Shown here: in pieces, positions 1 through 64,000 of the stretch
How the letters are laid out: every line of letters begins with the position of its first letter
Position numbering within the stretch: position 1 is the stretch's first letter
Source of the DNA: Sanghuangporus weigelae
Taxonomy: Eukaryota; Basidiomycota; Agaricomycetes; Hymenochaetales; Hymenochaetaceae
Assembly (NCBI GenBank): GCA_033182465.1
Contig: CP137319.1
Coordinates: 3,224,001 to 3,288,000, forward strand
Reading direction: 5' to 3'
Length of the DNA stretch: 64,000 bases
Made by a program: the position numbers and the translations under genes
The notes under the pieces: generated by a model
Told to the model about the DNA's origin: nothing
Databases searched by the model: none
The model's input: the letters and a program-made list of their open reading frames with translations, nothing else

Positions 1-503
1 ATGCTGAGGCCCTAGCTAGTGCACAAACCTAGTCTATTACACCTAAAATGAATTTACATGCATGAATCTGGCCTGTAAGAATTTTTCCTGGAGCCTGGGA
101 GTCTAGGGGGAAATGATGAGTTTTGAGTGATTCAGGCATGGCTCAAAGCAGCACATTCTGGTACACAATTTAACTCAAACTCAGTCTGTAAATTCATTTT
201 ATAATCATATTATCATTCTGGATAGCTTTGGGGAGGTGCTGGACCAGCAGGGATCACAGAAAAAAATGCATATGCAAGGAAGAGGCAAAAAACGATATTT
301 TTGCCTTTTGGGGGTCATGTTTTGCTCCATTTTCTCGATCGTTTTTCCTAAACGAAATCCCTTTCGAAAAGATGAATTTAGCAACTTAGATGATGTGAAT
401 CCGTTGAGATTTGGGTGAGATATGATTTTATCTGTGTTTTGAGGATCTCATGGCGAGAAAAGTGGTGAAATCACATGATTGCCAACAATTTTGCAACTAG
501 CTG
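1..503. mobile_element. Palindromic Tc1/mariner-type MITE, right half
   Basis: This is the right inverted-repeat half of a MITE whose left half lies outside the window. It ends with GCAACTAGCTG followed by TA at 504-505. Two full copies lie at 24846-25934 and 26847-27930. The short reading frame at 236-418 recurs in those copies with indels and is not a gene. The terminal 20 bases match the ends of the 1398-19056 element at 19 positions, so this MITE probably uses the same kind of transposase. Confidence 0.75.
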
Positions 504-505
504 TA

Positions 506-1187
506 AGATGCGGAAACAGAATGTTGCCAAAGTCATAGAAGATACGGCCATGGATCGCCTGAAAGCAGCTCCGGATATGACTATCCACGAATCCTTCGAG
601 AGTTAAGTTGAATGGGAGCTCAATTTGGCTCGTGATCCCTCTGGTCAATATGCTCAGGAGAACCACAAAGAGGACAATAATGCCAAGCAGATGGTAGTCA
701 CTGGTTCCCAGGGTTCCTTCATCAACATCTCCCAGATGTCTGTTTGCGTCGGTCAGCAATCCGTGGAAGGGAAGTGTATCCCGTTCGGCTTCAGACATCG
801 AACACTACCACACTTCATGAAGGATGATTTCAGTCCAGAGGCACCGGGTTTCATTGAGAATTCCTACTTGCGTGGATTAACACCGCAAGAGTTCTTCTTT
901 CACGCCATGGCGGGTCACGAGGGATTAATTGACACGGCTGTCAAGACGGCGGAGATTGGCTACATCCAACGGTGGCTTGTCAAGACTCTAGAAGACCATG
1001 GTACATTATGACGGGACTGTTCGGAACTCGTTGGGTAATCTCATACAGTTCGTCTATGGCAAAGATGGCATGGATGAGACTTTCATTGAGAGACAGAGCA
1101 TTAAAACGTTCGGTATCAATGATCGCGAATTCGAGCATCGCTACTGTGTCAATGTTACAGATCCAAAGGTGGCTTCCTTCTTATTGC
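506..1187 (+). pseudogene. RNA polymerase II largest subunit (RPB1) fragment
   Basis: Translation matches the inner part of RPB1, the catalytic subunit of nuclear RNA polymerase II. Recognisable stretches are [60 protein letters not shown] and [18 protein letters not shown]. Only about 220 of some 1,700 expected residues are present. A TAA at 603-605 interrupts the frame, the frame shifts near 1000 (LEDHG against the expected LEDVMV), and it shifts again near 1165. No intron is visible. It begins directly at the TA that ends the MITE and runs into a short-repeat array. It is a dead gene fragment; the functional gene must lie elsewhere. Family call is confident, the mode of origin is not. Confidence 0.85.
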
Positions 1188-1308
1188 CCGCCGATCGCCC
1201 TCTGAGTGCCCACTGAGCATCCTCTGAGCGCCCGCTGAGCGCCCTCGGATCGCCCTCAAATTGTCCGCCGATCACCCACCGATCGCCCGCTGAGCGCCCA
1301 CTGAGAGT
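1188..1308. repeat. Degenerate short-repeat array (GATCGCCCACTGA type)
   Basis: About ten imperfect copies of a 10-15 bp unit close to GATCGCCCACTGAGC. The same unit occurs in opposite orientation at 28236-28390. Neither array is coding. They resemble subterminal repeat arrays of DNA transposons, but no terminus is recognised here. Confidence 0.6.
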
Positions 1309-1397
1309 CAAACTTATTTTTTCTTTGTCAGAATAATAAAAAGAATTTTAAATTTCTTCCTATCAAAGACATAAAATTTCGGCAATAACTAAACTTA

Positions 1398-3489
1398 CAG
1401 CTAATTGCAAAATTGTTGGCAATTTGGAAAATCACGTGTATTTTTGATGCAAAGTGCATCCTGGATGAGCAAAAAAAAACAAAATAGTGAATATCTCAGT
1501 CAATACAGCACATAAAAATCTGATATAATCATGTAAAAAAACCTGCTCGAAAATGCGCTCCAGTACATATAAAAATGTCTGGGTTTTGTTGAGTATGTAC
1601 TTCGCTACTAAAAAGATAGCATCATAATGCTAAATCCTTGTCATGCCCTCCGTTCAGTGTAAAAATCATAGCTTGCCCAACATCATCCGGAAAAATCTGA
1701 TTCAAGTTTGATAAATCAGGCCAGCCCAGTGGGCACCTGTACGCAACTCCTCGAGGCTCCCTGACATGATTGTGGTAGTGAAACTGGGTGGTTTGTTGTC
1801 ACTCCTGCTCACAGAACTCTCCCCTACTTCATTGCATCTGTCATAACTCACGCATTTGGACACCAAAAAATCTGATTGTTTCTGCTAAAAAGACAGCAGC
1901 ATAGGCGCTTTCAGCCAAGACAGTAGCTGAGCTGACTTAGGCTTAGGTGTGGCTACATTACTTGTACTATCTACCAATCAGACTTGAAACCACCCCGGTG
2001 ACCATCCTCTGCTGAAATGTCACCCAAAATCATATCTGGGTGAGGGCGAACAAGGTCAGCTCGGCCATCATGCACTCCTGCTGCAACCAAACTGAGCATG
2101 CCCGCCAGGGCCGCAGAAACATCTCTCAGAGAAACATGAGTGTACGCACACGACGGTAGTCTTTTGTACGCAGCATCTCCCCGCACAGCAGCTCTCATCA
2201 CTTGTCCACAGTTCCCTCCTCACCCTCACCAATCTCTCATCACCCACAGGCATGAGGGAACCCCCAGTTGTTGGGGATGGACCATCATGAGAGACGAGGC
2301 ACCACGGCAAAGAGATAGGAGGCAGCAATGCATTTGAGGACTCACGTGTCGAGTCGCCACTTGATCTCGAGCCATCACCATCTTCACAGCCACCATCTCT
2401 ACAGCTTATGTTGAGCATTCATTCATGCAACCCCGGCGACACGGCAGAAGGCTGTCTAACGATTTACGGGAATGCATCATCACTATGAACAAGAAACTCA
2501 GCGCCTCTCAGATTGCAGCCTTGATCGACATACCCAAGACAACAGTTTTCCAGATAATACGAGAGTTCAAGCGCAACGGGACTGTTGCTGCGCATGAACT
2601 TGGTTTTTGTGGAAGGCCTCGAGTGCTTGATTATATCCACACCGAGGTATGCACATGTTGAAACCTGTCCTGGTAGCTGTTGGTTCACACCACGTAGTTC
2701 CTCTGCGGGTCACTAAGCAATCTCAATGACCGTTACATCGACGAGTTGAGGCTACTGCTCCAGGAAAGATGTGAGAAGGAGGTCTCGGATGCGACTATAC
2801 GCAGGTCCTTGCTGCGCGCTGGTTTCACACTTAAGAAGGTGGCTGTCTCTGTCGCTTTGCTTCCCCACGCAGTCCACGCGAACTGAAATCGTCGTTGTCT
2901 AGTTATCGAAAAGGGCTCTCGAGCGGAATGAGACTCTGCGTGCACAGTACGTCGCACATATCGCCTCTCAGTACACAGCGGAACAGCTGGTGTTTGTCGA
3001 TGAGAGTGCTTGCGATCGGCGGGCTTTTCTTCGCAACACTGCTTGGGCCCTTGAGGGTTGCCGTGCGTGTCGCAAGCAGTTTTTCAATAGGGGGAAACGG
3101 TGATTCTGCCTCTTGTGGCGCATTGCAAGCTTCTGATTCACTCCATTAGCTTCTCCGTCTTGCCAGCTATCAGCCTCGACAGGACAATCGACTGCACTAT
3201 CGTACAGGGCGCATTCAATACCAAATTGTTTGCGGAATTCATCGCCGGCCTGTTGGACAAAATGCATCCCTTCCCCGGCACCCAATCAGTCATCGTGATG
3301 GACAACTGCCTGATACACAAGGCTCCCGAGATCCGGGAGCTCATCGAATCTCGGTCTGTCTCACTAGCAATGCAAGTCGCAGCTTGTACTGACCCCTTTG
3401 CTTAGGGGTGTCAGGCTTGAATTTCTTCCTCCTTACTCACCAGACTACAATCCTATTGAACTTGTATTCTCCGTAATCAAGTCCAGGCT
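1398..3489. repeat. Left inverted arm of the composite element
   Basis: Inverted counterpart of 16966-19056. The outer 280 bp carry roughly eight differences, almost all C/T or G/A. The next 1.6 kb is nearly identical: translated frames agree except for one Leu/Pro change near 3309. Homology stops at about 3489, inside the last transposase exon. Positions 1398-2424 contain no gene that I can support; they are the subterminal and promoter-side part of the transposon. Confidence 0.85.
2425..3489 (+). pseudogene. Tc1/mariner transposase, left copy, 3' truncated
   Basis: Same gene as 16836-18030, in the left arm. Exons read as 2425-2646, 2698-2838, 2903-3099, 3150-3353 and 3406 onward. The N-terminal helix-turn-helix region, VFVDESACDRRAF (first Asp), VIVMDNCLIHK (second Asp) and PDYNPIEL (Glu) are present. 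Shortly after the Glu the sequence departs from the right copy and the frame closes within a few codons, so about 50 C-terminal residues are lost. The right copy has Pro where this one has Leu in MDNCLIHK. Probably inactive. Confidence 0.8.
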
Positions 3490-3740
3490 TTGGAGAATCT
3501 GACGAGTTTATTTTATTTCTTCTTGCAGGCAGGGAACCGTGCCTAGTTCCATAAAGTACTCAATATTCGTCATCGTCTTTGTCATGAGAACATACCGCTT
3601 TGCCCGAACGACTAATGAAGATGCTGGCCGAAAGCTGATTTTGATGAAGTCGACACTAAGCGTGTTTGGAATCACTTTTGGCCTTAAATGCTGGTGTGTT
3701 GACCATCATAGTAGTATGGCAAACTGACAATTTGATAGCC

Positions 3741-4070
3741 ATTGCATTTGATGTACAACTGGATAATGGACGCAACCCATCGGTTCTATCTTACATGTGC
3801 CTCATGAGAAATCTCGAACGTAAAATTAAGGTCCAGTACGCTCTCAATGAAAGACGATCAATACTCGTTGTTCTAGATTACGAGGGGGGCGCTTTGCGCA
3901 AAATGAACATCAAATTGCGACACGACATAATGATGTGCGTCAGAACGCCACCTCGCCGCAGTTTAAGAAGATTACTACAAGTGTTCTAGCATGGTACCTC
4001 GACTCCAACGAAGGCATTGGCAAACTCGTTAAAGGATATAGCGCTGATGAACACGATCGATGAACGGTAG
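3741..4070 (+). pseudogene. Decayed second copy of gene X (middle domain)
   Basis: The reading frame resembles the third and fourth exon region of gene X at 14538-16691. PSVLSYMCLMRNLER aligns with SSVVSYMRFMENLER, RRSILVVLDYEGGALRKMN with TRSTLVVLVDDGRALHKMN, and, in another frame, QFKKITTSVLAWYLDSNEG with WFKKIGTKIQPRYLESDVD. At least one frameshift and one gap separate the blocks. By eye about half of the residues match, far less than the neighbouring transposase copies. It lies just inside the left arm, as gene X lies just inside the right arm. Positions 3490-3740 and 4071-4259 hold nothing recognisable. Confidence 0.6.
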
Positions 4071-4264
4071 GTGCGATTGTTTACCTTGCCCCTTTCCTTG
4101 CATTGTGCGCTTATTTGTTTTGATTAGAAGTGTTCCATATGCTCAGGAAACGCTTTCACCAGTGTGGCCCAAGCAGCTTCAATGCAATGCTTGCATTTCA
4201 TATGTGTAACTGTAACTATAAATAGAGATTGTTGCCGGCAGAGCCAGAAATAATCAAAGAAGCT

Positions 4265-7214
4265 TGTTAGGACCAGTGTTTTTAGACGAGGTGGTCAGTC
4301 TAAGCGTACCGGAACAAGTCCCTGCTTATTCCTTCTGATGATAATTGATTGGAGACGGAACGAAGGTTATAGATGTACTACTTTAGAAGCGAGCGATAGG
4401 CTCAAGCTTGACCTCAGTAGTGGAACAGGGTTTCAATCAAAGGGTACAGTTTTCGATTGAGAGTACAAAATAATTTTGCTGAGGGACAATGCCCCGCTCA
4501 GCTAGCCCTTAAATAACCTATTTACTAAATAGTACCGACTACCTATTACTACCGACTACAGCCTTGCTATTGGTCTAGACAATATGTTTTCTCTGACACC
4601 AGTACTCTACTCTGGTGCCAACACCGATACTTTCCTCTAGTGTTGAATCACAATACTTCTACCATATTAGGAGGGTTTGTTTGAGTCCTACTACCCCGAT
4701 GCTTCGAGAAGCTTCTTCCGTGCTTCCTCCGATCTGCAATCGTTATCACATGTTAATTTCTCCTTATCTTTACCCCACGATCCTTCTCCGTTCCCAGACG
4801 GGTTCCCATGATAGTTGCCAAGCTATCGCTTCTCTGGCGCTCCGTTCCCGGGCCGAGCTTCTGCCGCTTAATCCTCGATCATGGGGGAGATAGTGATATC
4901 AGGGTTAGAGATCGGCAGAGCTTGCCGATCTTCTCCCGGCGAATGAGTGTACTCCGCTACACTCCTTCTGTGCCTCGCCGCGACTTCGATGTCCGATAGT
5001 TGTAGTCCTGGGCCCGTGGTTAGCCGTAGCCTCTGTCCAAAGTGCTCACGGCTATTCCACTCATCAACTGTAATTACCCCTGGCTCTGACGCTCGCCAAG
5101 CCTGCATTAAGCGTTCTATCGCTTCTTCCGTAAGATGTTCAATGTCCGAAGGTGGCCGCTTGTAAACTGGCCAATCTACTTCCACTGCCGTGTGACTGCA
5201 CAAGGTCTGGTGCCGATGCTGATTGATCCAAGCTCGCACGCCGACCTTTAATGCATAGACATCCCTATCGCTAAGCCATATGGATACCTCATGGTCGTAT
5301 GCACTCATTCCGTGGTTCGGTAATGGTTGGTCTTCTGTTCGTTCCGAGGGTCCGGGCTTATGCCGAATCTTGACATCGGCTGCTTCCCTTGACACTAACC
5401 GTTCCGTGAAGTTCTTCATGAGCCATTCCGCAAGTACCCAGCTTCGTTGGTAGGCCAAGTAACAATTGGCGCACACCAAGCTCTCATGTACAAATCTTCT
5501 AGTTGCACCACGCCGATAATGTCTTCGTTGCAGGAGTTCCGTATACCTTGCGACATTCCTTTCTTCCATCGCCGCCAGACTGCGTTCCGGCGGTGGAGTA
5601 TGTCCAATGTGCATATTAGTTAGTCCTAATTGCAAATCATTAGAGTCCTCCGTGTCTTCTCCAGACGATCCGTGGTTTGCTACTCTTGAGTCGCCACCAC
5701 TGTTCTGCCGTAGTAGCCTTTCGAAATAGTCTTGATTTGGCATCGCAACTCGGTGTGTAAAATTTAGCCCACGCCGCATTAGATAACCACAATTTTCGTA
5801 ACAAAGCTCTGATTCTCGCTTATGAAGCAGCAGTCGCTTTTGGTGAGTTTTTTTGAAGAGTATGCTTCCTTTTGATGAAGCGTCCATAAGTATCTATCTG
5901 GTCTCACGGCATGACTTTGCTTTCCCATGCCCATGAGATCGTGTCAATTGATTGATATCGAGATCGATATCTGTTCCCCTCTAACCACGACCAACATGTC
6001 ATTTGAGGGCACTACCGAAAACCAGAGTTTATGTGGGTCCTCATCCTCCATTCTCCTTGACTTGTTCTGAGATTGTCTTAGATATCCAAGTTCCTCGGGA
6101 TGGAGGTAAGAATTTTCTCTTATGTAGAGTTCATTCTCATTGTACTTATAATCGGGTATAAGGCACCCTCTCGGAATTGCGGGTGCCCATGTCTACATGG
6201 AATATGTCTGTGTCCAGAGCTCTGAATGAGCAGGCCATCGGCAGCTCTGATTTCTACCGGGGGTACTTGGCTGCCATTCGGCAGGTGGCACCCTGCATCC
6301 GCTGTCGTGCTGAGAGTGGACTTGTGAATAAATTCTACAGTGCTCTCACAGAGTCAACCGGTCTATTTATCTAGACGGGTAGTCTTCCCTGTTGTTCGTT
6401 TAGCTAGGGGCAACTAATTCTTAGACTGCATATGATATTGTTGGCCGTTGGGTAAGTAATGGAAGTTGATATGGATGATTTTGGGGTGACAACGTATGAT
6501 AGGTGTGATTTGCTGATAAGAGTCCTGAACTCAAACTTAATACGTACTAGGTTCTAGAAGCAGCACAGTAGCGGTTCTAGCAACCTCGCTTATCATTATC
6601 GGTCCTAGTAGCAACGCTCTTCGCAGTACTAGCAACTGCACTTATTCTTAACAGGTACTAACAGCAAACACTAAAGTAGTGTCAGCTACCTGTGCAATGA
6701 TGTATCTGAGTGATATGCTGATGTCAAATAAACCACAACACTAATATTCAGCAAGGGTGGGTACAAACAAGCACCTGACTTGAGTGCACCGCACTAAACA
6801 ATGACAAACACTTCTGTGTGCTTGCAAATCTAGGGTACTGAACAGTAATGAAGTAACAGTAATTAACACCTTAGCTTTATTACTGACTGCCTAATTTGTA
6901 CAGCAGTAACAAAAACTAACACTTTACTTAGACTTATGACACAAAGTAACAAACTGGAGAGAGATGGTGGTGGTTAAAGGTCAAGTTGCTCTCTCTCTTG
7001 GCGTGCTCGCTCGCCCGCCTTATATAGGCTGAGCTTACTAAGCATTATTAAGCATTACAAAGCAAGGCCAAGAAAATAAACTAAAAATAGGACTCAAATG
7101 CACTTGCTTATATAAGAAAAATTAGGTTCAACCTTCCTAATATAGAATCTGATTTCCGTCTCGGCTTCTTGTCCTGCGAGTCCAAAGCTCATATCCCTTT
7201 ATGGTATCCTAACA
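4265..7214. mobile_element. LTR-type insertion with TGTTAGGA/TCCTAACA ends
   Basis: A 2,950-bp insertion bounded by TGTTAGGA and TCCTAACA and flanked by 5-bp direct repeats AAGCT at 4260-4264 and 7215-7219. Such ends and a 5-bp duplication fit Copia-like LTR elements; the solo LTR at 35115-35537 has very similar ends. I see no long direct repeats inside and no pol domain, so it may be a non-autonomous member or a remnant. It carries one ORF on the minus strand (4868-5887). Positions 4265-4867 and 5888-7214 contain no supportable gene. Confidence 0.55.
4868..5887 (-). CDS. Uncharacterised 339-residue protein inside an LTR-like insertion
   Basis: A single-exon ORF of 339 codons, the only long one in the 2.95-kb insertion. 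I do not recognise the family. Visible traits are a lysine- and arginine-rich N terminus, two cysteine pairs (CYENC near residue 30 and CANC near residue 138) that could bind zinc, and a stretch around WINQHRHQTLCSHTAVEVDW in the second half. There is no signal peptide and no membrane segment. It has no gag, protease or polymerase motif. It could be cargo of the insertion, a host gene fragment or a fungus-specific orphan. The ORF is intact from an ATG to a TAA-type end, and 339 codons without a stop is unlikely by chance in this composition. Confidence 0.5.
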   Translation of the reverse strand: MDASSKGSILFKKTHQKRLLLHKRESELCYENCGYLMRRGLNFTHRVAMPNQDYFERLLRQNSGGDSRVANHGSSGEDTEDSNDLQLGLTNMHIGHTPPPERSLAAMEERNVARYTELLQRRHYRRGATRRFVHESLVCANCYLAYQRSWVLAEWLMKNFTERLVSREAADVKIRHKPGPSERTEDQPLPNHGMSAYDHEVSIWLSDRDVYALKVGVRAWINQHRHQTLCSHTAVEVDWPVYKRPPSDIEHLTEEAIERLMQAWRASEPGVITVDEWNSREHFGQRLRLTTGPGLQLSDIEVAARHRRSVAEYTHSPGEDRQALPISNPDITISPMIED

Positions 7215-7492
7215 AAGCTTGGACTGCCTCCTGATTAGGTCATGACACATGCCTAAGCATTGACTCATTGTAACGTAGTCGTTGATAGGGAGTCTGAATT
7301 GTCTTGCACAAATCTAGGCTCATACCCTCAATTCTGGTGCGCATTATCGGTCTGCTTCAGGTCAATAAGCGATTTGAATACCTCTGAACGGGGACCTTAA
7401 AGAAGCTCGTCGGACCCTGTATAGCTTAGACCAATTCAGTATAAATTGTATATGAGTGACGGCGTAGTCTCCTTAATCCATATCTTCTCAAA

Positions 7493-10400
7493 ATGCCTTC
7501 TCGCAACCCTTTTGCACGCCTTTCACACATGTGGTGCCACATGAAGAAGGTGTTGAGGTTAATTCGTAGGCCTCGTCAGATCACCATTGAACAGCTACAG
7601 TAAGTGTCAGCATTGATATCCAAGTTGATTTATCCTGATGCAGTATTAGAATCATAATTGAGACGACTATTACGACTAGGGTAGAGCCGCTTTTCTTGGT
7701 GATTTCGCATTGCTATCACCCTACGCTTATCTGGTATGGGCTTCTGTCATTATGCTCATGATTTTCTTTTCTGATCGCATTGGTAGAGCACTTACGAATG
7801 AGCTGAATCTGAGTTTCAAGGATTTATATGTCGCATCCCATAGAGCTATTGCTTGATAGTAATGACTGATGCTATGCTATTCCTGCTTGTTTATGTCCAG
7901 GCAATTTCATAGCCTGACACCGTGAGTTGTTTCAGGCGCATGTGGAGCTGGCTGTCCGCACCGATACGCTGATTACCCTGCATAACCAAGCCACAAATGA
8001 CGATCTGCAATGGAGGATGGCAGAAGTGAGTTTTAGCACTTTCTTTCAAGGATTTATAATTGCTTATAATCTCTTAGGAACAATCGTCGACTCATGCTAT
8101 CGGAGGAAGGAGTAGTTTGGATATCGGTCTGAAGCTCCTCACCGAAGCGGGATGTATTATGGTGGAAATTGGTAGCCAGGACGGTGTCCTTCAGGTCGGA
8201 AACGAAACGAGGCATCAAGCTTTTATGACCTGCATCGACAAGTATAAAAAACCCATCCCGAATGTCTTTCTCTCCAATGTGTGCAGTTTGATGATCGGCT
8301 TCAAAGAACTAGTGGTGAAGGAGGAGGAGGATCCGAATGCGGTCGATGTAATGATGGCGTTTCTGGCGGCAGTTCAATGGCGAATCCCGCTCTTAAAGGA
8401 CACAATCGAAACCATGTCAAGTAGCCTACCGTCACGGTGTAGCGCACTGGCCCCTCCTGTGCCAGTACACTCATACTATGGCTCCCCCTATACTGCAGAT
8501 ACCATATCCCAGCGCCGCCGACACCTCAGAGTGTGAGGGCATACTCCTATTGCACTCGGGACATCATTTGAGCACGTATCCATTGATTCCAGCACACGTA
8601 CTGTACTGCGGCGCCCTCCTATGACCCAAATCGATCCGCCGATGGCTCCCCGACACTCAGACAGGTCCGCCGACAGCTCCTACCCAGCACCAGGCACTAT
8701 AGGACACATCCCTCAGTGACTACGTGCCACCGATCTTATGATTTACCATACATACAGCCGTGCGGCGACTCTGGATGCCTCCGAGTCGGCCCCCCTTGGC
8801 GCCGATCAATGCGGCGGACACTCAGACATCCTCAGGTACCCTCGCCGACGCCTCCTACAGCTTATCAAGCAGTCCCCCATTGTCTAGGGAGCTATATATT
8901 GTCATATGTGCTTACATGCCTCATTACGACATATCTGCCACCAGTCCGGCAGTCCCCCACAGCACTGCCGCTCCGGCCACTCATATTAGTCACTAGGGAT
9001 CGCCCACACTCTGTATTGAGTGCCGCCGATGCATCGGACACCTCAGGGACATCGGCTGATGCGCCCTTTGTCTCATATACGCGATATCAGCCTCCGATCA
9101 TCGGTTCCGAGGTTTCCCGACTTCCCCCTGACGCGGCGGCCCCCATTAGACCATGTATGGAAGGTAGGCATGTGGTACATCGGCGTGCCAAGCCACCGAC
9201 TCGCGCCGCCAAGCCCAACTCCGCCGGCGCCCGTGTTATTGCAGATACTCAATATTTCATGTGATTGGATGCCCCCCTCACGTTGCCGCTCTCAGATTTC
9301 ACCTGGGCGCTCCGGCAGCGGCCCTTGGCGACCCAGATGACTCAGGAGATGTTGTCAGACAGTAGGATGTGTCGGCGACAGCAGTAGAGTATATATAGAG
9401 CTTATACTAGCTTGTAGACGAAAGGATAAAAAGCCTAGCAGGGATTCCAAGCCTAGCGAGGGTTCCAAGAGCATGTACCAGACCGAGCGCCAGAGTTCGA
9501 GATATCCCTCACTCTGAGTCTTCCCTCATGTACTGAGCCTCCCCCTTGACTATATACTATCCTTGACATCTCCTCTTGTTTGACTCCACATTCTACTTGC
9601 CTTCGCCGCCTCCGGTACGCCTCTGCCGCTCTGACGTTCAGTGATCCGGCGCCCCTCTATTCGACGTCGGCGACCCTTCGGCGACCCAGGCTTCTCATCA
9701 GACTCCCCTTCTGCGTCCTTTCCAGCCTTTCACTCCAGTTTATCCCATATATTGATCTTATACGGTCTTTTCCTTTCATCTATCGCGTTTACGCTACTGC
9801 GGCGGATTCCTGCGGCCTCCCCCTCAGTCCGGCACCCCTCTATTCGACGTCGGCGGCCATCCGACGACCCAGGCATCCTATCAGACGACCCAGCGGCGCC
9901 TTCTCCAGCCACTCACTCCATTTTATCCTTTATATTCATCTTATACACTTCATACCTTCCTGTGGCCGAGTTTATACCACGTCGGCAGCCTCTTGTGATC
10001 CCCCCTTTTGAGCGGCGGCCCTATTATCCTATTCCCTTTATCCAGCGGCATCCTTAGACCCATCCATTACGTCTCCGACGGTTCCTGGCACCTGCCGGGT
10101 AGTAGGTCTTTGAGAGTCTGATAGCGTCGGCATCCCATTTTTGGAGGTCCCTTCATACATTCAGCACCCTTAGTAGGACGGACATCTGTAGCACCTTCAG
10201 ATACGACACCGCCGACCGACAACGGCGGAGAAATCAGGTTGAAACTCTTGAGTTCTGTGTACGGGCTTTCCCTCCGGAAGAAACTTATGCGCAGGCAGCG
10301 GTTGACTTTTTTGTCAACAAATGCAACCCCATTCGGCAGCTTGGCAACAACGCTGCTCACCCGATAGACATTGGGATGTCATTCGCCTCGATCATTTTTT

Positions 10401-10693
10401 TGGTCGAGCAGGTTCGGATAAGCGAGAAGAATAAAACAGCCCTACGTCAAATCGCCTTCGAAATGGAAACTATTCACGATTCCTACCAAGATATAGAGCT
10501 CGGGTATGTCAGGCGGGAAGAAGAGGAGGAGCCGAAGAAGGAGAAGAAAGGGAAAGGGAAGGGGAAGAAAGGGAAGGAGAAGGGCGATACTATTGCTGTT
10601 TTACTCGGTGATACCCAAAAACGCACACCCAGAGTCAAGCCGTGGGCTAAGGAAATGTTCGTGCCAATGAGGACGGTTCTCCGAGAACCTTGA
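7493..10693 (+). CDS. Gene Y: unknown helical protein, interrupted by a solo LTR
   Basis: Possible exons are 7493-7599 (MPSRNPFARLS start, GTAAGT donor), 7936-8025, 8078-8437 and 10226-10693. The first junction does not keep phase, so one small exon is probably missed. A solo LTR with its 4-bp target repeat sits between 8437 and 10226, and the frame resumes in the same phase beyond it. Residues FLVEQVRISEKNKTALRQIA form an amphipathic helix resembling the helical bundles at the N terminus of fungal immune-type proteins. A charged Glu/Lys run (EEEEEPKKEKKGKGKGKKGK) follows near the C terminus. Function is unknown. With the LTR in place the transcript is probably disrupted. It lies in the cargo region of the composite element, upstream of gene Z on the same strand. 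Confidence 0.5.
8438..10221 (+). mobile_element. Solo LTR, NCGN-target group, copy 1
   Basis: A 1,784-bp fossil LTR starting TGTAGCGC and ending CCGACCGACA, flanked by 4-bp repeats ACGG (8434-8437 and 10222-10225). A TATA-like GTATATATAG lies near 9388-9397, as expected for an LTR promoter. No internal coding region is attached. It is highly similar to the inverted copy at 12601-14366 (a few per cent different by eye), so both are young. The ORFs inside it are GC-rich artefacts. Confidence 0.75.
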
Positions 10694-11149
10694 TCAGAGG
10701 AGTATGATTCAACGCCAATCGAATCGAGCGCAGGAGGGAGTGGCGAAGTTGTGGTAGAGGGAAAAGGAAAAGGAAAAGGAAAAGGAAAAGGGAAAGGGAA
10801 AGAGAAGGCGAGACCGAGTAAGAGGTGTTGAGTGTAAATGAAGGGAGGAAAGAGAAGAAGAGGAGATGATTGCTCCCACTGTGTACTTTAGTCCAAGCTC
10901 TGTGTCCTTTGCTCCTCGAAAGATTCAAAGAAAGAAAGCACGCACCACTTGGCCACACTAGATTAGAGATCCGGTCAGACGACCCTAGATGTTAGTCAGC
11001 CAAGCCTGGGTAAGATTCGGCTTGTCGTCCATATATAAGAAAGCCAGAGATGAATGATCCCCAGTACCCACTTTGTCTCCTCCCACCATCATTGTTATCT
11101 CCCTCCCCTACACCGATCTTCCCCACTCAAACTCTGTTTGAGTAGTGTC
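10694..11149. other. Intergenic region Y-Z with purine-rich tract
   Basis: No gene is seen. Positions 10750-10806 form a purine-rich microsatellite (AAAAGG units) that continues the Lys/Glu-coding composition of the end of gene Y. A TATATAAG at 11032-11039 lies about 110 bp before the start chosen for gene Z and may be its core promoter. Confidence 0.5.
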
Positions 11150-12467
11150 ATGTACTCCTCGCGAGCTACCCTTAGGGGCTGTGAGTATCAGCCGCTATTG
11201 TTCAAAGCACTGAAAATAACTGACCGCCACAACCTAGCCCTGAGTTCCAGAAATGTTCCCATTCTGGAGAAAGTCAGCCCAGGTACGTTTCCTTGGTTGA
11301 ATGCTGTAGCATGCACACTTTCGAACTCTTTTGATCAGTATCCAAGACGGTAACTTCTGCGAAGTCCGTATCTCCAGATACAGAAGCAGTGAATGCTGCG
11401 AAGACTGCGAAGGAGAAGGAGGATGCGTTTGTAGACGACATGAACCAACACTTTACGGCTATGCACGAGCAAATTGGACTCGGAATTAAGAGCACCCAAG
11501 AAAAATTTGCCATTATACATAGGGAATTGTACGAACGGAGAGAGCATTTGAATAAAAACGAGATCGCTTTCAATATCGTAGGAATCTTTCTCCTTTCTTT
11601 TTTTCGGCATAATGGGAAGTTTGATTTGTCATGTTTTAATAGGCAACCCGGACCCAAGCAAATGAGACAAATCCAGAAGTTCTCCAGAGAGCGTTGACCA
11701 TTGTGTACGACGCAGTAGCCGCTTACGTGGATAGTCTACAATCCGCGGACCAGCAGATTCCTGGGGGCGCCACCTGGAGACTGGAGGACGCAAAGACTTC
11801 CGACGGACGTATTAATGCCGAGATTTTCACGCAGAAGCTCTGGGAATTCCTCGAACTCCAGCGCAATTCCATTGTGGGAACAGAATTGGCATTTTTAGCG
11901 GAGCGTTTCTGCCAAAAGCTGGTTGAGTGGACTAAATTTACAGAAGATCAGCGCAAAAGTACCAAGGAGATGGATATAGATAAGGCAGAGGATCGATTTC
12001 GTCGCCTAAAGCGGGCGTCTGAATGCTTCCCGAAGGATGATGTCTCGATTAAGATCCTATCCTTTGTGGTTTTCACGCCGAAAGCCTCTGGTACTGAGAA
12101 TAATTATAAAGCGGAGATGAAAGATCGATATGATTCCCATCGCTACCGAAGTGTTGCGTACAGTTCCAAGGCGAGGTGCGACTATGAGCAAGGCAGCGAA
12201 CTGCTTGAAGAGAAGAAGAAGCGTATTTGGTATCATGGTCATTTATCAGTGCTCGCACTTCTGCTGGAGTGGGTCAGGCAGGCCGAATCCGACGACCCGA
12301 ATCGTGGTTTTCCTGTTTTCACTCAAGCGGACACATATGGTGATTCGGATGATGATTCGGATGGTGATTCGGATGGTGATTCGTCCGGGACAGATGACAT
12401 GGATACGGGCGACGAAAGTGAATCCTCAGTGTCGAACGGTTGTCCGCCAGTGGTGAGCCCTGCATAA
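11150..12467 (+). CDS. Gene Z: unknown coiled-coil protein with acidic tail
   Basis: Three exons, 11150-11282, 11339-11577 and 11643-12467, join in phase to 398 codons with GT-AG introns of 56 and 65 nt. I do not recognise the family. After a short N-terminal part comes a long amphipathic stretch (NAAKTAKEKEDAFVDDMNQH through ELYERREHLNKNE) likely to form a coiled coil. A mixed helical region follows, then an Asp/Ser-rich tail (DSDDDSDGDSDGDSSG) coded by GATTCGGATG-type repeats. There is no signal peptide or membrane segment. The start at 11150 (MYSSRATLRG) is the first ATG that keeps phase; one upstream at 11054 is possible. It lies between the two inverted solo LTRs and within the composite element. 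Confidence 0.65.
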
Positions 12468-12600
12468 ATTCGTAAGGTATTTGGGTCTCTGCACCATTTT
12501 TTATGGTTGTAACTAACATGATCTGAGTTTGCTCCTTGCATTTGGGCCTTAAGTTAGTGGAATTTTTCGAAATTGCCTTATTCTCATTTCGTTATGGCGG

Positions 12601-14366
12601 TGTCGGTCGGCGGTGTCGTATCTGAAGGTGCTACAGATGTCCGTCCTACTAAGGGTGCTGAATGTATGAAGGAACCTCCAAAAATGGGATGCTGACGCTA
12701 TCAGACTCTCAAAGACCTACTACCCAGCAGGTGCCAGGAACTGTCGGAGACGTAATGGATGGGTCTAAGGATGCCGCTGGATAAAGGGAATAGGATAACA
12801 GGGCCGCCGCTCAAAAGGGGGGATCACAAGAGGCTGCCGACGTGGTATAAACTCGGCCACAGGAAGGTATGAAGTGTATAAGATGAATATAAAGGATAAA
12901 ATGGAGTGAGTGGCTGGAGAAGGCGCCGCTGGGTCGTCTGATAGGATGCCTGGGTCGTCGGATGGCCGCCGACGTCGAATAGAGGGGTGCCGGACTGAGG
13001 GGGAGGCCGCAGGAATCCGCCGCAGTAGCGTAAACGCGATAGATGAAAGGAAAAGACCGTATAAGATCAATATATGGGATAAACTGGAGTGAAAGGCTGG
13101 AAAGGACGCAGAAGGGGAGTCTGATGAGAAGCCTGGGTCGCCGAAGGGTCGCCGACGTCGAATAGAGGGGCGCCGGATCACTGAACGTCAGAGCGGCAGA
13201 GGCGTACCGGAGGCGGCGAAGGCAAGTAGAATGTGGAGTCAAACAAGAGGAGATGTCAAGGATAGTATATAGTCAAGGGGGAGGCTCAGTACATGAGGGA
13301 AGACTCAGAGTGAGGGATATCTCGAACTCTGGCACTCGGTCTGGTACATGCTCTTGGAATCCTTGCTAGGCTTGGAATCCTTTTGTCTACAAGCTAGTAT
13401 AAGCTCTATATATACTCTACTGCTGTCGCCGACACATCCTACTGTCTGACAACATCTCCTGAGTCATCTGGGTCGCCAAGGGCCGCTGCCGGAGCGCCCA
13501 GGTGAAATCTGAGAGCGGCAACGTGAGGGGGGCATCCAATCACATGAAATATTGAGTATCTGCAATAACACGGGCGCCGGTGGAGTTGGGCTTGGTGGCG
13601 CGAGTCGGTGGCTTGGCACGCCGATGTACCACATGCCTACCTTCCATACATGGTCTAATGGGGGCCGCCGCGTCGGGGGGAAGTCGGGAAACATCGGAAC
13701 CGATGATTGGAGGCTGATATCGCGTATATGAGACAAAGGGCGCATCAGCCGATGTCCCTGAGGTGTCCGATGCATCGGCGGCACTCAATACAGAGTGTGG
13801 GCGATCCCTAGTGACTAATATGAGTGGCCGGAACGGCAGTGCTGTGGGGGACTGCCGGACCGGTGGCAGATACATCGTAATGAGGCATGTAAGCACATAT
13901 GACAATATATAGCTCCCTAGACAATGGGGGACTGCTTGATAAGCTGTAGGAGGCGTCGGCGAGGGTACCTGAGGATGTCTGAGTGTCCGCCGCATCGATC
14001 GGCGCCATGGGGGGCCGACTCGGAGGCGTCCAGAGTCGCCGCAAGGCTGTACGTATGATAAATCATAAGATCGGCGGCATGTAGTCACTGGGGGATGTGT
14101 CCTATAGTGCCTGGTGCTGGGTAGGAGCTGTCGGCGGACCTGTCTGAGTGTCGGGGAGCCATCGGCGGATCGATTTGGGTCATAGGAGGGCGCCGCAGTA
14201 CAGTACGTGTACTGGAATCAGTGGAAACGTGCTCAAATGGTGTCTCAAGTGCAGTAGGAGTATGCCCTCACACTCTGAGGTGTCAGCGGTGCTGGGATAT
14301 GGTATCTGCAGTATAGGGGGAGCCATAGTATGAGTATACTGGCACAGGAGGGGCCAGTGCGCTACA
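12601..14366 (-). mobile_element. Solo LTR, NCGN-target group, copy 2 (inverted)
   Basis: A 1,766-bp fossil LTR in minus orientation, the same family as 8438-10221. On the plus strand it runs from TGTCGGTCGG to GTGCGCTACA and is flanked by GCGG at 12597-12600 and 14367-14370. Its target repeat differs from that of copy 1, so the two are independent insertions and not the terminal repeats of one element. No coding region is attached. Confidence 0.75.
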
Positions 14367-14537
14367 GCGGTTCGTTTGATATGCATACCAGTTTTTCGAT
14401 AGGAGTTTCTGGGAACATTATTGATTTCGGATCGTCTCCAGAAATTTGTTCCCACTTCCTTTCGTACCCTTATTTATTGTGCGCATGAATATATGTAATG
14501 TAACACATCATGTTTATTATTGAATGTTATTGTCTGT

Positions 14538-16691
14538 TCAGCCAATGTTCTCCCGGGCATAGAAAAGCACGGCGGATGCAAGCCCACGCGTGATGTGAAC
14601 ACCCGACTGTGACGCCATTGAAATCAATTCGTCGGTTGTCAACCTGAGTAGAATCGGGTTAATGCGCGGATATCCATTACATTTCAGAACATCGGCCAGC
14701 ACTGAGTAGTTCATGTTGTTGCGCCCTCGTTCCATGTGATCATCGCACATCTTCAACCAAACCTCTACCAAAGGATAATCACGAATTTTATTCTTCACGG
14801 ACGGGGAGCCTCGAGTTCTGTTGTGGTGACCTTTGCGATGATATCCGTTACGACGCGATGCAGAGTGCCTGTTCCGATATCTGTGATGCCTGTAGTCATC
14901 CTCGGATAACGAACTGCAATCGTGATAATCCTTTTCTGCGGAGCTTTCGGAGTCCGCCCGCCCCAATGATGATGAGGATCGAAAGCGACATGTATGACCT
15001 CTCTTTCTGATGGATCGGCTCCTGCCACAATGACGCTTCCTGCCACGCGATGATCCACGGTACCTTCTATTGTCCCTCGGCCTGTCTCGTGCAGGCCGGG
15101 AGGCGGGCGATGGCGATGCATGGCGAGTCCTTCCAGCACTGGAATTTTCTACACCTGGTTTGATCTGCGGATCCCCATCCGCTTGTGCTTGACCAGCGCC
15201 AGCTTGGTTTGTAAGCCCCTGCTGCATGCCTATGGCGGTTGAACCTAAGGTGGTCTGCACAGTTCACTTTAATTTGTGGTAGTCGAACAAGTTCAGCTGC
15301 CTGGGAACCTCCGAAGCTGTCACGCCCGGAGCTTTACTTAGCTACAAAAGCTCAGAAGCCTCCAGAATCACATAGATGATAGTAAGACACGTACTAGGAG
15401 CCTTGCATGATCAAAATAATTCTTCATTGTATAATATATATGAGTGCCATTGGCACGAACATAACAAACTTCCTCCGGATGTGTGCTACACCGTAGGTTC
15501 TGCTTGATCTCCTTGATATGAGGTGCGAGCATTGCATTCAGGTCATCTTTCGTTACTTCCGCCGCACTGGTTGGTTTGGTCACATTCTGAAGTACGCTTC
15601 CTGAGCATTTAGAACCCTTCTAAATGGAACAGAATTCGCGCATCAACACATGAAAGAGAGAAAGGCAAACGATCACATTTACCCGTTCATCGTTCATGTT
15701 CATAAGCACAATTTTGCCTGCACTATTGACCTTGCGCTTTTTCTTCAGCTCCTCAAGATACTTCTTGAACCCTTGCACAAGCTCATCAAGATCTACATCG
15801 GATTCGAGATACCGTGGTTGAATCTTCGTTCCAATCTTCTTAAACCATGGACCGGTGTAGCCTAGTGTAACCAAGGTGGGATAGCACTGAAGAATACTTG
15901 CCACGTTCTGATGCACATCGATTATGCTGTGTTGAGGTTCGACGTTCATTTTGTGCAAAGCCCGCCCATCGTCAACCAGAACGACAAGTGTTGATCGTGT
16001 TTCTTTAGGAGCTTGCTGCTCCTCTTTTTCACGTTCGAGATTTTCCATGAAACGCATGTAAGATACAACCGAAGAGTCGCATCTATACTCTTGGTCCGAA
16101 TTGTCAGCGTAGTCTATTAAATCATTAGAGACTGACAAACTCCTATAATGGTCTACGCACTGGCTGCAAGCAACGGATTATCAAAGTCCCAAGGATCGCT
16201 AGTACCGACTCTGTTGGTATCTGACTCTTGACCCAGATCGTCATTAGCCATTCGGGCAATATCAAGTTGTGATGGTTCTTCATCATAGGGCTCTTCATAT
16301 TGATACGTCAGGTCCTCGTCAGCAGCTCTCCGGCCCCTTGCTTTTGTCGTGGTGGGCTCCGCTTCCATGTTATTCTGTTACAAAGTATGAGTGCAATACC
16401 AGAAGACAAGACTATCAGTACTACCATCTCTTCAACACCATTCTTGTTGACAGCAGGCCGCTCTGCCTTCCTTGGCCAGCCTCGTTTCCATGGTCCTTCA
16501 GCAATGACATCTGCATTTTGAGAGTTCGAATGAGGGCCATTTGCTCGCTGGGGCTCCAGGGCCGTTGCTGCTTTTTTGGGAGAGGAGTTTCTTGTAACGG
16601 CGGATGCCTGCTTCGTCCCGGCAGTCTTACTAGCCGCAGTCTTGCGAACTGCAGTCTTGCGAACTGTGAGTTTTCTAGGAGTGGGACTCAT
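14538..16691 (-). CDS. Gene X: unknown basic/SR-like protein
   Basis: Five exons, 16691-16425, 16374-16161, 16113-15683, 15619-15395 and 15254-14538, join in phase to 618 codons (617 residues). Family unknown. The N terminus is basic (RKTAVRKTAASKTAGTK), as in nuclear or DNA-binding tails. The middle part holds SSVVSYMRFMENLER and TRSTLVVLVDDGRALHKMN, conserved in the decayed copy near 3741. The last exon has an Arg/Ser-rich stretch (SRGRKRHCGRSRSIRKRG) followed by about 80 residues (DYPLVEVWLKMCDDHMERGR to AVLFYARENIG) that resemble a small helical SAM-like domain; this comparison is from memory and weak. It lies just inside the right transposase arm, on the same strand as the transposase. 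Introns 1-3 are 50-63 nt and intron 4 is 140 nt. Confidence 0.65.
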
Positions 16692-16835
16692 GATGGTAAG
16701 AGATGAAAAAAAAAAAAAGTGATGTGGCAACGAAGAAGGTAGCTGCTTATAAACGTATTCCCAGCTCGCTTACTAGCCCTCCGGAGATCGATGATCCAAA
16801 GTCCGCAAACATACACTATCTTCAGATTCAACGGC

Positions 16836-18030
16836 CTATACAAGCACATCATAGCGACAGTGGCGAAAGAAGGAATAACTATCCAAAGAATTAATGGAAT
16901 ACACCTGCCTGCAGAGTTGCTCAACAACTGACGTGTCATCCTGAGGACCGGGACCCTGCTGTTTTAACCTGAACTTGATTACGGAGAATGCAAGTTCAAT
17001 AGGATTGTAGTCTGGTGAGTAAGGAGGAAGAAATTCAAGCCTGACACCCCTAAGCAAAGGGGTCAGTACAAGCTGCGACTTGCATTGCTAGTGAGACAGA
17101 CCGAGATTCGATGAGCTCCCGGATCTCGGGAGCCTTGTGTATCGGGCAGTTGTCCATCACGATGACTGATTGGGTGCCGGGGAAGGGATGCATTTTGTCC
17201 AACAGGCCGGCGATGAATTCCGCAAACAATTTGGTATTGAATGCGCCCTGTACGATAGTGCAGTCGATTGTCCTGTCGAGGCTGATAGCTGGCAAGACGG
17301 AGAAGCTAATGGAGTGAATCAGAAGCTTGCAATGCGCCACAAGAGGCAGAATCACCGTTTCCCCCTATTGAAAAACTGCTTGCGACACGCACGGCAACCC
17401 TCAAGGGCCCAAGCAGTGTTGCGAAGAAAAGCCCGCCGATCGCAAGCACTCTCATCGACAAACACCAGCTGTTCCGCTGTGTACTGAGAGGCGATATGTG
17501 CGACGTACTGTGCACGCAGAGTCTCATTCCGCTCGAGAGCCCTTTTCGATAACTAGACAACGACGATTTCAGTTCGCGTGGACTGCGTGGGGAAGCAAAG
17601 CGACAGAGACAGCCACCTTCTTAAGTGTGAAACCAGCGCGCAGCAAGGACCTGCGTATAGTCGCATCCGAGACCTCCTTCTCACATCTTTCCTGGAGCAG
17701 TAGCCTCAACTCGTCGATGTAACGGTCATTGAGATTGCTTAGTGACCCGCAGAGGAACTACGTGGTGTGAACCAACAGCTACCAGGACAGGTTTCAACAT
17801 GTGCATACCTCGGTGTGGATATAATCAAGCACTCGAGGCCTTCCACAAAAACCAAGTTCATGCGCAGCAACAGTCCCGTTGCGCTTGAACTCTCGTATTA
17901 TCTGGAAAACTGTTGTCTTGGGTATGTCGATCAAGGCTGCAATCTGAGAGGCGCTGAGTTTCTTGTTCATAGTGATGATGCATTCCCGTAAATCGTTAGA
18001 CAGCCTTCTGCCGTGTCGCCGGGGTTGCAT
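16836..18030 (-). CDS. Tc1/mariner DD34E transposase, complete copy
   Basis: Five exons, 18030-17809, 17757-17617, 17552-17356, 17305-17102 and 17049-16836, join to 326 codons (325 residues), the usual size for Tc1-type cut-and-paste transposases. N-terminal helix-turn-helix: SASQIAALIDIPKTTVFQII. Catalytic core (DDE_3/IS630-Tc1 fold): Asp in VFVDESACDRRAF, Asp in VIVMDNCPIHK, Glu in [12 protein letters not shown], with 34 residues between the second Asp and the Glu. The C terminus SYSFFRHCRYDV is typical of the family. No stop or frame break is seen after removing GT-AG introns of 51-64 nt. The reaction is excision and reinsertion at TA dinucleotides. It is the likely source of mobility for the 1398-19056 block and for MITEs with the same terminus. 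Confidence 0.85.
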
Positions 18031-19056
18031 GAATGAATGCTCAACATAAGCTGTAGAGATGGTGGCTGTGAAGATGGTGATGGCTCGAGATCAAGTGGCG
18101 ACTCGACACGTGAGTCCTCAAATGCATTGCTGCCTCCTATCTCTTTGCCGTGGTGCCTCGTCTCTCATGATGGTCCATCCCCAACAACTGGGGGTTCCCT
18201 CATGCCTGTGGGTGATGAGAGATTGGTGAGGGTGAGGAGGGAACTGTGGACAAGTGATGAGAGCTGCTGTGCGGGGAGATGCTGCGTACAAAAGACTACC
18301 GTCGTGTGCGTACACTCATGTTTCTCTGAGAGATGTTTCTGCGGCCCTGGCGGGCATGCTCAGTTTGGTTGCAGCAGGAGTGCATGATGGCCGAGCTGAC
18401 CTTGTTCGCCCTCACCCAGATATGATTTTGGGTGACATTTCAGCAGAGGATGGTCACCGGGGTGGTTTCAAGTCTGATTGGTAGATAGTACAAGTAATGT
18501 AGCCACACCTAAGCCTAAGTCAGCTCAGCTACTGTCTTGGCTGAAAGCGCCTATGCTGCTGTCTTTTTAGCAGAAACAATCAGATTTTTTGGTGTCCAAA
18601 TGCGTGAGTTATGACAGATGCAATGAAGTAGGGGAGAGTTCTGTGAGCAGGAGTGACAACAAACCACCCAGTTTCACTACCACAATCATGTCAGGGAGCC
18701 TCGAGGAGTTGCGTACAGGTGCCCACTGGGCTGGCCTGATTTATCAAACTTGAATCAGATTTTTCCGGATGATGTTGGGCAAGCTATGATTTTTACACTG
18801 AACGGAGGGCATGACAAGGGTTTAGCATTATGATGCTATCTTTTTAGTAGCGAAGTACATACTCAACAAAACCCAGACATTTTTATATGTACTGGAGTGC
18901 ATTTTCGAGCAGGTTTTTTACATGGTTATATCAGATTTTTATGTGCTGTATTGACTGGGATATTCGCTATTTTGTTTTTTTTTGCTCATCCAGGATGCAC
19001 TTTGCATCAAAAATACATGTGATTTTCCAAATTGCCAACAATTTTGCAATTAGCTG
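16966..19056. repeat. Right inverted arm of the composite element
   Basis: Inverted counterpart of 1398-3489, ending in the terminus GCAATTAGCTG and then TA. It contains the transposase exons up to 18030. Positions 18031-19056 are the non-coding subterminal part, in which I see no gene. The few reading frames there also occur in the left arm in reverse and are not coding. Confidence 0.85.
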
Positions 19057-19058
19057 TA

Positions 19059-20729
19059 ACCATTTTTGCTTTTCTAAGACTTCAAGTTTCTTTATGTGTT
19101 CCTCACACGACATTATTTGAAATCTCTTTGTTTTCCTAATCCGAATCTAAATCCTTATTGTTATTTCAAGTTCTATCAAGGAACAAACATGAAATATTTC
19201 ACGTAATTAAATGCAGTATTTAATTTCAAATCTTGTTTGTCAGCTAATTATAAATTTCTTTTAGATTATAATAACTCTTTGCCCGGTGTGTATAAAGCCA
19301 ACAACTCAAGTCACATCAATTTGTAACTGTATCTCCCCCACCACAACACCTCAGATTGGCCTGTAAAGTGTACCAGTGGATAGCTATAGGCCATGAGAAT
19401 AGAACTTGCATTTTTTCAGAATTGTTTCTTGAGGTTCAAAAATTTGCTCGGGCAAAATTGAAACAAATATATTTAAATAAATAAATAATGATTTTTATTT
19501 ATTAGTAATACTATCAAGACTGACCAACCGGGTAAGTTACATAATACATTTGCATCGATCATTACCTTATCGAGAAGATGTCATGTATGTGTTACTAAGA
19601 AAACATCAAGAAGACAACAGAAAAGGCAACTAAACACATTCATACATACTCAGTGTAAGCCAAGTACATAAGGTCAAAGAGGACATAACAGGATTGAGAG
19701 ACCTCAATGGAACTGATGGGATGCAATGTCAACTCCTTCTAGATATTTTAAAATAAGATTGGCCTCTTAGCTTTCTTCAATTTTGCATTGCTAGGAGGCA
19801 TGTTTGGTGTCTCTCAAGTGCTGGATGGCTAGGGAAGTAAGTCAAAGCTCGCCTGATCAGCCCCTAATTTTTATTCAAAATTTTCTTTATTTTTTTTCCC
19901 AAAAAAATTGAAACATTTTGATGGCCCATCAAAAACCCCAGATTATTGCATAACTTTGTTACTTGTATTACAGAAACTCGCCTCCACAGAGGTGTCGACA
20001 CGTGACGCTTCGAGCTGTAGATCGGGACTTCGTCGATTTGGATTCCAACATGATGTTGTTTGTGTAACCGTGCATTGCTCTGTCTAGCTGGTTGAGGAAG
20101 CTGTATCGGACCAACCCTGCGTTCAGCACTACAACGAACTTCGGTCGCATCAAGACGCATTACTATTGGTCTCATCCTCACGTACGTTTCTCTCCGTCCT
20201 TCTCTCCCATGTCCTTGAGCTATTCATCTGGAACTCCTTTGTTTTCTGCTTCTGCTTGCGGACTACACACGTAGATAAACCCGACGAGGATCGTACCAGT
20301 AGGACCGATACAGATATCGAGCCCTTACATGAGTAACGTGTGAGATGCGAGGTATAAGGTTGAGCACGCAGGAATCGGGGAGAAAAAAGAAACGATTTAC
20401 AGAACTCTAGTGTACCATGTAGTATCTGTGTATCTGGGAGGATTCTCGGGTCCGCGAACTGAAAGAAGTCGTAAAAATGCATGTCAATTTGGTGTGTTCA
20501 AGACGCTCGGAGTGTTGACAAAATTATTTGACGGTGTTCTGGATACATCTGCCCTATTTTTACCCCCTGATGAGTATTCTAGGCGAACCTATCAGCTGTC
20601 GTCCATAACCTCTCTCGTTCCTTATACATGAAAAGCGTTAAATGCGAGTTCTTGAACATCATAGGATGTATCGATGAACGAGTTCTGCGGACCTGAAGAT
20701 TCAACATAGATCAGAGAAAAAATTAGTAG
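19059..20729. other. AT-rich intergenic region
   Basis: No supportable gene. Positions 19430-19520 are very AT-rich with ATAAATAA runs. A short minus-strand frame at 19968-20153 (PKFVVVLNAGLVRYSFLNQL) has a protein-like look but no start, splice partner or family that I recognise; it may be a gene fragment. Confidence 0.4.
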
Positions 20730-23292
20730 TTACGACAACCGCACACGGCGACGTACGGTTGGTTGTACAGCTCCAGATTCCATCATGAGGCTTGGTAGAT
20801 CCCTCGGAATGCCTTGTTTCTTCTCTCGTTTCTGTGAGATAGAAGATTAGCAACTCAATGTGATTGATATACATTTACGCACACTAATGATTGATGCCAG
20901 ACCCCTGGAATGACTAGAATGAGCATTTTCAGATTGCTTCCTCATTCGAACTTTGCGTGGCTTGTCAGAAATCGCTATTGGGTCAGCTCCAACTTGTCGC
21001 AATTCGCGGATCTTCTTAAGGATCAGCCTCTGCATGAAGTCGTGCAGATGGAACTCGTATTGTTCTCCGCGGCCTGTTGATTTTGCCCTGTACCAAGGAA
21101 CGACAAGATATTCATTAATCGGGGACAATAAGTCCACGAAGTCGACATCAAATCCTGTCCGAAGATCTCCGCGAAGGATATTCGTTGGTAGAGTAACATA
21201 GCCAACTCTTTTTTGGGCTAATTTCGCAAATGCATCTCCCCATTGTCTTTCTTCTTCAATACTGGATGGCTCATTAGCTCTACTGGAGCGTTGCATGCGG
21301 TTGAAAAAAAGAAGACAGAGGTAGAAGGCGGATTCTGCGTCGTGGACAGCACCGTGCCTGAAGATGTCATCCTCAGCGTCCGAAGAGTTTATAGGTTCGA
21401 TTCCTGTCAGATGAGAATAGAACGTATTCCATGCGGCCCTCTCTGAGTCGTCTGAATATTTCATAGCACTATCCATGACTGCTGAATACAGCAATTGTGC
21501 CTTGGCACTCCGGAAAGGGAACGCAAAGTCCCTAGGCGCAAGAACGTCGTTTGCCATAAACATAGGCGTGCCCTAGCCGATGCATTTGAGAACAGATCGA
21601 TACGATGGATAGGCACTCACTGTTGCTTCTTTCAACTCTTCTTCAGAACTGTCCTTCAAATCCGACGCGAAATCGAAATCCGTTAGCACAACTCTGACTC
21701 TGCGCCTACTCCACAAGTCAGTCCTGCAAATGAATCTAGCAAGGAGAATGTAGTACTTTTCCTCAGAAAATATATCCGAAATGAATCGGTACGTGTGCGG
21801 AATAGGCTCATTCGTCGGCTGCGAGGGAAAGTCGATGCTTACACCAGGCGCATGTTCAGGTCGTATGAGAACATTGCCCCAACTAATATCTCGATGAAGA
21901 ACTTCTTTTTCTTGAACAAGGTACCGAAGCACTAATTCACTGGTGAGCAGACAGACAGACAGAACCAGCGACGGACTTCTGCATACCTTCAAGAAGATCA
22001 TACATCGCCTCTAAGAATTCCAAGACTGTTGTGCAGGAGCAAAGAGGGTAGCCGATCGTCTTTAAAGCTAAAAGACTTCGCACTCGACCGCTCCATTGGT
22101 CCACGTCGATTGAGTCTTGGGAGAGCGCCTCGTCTATCTGCACGACGCCAGGTATACCACGAAGTTTCGTGAGCAAGTCACGCTCGCGGCCATGTTGAAT
22201 GTCGTGATACCAAGCGTATTTGAAGATGCGAACCATACTCGGATTGCCGTCCTCTCCGTGACTCGGAACAGCAATCGCAACGAAAGGCTTCCGACCATTT
22301 CCTCTTCCACGGAACATCGGTAGGAGTGCGAAAGATCTATCATCGATCTCCACCGAGTAAGAGAAGATATAGTAATTCTCCATATTGAGTCGCGTATTGG
22401 AGACGAGTTTGGGACCTCCTACAGGTATCTGTTTCATAGCGTTGTCTCGAATGAGATTGATGCAGGTGTAAAGCTTGCCAATGACGTCTTTATCCGCCCA
22501 ATCCACTTCTTTCCACTCGGCATGATGATCTAGGCCAAGGCAGAAGAGTTGGAATAGATTTACATTGGCAAATAGTCCGTAGACTGTCGAGGAAGATGGA
22601 TTGTGTCGAGAGACATGAAACATGTACCGCAAACACTGCATCCGCACTGACGTCCCGCGCGCTGACGTCTCGCGCGCTGACGTCTCGACGTTTAGTTCCA
22701 CGGTACAAACGATCGATTGTGTGGGAGGGATGTCGTTGTCGTAGTTGCTTCGTGAAATCATCTGTTCCGCTATCTTTCTTTCTACGAGAAAGGCGACCAG
22801 ATCAGGTTTACTAACGTCCGAACCGTGGACTGATGCGAGCCTTCTCTCAGAGTTGGGGACGAAGATTAGTACTGGTTCGGTGTGGATTCGCGTAAGGTCG
22901 AGGCTGATTAGAGTCAGCAAAACGGACAAAGTGCCGTACATTGAAGACTCTTTGCCTTTGCTCGTAGCCTTGATCATCTTCACCAACTCGTTGAGATGTT
23001 GCTGCTGATCCCGACCGATCTCAGTGTTATCGTACCTCGACAACTCCTTCCCTCCCTCGAATGCACCTGCGTACGCGAAGTCAAAATCGGCAAATTCTGA
23101 AACAAATTCTGAAACAAACAAGGCATGTGTGACGAGAGAATCCTTGTTATGGCTGTAGAAGGTCATCGTGGAACTTGTGTATGTTGGTAGGCCACACCAC
23201 CAGGCACAGCGGGCAAATACCGGTTTCGGCAGTGCTGCGATAACGGTCGAAAGCAGAAATGAAATTACTGCCTTTTTCATATGTATTGTCAC
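20730..23292 (-). CDS. FunK1-type fungal protein kinase
   Basis: Several exons, about 23292-22006, 21950-21621, 21572-20883 and 20831-20730. FunK1 kinases are a large Agaricomycete family of eukaryotic-like kinases of unknown substrate. Seen here: VLHRDISWGNVLI (HRD catalytic loop), VVLTDFDFASD (DFD in place of DFG, usual in this family) and GTPMFMANDVL (activation segment). The C-terminal tail is basic (KREKKQGIPRDLPS). The last two introns are clear (GTGAGT and GTGCGT donors). The intron after LEAMYDLLEG keeps phase only with an unusual donor, so there may be a 1-nt error or lesion near 21960. The first codons (23268-23292) lie inside a MITE; an alternative start is MTFYSHNKDS at about 23166. 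The true N terminus may have been displaced by the MITE. Confidence 0.75.
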
Positions 23293-24027
23293 TCGCGACT
23301 TCTGTGATTTTTGTCACACAGAACACCTCAAAATATAAAAATCCCCATATCTCACTCAATTCTTGACCGTTTTGCATGATCTAAGCTTCTAGATTCATAG
23401 TTTTAAGATTTGTTTCAAACTCCAACAAGGACGAAGAGAAATGAGCAAAGAATGAGTGAGATATGTCGTAAAAGGCCGATTTTAGACACATATTGCATGT
23501 GCAGTTTTTCCTGCCCTCATCCCTGCTTCTACAGTCCTACAAGCAAGTCCAAAATGATATACTTATTTTATTTTATATTTACAGACTGACTTTGAGCTCT
23601 ATTCTGTGTTGTATCTGCTGGTTTGATACATGTCTGAGCTGAGCTCAAACCTACCTTTTCTCAAGGGCCCCCAGACCTCAAAATAAATTTATTCTTAGGA
23701 AAAATGATGTCTGTAAATTCATATTATGCCAATAGCACCACTCTGGTACAGTCTAGGCTGTTGTAGCACCCAGTCTGAGGGCAGGAAAAACTGCACATGA
23801 AGAAAGTGTCTAAAATCGGCCTTTTACGACATATCTCACTCATTATTTGCTAATTTCTCTTCATCCTTGTTGCAGTTTGAAACAAATCTTAAAACTATGA
23901 ATTTAGCAACTTAGATCATACAAGACGGTCAAGAATTGAGTGAGATATGGGGATTTTTATATTTTGAGGTGTTCTGTGTGACAGAAATCACAGAAGTCGC
24001 GAGTGACAATACATATGAAAAAGGCAG
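23268..24027. mobile_element. TA-flanked MITE, CTGCCTTTTTCA family
   Basis: A 760-bp element with inverted repeats of roughly 250 bp, ends CTGCCTTTTTCA and TGAAAAAGGCAG, and TA outside on both sides. No coding capacity. It overlaps the 5' end of the FunK1 reading frame. Confidence 0.7.
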
Positions 24028-24029
24028 TA

Positions 24030-24087
24030 ATGATTGCGTCAATGATTGCATCAATGATTGCATCAATGATTGCATCAATGATTGTGT
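24030..24087. repeat. 12-bp tandem repeat
   Basis: About five tandem copies of ATGATTGCATCA directly beside the right end of the 23268-24027 MITE, probably a slippage array. Confidence 0.8.
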
Positions 24088-24206
24088 CCGGGTTGTGACT
24101 TATTACAGTAATTCACCATTACTCCAAACACCAATCTGAAATTCCATATCCCTGCCTCCTGCCACAATATACTTCTAAGAATTTTGTATGGTTGTGAAGC
24201 CACATA

Positions 24207-24839
24207 AGGTAGGGAAAGTATAAACTCGACTAGCTGTGACGTGCGTCGCGCGACCCTGACCTTCCTCATTTGGCACAACAACACAACTCTTTAATTCTGC
24301 CTCCCACACCTCACAAGCATACATTTGTCCTGCGTACATGTCTTTGGATTGTAGATACCTACAGATATATGTTTTTAAATTTCCAAAATACTAAGATTTG
24401 GCCGACCAATTAAGGAAACAAGTTTTTTTGTACCAAATGGCTCAGAATTCATTTTCCATCATCCTGGCGAAGTTTCAGAAATTTTTGAAATTTTGACCTC
24501 TGAATTTTTGCCGCTTCCCGGAAAACTCCAAATGACTAATACCGCCTATATATAGTAATTTTATGCTTAGTTAACTGTTATTAGTAAGAGTCATTTCTTA
24601 TGGATTCCACGGGTGCTTGGAACTCAGCATAGACTTGCTTAAACATTATAAAAAGCATTCTATCATACATTAAGACACATTGGCAGGCAAACGCTATGAT
24701 ATTTTGGTGTTCAACAACTACCTGGATATCTGGCCTCGAGATTTTTGCTGCTAGGGTCCTTCCTAATTGGGCTAGATCAGGGACTTTCAGGGTCATTAGT
24801 CACATGTGACAGCTAGTCGAGTTTATACTTTCCCTACCT
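24207..24839. mobile_element. TA-flanked MITE, AGGTAGGGAAAG family
   Basis: A 633-bp element with ends AGGTAGGGAAAGTATAAACT and its reverse complement, TA on both sides, nested in the 24106-26488 element. Non-coding. Confidence 0.7.
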
Positions 24840-24845
24840 TACTTA

Positions 24846-25934
24846 CAGCTAGTTGCAAAATTGTTGGGAATCACGTGATTTCACCACTTTTCTCGCCATG
24901 AGAGCCTCAAAACACAGATAAAATCATATCTCACCCAAATCTCAATGGTTTCACATCATCTAAGTTTCTAAATTCATCTTTTCGAAAGGGCTTTCGCTTA
25001 AAAAAAAAACTATAGAGAAAACAGAGTGAAAAATGACCCCAAAATGGCGAAAGTATTGGTTTTTGCCTCTTCCTTGCATGTGCAATTTTTTCTGTGATCC
25101 CTGCTAGTCCAGCACCTCCTCAAAGCTATCCAGAATGATAATATGATTATAAAATGAATTTACAGACTGAGTTTGAGTTGAATTGTGTACCAGAATATGC
25201 TGCTTTGAGGCATGCCTGAATCACTCAAAACTCATCATTTCCCCCTAGCCTCCCAGACTCCAGGAAAAATTCTTACAGGCCAGATTCATGCATGTAAATT
25301 CATTTTGGATATAATAGACTAGGTTTGTGTACTAGCTAAGGCCTCAGCATCCACTGGTGAACTGGGCTGAACAAGTGATTTTGGTTGTATGCATCATTTT
25401 AGACAGCATCTTCCCAGCTCACCAGTGGATGCTGAGGACCTAGCTAGCACATAAACCTAGTCTATTATATCTAAAATGAATTTACATGCATGAATCTGGC
25501 CTGTAAGAATTTTTCCTGGAGTCTGGGAGGCTAGGGGGAAATGATGAGTTTTGAGTGATTCAGGCATGCCTCAAAGCAGCATATTCTGGTACACAATTCA
25601 ACTCAAACTCAGTCTGTAAATTCATTTTATAATCATATTATCATTCTGGATAGCTTTGGGGAGGTGCTGGACCAGCAGGGATCACAGAAAAAATTGCACA
25701 TGCAAGGAAGAGGCAAAAACCAATACTTTCGCCATTTTGGGGTCATTTTTCACTCTGTTTTCTCTATAGTTTTTTTTTTTAAGCGAAAGCCCTTTCGAAA
25801 AGATGAATTTAGAAACTTAGATGATGTGAAACCATTGAGATTTGGGTGAGATATGATTTTATCTGTGTTTTGAGGCTCTCATGGCGAGAAAAGTGGTGAA
25901 ATCACGTGATTCCCAACAATTTTGCAACTAGCTG
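24846..25934. mobile_element. Palindromic MITE sharing the Tc1 terminus, copy 2
   Basis: A 1,089-bp palindrome: two inverted repeats of about 505 bp around an 80-bp spacer. It starts CAGCTAGTTGCAAAATTGTT after TA (24844-24845) and ends GCAACTAGCTG before TA. The termini match those of the 1398-19056 element at 19 of 20 positions, so that transposase may mobilise it. It would fold into a long hairpin and could be a source of double-stranded RNA if transcribed. Confidence 0.8.
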
Positions 25935-26490
25935 TAAAGTACATGTATGATTTTTTTCAGCCCAGAAAACACTTTGGATGAATTTACAGAGAGGAGGGAA
26001 AAATGAAGGGTTCTCGAGCTAAAAACCACTACTCCAAACACCTTTTTGTGTAATCAAATTGTTACCCGGAACTTGCCAGTAATCTCTTACATCATCTAAT
26101 TTTCTTATTTCCCACCACTTTTGTAAACTTTTGTCAAGTGTCAGCCCCATATAAATATGAACTCTTGCCCAATTTCCCTTCTAAAACATGTAATAGATTC
26201 CTGAGATGCCATTTTATTCACCTGTGTGCCCAAGACTCTCAAAACAGTGTCATTCAGATCAAAGGATAATTTTGAAAGTGTACTAGGGAGAATAGTTATT
26301 GAAATTTCCTCAATGTTTGAATTTTCATGGCTCTTCTACTGCTCCGATTGCTACCAAAATTCATAAGTATATCGAGTTTACATGTGAAAGTTTTCATAAG
26401 TTTTTTCAACAGTAGGGATGTAAAAGTGAGGGAGGAAATAGTAGGTGTTTGGAGTAATGATGGTATTTGGAGTAGTGGTGAATTACTGTA

Positions 26491-28022
26491 GAGGTCTTTT
26501 GCTATCAAACGGTGACCGATTTTCAAATGGTACCCCATATTCAGCCGAGGCAAAACCTTGTTTGTAATCAGGCAGCTGCAAGCCAAAGGGTTCTGTCACA
26601 GAGGTCACATCATCTAGTTTGGGAATGCCGATCAACTGGATTAACTCTTCCTCATTTAAGGAGTAGGAGATGAGAATAATCTGACAAAATTATGCTATTC
26701 ACATCGAGTATATGCTCTTATACTATATATTTCTGTGAACCAGAGCTCAAATCAGAAAAAGGATTTTATTTTGACTTGAAGATTGTAGAGACAAGAACTT
26801 GCCAATCAGGTCAGAACTACATTATGGATTGGCAAGATGTCACTTACAGCTAGTTGCAAAATTGTTGACAATCACGTGATTTCACCACTTTTCTCATCAT
26901 AAGAGCCTCAAAACACAGATAAAATCATATTTCACCCAAATCTCAATGGTTTCACATCATCTAAGTTGTTAAATTCATCTTTTCGAAAGGGCTTTCATTT
27001 AGGAAAACTTACCGAGAAAATGAAGCGAAAAATGATCCCAAAATGGCGAAAATATCGTTTTTTGCCTCTTCCTTGCATATATATTTTTTTCTGTGATCCA
27101 TGCTGGTCCAGCACCTCCCCAAAGCTATCCAGAATGATAATATGATTATAAAATGAATTTACAGACTGAGTTTGAGTTGAATTGTATATTAGAATGTGCT
27201 GCTTTGAGGCATGTCTGAATCACTCAAAACTCATTATTTCCCCCTAGCCTCCCAGGCTCCAGGAAAAATTCTTACAGGTCAGATTCATGCATGTAAATTC
27301 ATTTTAGACATAATAGACTAGGTTTATGTGCTAGCTAGGTCCTCAGCATCCACTAGTGAGCTAGGCTGAACATGAGGTTCTGGTTGTATGCATCATTTTA
27401 GACAGCATCTTCCCAGCTCACCAGTGGATGCTGAGGACCTAGCTAGCACATAAATCTAGTCTATTATATCCAAAATGAATTTACATGCATGAATCTGGCC
27501 TGTAAGAATTTTTCCTGGAGTCTGGGAGGCTAGGGGGAAATAATGAGTTTTGAGTGATTCAGGCATGCCTCAAAGCAGTACATTCTGGTACACAATTCAA
27601 CTCAAACTCAGTCTGTAAATTCATAATATAATCATATTATCATTCTGGATAGCTTTGGGGAGGTGCTGGACCAGCAGGGATCACAGAAAAAAATGCATAT
27701 ACAGGGAAGAGGCAAAAAACAATATTTTCGCTATTTTGAGGTCATGTTTTGCTCTATTTTCTTGATCGCTTTTCCTAGTCAAAAGCCCTTTCATAAAGAT
27801 GAATTTAGCAACTTAGATGATGTGAAACCGTTGAGATTTGGGTGAGATATGATTTTATCTGTGTTTTGAGGCTCTTATGGCAAAAAAAGTGATGAAATCA
27901 TGTGATTGCCAACAATTTTGCAACTAGCTGTAAGTCTTTGTCACAATCTCTCACGTTCAAACGGTGGGTCCCAGAATTCTCAAATGGTCACTATCAGATA
28001 TCGTTTGATAGCAAAAGACCTC
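26491..28022. mobile_element. TA-flanked MITE, GAGGTCTTTTGC family, with nested insertion
   Basis: Ends GAGGTCTTTTGCTATCAAAC and the reverse complement, with TA at 26489-26490 and 28023-28024. The palindromic MITE 26847-27930 is inserted inside; without it the element is about 0.45 kb. Non-coding. Confidence 0.65.
26847..27930. mobile_element. Palindromic MITE sharing the Tc1 terminus, copy 3
   Basis: A 1,084-bp palindrome of the same family as 24846-25934, flanked by TA at 26845-26846 and 27931-27932. Its arms also match the half element at 1-503. Confidence 0.8.
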
Positions 28023-28024
28023 TA

Positions 28025-28746
28025 TTATGGCAATGTACCTGTCGGCTTTGTTGAGACAATAAATTGCATAATCGGTTGCAAAAGGGGTTTCGACCCATCT
28101 GAGATTACAAATAGCAACATGTTTGCTACGGAAAGGGAAATTTTGCGTCATGGTGGCAATTTATTATGTCACTCGCGATTTCCTTCTTTATGAGATTTTC
28201 AATGTCACAAGTAACACGATTTGTAATTTTGCCACCAGTTGCATTTGGGTGGGCGATCAGTGGTCACTCAGCGGGTCATTCTGTGGGCAATCATCACTTT
28301 CAGTGGGCGATCTGTGGGCGATCTGTGGGACATCTAATCTAACATTCAGTGGGCAATCAGAGCCCAGTGGAGCGGGTGATGAACAGGTACGTTAACTTCT
28401 TGTCTTCTTGCCACCATTATTCTCCATTCCTTTACCATTCCTGCTAACTTTAACAACTCGCAACGTTAAGCAACTGTGCAACCTGAACAAATCAGGCCAC
28501 AAAGTAAAGCAGATGAGAATCTAGTGGCCAAGATCACACGCATAGGATCATCCCTGACTCTAGCAAAAGATGACTTGGTATGCTTAACATTGGCTCCTTT
28601 GTCAGGGTACTAAGGAGTGACCTCCAATACCATAGACTGCTTTGACCTTGAGTCTTAAAGGCAAGCAAGATGAGCTGTGACACATCAAGAGCAAAATAAA
28701 AAAGAAGGTGCCAGAATTGAAGCAGGTTTGCACCCTGTGACACAAT
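28025..28746. repeat. Non-coding region with GATCGCCCACTGA-type array
   Basis: Positions 28236-28390 carry about eight imperfect units of the kind TCAGTGGGCGATC, the inverse of the array at 1188-1308. Positions 28150-28245 contain an imperfect inverted repeat beginning GTGGCAATTTATTATGTCAC, related to the 23268-24027 MITE. No gene is supported; 28391-28746 shows nothing recognisable. Confidence 0.5.
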
Positions 28747-29571
28747 GCCATTTTGGAGATACTGAAATGGAATTTACAGGCTAGAACAAATCACACTGCT
28801 CTGGTCGAAAGGATAGAAGCTCTGTTAGCAGTTGTAAACAAAGCGGAGGATGTAATATTTGCACAATTCTGCGCACAAATTAGCATGGAAGACATTCAAG
28901 AATATGAATCGCTGCAGCTGAAAGCAGCGAGCGAGGAGGCTGCAGTCCATAGGCATTTCAAGACACAGATTGCACATCTTACCCATCAGTAAGTTCCTTT
29001 TTCCCTTAATCTGCGTGAAGAACAGGCCTATTGAGTGACGCATCCAGGTCACAATTCGAAGAACAGCAACTGGCAATGCTGCAGGAGTGCCTTGTAATGC
29101 TTGACACCGCTATAAATGCCGAGCATACAGCTATAGAGAAGCATGAAGCTGAAAAGCAAGCTCTCGGGAGGAGAGAAGACCGTCGCTGCTCTCACGTTGC
29201 TTTTCACTATTTACAGATATATCTTTCTTCGTTGTTCTCACAGTTGTCTTCCTTATATACATTTTCACCAGTCACTGTAGTTATCAACCAGCTCCTTTCT
29301 TCATTCTTGATGAGGTTGATGCAGCACTTGACAATATAAATGTTACCAAGATCGCTAATTACATCTGTTCTCGAGTGTCTAGCAAGTTCTGGTTTGTGGT
29401 CATTAGCTTGAAGAATTCTCTGTACGAACAAGAAAACTCGTTGGTAGGTATCTACCATGATCAAGAAGTGAATAGCTCTAGCTCCTTAACATTAGACGTA
29501 AGTGGCTTTCTATTATACCACTGGCAAAAGTAATGGGGAATTTCTCTTTCAGCTCACACAATACAATGACT
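28747..29571 (+). pseudogene. SMC1 cohesin subunit remnant
   Basis: The 3' part of a gene for SMC1, the ATPase arm of the cohesin ring. Seen: coiled-coil residues VNKAEDVIFAQFC, MEDIQEYESLQLK and KTQIAHLTHQ; after an intron FEEQQLAMLQECLVML; then the ABC signature LSGGEKTVAALTLLF; then, after another intron, the Walker B region PFFILDEVDAALDN; and the C terminus SLTLD plus LTQYND. The stretch between the coiled coil and the signature motif is missing several hundred residues, and nothing upstream encodes the head, hinge or first arm. Because introns are kept, this is not a retrocopy but a deletion remnant or captured segment. Some remaining exons still splice in phase. It ends 30 bp before the LTR at 29601. 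Confidence 0.8.
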
Positions 29572-29600
29572 GATTGCTGTGACCTCTGCTGTATCACCGC

Positions 29601-30925
29601 TGTAAGAAGCAACGACGCGCTAGGTCCGAAATCACGCACGTGACACACATTCCGCTATGTTCCGCGTCGTAACAGTTTAATCCGGCGTGGATCGACATGA
29701 TTCGAAGTGGAGCGATCTATTACAGCCTCATGCATTGGACTGCCGCCGGGGAAAAACTTACGACGTTGGAAATCGCTCAAGGATAGCAGATCAGACGCCT
29801 GAGCCACCCAGTCGACTCCACAAAGGAAGGCTCAGCCGACTCGTCTTATCAGTCCCAAGCCCAAGATTTGAATTGTGAGACTCGGGACTGACGTCCAATG
29901 CCTCCCAAGCTTCGATCCGATGCAATGCGCTCCGACTTCTCCCCTCTATGTTCTATATGCACTCATATTTTGTTTTATGCCCCATGATCTATGTGCTTGC
30001 CACTTTCCAGATATGTTCACCTCGTCTTTTGTTCTCCATGCTCCCCTTTGAGATATGCCTTCCGACTTCTCTTCATTTATGGTCCCTGATGCTTCGAAGG
30101 CTCAGGATGGACAATGTTATAAATAGACGATCTATTTGTGTAGGGGAGTTCAGTTCAGTCCAGCCCAAAAATCAGTACAGGAGTCAAGTCTGGACCAGAA
30201 AGCCCAGTTCTAGTCCTACTCGTCTTCTCTCCTTGCTACAGTCGAAACACCTCGACTCTCACTGTACTCACTTTGACTCTCTTGCCTCTATCAAATATAC
30301 GATAGTTCTGTTTCATTCGTCCCAAGACCCCTGCCTAGCAGTCGTGTTCTGAGATCAGTGTGCTCAGTTCGACTCGCATTGCTGTTAGAGTCTCTACCCG
30401 CAACTTACTGGTCCCTCTATTCAACTCTCGTCCCCCCCCGCTCTGTTCCGCGTTGTATCGCATCGTTATGCTGCGCAACACCTCACGTTTCATCGCATCC
30501 TGTCGCATCATATCGGATCCTCGTAGGATCACTCTAGCTTCATTCTAAGCTTCGGAAATATCGTCCCAAGCTTCGTCTCATTGTCATTACTCCCCAGGGT
30601 TCGAATCCATCAAAGGGTTACCTGTGAGGACATTGTTCGTACCATCGTATCGCCACCGCCGATCCCCCTCGCCTCGACTTCTCCCGCTTGCTTCTCGGCT
30701 TCTTTTCTCCACTCAAATCCCCACCCTCACATGCTTTCAGCAGCCTTCAATCTCAACTCACTCATCCCCTCCGAAACCGCTTCGGAACCTAGCTCAACCC
30801 TTCGGAATCACCCCAGCTTTGGCCTATAGTCACCCTTCTGCTATTCCATTCGTCTCAATCTTACAGAACAGCCCCCAACAGAACTGCGACACTCCTCTGC
30901 TAACAGACAGTTCCCAGGAGTTTCA
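29601..30925 (+). mobile_element. Solo LTR, NCGN-target group, TGTAAGAAGC subfamily, copy 1
   Basis: A 1,325-bp fossil LTR starting TGTAAGAAGC and ending GGAGTTTCA, flanked by CCGC (29597-29600 and 30926-30929). A TATA box TTATAAATAG lies near 30117-30126. It is closely similar to the copy at 56836-58149, so fairly recent. No internal region is attached. Confidence 0.8.
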
Positions 30926-31609
30926 CCGCGCACTCTATTTATTCTATCAACCCTCACTGTCATAATCATAAACATAATAACAATATGTAGCTTGTACAAA
31001 TTCCACAACATAAAATGGGCATATGGAGTGAATGCTGAAGAGTAAGTCTGAAGCTTGGGAGCATATGGAGTCATTACAACCAGTTCTGAGGCATTCCGAC
31101 GGGTTTTGCCCAGTTTTGACTGGTTTCGATCAAACGAGAAAACTTAGCAAGAACGCCATAGTCTAAATGGCACGTGCACCATTCCTTAATTGGCCATCAC
31201 TTTGGACAAGGCAGAAGAATCACAGGGGCAAGTGTACACGCGTTGATCATAAGTCTTTGGATCTTGGATCCGCACTCCAGACAAAGAGATTTTACCCTGC
31301 AACATTGTCCACAGTCCCTCTCCCTTTCAAAACATTGCAGACTTACCTTGTCAGGATAGCCGAGGTCTTTCCAAGTTCTTTCCCTGAGTTCTAATTTGTT
31401 CTGCTCAAAGACACCCAGTTCTGAAGGTTTTGCTTATGTTCTCACATTTCTATATGCATCCCTTTTATTTCTTGATGCTCTCATTCCGATCATGCTTAGT
31501 ATTGTTTCTTTCTGCTTTATGTGTCCCTTAACCATCCATATGCACCCCTCTCCTTTGTAGATAGTGATATGCGTTCCCCTTTCTTTTATGGCTTATGTTC
31601 TCTGACCGA

Positions 31610-34507
31610 TGAAACTCCTGTGGGCGTTCTGAAACTGGACAGGGAATATAAAGTTCGAGGGGCTGCCCTAGAATACCTTTGAATAGTCAGCAGAGAGATA
31701 CACCTAGACCAAAGGCAAGTGGACACGAAGGGATACTGGAATATACGAGAGAAGGGTAGTATGAGGGCTGAGGAACGCGTGGGAAGCGCTCGAGGAAGGA
31801 TTCCGAGGATGGGCTTCTCCCGAGATTGATGGTGGCGGTGCGAAGGCTAAATTGACTCTCCGGCTCAACTGCGAGCTCTGGACTAAAGCCGACTAACACG
31901 AGGAACAAGAACTGATCTAACTAAAGCTACGCTAGTCGAACCACCAACTCGAACGTGACTAATCGACCGTGCTAACACACTGGGAAGCGACGGCAGCCGA
32001 TCTCACTCGGAGTCTAAAGTGTCGGAACGCGGCGTAACAATTTGAACGCGGTACAATGGACGGGGACGGTGTAGACTATCAGACCCTCTTAAGCAGCGGC
32101 GAAGGCGACGGCGTTCGACCACAGAGAGGCGTCGGCGGTGTCAAAGATCGGAGAGGTAAGAAGGGATCCAACTCGTGGCTAGACCTCCTGGACAGCTTGG
32201 TGCCGTGGCGGACAATTTGACCCGGAAGCACTGCTGCCGATCGGGATGCACGCTCAGTCGTGGGGAGAGCTCAATCGTAAGGGCTATGGTATGATCCGCG
32301 TATAAAGGGGACGCCGCCGATAATGTACGGGACAGAGCCGCCGACGAGTCAAGATGTCGGCGTCGCGAATAAGCAGTAGAGCGACGGCGCTGTCGAGCCC
32401 TGCGAGCGGCGGCGATTACTGGTAGAGCGATGGTACCGCCGATTGCCAGGAGAGCGACGGTGTCGCCGATTATCAGGAGAGCGACGGTGTCGCCGATTAC
32501 CAGGAGAGCGACGGCGTCGCCGATTACCAGGAGAGCGACGGTGTCGCCGATTGTCAAGAGGGCGATGGCGCTGCCGTTTCCCAGGACGAGGGATAGCTCT
32601 GCCGATCACTTGCGCAGTGGCGAGTGAGCACGTGCCCCTGTTATTCCCTTAAACGGGGGCGGCGTCTTGTGTCGGCACACGATCTTCGGCGGAGGCGATA
32701 GAGAGCAAAAGGGCTAATAGAGACGAGAGGAGTGCACTGAGATCTATTCTGAACTACTGCTTTTGAACACTACATACATGAGGTCTATATATACTGGGGA
32801 ATGCTGGGGAAGAGCGTCACAGAGGCGGCGACAGTGACGGCGCGTCACAGGCGCACAATCGGTGCGGACCCGAAGATCGGGGCGCGCCGCGAAGCTGCCA
32901 AGACACGGGCGCACGCTGATCGGGCTGGCGGTGATTGGCGCGGCGCATCATCATCGGGCGCGCTCGGATCGCTAAGTGGTCGCACCACACGAATATGAAA
33001 CGTCAGGGGAGGCAATAATACTAAAAGGGGAATAGGCGAGTGGCCGCCGCGTCCGACAATCGGACTCGGCGCACGAAGCAGCATACTATGAACATGAAAC
33101 GTGGTACCTGGGACCTTGTAAAACCACTACCCGACGTCGGATAAGCCAATCAACAGGAGCCGACGAATATTCCATCGGCTATACGGTTCGATATCCTTCC
33201 GCCGCAGTAGCCGATACATCCGCTGCAACGTTCCAGGCGCCCGCGTATCAGAAAGTGCGGCTGGCCAAGCGTACTCGGTTTGGGAAGTCTTCGAAGGACG
33301 GGAGGCGGCGGACGTATTGGTTGAGCCGCGGATCAAAGAGCGGCGGTTTGGAGGGTCTTAAGGAGCGGCGGAGGTGTAGCGGTCGGCGCACGATGGTATA
33401 CTGTACAGAGTACTGAGGGGCCTGTACCGACGTACCGGTACAGGCAAGTGCGGCGCACTACAACGGTAACTGGGTGACCCAAACGTGATACAAGAGACGG
33501 AGGGACTTTACGGCGATGGAAAGGGGTAATATGGTGCCCTTTTCCGACGACAGTGGAGAGGAGAAGGTGTTACGAGACCGAAAGCACGCGGCACGCTAAG
33601 TAACTGGGTTACGAGCGAAACCGGCGAAACCAATCGGAACACGCAATGCGGTTTTGATCCGGGTGACAGAGACAGGAGGAGTCCTTTATACGAACCAGGC
33701 GAACTATACGAACATACGAACGGCTCTGCTGCGAAGAGATGTCACCGATCGACTGTACAGAACACGAAATATCGTATATTAGGCTTTAGAGACGAGAGAG
33801 TTTTCTATGAACAAGAAGAACTCGAGGCTGGGGGACTTGAGACGATCTAAGAGCTCCTTAGCTCCCACTAAGCTGTCCTCCCCACTACGAGAGTCGTGCT
33901 AAATTTATACTAAACGTCCAAACTGAGCCTCCCATCGGTCAGAAAACATAAGTCATAAGAAAAAGGGGAACGCATATCACTTATCTACAAAGGAATGGGG
34001 CGCATATGAATGGTTAAGGGACACATAAAACAGAAAGAAACAATACCAAGCATGGTCGGAACGAGAGCATAAAGAAATAAAAGGGACGCATATAGAAAGT
34101 GAGATCATAAGCAAAGCTTTCGGAACCGGGTGTCTTTGAGCGGAACGAGTCGGAACTAGGGGAAAAGACTTGGAAAGACTTCGGCTAGCCTTACAGGGCA
34201 AATCTGCAACATTTTGAATGGGAGAGGGACTGTGGACGACGCTGCAGGGTCAAATCTCTTTGTCAGGAGTACGGATCCGGGATCCGGAGACTTGTGATTG
34301 ACGCGTGTAGGATCGTCGCGTGATTCTTCCGTCGTGTCTGATATGATGGCCGATCATGGAACGGTGCACGTGCCATTTAGACTATGGCGTTCTTGCTAAG
34401 TCCCCTCGCTCCAGCGAAACCAGTCGGAACCGGGAGAAACCAGTCGGAATACCGCGGAACTGGTCGTAACGACTTTGTACGCTCCCAAGCTTTAGTCTTA
34501 CTCTTCA
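31610..34507 (-). mobile_element. Long solo LTR nested in the outer copy
   Basis: A 2,898-bp fossil LTR in minus orientation, ends TGAAGAGTAAG and GGAGTTTCA, flanked by CCGA at 31606-31609 and 34508-34511. It holds a GC-rich middle with a tandem array and a TATA-like AGTATATATAG near 32785-32796. The ORFs inside are composition artefacts. It is younger than the copy that it interrupts. Confidence 0.7.
32412..32590. repeat. 27-bp tandem repeat within the LTR
   Basis: About six units close to GAGAGCGACGGTGTCGCC plus GATTACCAG, in the GC-rich middle of the nested LTR. Confidence 0.8.
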
Positions 34508-35114
34508 CCGATGGGAGGCTCAGTCTTAGACATTTAGTATAAATATAGCACAACTCTCATAGTAGGGGGACAGCTTAGGAGGAGCTTAGCAGTTCTCTCA
34601 TCATCTCAAGTCCCCCAGCTTTGAGTTTGACCTGTTTGTAGTGAACTCTCTCGTCTCTAAAAGTCTAATATACAATTTTTCATGTTCTGTACAGTTGATC
34701 GGTGATCTCTCTTCGCAGTAGAGCCATTTGTACATTTGTATAGTTTGCCGTGTTTGTGTAAAGGACTCCTCTTATCTCTGTCATCTGTATCAAAACCTCC
34801 TTGCATGTTCTGATCTGTTTCACCAGTTCTGCTCATAACTTCACTGCTCAGCGTGTCATGTACTCTTGGTCTTGCAACACCTCCCCCTCTTCACTGTCAT
34901 TGGAAAAGGACATCATATCATTCCCTTACTCCTGATACATATCCCTTGCTTCTTTAAATTGTTGCCCAGCATCATTCCATGTCGTTTTGATCAGATACAG
35001 TTGGTTCCGTCATCCCGCACATATCCTTTGATCCTCTCAATCCCTTTCTATCACTGCTGAGTTCCTCCACCTCTCGTATCCCATTTTGATTCACCTAGCT
35101 ATCGTCCTTTGTTC

Positions 35115-35537
35115 TGTTAGGCGACGAGACTAACAGACGTTGATCTCGAGGTGGCCAATACAACAACAAACAACAGGCTAAACGCAAGTTGCCGAGCTAG
35201 ACGCATGCTATATCGTAGTGAAGGTAAGTAGATTGAACGACTAAATAATACAATAGAGTAGATACCTATGTCGTAGTGAAGGTAAGTAGAATAGTAAGAC
35301 GAGGGATCGAAAAGTCAAAACTGTCTACTTATATACACAACGCTTGTGAGAAAGGTCTACTCTATAAAGAAGTCACCTGATGAAAGGAGTGGAGTGATTA
35401 GTGAGCATGATAGAACATCGTAGAATGTTCCGACAAATGGATGAGTAATCACAAAAGAAAATAAAAGAAACGGAAAAGAATATTAAAATAAAAGGATAAC
35501 GTAAGAAAAGAAAAGAAAAAATGTTTGAGTCCTAACA
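35115..35537. mobile_element. Copia-type solo LTR
   Basis: A 423-bp fossil LTR with perfect 7-bp ends TGTTAGG and CCTAACA and 5-bp target repeats TGTTC at 35110-35114 and 35538-35542. It is inserted in the outer long LTR. No internal region is attached. Confidence 0.8.
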
Positions 35538-36338
35538 TGTTCATTGTTTTGTGTTTCAAATCATTATGCCGTATTCCGACACTTTAGACTATGAGTGAGA
35601 TCAGCTGCAGTCACTTCCCAGAGTGTTAGCACAGCTGATTAGTCACATTTGGGTTAGTGGTTCGACTAGCGTAGCTTAAGTTTAGATTAGTTCTTGTGCC
35701 TTGTGTTGATCGGCTTTAGTCCAGAGCTCGCAGTAGAGCCAGAGAGTTGATTTAGCCTTCGCACTGCCACCATCAATCTCGGGAGAAGTCCATCCTTGAG
35801 ATCCCTCCTCTAGCACTTCTCACGCATTCCTCAGCCCTTACACAACCCTTCCCTTGTATATTCCATTGTCCAGCCGCTTCTACTTGCCCTTAGTCAAGGT
35901 GCAACTCTCTGCTGACCACTCAGTGGTATTCTAGGGCAGCCCCTCGAACTTTATATTCCCTGTCTGGTACCAGAATGTCCACAGGAGATTCACCGTAAAG
36001 TATGGATACATGTGGAGCCCTAAGGTTGATGTATTAGCCTTGTGTGTTCTAGGTCACCCATGACCTTGTACTTGCAAGTTATTGCTTACAAATTTTAATT
36101 ATTACTAATATTTTTTGCTTACATACACAAATTCCATCATGTTGTCAACGACTCAACATTGCCAACAGGCATTGCTGAATTTACCATAGGTAAATAGTTT
36201 CCACAGGCCAAAATCAGTTTTCTCTCATACCCTAGTCACTATCAGTTTCCAGTTTCTTATTAATATAATAATACAGTATTAACGACCAGGAGAAGGGATC
36301 AAATTTGCCAAGAGCTCGTTGAGTAAAGAGCCTTCATT

Positions 36339-37046
36339 AGGGTAGGAGAGGAAACTCAAATAGGCTTGTGGAAACTAGTTTCCACAAGTAAACTCGGCAG
36401 GTGGGTGGTGTGGAAACGTTGAAACACAGTGGAAACATTGGAAACCCGTGGGAATGTACTACATAATATTTCCAAAAATAGTTATTTTGTCTATTTGTCA
36501 TTGAAGTCTTGCTGTTGCTGTACATACATCGAGTTGAAAAAAATAGATTGCATTTGACACTCAGCACGTAATGTGCTTGTAAGAAGCTTTGAGTGAACTG
36601 GGAGTGATTTGTTGCAAAGAAATTCGACAGAACTGCATGTATATTGATCACATCTTCCATATCTCCTCATTGCCCAAGTCCAAAGCCAATGAAATAATAA
36701 TAATTGCTTGAGCATGGCAGTGAACTGGGAAGACTATACAAGACAATATTGTGAAGTTGATTGAGCTGTATTTCGAGTTCTTCAGGTGACAAAACCCTAA
36801 CAGACACTAATTGTTGTATTTGCAATTGTTTTCATTTATATTCTTATATGCGCTTCGACAAAACTTTCCTTTTCAGATGATAAACTATCTAGTTCTAGCT
36901 TGTGGTAAGCTTACCCACACTTTTCGAGTTTCCACAGTTTCCACACCGCCATTTCCGGCCCATGGTGTTGCCAACGTTGGAAACACCGTGGGAAACCACG
37001 GTGGAAACTGTGGAAACAGCTAACTCGGAGTTTCCTATCCTACCCT
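36339..37046. mobile_element. Mutator-like MITE
   Basis: A 708-bp non-coding element with inverted ends AGGGTAGGAGAGGAAACTC and GAGTTTCCTATCCTACCCT and a perfect 10-bp target duplication AGCCTTCATT (36329-36338 and 37047-37056). A 9-10 bp duplication is typical of the Mutator superfamily. Many GTGGAAAC/GTTTCCAC motifs crowd both subterminal parts, possible transposase-binding sites. It ends 509 bp before the Argonaute start codon. Confidence 0.8.
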
Positions 37047-37448
37047 AGCCTTCATTACGAACGAAGATGGAAGCCTCTTTTCTTTATACATTGCCTGTTC
37101 ACAAAATTATTACACGTGATCGTCCAGGCTCCCGCAATGCACATCGAGTTTGCGCATCTCTTCTCCGAACCCAACTACATGGCCAGGTGAAGATAAACGC
37201 AGCAGGGAAGAAGCTCGAGGAACAGTGTCGGAGCGGTGACTGTTTGCACGTATCACCTCTTCGAAACAATCGAATCTGTATCTTGCTTAGATCCTTCGAT
37301 TCCTTGTGAACTTTGTGAGGTACGCGATGAAATGCCTTGCGCAGTCATTTATTTTCGGACTGAACATTGTGAAGATTTCCGCAGACAACCCTCCTCTGTT
37401 CACTACTGCGCGCCTCTACGAGCTTTCTGATGCATGGGCTCCCAAAAG

Positions 37449-37454
37449 TATAAA
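37449..37454 (+). promoter_or_regulatory. TATA box of the Argonaute gene
   Basis: TATAAA about 100 bp upstream of the start codon at 37556, followed by a pyrimidine-rich leader. Positions 37057-37448 contain no other gene that I can support. Confidence 0.5.
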
Positions 37455-37555
37455 GGGAGGCCCGTTTCCTCGATGAATCCCCATCCTCAGCTACAGTTTC
37501 TTCTCATCTTCATTCGAAATCATCGAGCTTTGCTACTTCTGAACTGTACAAAATC

Positions 37556-40448
37556 ATGAGCCAGCACAGTGGGAATGGACACGGCTACGGCATGCCACCC
37601 CTCGCTCGCTCGGGTGCTCCGTCTCTTCGAACATCTTCTGGCGGCGTCGAAATTTACAACCCACGTGGCCAGGCATCGGCGCAGCCGACGGTCTCTAGTA
37701 GTGACCTCTCGGATCTCGTCTCGCGCCTCCAGAAGCTCTCCACATCGGACGACGACAAGGTCAAGCGCCCAGGTTTCGGCAAGCGTGGCTCCAGCATCGC
37801 TTTGCGTGCCAATCTTTTCCAGCTGGATTACCCGAAGGACGTCGTCTTGTGCGACTACAAAATCAGGATCGAACCGAACATTCCGAAGGAGGCCGTCGAC
37901 TTGCGCAGGCACGTTGTCGCCGAATTCGCTCGGTCTCAGGAATTGTCGCAGTTCGTGCAGGGCATCGCTCATGACGGAGTGGGTCGCCTCATCGCAAAGC
38001 TGCCGCTGCCGAAAAACTTTCAGGTCACGGTGACAGCGCCGGCCCCGTCGTCCGAGGAACTGGGCGCACGCTCGCATGATATTCCGTACTTTGTCACACT
38101 TGTCGGACCTAAGCCCCTCAAAGCGGCAGACCTCGCTGGGTAAAGCCCGCCCTTCGACCGTAATCTAATATTGATACTGACTCCTTCCACCAACAGGTAC
38201 CTGCGTGGTGAGAATCCCGACTACGACCCGGAGCCTATTGTCTCGGCTTTCAATCTGATCGTTATGGCGCACGCGTCTCGCACTGGTTTTCGCGCACTCA
38301 CGAAGAATGCGTACTATTTCGACCCAAATGCGGACACGGGCGTGCCTACACGCCCTGGCATCAAGGTCGTCAACGGTTTCTTCGCTTCGGTCCGCCCGGT
38401 TCATAAGTCCCTCATGATCAATGTAAATACGTGCATGAGCGCGTTTTATGTCCCGCGCAGCATGACCGATGCTCTGCGCGAGTTCATGCAGCAATCTCGC
38501 GGTGCCGTACCCCAGAGGTTCTTCGGAAACATGAAAGTTGTCACCAGCTACCTCGGGTACGACAGGCGCAACACCGTGAAGGCGATCGGACCAAGCACGG
38601 CGAGGAGGACGAAAATCCAGAGCAAGGAATTTGGAAATATCACAGTGGAGGAATATTTCCTGAAGAGTAGGTGATTTAAGGACTAAATGGGAATGCTGCT
38701 GACTATTGCATAGGATTCCGTATCGCACTGCGCAATGCGGATGACCTTCCCGTGGTGAATGTCGGGAAAGAGGGCAAGGACATGTTCGTGCCAGCCGAGT
38801 TATGCAAGATTGTCCCCGGCACGCTTTTCTCAGGCGAGCTGAAGTCTAGGGAGAGTGCGGCCCTGTGTGCTGCAAACAACAAGACGCCAGCTGGCCGTGC
38901 ACAAACAATCACTATCAAGGGCCTCCGTCTCCTGGGCTTTGAGGACGGAGCACTTCCGATGGCCAGTTTCGGGATCAAGATCTCGACAAATATGGCTGTT
39001 GTCGCGGCTCGCGTTCTGCCCGCACCGTCGGTAGTGTATCCTTCGGGCCGCGCACAGGTCGTCAATGGATCTTGGACGACGCGGGGCATCCAGTTCGCAA
39101 AGCCTTCAGAGCTCAAACGCATCGCAGTCGTGGTTTTAAAGGATGGAAACATGGAAGAGTCCGACAGCTCGCTCGAGGTGCAGGTACGCGAGGCAGTCAA
39201 GGCACTGCTTGGAAAATGTCGGCAATGTGGCATGAACGTCGATCCAGACTTCATCATACAAGTGATCCAGCTCCGCCGTCCGAGTCGAGAGGATCCGTAC
39301 CGCGACGAGGATGTGGACAAAGTGTCAAACTTGTTGGAATCGCTACCAGGCAAGCCCCAGATGGTCCTCGCCCTCATGGCAAATAGGGATAAGCACATCT
39401 ATGCGGGACTCCACCGGTACTTTGATGTCAGCCAGGGCTTCCAGTCGGTATTTGGCCTTATTGAGAACATGCTGGACAAAGAGGGTCGTGATCAGTATCT
39501 GGCCAATCTCGCTCTTAAGATCAACACGAAGCTTGGTGGGGTCAACCACCGGCTGGAGCCTGCTTCCCTGAAATGGCTTGCAAACACGATGGTGGTCGGG
39601 CTCGATGTGGTTAAACCGAGTGGGAATGCGGTCGAGGGTGCGCCTAGTATTGCGGCGGTTGCGGCGTCGTGCGACATGAACTTCGCGCAGTACCATGCAA
39701 GCGTATCCCTTCAGGGTCCAAAACAAGAGGTGAGTTCTTATTTTTATGCAATTATGCAGGCGTCTGATGCAGGCATTCATAGATAGTTGAAAACTTGCGC
39801 GGTATGATTCTGGAACGCTTGAAGGACTACCGTGAGAGGATGGACTCGTTCCCTGAGCGCATCCTTATATTCCGTGCCGGTATTTCGGATGGCCAGCACG
39901 CACGGGTAATGGCCACGGAGATCAAGCAGCTGAACGAAGCATTCAGTGGATTGAAGAAATTTAAGCCGAAGTTGACTTACATCGCTTGTAGCAAGGGTCA
40001 CCAGACTCGGTTCTACCCCACGAAGGCGGAAGACGCGGACAGGACCTCGAACTCTCTGGCTGGGACAGTCGTAGACCAGGGCGTGACGAGTGTATACGAC
40101 TTCGATTTCTACTTGCAGGCTCATGCGGGTACGCAAGGTATCGCTCGTGCAGCACATTACACGATCCTCTATGACGACAACAAGTTCTCCCCCGATGCTC
40201 TGCAGCAGGGCATCAATGACATCTCTCACTTGTGGGCAGCGTCGACGAAGAGTGTGAGCCTGGCACCGCCGGCTTACTGGGCAAGCCGCGCGTGTGCTCG
40301 GGCACGTTTGTACTTGCACAAGGTGATGTCGCCTGTCGAGGGCAGTAAGGAGGCCAGATTGTCAGCTCAGGATGCCATTGGTAGGGCAAAGGGACTCTGG
40401 AGGGACGGAGTCCATGACGCGCTCAAGAACACTATGTTCTACGCGTGA
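37556..40448 (+). CDS. Argonaute (PAZ-PIWI) protein with altered slicer site
   Basis: Exons 37556-38139, 38197-38666, 38714-39729 and 39783-40448 join in phase to 912 codons (911 residues). Argonautes bind small RNAs and guide silencing. Order: a variable N terminus; the Argonaute N and linker part; PAZ around ITVEEYFLK and FVPAELCKIVPGTLFSGEL; MID with YAGLHRYFDVSQGFQSVFG and ALKINTKLGGVNHRLEP; PIWI from MVVGLDVVKPSG to the end. The catalytic tetrad is incomplete. The first Asp (VGLDV), the Glu finger (GPKQEIVE) and the final His (AAHYTILYDD) are present. The second Asp, normally in FRDGVSEGQ, is Ala in FRAGISDGQ. Slicing is therefore unlikely, and guided binding may remain. The C terminus ends KNTMFYA as usual. 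The 5' neighbour is a MULE-type MITE. Introns are 47-57 nt. Confidence 0.92.
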
Positions 40449-41023
40449 GCGATGAAGAGTCGTAAATCAGCTTGAAGTAGGCATGCGTGAAAGACTGGTA
40501 GACAAATCTTGTATTATATCGTGAACAAGTGCAAGAATGCACAAAATAGTCAGTCGAAATCTTGAATTATGAGCCGGCTCTGGCCTCGATTAGACCTGAA
40601 CAAGCTAAATCTGCTCTAATGATACTTGCCGCTTTTGCCTTGCTTTTCTCGTCTCATAGGAAGATCACTGTAACTCAATCGCAGCAAGTGCTGCAGACGA
40701 CCCCGGTAAGCCCGTGCCTTATCACCTCGGAGTCGGAGAACTGCATTCTATGCCGTATTTTAGCTTTAAAGATCAATCTGCTTTAATCGACATCGACATG
40801 ACATTTCTGATTACCAATAGATATGAATTGTCGACATCGTGTAATTACAACCATATTTTCATCTTTCGAAGTTCTTTTCATACCGATGTAAATTTCAAAA
40901 ATGTTCGGTCTTTTTTAAACGTATGTCCGCCCTAGCCCGTCGCCGCTGCTTTCTTCTCCGCTTATCGGGAATACGTAAAATAAAGAGCGTCATGTTTGCG
41001 ACAGCAAGTAGTATACAATCATC
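40449..41023 (+). other. Intergenic region between Argonaute and S33 peptidase
   Basis: No gene is seen. It should hold the 3' end of the Argonaute transcript and the promoter of the peptidase gene. Confidence 0.4.
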
Positions 41024-41984
41024 ATGACAGAAACCACAGGCTTCATCGACTTCGTGTACAACGGCGAGAAGTTCCAGACCTGGTTCAAAGTGGTCGGATC
41101 CCTGAGTTCCGGCTTTCGTCCGTTGGTTCTCCTACATGGCGGGCCCGCTGTACCGAGTCCATACCTCAGCCCTCACATAGAGCTTACGGAGTCATATGGC
41201 ATCCCACTCATCTTCTATGACCAAATCGGAGGAGGGAAGTCCACGCATCTTCGTCAAAAGCCGTCGGAGTTCTGGACCATCGATTTGTTTATGGACGAGC
41301 TTGACAACGTTCTCAGGTATTTCGGAATTGCGGATGACTTCGATCTTTACGGACACTCATGGGGTGGTATGCTGGCTGCAGAATACGTCGCAACTCGGAG
41401 GCCTCGAGGATTGCACTATCTTGTTATAGCCAGCGCCCCCGCTTCGATAGCGCTTTGGGAGTCTTGCATGAATAAGCGGCTTGACCGCTTCCCTAAAGAC
41501 CTAGCAGAAGTGATTAGAAGGAACGAGAGAGAAGGGACGACAGATTCCAAAGAGTATCAGGACGCGATACAAATTTTCTACAGCAAGCACATCTGCCAGC
41601 TGGACCCGTGGCCCAAGGACTTGCTGGATGCATTTAGCGCCATGGAGGAAGACCCGACTGTCTATCGTGCGATGTTAGCGATAACGAATTTGCGATTTAC
41701 TATTATTCTGGCTCACCTTAAGCTATAGGTTTGGAACTTCGGAACTCAAAGTCACAGGGAACCTGCGTACCTGGTCCGTCATCAAGAAGTTACGAGACAT
41801 CAGATGCGAGACCCTAATCATGAACGGCGCCGACGATGAGGCGCAAGACGAGTGCATGCAGCCGTTTTTTGACGAGATCCCGAAGGTTAAATGGGTACGG
41901 TTTGAGAAGAGTAGCCACATGCCATTTTACGAAGAGAAAGGAAGGTATTTAGAGATCCTGGGATATTTTCTGAAGCATAACTAG
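41024..41984 (+). CDS. Proline-iminopeptidase-like alpha/beta hydrolase (S33), copy 1
   Basis: Two exons, 41024-41673 and 41729-41984, give 302 codons (301 residues), normal for proline iminopeptidase/L-amino-acid amidase enzymes, which remove N-terminal Pro or cleave amides. Seen: oxyanion-hole motif LLHGGPAVPSPYL, nucleophile elbow YGHSWGGML with the catalytic Ser, the acid residue in MNGADDEAQDE, and the catalytic His in KSSHMPFYEEK. The start MTETTGFIDFVYNGEKFQTW matches the paralogues at 53558 and 52244. There is no signal peptide, so probably cytosolic. It is the only one of three copies in the window without a lesion. The copies differ in orientation and flank a block with coronin, GMC and M28 genes. 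Confidence 0.88.
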
Positions 41985-42399
41985 TCGCAAGCTTTTGAAA
42001 TCAGGGTATTCCATATGAATCGGCAAATAACAGGCATTGAAAGAAAAAAAAAGTTAGTAGAGACATATCTGGCGGAAAAGAACGCGAAGATGTCACCAGG
42101 ACTAGCGGAGAGGCTCAGAAAACACAAGACAGGCGTACAACCGATGAGCTATGAAGTGTAGAATTCTGGTAAAAAAAAGTGTGTACGTACGAAAGATGAT
42201 TGAAGAGTAATGTAAGTAAGGGTGAAGAATATTGAAGTGAGAGGGTTTTGCGATGGCTCTGGGAGCACGTGCACGTACGCGTTGCCGATCGACTGATCTA
42301 AACTTTCTCTGTCTTTATACACGTTTCTCTTTTGCGGCTCTGAAGGAATTGATTTAAGCCACGTTTGCGGTGCGAACGTGAAAGGAATTATTCTACGAT
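41985..42399 (+). other. Intergenic region upstream of coronin
   Basis: No gene is seen. Positions 42000-42150 contain residues resembling the peptidase family (MSPGLAERLRKHK around 42090-42130, compare MSPGLAERIRRHE in copy 2), so a small S33 gene fragment may be left here. Confidence 0.4.
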
Positions 42400-44137
42400 A
42401 TGTCTCGTTTCGTTCGCGCTTCAAAATACCGGTGCGTGATTGCATTTTCGAGATAAGTCTCCTCTGGGCATTGATTGACTCTTTAGACACGTCTATGGTC
42501 AAGCAGCTAAGAAGGAGCTTTGTATTGACAATGTGAAACTTTCCAATAATGCATGGGATACAAACATGCTTGCTGCTTCTGGGGTGAGTTCATCCTTCCG
42601 TGGAGTTTTCGTACAGCGCTGAAGTGGATATAGCGATACATCAGTATCAACTGGAACGCATCCGGAGGTGGTGCTTTTGCCATTCTCCCGCTTCCGTCGC
42701 CATTCGAACCTCACAAGCTTCCTGCAAAGTTGCCGGATGTCATTCCTTTGGCGCGGGGACATATCGCGCCCGTACTCGACACTGACTGGTCTCCCCATGA
42801 CGACGCGCTTGTCGCTTCAGCAGGCGATGACGGCCAGCTGTTACTCTGGAAGGTGGACGCTAACACGTTTGAGGGGTGGGGTGCGGACAAATGGGAACCC
42901 CACGATTTCGATCCTGTGTTGCGCATCGCTGCATCGAGCCGCAAGGCTGGGCAAGTTCTTTTCCATCCGATCGCGAAACACGTCGTCGGCGTTGCAACGG
43001 GTGATCATGCTGTCAAGTTATGGGACCTTGCCCTCCCAGAGGACCCTCAGCGCGTCTTAGGAGGTCACGGCGATGCGATCCAGAGCTTTGCGTTTGATTT
43101 GACAGGAAACCTTGTTGCGACGACTTGTCGCGATCGCAAGTTACGATTGTTTGATGCTCGAACAGGTGGGGATGCAGTTCGCGTAGCGGATTCTCATGGT
43201 GGTATCAAGGGCGCACGCGTAGTATGGATGGGCAACCAGGATCGGCTCGCTACGACTGGCTTCAGCAAGATGAGTGACCGACAAATTGGCCTTTGGGAAA
43301 CAGGATCGCTGAAGAACGTGAAGATGACAAATGTCGATCAGTCAAGCGGTGTTCTTATGCCGTTCTACAGTGATAACAACATCCTGTTTGTCGCAGGCAA
43401 AGGCGACGGAAACATTCGGTACTATGAATACGAGCATGAAGCTCTTCATCCTCTGGCAGAGTACCAGTCCAATCAGCCGCAACGAGGAATGTGCTTCCTC
43501 CCTCGCCGCGCTCTTAATGTATCCGAATGCGAGATTGCACGCGCATACAAGGTCGCAGGTTCTATGATCGAGCCAATTGCTTTCGTTGTACCACGAAAGT
43601 CCGATTCCTTCCAGGCCGATATCTATCCTCCTGCTTTATCCGCCGACCCTGCTCTCACCGCCGGAGAGTTTTTCTCTGGAAAAACAGCGCCACCGAAGCT
43701 CGTATCGCTAGAGTCCGGTGCGATTTCGTCTTCTGATACCCCCTTCACGCCTGTTGCCCCTCCAGTTTCTGCTCCTTCGTTGTCGCAAGCTGTGAGCTCG
43801 TCAAGTACGTATGCGCCTTCGTCTTCGAAGACTTCCAGTGCACCTCCTCCAGAGCCTATCAAAAAGGTCGAGTCTACGTCATCTATACCCCGTTCTGAGA
43901 CTCCAGAGCCCATCCCAAGGCCAGCTGCGGCTGTTAGTGACGATTCGGTACGTTGTTTATCATAAGTCGCCGAGTTCCTATCTCTCATAAATACCGTATG
44001 TTTAGAAGGCTCTGAAAGAAGAAAATGAGCGATTGACTCTCGAACTACGTAATGCGCGAGAGCAGATTAGAAACCTCGAACTGCAGGTGGAGGGCTTGAA
44101 GGCAAATGCACAGAAGGCCAAGGCTCTCCTGGCATAA
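42400..44137 (+). CDS. Coronin, actin-binding WD-repeat protein
   Basis: Exons 42400-42431, 42487-42583, 42634-43947 and 44006-44137 join in phase to 525 codons (524 residues). The first exon encodes only MSRFVRASKYR, a conserved coronin start. Next come SNNAWDTNMLAASG and YISINWNASGGGAFAILPLP, then the seven-bladed beta-propeller (for example GHIAPVLDTDWSPHDDALVA, LWDLALPEDPQRVLGGHGDA, DRQIGLWETGSL) and the coronin-specific GMCFLPRRALNVSECEIARA. A Ser/Pro-rich linker and a C-terminal coiled coil (KEENERLTLELRNAREQIR) for oligomerisation follow. Coronins bind F-actin and regulate Arp2/3 at actin patches. The protein is a little shorter than yeast Crn1, with a short linker. Introns are 50-58 nt. 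Confidence 0.93.
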
Positions 44138-44713
44138 GCTTTCTTGTTCCTCTGAGGAGACTATCAAGTGCATGGTTTTCCGGAATACTGTTATTCAAGC
44201 TCTGGTAGACGTGTAAAACTACTTTTTGCCGAAGGAGACGACTAATGAATGGAAATAAAGAGATGCTAATCTGTCACTCGTAGTACATTGCTTTGGTCAA
44301 TTGTTTTTTTGTATTCGTTCTGATCATGCGAATATAAGGATTGCTTGCATGTGCCCATTGAAATGATGTAAGGCATATAAGATAACGCATCATTGTCAAT
44401 ATTAATACGCTTGAATTTGAATGGCTTAAATAGTACGTAATCAACTAAACACGTTGTATGGGACGATCATATCGGCTATCAAGAAGAGCTAGTTACATAA
44501 TCAGATTAGAGTGTCAGCAGATCTCGTTAGACTGATCGACGTCGACTTCATTCAACGTCGATCACTCAAACGCGTTTCGTGTTCTGCAGAAGTTTGTGTT
44601 CAAAATCACACGCCAATGCACACTAGAATAAATCAAATGCTCGACCGGAAATCAGCATCAGTCTCTTGTCTTCCGCCCTCTCTCTTCTCGACGACGCACC
44701 CCGACCGTGCGCC
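44138..44713 (+). other. Intergenic region coronin-GMC
   Basis: No gene is seen; the sequence is AT-rich. Confidence 0.4.
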
Positions 44714-47506
44714 ATGGTGTCCAGCTCTTTGCTCAGAAAAGACCGTCGCTTGCTGTTTTTGCCGTCTGCATCTCTTTTACTGTATTTTGCTTATATCTAT
44801 ATGCGTATTCACGTTTCGAAACAAAACAGGAAACCTTCAGGTTCTGCCGTGAAGAAACTGGAGGGCGTCGGTAAACGCGTTGAAACCCCAGATGAACCGG
44901 TTGCAAGCGATTATCCCTTGTATGACATCGTGATAGTAGGCGGAGGTAGGCTTGTTCAGATTCTAAAAGGTTCCTGCTAACGAAGATCTTGTTGATAGGA
45001 ACTGCTGGATGTGTCCTTGCCGCGAGGCTGTCTGAAGATCCGAGCATCTCGGTGCTCGTGCTGGAGGCTGGTGGAAGGCTTGTATACTTATGCTAACCTT
45101 GCGTGCAAAAGACATTCAAATCTCATATACCATGTGTAATCCAGCGGCCGAAAGCAACTTTGGACTCGTGTGCCTACCGCGTACTCTCGCCTCTTTCACA
45201 CAGAATGGGACTATGATCTCTGGACGGAGAAACAACCGAATGCTGCTAACAGGAAAAGCTTTTGGCCAAGAGGTAGATTAGAATGTTATGAAAACGTGTT
45301 CTATAGATACTAATCATGGTGATTTACAGGAAAAATGCTTGGCGGATGTTAGTCAACGCTCCTATTTGGATGCACTTTAACTAAATAGTATCTTACAGGC
45401 TCCAATGTCAACGCTCAGATGTAAGACTATGCAAGCCAGAGATATTCATCTTACTGAATTCGAATAGATTTCATTGCGGCGCACCCTCTGATTATGATGA
45501 ATGGGCGAAAACTGGTCTCGAGGGTGCCGAGGGGTGGGCATTCTCGGAATTCCAGAAGTAATTGACTTTGCAACATTACCATTTTCTTTTGCCTGAACTA
45601 ACTCGCATCATGACAGGTACTTCCTAAAATTCGAAAAGTTTATTCCGAGTAACCAATACCCGGATGTCGACACTTCAAAGCGTGGCTTGTCTGGTGCTGT
45701 GGAAGGTAACTTTCTAATCTCTGTACTGGTTTCTGAATGCGCTCGAACAGTTTTTCCATTCTTGCCAGTGGGGTTCTTCGGAAACTTTTCGAAATTCTGT
45801 TCAAAATGGCTCGACGCCTGTGAAGAAGCTGGGATCGAGCGTGTGGCAGATGCGAATACGAGCGCAGGAACTCTTGGTGCAACGAAAGTTCGTATGAGAC
45901 TCTTCTGAGTATCTCGAAGGACGTTTCTGACTTTCTTTCCCTTTTAGCTGAGTACGTCGACTTCATGATCGCTTGTTTAACAATCAATCTAACCGGCTTG
46001 GACGTTCCTAGTGACATACATAGGCAGGAGGGGCATGCGTACCACGACAGAGACGGCTTATTTCTCGGCGGATGTGCTGGCCCGTCCGAATCTCACCATT
46101 GTTGCTCATGCTCAGGCGACGAAGATCTTGTTTGATACTTCAGATGGAAAGAAGCGGGCTATCGGTGTAGAGTTTGCTCGAAGTAACGGCAGCCCCAGAT
46201 ATCGAGTCAAAGCTCGAAAGGAAGTTATTCTATCGTAAGTGCGGAAGTCTCATGGTTGCCCATTAGGATGATCAACGTTCCCAGGGCTGGCGCAGTGCAT
46301 TCGCCTCAGGTAAGTTTCAACCATTAGCCTAACAGGACGTCGTTCTTATTTGTCACAATTGTGCAGATTCTCATGATATCTGGTGTCGGTCCAGCGACTC
46401 ATTTAAAGGACATATCAATCCCTGTGGTGCACGATCTGCCCGGAGTTGGCCAGCATCTCATGGACCATCCTGTTGTGCTCACGCATTTCCAACTCAAACG
46501 CGGTGAATCGCTGATGTACCTGCAACCACGCACTTTTCTTGAAGCAATCCGTTCTTTGCCACCCGCTGTGCGGTGGTTCATGAATGGCACCGGACCTCTT
46601 ACCAGCAACGTAGGTAATCAGAAAATTTTGATTTACCCGTTATATAGATCGCCTTTGCCTAACAGGTCGCGGAAGCCGCCGCTTTCGTACGGTCCGATGA
46701 TACTAAACTTTTCGGTTCAGAGGAGACCACCGGGAATGTAGAGGATACGACCTCCGCTGCAAATGCTCCTGATTTGGAACTCTTCTCGAGTCCCTTTGCA
46801 TGGAGAGACAGTTCGACCGCTGATCGCACTTTACCTCCGGGTGATCTAGGTACCATTGCTACCGTTCTGCTTCGGTGAGTCATGCATACATTTTTTGCTA
46901 TGCAACAGTCTGTTGACAAGGTCAACAGACCGACGAGCGTCGGCAGCGTGACTCTCAAATCTGCAGACCCGTTCGAAGCCCCGATACTTGACCCGAAGTA
47001 CGTGCATCCCTTTTCATTCTGAACAATTTACTCGCTAACTAGACATACAGCTATCTTTCTACCAGTCACGACGTTGCTGTGCTCGTGCGAGGCGTCAAAT
47101 TAGGCTTACGCCTCACGCGCACTGCAGCGCTCAGCTCGGTTTTGGACGAGTCAGCCGATCAGAATCCCAGATTACATTATTCGTTGTACGAAAAAGACGA
47201 CAAGGAGGTCGAGAAAGTGGTACGTGAGCAAGTCGACACGCTCTACCACCCAACATCGACAGCTCGCATGGCTCGCCTTGAAGATGGAGGTGTTGTCGAT
47301 GCGTCCTTGCGTGTTCATGGAATCGACGGACTTCGTGTCGTGGACGCATCAATCTTCCCGACTATAGTTTCTGGGCACACGGTATGTCAGGATATATATT
47401 CTTCTAACGCATTCACTGATGCTCTTGTGAATGTTCTTAGGCCGCGCCTGTAATCGCCGTTGCTGAGCGGACAGCCGATATCATAAAGGGACAGCTCCAT
47501 GATTGA
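44714..47506 (+). CDS. GMC family FAD-dependent oxidoreductase
   Basis: An intron-rich gene of about a dozen exons. Glucose-methanol-choline oxidoreductases oxidise alcohols or sugars with FAD. Seen: an N-terminal hydrophobic anchor ([20 protein letters not shown]); the FAD-binding motif YDIVIVGGG joined across an intron to [26 protein letters not shown] plus [19 protein letters not shown] (GMC signature 1); GAVHSPQ and [15 protein letters not shown] (signature 2); the catalytic His in [10 protein letters not shown] and the second catalytic position in FPTIVSGHT. The N-terminal anchor and lack of a cleavable signal suggest a membrane-bound or intracellular enzyme. The junction after LEAGG keeps phase best with a GC-AG intron (GGTGGAAG then gcttgt), so exon 2-3 limits are uncertain. 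No stop was found in the exons that I could follow, but exact boundaries need transcript data. Confidence 0.85.
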
Positions 47507-47615
47507 CTAACGAGCTGAAAACGAAAGAGTCATTTCTATTGTGGTTCCATTGTTTTTTTTACCTTCATCAGCGGATTAGTTTGTATATTAGCCGATATGC
47601 TGAATCCTTCTGACT

Positions 47616-50612
47616 CTATATGACAACGATACCACCTACACAGCCCAGAAGAGTGACATCTAGAGAGTCTCCGGAAGACTCTTTAAGCCAAGAATCCAGT
47701 TCTTCAAATACCTCCATAGCTCGCCCATCCTGGTCCTTCTCCTTGGCTTTTCCGGGCCACATAGCCGTCTCCTTCAAGCCGACAAAGTTTACTTGAAGTT
47801 TCCCTTCTGTGTCGTCCCAGTCGTGCAAGTGAATGACGAGATCCAGAGACCAGGTATCTTCTCCGTAGAATGAAGCTTCTTTAACGAAGTGCCGTGCTCT
47901 TTCTGCTGGAGGGGAATCGTCGAGACTCCACGACAGTACATGAGCATCAAAAGCAATGGCTGCACGTAGTTAAAGTAGTTCAGTCGGCTGCAAGCCTTTG
48001 GTTACTAGTAACCACTCACTTGTCCAAATCAACCCGGTGTGATGTACGATAAGCGTGAGGCTGCGAGTTCTGGTCTCTAAATCAACCACATCGTTTGCGG
48101 CTTTGACGCTGAAGCGTCCATCCGCGTAGGAAGATACGTATGAGTCGAGTGCAATTTCGTATGGGGACAGGAACTGTGGCAAAGCATGAGAATGAGCGAC
48201 AGATTGGATTGAGGACGTACTCACAGCAGAGAAAGGGTATAAAACGTCCCAGTCACCATTGTACGCGTGCATGTCCTCCTTCACGGCCATTGTCTTTTTC
48301 TTCGTAATGAAAGCCGCGATGTCTTGGACGAGATTTTCGAATCCGGGTGCCGGATCTGAGGTTCCAACTCCCAAAGAAACGTCATTTGTCGTGATCTGAA
48401 TCGAAAAGTCTCATGAGATGGACTGCTTTTGGACGTGAAAGCTCTCACATTTTCGGAATGAATGACATAAAGTCGTTTCGGATGCATAGAATCGAAGGGG
48501 CTCCGCCATGAGAACAATATCATCGAGGCACCTGTAACAAAGCAAAGAAAGAGCATCGACCTCCGGATGAAACGCGATCCAAAGCGTTGAAAGAACGGTA
48601 GAGTGAGCGGAAACAGGTACGACGATGTAATTACCACGATCGTTGCAATGATATGATCCGCAGGCGCATCACCACCCGTACGGCCTGTCTTTATCGCTTC
48701 GTCATCAAGCACTTCTCGAAAGATATTGGGTTGATTTTGCTACTTACAAGTGGAACAAAAATGTCTGTCACAATGCAGAACATCTCGGTGCCAAACACCA
48801 AAGGAACGACCTGCCCGAGGGCATAAGTGCCGAGTGCCACTCGATCCTTCACACCGCGGTGCATTATCGTATCCAACGCCAATCCAGCGAATATCGAACA
48901 GCCGGACGAGAAATACAAAATGGCCGAACCGATACCAGCGAGCTGGATGATGACAGCGAGGAAAGCGTATAGAATAAGCATGGCTTGCACAAGGATCCGT
49001 TCAGTGATGCGCAGAAAAGGCGCTACGTAGTGGAGTACCGCAAGCGCGCCGAGAAGTGCAGCAGGAGCGTAGAGTAGCGCGCAGCTACCCTCAACACGGA
49101 ACCAGCTGAAGGGTTTACCGAAGGCGTAAACCATGAGTAACGCTACCACATGGACACTGACCAGCGCTGCCAGCAAGGCTAGAAGAATGATCACGAAGCC
49201 CTTGACGATGTCGGTCCAGATGCCCGGTCGGGATGCTACGAATTCAGTGACTCCCGAGGCAGTCGCGCCGACGCCATTGCTTTGTACAACGAGTTCTCGT
49301 TTCTCATGCTTCACGACGGTAACGGAGATGGGTGGAGTGCCATACGCGACAAGTGCGAGACTTGCTGCTAAAAGCACTAAATGGAGAGCATTCGCGGTTG
49401 CGAAGCTGTACCTGAAGAAATACGTGTTGAAAAAAGAGAAAAACACCGTCGTTGGTTTTGAATAACCACTAGTCAAATCGGGAAGCGGTGATTCTGGCGA
49501 GGACAAGAATTGAAGTAAAGCGAGAGTATTGTCTCCCATGTGTTGCGCGACACCTGGTTGGATGTACTGCACGAGGTCCTTGCGCGTGTGGTAGAAGTAC
49601 GAATGGCCGACGACTGCCATATCGAGACCAGTGACGTTCATATACAACTCAAATTGTCGGAAATCAGTATCGCTCATGATTACTCCAGAGCTGAAGACGT
49701 CGTTTGCAACGATGGTTCCGAAGGGGCGCGGGACGCGGGCATACGCATCGATCATCGCGCCACTGGTCGCTTGGAACAGGAGAGTAGGACCGTGCGTTCC
49801 GGCAGCTTCGAGGTTGAGGACAGCACGAACGCTTTCGCGCCAAGGATGAGAAGTTGCAAATAGGTGAGAACCATCTTGAAGGGATTCCTCGGCATTGTTG
49901 AAGAGGAAGATAATGGAATGCGAAGGAGACCATTGTGGAGTCTCTATGAGCATCCGTGCGGCTTCTAGCATCACTCCCACTGCCAGCGCATCATCAGCTG
50001 CCCCTGGACTAGGAAGGGTTGAATCGACGTGTGCGTTAACTAGAACGGCATGTTCTTTCCCTTGAGTTGTGCCATCCGAGATCCGAAGCACGATATTTGA
50101 AAGGTTGACATAGGTCTTGTACAGGCGCGCGGACATTATATCGAATCTATGACTGCGACTCCCGGTTTGCCTCTCGACTTCGCATTGCAACTTGCGAGTC
50201 GGATCTAGTTTGACTACAGCGTCACATAGCTTTCCAAGTTCTTGGACCTTCTTCAGTACCCAAGCATCGCCCAATGCATGCTCACGTGTCCCAACCGTCC
50301 GGAATCCAATTTCCTCGGATAGAAATCTAGCATGGTCGAGGACGACACGTTCAGATAATCGAGGGATGCCCGTCACATTGTCGTACCTAGAATAACTGTG
50401 AAAATCTTCCTGCAATGTGCAGGACAAGAAACATACGGATCCACGACAGGCTCAGGAAGTTCTGAGTCATTTAAAACGACATGTAAGCCCACAGCCTCAT
50501 TCGCTTGAAATTACTACTTGCCATAATGTTTCCAGACAGAAATGGCTGGCAAACCGACCAGTACCGGTGACAGGACGAGGAGAGTGTGGAAGAATCCCCA
50601 TAGTTTGGGCAT
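47616..50612 (-). CDS. M28 family membrane metallopeptidase (vacuolar/ER type)
   Basis: Main exons: 50386-48748, 48688-48449, 48395-48225, 48173-48020 and 47959-47616. Upstream exons encode MPKLWGFFHTLLVLSPVLVG and LNDSELPEPVVDP; the first junction could not be resolved. The M28 catalytic domain has the di-zinc ligands in VNAHVDSTLPSPGAADDA, FNNAEESLQDGSH, GVIMSDTDFRQF and YFYHTRKDL, all present. It is followed by about eight or nine membrane segments and a lumenal C-terminal domain, the layout of fungal Pff1 vacuolar membrane protease and animal ERMP1. It should cleave peptides at the vacuole or ER membrane. The gene converges with the GMC gene, leaving 109 bp between their stop codons. The 5' end is the uncertain part. 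Confidence 0.87.
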
Positions 50613-50649
50613 CACCAGCACTGATAGCCTCACTGATACTGAGAGGCTA

Positions 50650-51268
50650 GAAAGCCAGTGAAAATTGGGTGAAAAGAAAAATGCAGAATCGAGAAACGAA
50701 ACTCAGAAAGGGGCTCAACTCGGAGTCGGAATCGGGACAGCGAGTGACCGCGTCAATGCACGTGACTCGGAGTATAACACACGTCTCACAATGATTTTTT
50801 TCATTTTTTTTCTTTCTACAATGCCATCTCAAGAAACAATAATAACAGTGCTTCATTCCTGCCGATGAAGCTATCTCGAAACGAACTGATACATGCTCCA
50901 AACAAGCATCAGCTGGAATATACCTAGAAATAAATGTGCGAGAAAACCCAGTCTTTCCAACGAGGCTATCTTGTAAAACCCGTTTCTCTTAGACGTGAAT
51001 ATTATTCTCAGGCCTCTTATGAGTGAGCTTTCTTGCTAGGCCGGAGAAGGCTGGAGAGGATAAGATCGGTTATCGTAAGACGTATAAGCAGTTGGAACTA
51101 TAATTCCATCGTTTATAAGCTATGGATTCCTGTGGAAATTGCGAACAAAGTCTTCTAAGTCTGAAATACAGCCGCCATTACAGAACAAGCTCGGTCTTTT
51201 GAGGTAGGTAAGATGTATTGCTGCCATTCTGAACAAGTATAAAACCTTACATATCTTCTGATACTGAA
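50650..51268 (-). other. Intergenic region M28-S33 copy 2
   Basis: No gene is seen. It holds the M28 promoter side, with an A/T tract at 50790-50830. Confidence 0.4.
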
Positions 51269-52244
51269 TCAAGGCCTCAAGAATTCTCCGATGACCTGAA
51301 AGTATCTCTCTTTCTCCTCGTAAAAGGGCATATGGCCGCTATTTTCCAGCTTGATCCATTTGACTTTGCTTATTCCCCAGAGAAACGGGGAAACACACTC
51401 GTCCTGCATTTCGTCATCTTGACCATTAAGCACAAGAGTTGGAACTTTGATGGAATGGAGCTTGTCGATGACAGACCATGTCGCTAACGATCCACTGAAC
51501 TCTATTTCGTAAGGTCCCCATCTAATGTATCAAAATCCATATTGAGTCAGCAATTGTTTCCTTTGGCGATTTTTAATTGAGATACGATTTACGCACAGCG
51601 CGTTATACACAGTCTTATCCTCGCGCAGAGCTTTGAATGCCGCAGAAACCGTATCAGGTATAGGTTCGACCGAACAGATATGTTTCATGAAGAAACGTTG
51701 AGTTGCTTCTTTATATTCGGAATCATCGGTCGTTCCCTCTATCTCATGTCTTCTGATCCTCTCCGCTAGTCCAGGAGACATCTTGTCGAACAACTTCTCT
51801 ACGCATTTTACGAAAAGTGGGATGGATGCCGGAGCGTTCGCGATGATGAGTCGTTTTAGGCCCTTCGGTTGACGAGATGCCACATAATCGGATACAAGCA
51901 TACCACCCCAAGAGTGACCATACAGATCAAAATCATCAGTGACGCCTAGTTTGTGCAATAAATCGTCAAGCTGATCCATGAAGAGGTTGATAGTGAAGAA
52001 TTCGGCCGGCTTTTCGCGGAGGTGGGTAGACTGCCCACAGCCAATCTGATCGTAGAAGACGACGGGAATGTTCTTTGAAATGTAGAGATCGGCATGTGGA
52101 TCCAAGTAAGGATTGGGTATAGCGGGACCTCCGTGCAGGATAACAAGAGGACGTGCTCCGGAGTCTAAGTTGCCCACGACCCGGAATCAAGTCTGAAACG
52201 TCTCTCCTTGGTATTGGAAGTGAGCATAACCTGTGCGATCAACC
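51269..52244 (-). pseudogene. S33 proline-iminopeptidase-like gene, copy 2, 5' lesions
   Basis: Exons 52244-51597 and 51521-51269, the same intron position as copy 1. HGGPAIPNPYL, YGHSWGGML, the acid in NGQDDEMQDE and the His in NSGHMPFYEEK are all present. Near the start the frame from MVDRTGYAHFQYQG breaks by one indel, and the codon for the conserved Trp of the FQTW motif reads TGA at 52187-52189. Downstream, 215 codons of exon 1 are open. It is either a recent pseudogene or a gene that now starts internally, which would remove the first strand but leave the catalytic core. It is more distant from copies 1 and 3 than these are from each other. Confidence 0.75.
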
Positions 52245-52597
52245 ATGGCCTAGGTGATTCGTTGTCCATCGCAATCGGGCGCAGAGCTTTTATCTCCCGC
52301 CAACTACGCCGGTCACTATATGTGTAGCCTGAGAGGATCGCCGCATACTGTATGGGGAGCGACGAATCGAACTTTGAGCTCCGTTGCATCATGTGATCGG
52401 GAGTCCACTTCTTTCGCTGACAACGTTTGATTTTACCATCTTTCAGCATCACGCTTTTCGAACCAGAGCATCCACGCCGTGCTTTCTTATTTCGGTACAA
52501 AATCTTTGGTATTGACACACGTTCCATCTGCGCTACTCTATCCAGAGCACATTTGGTATTCCGCACGACATTTCTGACTTTAGCCATATAGCGTCAA

Positions 52598-53558
52598 CTA
52601 ATTGCGCCTCAGGAAGGAGCCCAGAACTTCGAAGTATCTTTCCTTTTCCTCGTAAAACGGCATGTGACTACTCTTCTCGAATCGTACCCATTGCACCTTC
52701 GGAATCTTGTCGAAAAACGGTTGCATGCTCTCATCTTGTGCTTCGTCGTCGACTCCGTTCATTATTAGGGTCTCGACTGTGATGCTTCCCAGTTTATCTA
52801 TGACGGTCCAGTTCCGAAGGCTCCCCGTGATGTTGAGCTCCGAATTTCCAAACCTGAAAATGACGGGTGAGCCATGCAGAATGAGGAAACTGATTGCTCA
52901 CATTGCGCGATAGACAGTCACATCCTCTTCCATGATCACAAACGCCTCAAGCACTTCCTTCGGCCACGGATCCAATCGGCAAATGTGCTTATTGTAGAAA
53001 AGTTGTATCGCGTCCTGGTACTCTTTGGATTCGGTAGTCCCGTCCCTCTCGTTCCTCCTGATCACCTCGACGAGATCTTTCGGAAAACGATTAAGTAGCT
53101 TGTTGATGCTATTTTCCCATAGATCCATCGATGCCGGCGAGCCGGCTATAACGAGTCGTCGCAACCCGCGTGGTTGGCGAGTTGCAGCATATTCTGCTGC
53201 CAACATTCCACCCCAAGAATGTCCGTAAAGATCGACATCGTTGGTTATATCGAAGTAGGAGAGAACATTATCAAGCTCGTCCATGAACAGTTCGAATGTC
53301 CAGAAGTCGGATGGTTTTTCGCGAAGATGTGTAGATTTTCCTTCCGCCGATTTGGTCGTAGAAGATAAGCGGGACACCATATGATGCTTGGAGTTCTATG
53401 TATGTGAGGAGATCGAGATACGGATTTGGAGTGGCAGGCCCTCCGTGTAGGAGGACTGGAGGGCGGCTGCCGGGCTTGAGTTCTCCGACGAGCCTGAAGA
53501 AAGCTCTAAACGTCTCGTCATTATACACGAAATCGATAAAGCCCGTGGTTTCCGACAT
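52598..53558 (-). pseudogene. S33 proline-iminopeptidase-like gene, copy 3, one frameshift
   Basis: Exons 53558-52902 and 52853-52598. The start MSETTGFIDFVYNDE, the HGGPATPNPYL motif, YGHSWGGML, the acid in MNGVDDEAQDE and the His in KSSHMPFYEEK are all present. A single extra base in the run of A/T at 53333-53340 shifts the frame between FYDQIGG and KSTHLREKPSD, at the same place where copy 1 reads FYDQIGGGKSTHL. A lone homopolymer indel may also be a sequencing error; if so the gene is intact with 303 residues. It is the closest relative of copy 1. Confidence 0.75.
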
Positions 53559-54050
53559 GATGCTGAGGACACTGGACCATCGATCCATTCGTAATAAACT
53601 GCGTTTTGTTCATAATACCAGATATAGTAAAAACGGGGAGATCTGTCTCGACATCGTCGAGGAGGCAGATGTGAGAGACAGAATTCTGTCTTCTGGCCGC
53701 TCGAATATACGACGAGCGAAGAGAGCCGAGACGAAGTCGAAGGGAACAGGTGAAGCGTGCAGGTTCACTCAAGACCTAGACGTCGAGACTGTCAGTTAGT
53801 TATCAGCATGAAAGGACAGGAGGGACGAATGGGACGAACGTGTACAGCGAATCAACGGTAGAAGCACGAAGAACCGGGAGACAGGCAGACGAAAAAAAAA
53901 AAAAAGAAGAAAACGCAGTCATGGAGGGGGAAGACGTCGCAGCCAGGAAGGAGGAAGACGTCAAAGTCAGGGAGGGGCGATGAGTCCAAGAAACGACAAG
54001 GACGGTAGGACGGGGGCATACTGGAAGGTAAAGAAGGAGTGTGTTTGCGT
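53559..54050 (-). other. Intergenic region S33 copy 3-serine protease
   Basis: No gene is seen. An A-rich run lies at 53892-53910. The region covers the 5' side of the S33 gene and the 3' side of the protease gene. Confidence 0.4.
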
Positions 54051-55699
54051 TCAGAAGCGATCGCGGTTGAAGTCGGCGTGCGGATACTGGACCTTGAGCT
54101 GCTCAACGGCCCACCAGGCGGGAAATGCGTAGGTGACGTGGCTGTTTCCGGCCTTCACTATCCCAGAGTGAAGTATACCGACCATCTTGCCCTGGCCGTC
54201 GAAGACGAGCGAGCCGGAGTCGCCCTTGGCGGAGAAGGGCCCAGATTGCTTGTCGTAGTTGTAGATGGCGAGCTCCACGGACTCGACGCCGAGCTCGTCG
54301 CAAATGTAGGCCTCGAGGCCGGCGTAACGTCCGACCGTGAGGTCGCTGGTGTTGCCGTCTTTCATGACGATGATGCAGGCCTCACCGTTGCTGTCGAAAG
54401 TGTCGGGATTGGCCAGGAGCTCGCGCGTGACCCAGCCGTCGATCCTGAGCTGGCGATTGGTGGGGAACTTGAACACCGTCTTGCCGTAGAACTTGTCGAT
54501 GAGTTGCTGCGAAGTATACTTGGCCCCTGAAGGTTTCTATGAGGTGATGTTACGAGAAAGATGAGGCAAGACGCACCTAGGTCGACAACGTTGCCCTTGA
54601 ATTGGGCTCTGAACTTCTCCGCATCGACCTCGAAGGTGCCGATGTCCTTGGTGTAGCGGCGACCGCCGACGTCGACGGAGATCTCGGGAGCCCAGTCGAC
54701 GCGGCCGATGTTCCGACGCGCGATATCGCCCCACTGGCCGTTGACGTCCTTGTAGAAGGCCTCGAGAACGGCGATGTCCTTCTCCGCCTTGGCCAACTGC
54801 GCCCGCTTGGCCTCCACGGCCTCGGCCGCCTCCTCCGCCTCCTCCACGTCCTCGCTCTGCAGCTTCGCCTCCAACGCCACAATTTCTCGAGCCAGCGTGT
54901 CGGCGTCGTTGCCGTGGCCGGCGATGGCCGCCTTGATCTCGTCGAGGCCGCGCTGGAAGCGACGGAAGCCGGCAAGTCGGACGTGCTGGGGAGGTGCGCC
55001 GGCGCCCTCGAACTGGTACGGGACGGAGGTGTCCTTGCGGAGGACGTGGCAATTACTGACGGCGAGGACCCTGGCGCTGGCGTTGCCGCGCCGGTCCTTG
55101 TTCTCGTGGAAGAAGAAGGCGACGCTGCCCTGAGCATCATCGTCCTCCCTCTCCGCAGTAGCGATGGGCATGCCGAGCCCGGCCGTCAGGAACCGACGGA
55201 CATAGTAGGTGGGGTTGATGTCCTGGGTGACGCGCAGAAGGGCCGGACCGGACAGTTTCTCCACGGCTCCCTCGAACCACTCTACCACGGCACCGTGCAC
55301 TCCGTTGGCCTCGAGAAGGGCGAGAATGTCGGGGGAAGCGAGGTGCGCGTCGTCGGCGGTGGTGCTGGTGGGATGGGTCGCGATCCAGATGACCACGGGA
55401 CCGAGACTGTCCTGTCCGTCCTCGCCGTGGGTTACGAAACGAGCTGCGTGGATGGCGGAGTAACGGATCTTGCGATCTTTCAACATGTCCCGGATCTTGG
55501 GGGCTACAGTGTGCCAGACGGGGTTGAGCGGCGTGTTGAAGACACCGTGGGCGGTCTTGGTAGGGAAGTACTGAATGCGGCCCGCGGGACGGGGGAAGGG
55601 ATTGTGGAGGTAATCTGAGCGGTAGAGGAGCTCTGGAGGGTCGATAGAGACACCATGGTAGTAGGTAGCCTTCTCCCACTCAGGGACTGGATTCGCCAT
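54051..55699 (-). CDS. Trypsin-like serine protease domain protein
   Basis: Exons 55699-54577 and 54526-54051 give 533 codons (532 residues). The first 190 residues hold an unassigned N-terminal domain (PVWHTVAPKIRDMLKDRKIR, then VVIWIATHPTST). A trypsin-like fold follows: His in AVSNCHVLRKD near residue 215, a candidate Asp in KDIGTFEVD and Ser in SAKGDSGSLVFDG. An alanine- and glutamate-rich coiled coil of about 70 residues (EEAEEAAEAVEAKRAQLAK) is inserted between His and Asp. There is no signal peptide, so it should act inside the cell. Similar proteins are common in Agaricomycetes, mostly unstudied. Codons are strongly GC-rich at third positions, and the antisense strand therefore shows long false ORFs (54602-55618). 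Confidence 0.82.
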
Positions 55700-55738
55700 C
55701 GTCCTGCCTCAGTGCAAGAGCTCAGACGAGACGCCGTT

Positions 55739-55744
55739 TATATA
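55739..55744 (-). promoter_or_regulatory. TATA box of the serine protease gene
   Basis: TATATA (minus strand) about 40 bp upstream of the start codon at 55699, so the leader must be very short. Confidence 0.5.
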
Positions 55745-56041
55745 AGGAAATCATAAGATCACGCGCTCTTATCACTCGACAATAATATATTTGGATATTT
55801 TTTTTTTTTTGAGTAAGATTTGTATTGTGCGTCAGATGCTATAATAGATACATGTGCGCAGGGATACAGAGTTCCCGCCTGACTAGACGACTAAGTCCAA
55901 GGGAGGCCTGCCCGAAGGCGGTGAAGGTAGAGGTGGCTTGATAGTAGAGGTGACGGTCTATAACTAAATACTAACGAACACAAATGGGCGCTCGCCTGTA
56001 GTCATTAGAAGATGAAAGGGGTGGTCTTACCTGCATACGCC

Positions 56042-59000
56042 CTACAGCGGTCCGTGTGCCCAATAGATCGTGTGAACCCGAGCTGTAAAAAAAACTTGGT
56101 CAAAGAAGGGGCCCTCGAGAGCTCTCCCTTCGGCGAGAAATTCCTCGCAAATCTGGTTCCTGGCTGCCTCGAGTGCCGGGTTAGGGCGGTCGCAGTGCTT
56201 AGGAGGTCCAGGATCGGGTAGGTCGGCCGTCAACTCATTCTCTATGGCCACAGTTAAGGCCAGAGGATGGGAGTTGGCGATGAACCAGAGTAAGCGGTCG
56301 CAGTTGTCCGGGTGGAGCTACGCCTCTTCGTCTGAGGGTGGGTCCCCATCCCAAGCTTTGGACCGAATGTCAATTGTTGCCGCGCAGTCGAGAAGGATAT
56401 GCATGTGGGTTTTGAGTGGCGGGAAGCGGAGGTCGCAATGCCGGCACCTGTAGCTGGGGCCGACAATATGCTGTTCGTGGAAATAATCCCCGAAACGTCT
56501 GCAACCGGTAAGGAGTTGGGCGGCTCGCGCCTTGACCCATCATGGGGCCGGGAGCCAAAGGAGAGAGTGGGGTTTGTGGGAGAACTTCGCCTACACAAGC
56601 GCGCTTGGCCATACGGCCAAGGCGAGTGGTTGGCTCCCACGCCTGATGTTGTCCACGCCAGAGTTGAAGAGCCCTGTGGGAAGCAAAAGAGCGCAGGTAG
56701 CGCAGAGTAGGGTTAAGTTCGTAGTCAGGGTCGCCTCGTGCTGCATCCCAGGCAAGCTCATCGGCACATTCGTTGCTGACAATGTTTTCATGTCCAGGGC
56801 ACCAGTGGAGGTGAATGGTGAGGCGGGGGAAGCGCTGTAAGAAGCAACGACGCGCTAGGTCCGAAATCATGCATGTGACACACATTCCGCCATGTTCCGC
56901 GTTGTAACAGTTTAATCCGGCGTGGATCGACATGATTCGAAGCGGAGCAATCTATTACAGCCTCACGCATTGGACTGCCGCCAGGGAAAAACTTACGACG
57001 TTGGAAATCGCTCAAGGATAGCAGATCAGATGCCTGAGCCACCCAGTCGACTCCACAAAGGAAGGCTCAGCCGACTCGTCTTATCAGTCCCAAGCCCAAG
57101 ATTTGAATTGTGAGACTCGGGACTGACGCCCAACACCTCCCAAGCTTTGATCCGATGCAATGCGCTCCGACTTCTCCCCTCTATGTTCTATATGCACTCA
57201 TATTTTGTTTTATGCCCCATGATCTATGTGCTTGCCACTTTCCAGATATGTCCACCTCGTCTTTTGTTCTCCATGCTCCCCTTTGAGATATGCCTTCCGA
57301 CTTCTCTTCGTTTATGGTCCCTGATGCTTCGAAGGCTCAGGATGGACAATGTTATAAATAGACGATCTATTTGTGTAGGGGAGTTCAGTTCAGTCCGGCC
57401 CACAGATCAGTACAGGAGTCAAGTCTGGACCGGAAAGCCCAGTTCTAGTCCTACTCGTCTTCTCTCCTTGCTACAGTCGAAACACCTCGACTCTCACTGT
57501 ACTCACTTTGACTCTCTTGCCTCTATCAAATATACAATAGTTCTGTTTCATTTGTCCCAAGACCCCTGCCTAGCAGTCGTGTTCCGAGATCAGTGTGCTC
57601 AGTTCGACTCGCATTGCTGTTAGAGTCTCTACTCACAACTTACTGGTCCCTTTGTTCAACTCTCGTCCCCCCCCCGCTCTGTTCTGCGTCGTATCGCATC
57701 GTTACGCTGCGCAACACCTCGTGTTTCATCGCATCCTGTCGCATCGTATTGGATCCTCGTAGGATCACTCTAGCTTTGTTCTAAGCTTCGGAAATATTGT
57801 CCCAAGCTTCGTCTCATCGTTACTACTCCCCAGGGTTCGAATCTCAAAGGGTTACATCATTTGTACCATCGTATCGCCACCGCCGATCCCCCTCGCCTCG
57901 ACTTCCCCTGCTTGCTTCTCGGCTTCTTTTCTCTGCTCAAATCCCCACCCTCGCATACTTTCAGCAGCCTTTAATCTCAACTCACTCATCCCCTCTGAAA
58001 CCGCTTCGGAACCTAGCTCAACCCTTCGGAATCACCCCAGCTTTGGCCTATAGTCACCCTTCTGCTATTCCATTCGTCTCAATCTTACAGAACAGCCCCC
58101 AACAGAACTGCGACACTCCTCTGCTAACAGACAGTTCCAAGGAGTTTCAGCGCGTAAGGGCAGCCAAAAAGAGGGCCCTAGTTTTGAGTACCACACGGAG
58201 ACCGGGGGACCGAGTAGGCTTCTCCAGCATAGAAAGAGCTGGGAGGCAGTCGGTATAAATGTTGAGGGAGCGTGCGCGGCGGAGGTATCACGTCAGGTCC
58301 GGTGTAGTGGTCAGAGCAGACGACAGTTTAAGAAGGGCCGTCAGTTCAAGGTCGGTGGAGTGGGCGAAAGGGCCAACGTTACCCCGGGCATGGAGGGCCT
58401 CAGTTCCTACAGAGTAGGCGACCCAGGACCAGCCCGTGCTGTAGCGTAGGTTTGGGAGGAGAGTGGCAGACCCATCAGTGAAGATGGATAAAATGTCGGG
58501 GTTATCAGGGTATGCATTGGCGTTGATATTCGCCACTCGATCCTTTCGTTCAGCTTTAGCGTTGCCAGGGAGGTGAAAAACCATCCAAGGTGAGAGGGAG
58601 CTCATAGAGGACCAGGGAGGGCACACGGAGCGGGGTAGGGTTTCTGCTGGCAGCCTAGGAAAGGGGTCAGTGAAACTTTTAGAGAAGCGAGACTTGGGGC
58701 CGTCGGAGGTGAATTTCTGACAGGGTGGGTTTGGGAGCGTGAGTCGGCGATACGCCGCAAAAGCCTTGAGTTTGGAGAGATAAGCCGAGAGCGGCATTAA
58801 AGAAGAGAAGAAATGGAGGGCTGGGGCAGATGCCCCTTTGAAAACCCCTAGAAGAAAACGAGCAGAAGCGTCTAAGATGCTCTGGAGCCGCTTGAGAATA
58901 GTAGCTTGGGAGACCCCCGTATACCAAACCGGGGCCCCCCAGAGGAGAATAGGGTGCATGACGCCGACAATGAGGCGGCGGACAAGGATGGGGGAGAGAC

Positions 59001-61374
59001 CGCAATAGGTGTTTGCCAGGAGACGCAGGGCACACAGAGCCGAAGATGCTTTACACCGCATTCGGGATGTGTGCTCCTTCCACGTCAAACCCGGCTCCCA
59101 CCAGATACCCAGCCAGCGGATGGCTCGGAGGGGTTGGAGAACAAGGGGGGGAGTAAGGGGTAGAGTCAAAAAAGGCCCAGACAAACCGCCCCGGCCGAAA
59201 TGAATCAGCTCGGTCTTGGCAGCGTCCAGAGAAAGGCCTAAGGTGGCCAAGAAAAGAGAAAGGTAGTTAAAGGCCCGGAGAAGAAGGTCGTTGTTAAGTT
59301 CGTAAGAAGTGGACTAAACAACAAGGAGGTGGTCATCGATGTAAGTGAAAACAAATGTGTCATCTTCATCATCAAAGAGGGAGAGGGCACCATGTGCAAA
59401 AAGCGTGGCGAGGATGGGTGAGACTGGGGACCCTTGTGGGACCCCTAGATCGGGTTTGGGGAGGAGGGGGGAAGTAAAACCGTCAAAAGAGATGGCGGTG
59501 GATCAGGAGGAGCAGAAAGACATGACCCATCGGATTAGATCCTCTGGGCAAGCCATTGAACAGAGCTCAGATAGGAGAGGTGCATGTTGGACGCGGTCGA
59601 AAAAGCCCTGAACATTGCAGGCAAGTGCGGACATCTTCAGGCCCTTCCGCCGTCCTCTCTCTATCACCTCTAAGAGGTTCTGTGAAGCGTCGGTGACTCC
59701 CGACAGAGAGCGGGAGCCAAACTGAGTCAGTGGGAGGGCATGGCCTTCATTGGCCATGTAGTTGAGGCGTCGAGCGATAACTTTTTCAAGGAGCTTACTG
59801 CATGTTTCTTCGAGGGTGATAGGGCGGTATGCGCGTGGTGAGGACACATCCGGTTTGTTAGGTTTCCGAATCATACAGACTCTTGCCGCCCGCCATGGCT
59901 CCGGGTGGTGCCCGAGAGTCAGGCAGTTGTTGAAGAGCTGTGTAAGTTCCACCGGGAAAGAGCGCCAAACCCATTTGAGTGGGAGGTAGCCAATTCCCGA
60001 CAGACCTGGTGCAGAAGTGTTAGAGGTAGAGGCCAGAGCCTCCCCAACTTCAGTAACAGAAATTGCCAGGGAGCTCTGGTTGTTTAGGAGCCGGGGGTGG
60101 GTAGGGGGGATAGGAGGAGGGGATGGGAAGAAGGTCTCAGAGAAAGTACGTGCCTTGGACAGGGGGTCATCGGCGGTGCTGCCGTCGCCTGTCCGAAGTA
60201 ATGCAACCGGCGCAGGCCTGACTCCAGTACCCCACTTTGCCATCTTCCAAATGTTGGTGGGGGTGGTGTCTTCTACAATAGCCTGGAAATAGAGGCACTT
60301 TGCATGCCGAATAGCCCGTTTAAGTTGGAGGGAGGCCGAGCGACGGTGACCCCTAGGGCTGTGGTGAAGAAGAGTGAGGAGACAGTCACACTCCGCAGTC
60401 CACCATAGTGCAAGAGCACCCTTGTGGATCTTCAGGGGGAGCGCGAACTGTTCCACAGTGTCCCGGATGACTTGTAAAAACTTAGACGCCTTAGCTTCAA
60501 GTTCAGGGGTAGTGGCAGCAGGGAGACGGAAAACATCTTCGAGCAGGGGGTTCCAGGTCTCAATATACAAGTCCTCAAGATCGGCTTGAATGCGGAGGGG
60601 AGCAAGAGGGTCGTTAGTGAGAGGAGCGGTAGGGGTCCATTGCCATTCAAGAATGGCATGGTCACTGCTAGAGGGGCGGTCCCAGTGGACCCAGACAGCC
60701 TCATCCGGGCACACATCAGAAAGGAGGTCTGAAACGAAAACGAGGTCAATAACCGAATGGTGGAAGTTGGCATCGTGTCGGGTGACCACCCCTGGCTCGG
60801 AGGCCAGGGTGAGTCCATTGTTGGCGGTCCATTCAATGAGTGGAGTGGTCGGAGCGAAGTCCGCCCACCCATAGTGGGGGGTGGACCACGACAGGTCATG
60901 CCTGTTGAAATCCCCGCACACAATAAATGACCGGGTGGGGGGGAGCTGGAGGGAAAGGACGGCTGTTTGGGCCGAGTCATGGTTAGTCATGCCGCATGGC
61001 GGTAAATAGAGATTGAGGAGAGTGAAAGGACCGGTAGCGGTGGCGCAAGTGAGGGCGACTGCATACCGACTCAAAGTGAAAGTGTTATTGAGGCCAATAG
61101 TGCCTCGGGGTAGAGAGTCACATGCCAAGATGGCAACGCTAGGGAAAGAGTTAGGGGGTACCGGGGGAACAAAGGCGTGCCAGCCAGGGGTGGACGGCAT
61201 GCCTTTGACCTCGGTCCCGTGTATGTTAGTGTCGCTGCGGGTAGTTCCAATAAAGGCCCATGGCAGTTCTTGGAGGCAGATAAAGTCTGCGTCATTAGTA
61301 GAGTAGAAATGTAAAAGAGCGGACAGGGAAGTGGGGTTCTTCGCCACGTTATGGGAGACAAACGTGTAGATCAT
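56042..61374 (-). pseudogene. LINE ORF2: endonuclease, reverse transcriptase, RNase H
   Basis: Starts ATGATCTAC at 61374, overlapping the ORF1 stop as ATGA, a layout that fits stop-restart translation. Endonuclease (EEP): VSHNVAKNPTSL, DFICLQELPWAF, VCGDFNRHDLSW, SSSDHAILEW. Reverse transcriptase: SPRAYRPITLEETCSKLLEK, GVPQGSPVSPILATLF, and the active site FTYIDDHLLVV. RNase H: LSIFTDGSA, DLELTALLK, NIYTDCLPAL and WCPGHENIVSNECADELA. C-terminal knuckle: CRHCDLRFPPLKTHMHILLDC near 56400-56460. Three in-frame stops interrupt it: TGA 59503-59505, TAG 59314-59316 and TGA 58288-58290. Each is explainable by a C-to-T change. At least one frame change lies near 56500-56600, and an LTR splits RNase H. 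Inactive. Confidence 0.88.
56836..58149 (+). mobile_element. Solo LTR, NCGN-target group, TGTAAGAAGC subfamily, copy 2
   Basis: A 1,314-bp fossil LTR, the same subfamily as 29601-30925, starting TGTAAGAAGC and ending GGAGTTTCA, flanked by GCGC (56832-56835 and 58150-58153). It is inserted in the LINE in opposite orientation, so it is younger than the LINE. Confidence 0.82.
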
Positions 61375-62700
61375 AGTTTAGTCTCGGGGTTGGTATCCAT
61401 GCCATCATCGCTGCCCGGGGGGCGCGCAAAGGCGCGTTTGGCCGGGCAAATAAGGCGAGACGCAGTGCTAGGGTGGTCGCCTGTGCAATTAATGCAGGAG
61501 GTGGGGTGGGGGCAGTGGTTAGATGTGATGCCTTCAGTGGCACAACTACCACACCGTGCTCGGTGGTCAGAGGTTTTGTGATTGCCGGCACAAGTGGCAC
61601 AGGCAACGCACCCTTTGCAACCGTTGCTGGTGTGGCCAAGTTTCTGGCAGTGGTCGCATTGGGCAAAGGTGGGGAGGGGTTTGTAGCGCTGCACACGGAA
61701 GCGCTTGTCAAACATGAAAACAGGGGCGTCAAGGATGCGCTTGGAGCATTCGCCATCCTGGTCATGGACCCAGAAGGTGATCGGGCAATGCTTGAGCTCA
61801 TTAGTGATATCGGCTCGGGCTTTGGTGAACGAGACATCGGATGCCAGGTCCATGTCCTTAATCGAGCGGTTGAAGGTGAGCTCGGCGAGGATCTCGGCAT
61901 TAGAGAAAGGTGCTGAGCCTGGGAGGGAGTCCCGGACTGGCACCATAGAAACCTGTAATTTGGTCCAGGGGGAAACCCGGGCCGTTGAGACATTGCAGCC
62001 CTGACAGACTACACGGGCGAGAGCGCCCGCGTGCTGGTCTATCAGGTCATGTACGCAACCTGTCCTATCAAAGGTCATGACGCAGTTTCCCTTAGCGTTC
62101 CAGGATGCGGCCTGGAGGCGCAGGGAGGCTGCAGTGGGGACAGAGGTGAGGAAAGTATGTACCTCTTGTGTGGTGGTGTGGTCAGAGTGTCGCTGACTCG
62201 TGGGGATTGGGTTGCCTTTAAAATTAACCACTAGGGTGGGGAACTTAGCCTTAGTGGTAGGGGGAGGGCGGGTAGCAGGGCGATTAGCGGGGGTACGGGG
62301 GCGGTTAGAAGGGGGGGTGGAGGGGGGGCGCTCGGCCGGAGGTGCAGCCGCGGCGTCAGCATAGGATGCCGGGGCGGCTGCCGGAGGGGGCTCCGTTCGG
62401 ACTCGACGGTCCGCCCGGGCCGGCGGGGCAGAGGGTTGGGTTGAGGGTTGTGGGAGGTTGGGTCGGGGTGCAGCAGGGGTGGTCCCGGGGCGCCGTTCTA
62501 GGCGTTCCAAACGGGTCCCAATGCCGCTCACTGCATTTTGGAGAGCCACAAGAGACTTCATGGCGTCTTGTTGCTGCAGATTGGCGGTGGAGACAAGGCC
62601 AGCCAGTGCACTCATGTTGTTAACAAGGTCATGAGCGGAGGGGGCAAAGGGGGCAGGGGCTGTGTTCGGTGTGGGGGTCGGGTTGTTGGTGAAAGGTAAA
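61371..62700 (-). CDS. LINE ORF1: gag-like nucleic-acid-binding protein
   Basis: An open frame running to the TGA at 61371-61373. The first in-element Met is at 62615 (MSALAGLVSTANLQQQ). Codons upstream of 62701 belong to flanking DNA, so the real N terminus is probably lost. Seen: a short coiled coil (LQQQDAMKSLVALQNAVSGI), a long Pro/Ala-rich linker, and three C-terminal zinc knuckles starting CDHCQKLGHTSNGC, CATCAGNHKTSDH and CINCTGDHPSTAS. It would coat the element RNA. No stop interrupts the visible part. Confidence 0.8.
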
Positions 62701-62713
62701 CTATATTTGGATA

Positions 62714-63120
62714 AACACTCCTTTCCATTACAAGCCCTTGACCAGTGTTTCGGAACGTTTGCAAGAGCTAAAACATATTGCCTTGTAAGATGATTAACAA
62801 GCTTTTTCAAGTCATGCAAAACTCCATAAGACTTTTGTTTTCATTTCAAGAGGGATAAAACCTTTCTAGTGCTCAGACCTCTGAGTCCATAACGACGTGA
62901 TGACTCAGATACATGATGACTAACAGTCTGATATTACTTTATATAGACTGCAAATCTATGTAAACTGTGCAACTTTTTCCCGATGTGTGTAACCAGTCTA
63001 CGCAAAATTCTGTCTTACTTTACACAGAAAAACTGAGTAGAACAAGATACACATTTCTGATTTCTGTGTATAAACATTCCAGTGGTGTACTTTTCGAACT
63101 ATTTTAATTCTGTAAAACTT
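62714..63120. other. AT-rich region between LINE and permease remnant
   Basis: No gene is seen. The exons for the N-terminal half of the permease would be expected here if the gene were whole; none is recognisable. Confidence 0.4.
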
Positions 63121-63123
63121 CAG

Positions 63124-64000
63124 CACTGAACCTGGTGGTTGTCTTCAACATGGGCAGCAATTTGAATGATATACTGAATAGCCCTATTGGTCAGCCCATG
63201 GCTACGGTAAGTGTATGAGATACGGCTCTAACTGATATCTTTTGACTTTTCAAAGATTCTTTTCAATAGTTTTGGTAAACGCCATTTGGTCTTTTATAAT
63301 ATTGTCGCATTGGGTTCAGTTCCTTGCTCCAAAACAAAACAACTCATATCTTCTCAGATTTATGACGGGGATCAGCATTGCAACATCATTTTATTTCGTC
63401 AACTGAAAGAAATCTTACTGAATCTTTGTGCATTTGTAGCTCACAGTATCGTCTCGTTTGACTTTCGCGTTTGCGCCGGCGCGCGCGATGGGGCTTTGCC
63501 CTTTTCTTTTCAAAATATCTATACCAAGTTGATCAGCGTTCAAAAACCCCGTGAAATGTGTCTGGACATCAGCTTTCATCGCGGCGCTACTTGGCTTGCT
63601 GTCATTTGCAGGACCCGCTGCTATAGGAGCCGTATTCACCTTGAGTGTAGTTGCCCAGTACGTTTCGGACTCCATCCCGATAATGGCGAGGTTTCTGGGA
63701 GGCAGAAAGGGTCCGTTTAATCTCGGAGCATTTGTAGGGTTTAATACATAAAGCTTTATTGTCTGATGCAAGAATTGCGTTTTCAGGGCCTTCCGGTTGC
63801 GCTGGTCGCAGTTTCATGGATGTTTTTCATGGCCATTGTTCTGCTCTTTCCCACAACCCCGCATACCAGTCCAGCACAAATGAACTACTCTGTTGTGGTA
63901 TTTGGAGGAGTGATTTTTTTGTCACTTGCTTACTACTTACTACTTGCCCGTTTATGGAGGATGTCACTGGTTTTCAGGGCCAGTCTCAACAGTGGAGATA
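63124..64000 (+). pseudogene. Amino-acid/GABA permease (APC superfamily) remnant
   Basis: The C-terminal half of an amino-acid permease of the fungal GABA/choline-permease type. Recognisable: LNLVVVFNMGSNLNDILNSP followed by IGQPMAT and a GTAAGT donor; FFNSFGKR; RLTFAFA; ARDGALPFS; FIAALLGLLSFAGPAAIGAV; RFLGGRKGPFNLGAF; after an intron GLPVALVAVSWMFFMAIVLL and FPTTPHTSP; then MNYSVVVFGGVIFLSLAYY and finally PVYGG..WFSGPVSTVE. These pieces lie in changing frames: at least two shifts around 63480-63545 and one near 63940. The N-terminal transmembrane segments are missing. A working transporter would carry amino acids across the plasma membrane; this copy cannot. It continues beyond the window. 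Confidence 0.82.

Follow-up and report, generated by a model that had tools for sequence, protein, structure and literature searches.

A probable multigene Tc1/mariner variant with giant, transposase-bearing terminal inverted repeats in Sanghuangporus weigelae

We describe a transposable element that is very probably a new, multigene variant of Tc1/mariner (DD34E) with giant terminal inverted repeats (TIRs), a single large element with accessory genes of its own. Tc1/mariner is the textbook minimal transposon, with a single gene and two short ends, and the element described here is much larger and more complex than the usual Tc1-type transposons. The very long TIRs contain the transposase gene T, and the accessory genes are carried between the two arms. 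The window is the whole stretch of DNA that was analysed, 64,000 nt of Sanghuangporus weigelae (GCA_033182465.1, CP137319.1, 3,224,001-3,288,000, forward strand), and all window coordinates are positions in it (Table 1). Our gene letters may differ from those of a first-pass annotation of the same DNA, which listed X, Y and Z without positions.

Table 1. Features of the element in the window. TSD, target duplication.
Feature	Positions	Strand	Basis
Complete element copy (~10.9-kb core plus four nested insertions)	1398..19056		termini and TA, core common to siblings, empty site
Left TA TSD	1396..1397		sequence
Right TA TSD	19057..19058		sequence
Left arm (long TIR); transposase copy inside truncated at its 3' end	1398..3487	+	repeat finding, arm alignment, ORFs
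Right arm (long TIR)	16968..19056	-	repeat finding, arm alignment
Transposase gene T, right copy, ~5 exons (own reading), HTH and DDE_3, DD34E by counting; 3' end in unique region	16836..18090	-	Pfam, ORFs
Relic of a second, diverged Z copy adjoining the left arm	3780..3947	+	nucleotide and protein match
Gene X, approximate extent, three pieces around two insertions	6162..10693	+	ORFs, sibling comparison
Gene Y, approximate extent, coiled-coil-like by eye, acidic tail	11054..12467	+	ORFs
Gene Z, approximate extent, several exons	14538..16691	-	ORFs, genome matches, profile scans
Solo-LTR-like insertion, TG..CA, TSD AAGCT	4265..5803		sibling comparison
Solo-LTR-like insertion within X, TSD CCGC/CCGT	6303..7919		sibling comparison
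Solo-LTR-like insertion within X, TSD ACGG	8438..10221		sibling comparison
Solo-LTR-like insertion, inverted copy of the one at 8438-10221, TSD GCGG	12601..14366		repeat finding, sibling comparison

Results

Bounds, arms and insertion as a unit

The same 20-base terminus (up to 4 mismatches allowed) is found inverted at 1398 and 19056 with TA outside, as the first-pass annotation had it, and the same search between these two positions finds no inner terminus, also as it had reported. The left arm and the inverted right arm differ at 9 of 2,089 aligned bases, a repeat finder agrees on both arms, and transposase exons are present in each, which bears out the earlier description of 2.1-kb inverted arms with transposase copies. 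Across the same genome the arm matches 41 pieces: 14 stretches contain it in both orientations at spacings of 9-40 kb, and at three other places a single orientation occurs. The window element is one member of a many-copy family. Because the arm recurs in this way, we reject both a chance origin and a lone assembly inversion or artefact.

TA flanks both ends in all six elements for which both outer ends are covered, and the inner arm boundary is identical across 8 sibling elements. A 6,773-base internal core is at least 96% covered in 8 of the 10 compared elements, and therefore we set the size of the element at about 10.9 kb. The window copy measures 17.7 kb because four later solo-LTR-like insertions add 6.7 kb; the extent given earlier thus holds for the bounds and not for the length of the element itself. 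All four insertions start with TG, end with CA and are flanked by target duplications of 4-5 bases, one of which contains a mismatch; none of the four siblings compared is interrupted at any of these sites.

The window element inserted as a whole unit. The 183-base join of its flanks with one TA is found at 100% identity from end to end at 6 other places in the same genome, and with at least 90% identity at 21 places. The empty-site comparison, which the first-pass annotation had proposed for related genomes and which succeeds here on repeat copies within one genome, supports its inference that the block moves as a unit. A sibling element (C1:3791091-3803506) splits a palindromic repeat (MITE) of about 1.09 kb, and uninterrupted copies of the repeat align across the junction.

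The transposase

In Pfam, T in the right arm matches DDE_3 above cut-off (E=4.8e-9) and HTH_SB at E=2.6e-7, which falls short of the cut-off set for that model. The right copy retains its 3' exon (DDE_3 E=4.4e-8, above cut-off), and the left copy ends at the arm boundary, shortly past the third catalytic residue. Counted by eye across a predicted exon junction, 34 residues separate the second D from the E in three families. The TA duplication, the HTH and DDE_3 domains and the DD34E spacing all agree with membership in Tc1/mariner. The small form with one gene and short TIRs, which is typical and not strictly defining, is not what we find: the elements are ~10.9-11.1 kb long, with several genes and TIRs of 2.1-3.3 kb.

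Genes X, Y and Z

The first-pass annotation described three genes with clean introns. In our reading of the genes, two nested insertions break the window copy of X; Y and Z are free of them. The reading frame of X ends at 10693 in the window; seven of nine copies continue beyond. A Pfam scan of Y gives no match at cut-off. X and Y are nearly confined to the window family, and one Y-like match (C1:3357901, 35%) has no transposase nearby. Among the window-family copies substitutions look close to neutral and some stops occur, and therefore the comparison of these copies does not support constraint on X and Y.

Z has a basic, AT-hook-like N-terminus, a middle domain, a Cys/His motif, an RS-rich linker and a SAM-like C-terminus. 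The SAM assignment is a weak one. Pfam SAM_2 matches the C-terminus with E=0.021 and 0.07, both below cut-off; in a PDB profile search the top five matches are SAM domains (E=0.028-0.32), but unrelated chains follow closely, and fold comparison gives no useful match. The Z relic at 3780-3947 matches the Z exon at 15904-16086 at about 75-78% of nucleotides, crosswise between the window and its siblings, and at 48% in protein.

Genome-wide, 19 of the 22 Z matches with at most 41% identity lie within 5 kb of T, a zone that makes up 1.7% of the genome; the 19/22 are not independent counts, because many of the divergent matches are copies of one family. All 52 Z matches are within 15 kb of T, and 33/34 matches to the C-terminal part are within 5 kb. 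Stop-free are 11 of the 22 divergent matches and 32 of the 34 C-terminal ones. Z travels with the T lineage across the genome, and X, Y and Z are standing partners; we reject them as random cargo, since Z recurs beside diverged transposases genome-wide. What Z, X and Y do we infer rather than observe.

Other families

As anticipated earlier, the same genome contains further blocks that have these arms together with homologues of X, Y and Z. Family B is a diverged second family with the same plan. Its complete element (C10:99652-110774) is 11.1 kb long, with arms of 3,325 bases at 99.3% identity, T in both arms, Z and W. Both of its T copies are broken, and the DDE exon has an identical frame break in each, as expected of homogenised arms. 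In 5.5-7.5 kb of families C and E and of the C13 copy of family D we looked for a second transposase and found none, and therefore long arms are not universal.

Homogenisation of the arms

In 9 of 10 elements the two arms of a given element are each other's nearest relatives (sisters), and the arms are therefore homogenised inside each element. The difference between the two arms does not exceed double the internal private divergence in 8/10, and private substitutions present in both arms occur in 9/10. In E1c and E13b, the arms differ by more than would be expected if each move reset them. These statistics exclude copies C12:745k, C12:1072k, C12:1373k, C13:481k, C7:846k and C10:76k, as well as the single arms of C7 and C12:1380k; they include only 968 bases of left arm for E6a and only 2,234 of the 6,773 core bases for E1b. 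That the arms are alike from recent amplification alone, with no homogenisation, is highly improbable. Several copies are indeed young (internal private divergence of 0.4-0.6%), but under amplification alone the left arms would be expected to cluster with one another, and what we find instead is same-element sisters and private substitutions shared by both arms.

Discussion

The first-pass annotation read the block as a composite. Its Tc1/mariner-type unit bounded by outer termini stands, and a composite made of two copies and passive cargo finds no support. A composite, in which two independent inverted Tc1 elements mobilise X, Y and Z as passive cargo, is extremely unlikely, even though it would account for two inverted arms that each bear a transposase and for insertion as a unit. 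Siblings share an inner boundary and a gene set, Z recurs with diverged transposases, and family B repeats the plan; in the absence of an inner terminus for each arm and with the same inner boundary in siblings, we reject two separate Tc1 elements. It is also unlikely, if less so, that a long-TIR Tc1 element captured host genes that now merely ride along and decay. The near-neutral substitutions and stops within the window family, the broken X, the near restriction of X and Y to that family, and the stops in 11 of the 22 divergent Z matches all speak for such decay.

One large element with its own accessory genes thus remains our strongly preferred reading. A broader proposal is tentative, and we would not yet bet on it: that multigene transposons of the Tc1 lineage form a new clade in mushroom-forming fungi, that transposition needs an accessory complex of the AT-hook/SAM-like Z and coiled-coil proteins, and that the T-bearing, multi-kb arms are re-copied from one end onto the other around transposition, which would allow insertions to be dated by arm divergence much as they are by LTR divergence. 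An 11-kb, multigene fungal lineage would itself make it testable what accessory proteins give a transposase that usually works alone, and its self-similar arms would offer an insertion-age clock and an example of concerted evolution within mobile DNA.

Comparison with known systems

Starships carry a tyrosine-recombinase captain gene at one end, whereas here a DDE_3 transposase is found at both ends, with a TA duplication. Ordinary Tc1 elements share the TA target and have a single transposase, in some groups with DD34E. They are described in passages of PMC7325037 as ~1.3 kb long with one ORF and TIRs of ~30 bp (hundreds of bp in Minos). Parts of the fungal surveys report Sclerotinia elements of 1.8-2.3 kb with 36-70-bp TIRs (PMC4188875) and Verticillium elements of ~2 kb, each with one DDE_1 transposase that lacks introns (PMC3441728). 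In the open-licence PMC literature (Repbase is outside this scope), we recognised no Tc1 element of fungi that combines accessory genes with long arms bearing the transposase.

The fungal DNA transposons that carry TET/JBP are alike in having a recurrent non-transposase gene and, in some, TA duplications, but as far as the sections of PMC12730594 describe them they belong to other transposase superfamilies; 'mariner' and 'Tc1' have 0 occurrences in its main text. Our Pfam scans of a subset of the element ORFs give no TET/JBP dioxygenase match. CNEST, a 7.2-kb CMC-group element, makes TA duplications as well (passages of PMC12810828), so a TA duplication alone is not diagnostic.

The nearest parallels are the ciliate elements Tec, TBE and Sardine. 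Tec1/Tec2 of Euplotes are Tc1/mariner relatives with a DD34E transposase, very long TIRs (~700 bp) and three ORFs, but, in the portions of PMC7325037 that treat them, they have a site-specific recombinase and TIRs shorter than ours, which are 2.1-3.3 kb, contain the transposase and bound elements of ~11 kb with an AT-hook/SAM-like gene. TBE of Oxytricha differs in that its TIRs are ~80 bp long, its accessory domains are different and its target duplication is ANT (portions of PMC4724952 and PMC7325037). Sardine/Thon of Paramecium resemble our element in their IS630-Tc1 transposase, several ORFs (up to four) and long, palindromic TIRs (425 to ~700 bp), and differ in their tyrosine recombinase and length of ~6.7 kb (parts of PMC3464196); Pfam scans of a subset of our ORFs find no tyrosine or site-specific recombinase family at cut-off. 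As in the Tec/Sardine type, our element surrounds an IS630-Tc1 transposase with several ORFs and long TIRs, a likeness that we draw as an analogy only. An 11-kb fungal lineage with a recurrent accessory gene and T-bearing arms of 2-3 kb would place this ciliate-like, multigene, long-TIR design in fungi.

Structure of the element and its insertion as a unit

The arms of the window element, a 17.7-kb block, align with 9 differences in 2,089 positions, all of them transitions. Both contain exons of the Tc1-type transposase gene T; the left copy ends at the arm boundary, soon past the catalytic E, and the right copy extends beyond the arm into the unique region. Our search of the block finds the terminus only at the two outer ends, and TA lies directly outside each. 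The first-pass annotation had described one terminus inverted at both ends, TA outside, no inner termini, and 2.1-kb inverted arms with transposase copies, and the search and the alignment agree with it.

The same annotation proposed that the block moves as a unit and suggested looking for an empty site. We joined the 71 bases to the left (TA included) and the 112 bases to the right, and this 183-base query matches its own genome end to end: six places are 100% identical, and 21 reach at least 90%. The element therefore lies within a copy of another repeat, its own pre-insertion site being present elsewhere, and it does move as a unit. A sibling, one of the other copies of the family, is inserted in a ~1.09-kb palindromic MITE, and its flanks, once joined, match unbroken MITE copies straight through the junction (26 alignments, some from overlapping loci and several with a different base at the TA).

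The repeat struck by the window element forms inverted pairs 2-3 kb apart, so it too may be an element built with inverted arms. Roughly 390 bases beyond the element's left terminus lies a fragment of the gene for the largest subunit of RNA polymerase II, matching Rpb1 domain 4 (Pfam, E=1.6e-27) and domain 5 (E=8.4e-19); degenerate 11-base repeats follow it. We take the fragment to be a captured or retro-copied piece of a host gene, and it possibly belongs to the repeat surrounding the element. The window also holds a 450-base inverted repeat and a tandem array (see table).

Coordinates of the features (window positions unless a contig is given)
Feature	Position	Description
Window element	1398-19056	
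Left and right arms	1398-3487; 16968-19056	
Segments shared with siblings	1395-4264; 5804-6302; 7913-8437; 10211-12605; 14367-19059	mostly 93-98% identity, lower in older copies
Rpb1 fragment	607-1011	
MITE copies	1-503 (partial); 24843-25938; 26842-27935	
Tandem array	32383-32598	27-base repeat
Inverted repeat	41233-41682; 52893-53342	450 bases, 75%, 11.2 kb apart
Sibling in MITE	C1:3791091-3803506	
Sibling	C6:1309k	10,910 bp, from MITE inside left terminus to right end
Sibling	C13:1434250-1444299	10,050 bp
MITE copies near sibling termini	C6:1308260; C2:2375006	
Diverged arm match	C11:1385205-1386333	83%
Inverted pairs of struck repeat	C1:776416/778559; C2:1032182/1034385; C2:928200/931074; C9:1840437/1842644	
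Y-like stretch	C1:3357901-3358344	35% identity
Family B element	C10:99652-110774	~11.1 kb; arms 3,325 bases, 99.3% identity
Family B, C2 copy	C2:2.90M	
Family D	C2:1.70M	inverted arms ~945 bases, 95%

A family with a common core

The window element is a family member and not a single block. In the 33.9-Mb genome (13 contigs), of which the window spans C2:3224001-3288000, the element's arm matches at least 41 pieces, some of them parts of one interrupted arm; this is a lower bound, 40 of 76 candidates having been scored. The pieces group into 14 stretches with both orientations, which bear out the suggestion that other blocks with the same arms exist, and three places with one orientation (on C7, C10 and C11). 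One diverged match on C11 represents an older or related subfamily. The genome gives 57 hits to DUF6533, a family with an expansion in mushroom-forming fungi, against zero across 14 control genomes, which makes the host probably an agaricomycete.

We aligned seven further stretches, and one copy added later, to the window. The segments between the shared ones are nested insertions: at four places the window carries stretches that begin with TG, end with CA and are bordered by duplications of 4-5 bases, where four compared siblings are uninterrupted. An internal core of 6,773 bases is at least 96% covered in 8 of 10 elements (86% in E13b, 33% in E1b), so the core element is about 10.9 kb long.

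Left and right arms differ by 0.3-5.1% across the ten two-armed elements, and those of the same element are sisters in all except E1c. In eight, this difference does not exceed double the internal region's private divergence; it is larger in E1c (2.39% vs 0.95%) and E13b (2.44% vs 1.09%). Homogenisation within an element is common, but it is not linked to each move; it could arise by gene conversion or by gap repair at transposition. CpG positions account for more than half of the substitutions in 10 of the 12 exon pieces (in one piece of gene Y, 68 of 87), a pattern consistent with methylation of the family's copies.

Proposed mechanism and gene Z

Structure, target, unit insertion, copy number and gene association are directly observed for the element, and T would act on its outer termini. 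The nearly perfect palindromic MITE matches at 94-96% over the 40 loci scored of 204 candidates. It has 28-29 terminal bases in common with the element, the termini differing at one base in 20, and is probably mobilised in trans by the same T. In two siblings a MITE copy has inserted within the left terminus, at or beside its first TA.

In relatives of gene Z the N-terminus is basic and carries AT-hook motifs of the GRPRK type (by eye; less canonical in the window copy). It is followed by a middle domain A1, a Cys/His motif and, at the C-terminus, a helical domain A2. SAM_2 (Pfam) matches two relatives weakly (E=0.021 and 0.07), and the first five PDB hits of a four-sequence profile are SAM domains (E=0.028-0.32), unrelated chains following closely; single-sequence fold prediction gave no helpful match. 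These matches offer a lead towards a SAM-like C-terminal domain but do not prove it. Probable roles of Z are DNA binding and self-association, which would bridge distant ends or resist silencing.

A Y-like stretch on C1 lies inside a 263-codon open frame, with no transposase match found within 350 kb, and is possibly an orphan or domesticated Y.

Diverged families with T and Z

In the C10 element of family B each arm contains T, and the element also has Z and W, a coiled-coil-like gene found at three places in the genome, every one family B. The ends of this element, TTA-CTGCC...GGCAG-TAA, are compatible with TA as the target. Both T copies have the identical frame break in the DDE exon, and for this reason the copy looks dead; the common lesion fits homogenised arms. 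In the C2 copy the DDE exon is open. Family D on C2 carries Z, pieces of T in each of its two arms, and a coiled-coil-like ORF of 556 codons; for its C13 copy we found no inverted arms in 6 kb. In families C and E, T and Z are convergent, and no second T was found within the stretches read. The T-Z pair of family C is flanked by two coiled-coil-like genes (by eye), and the inverted repeats around family E belong to an LTR-like insertion.

Comparison with known elements

Pfam gave no match at cut-off to a recombinase or TET/JBP in the ORFs scanned. In searches of the open-licence PMC literature we recognised no fungal counterpart. As described in the sources cited, an ordinary Tc1 element has one ORF and ~30-bp TIRs in ~1.3 kb (PMC7325037), the ciliate Tec elements have three ORFs and ~700-bp TIRs, TBE elements also have three ORFs (both PMC7325037; PMC4724952), and the fungal Tc1-mariner elements reported in two surveys measure about 2 kb, their TIRs spanning roughly 36-100 bp (PMC4188875; PMC3441728). 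We class the window element as a previously unrecognised variant of Tc1/mariner.
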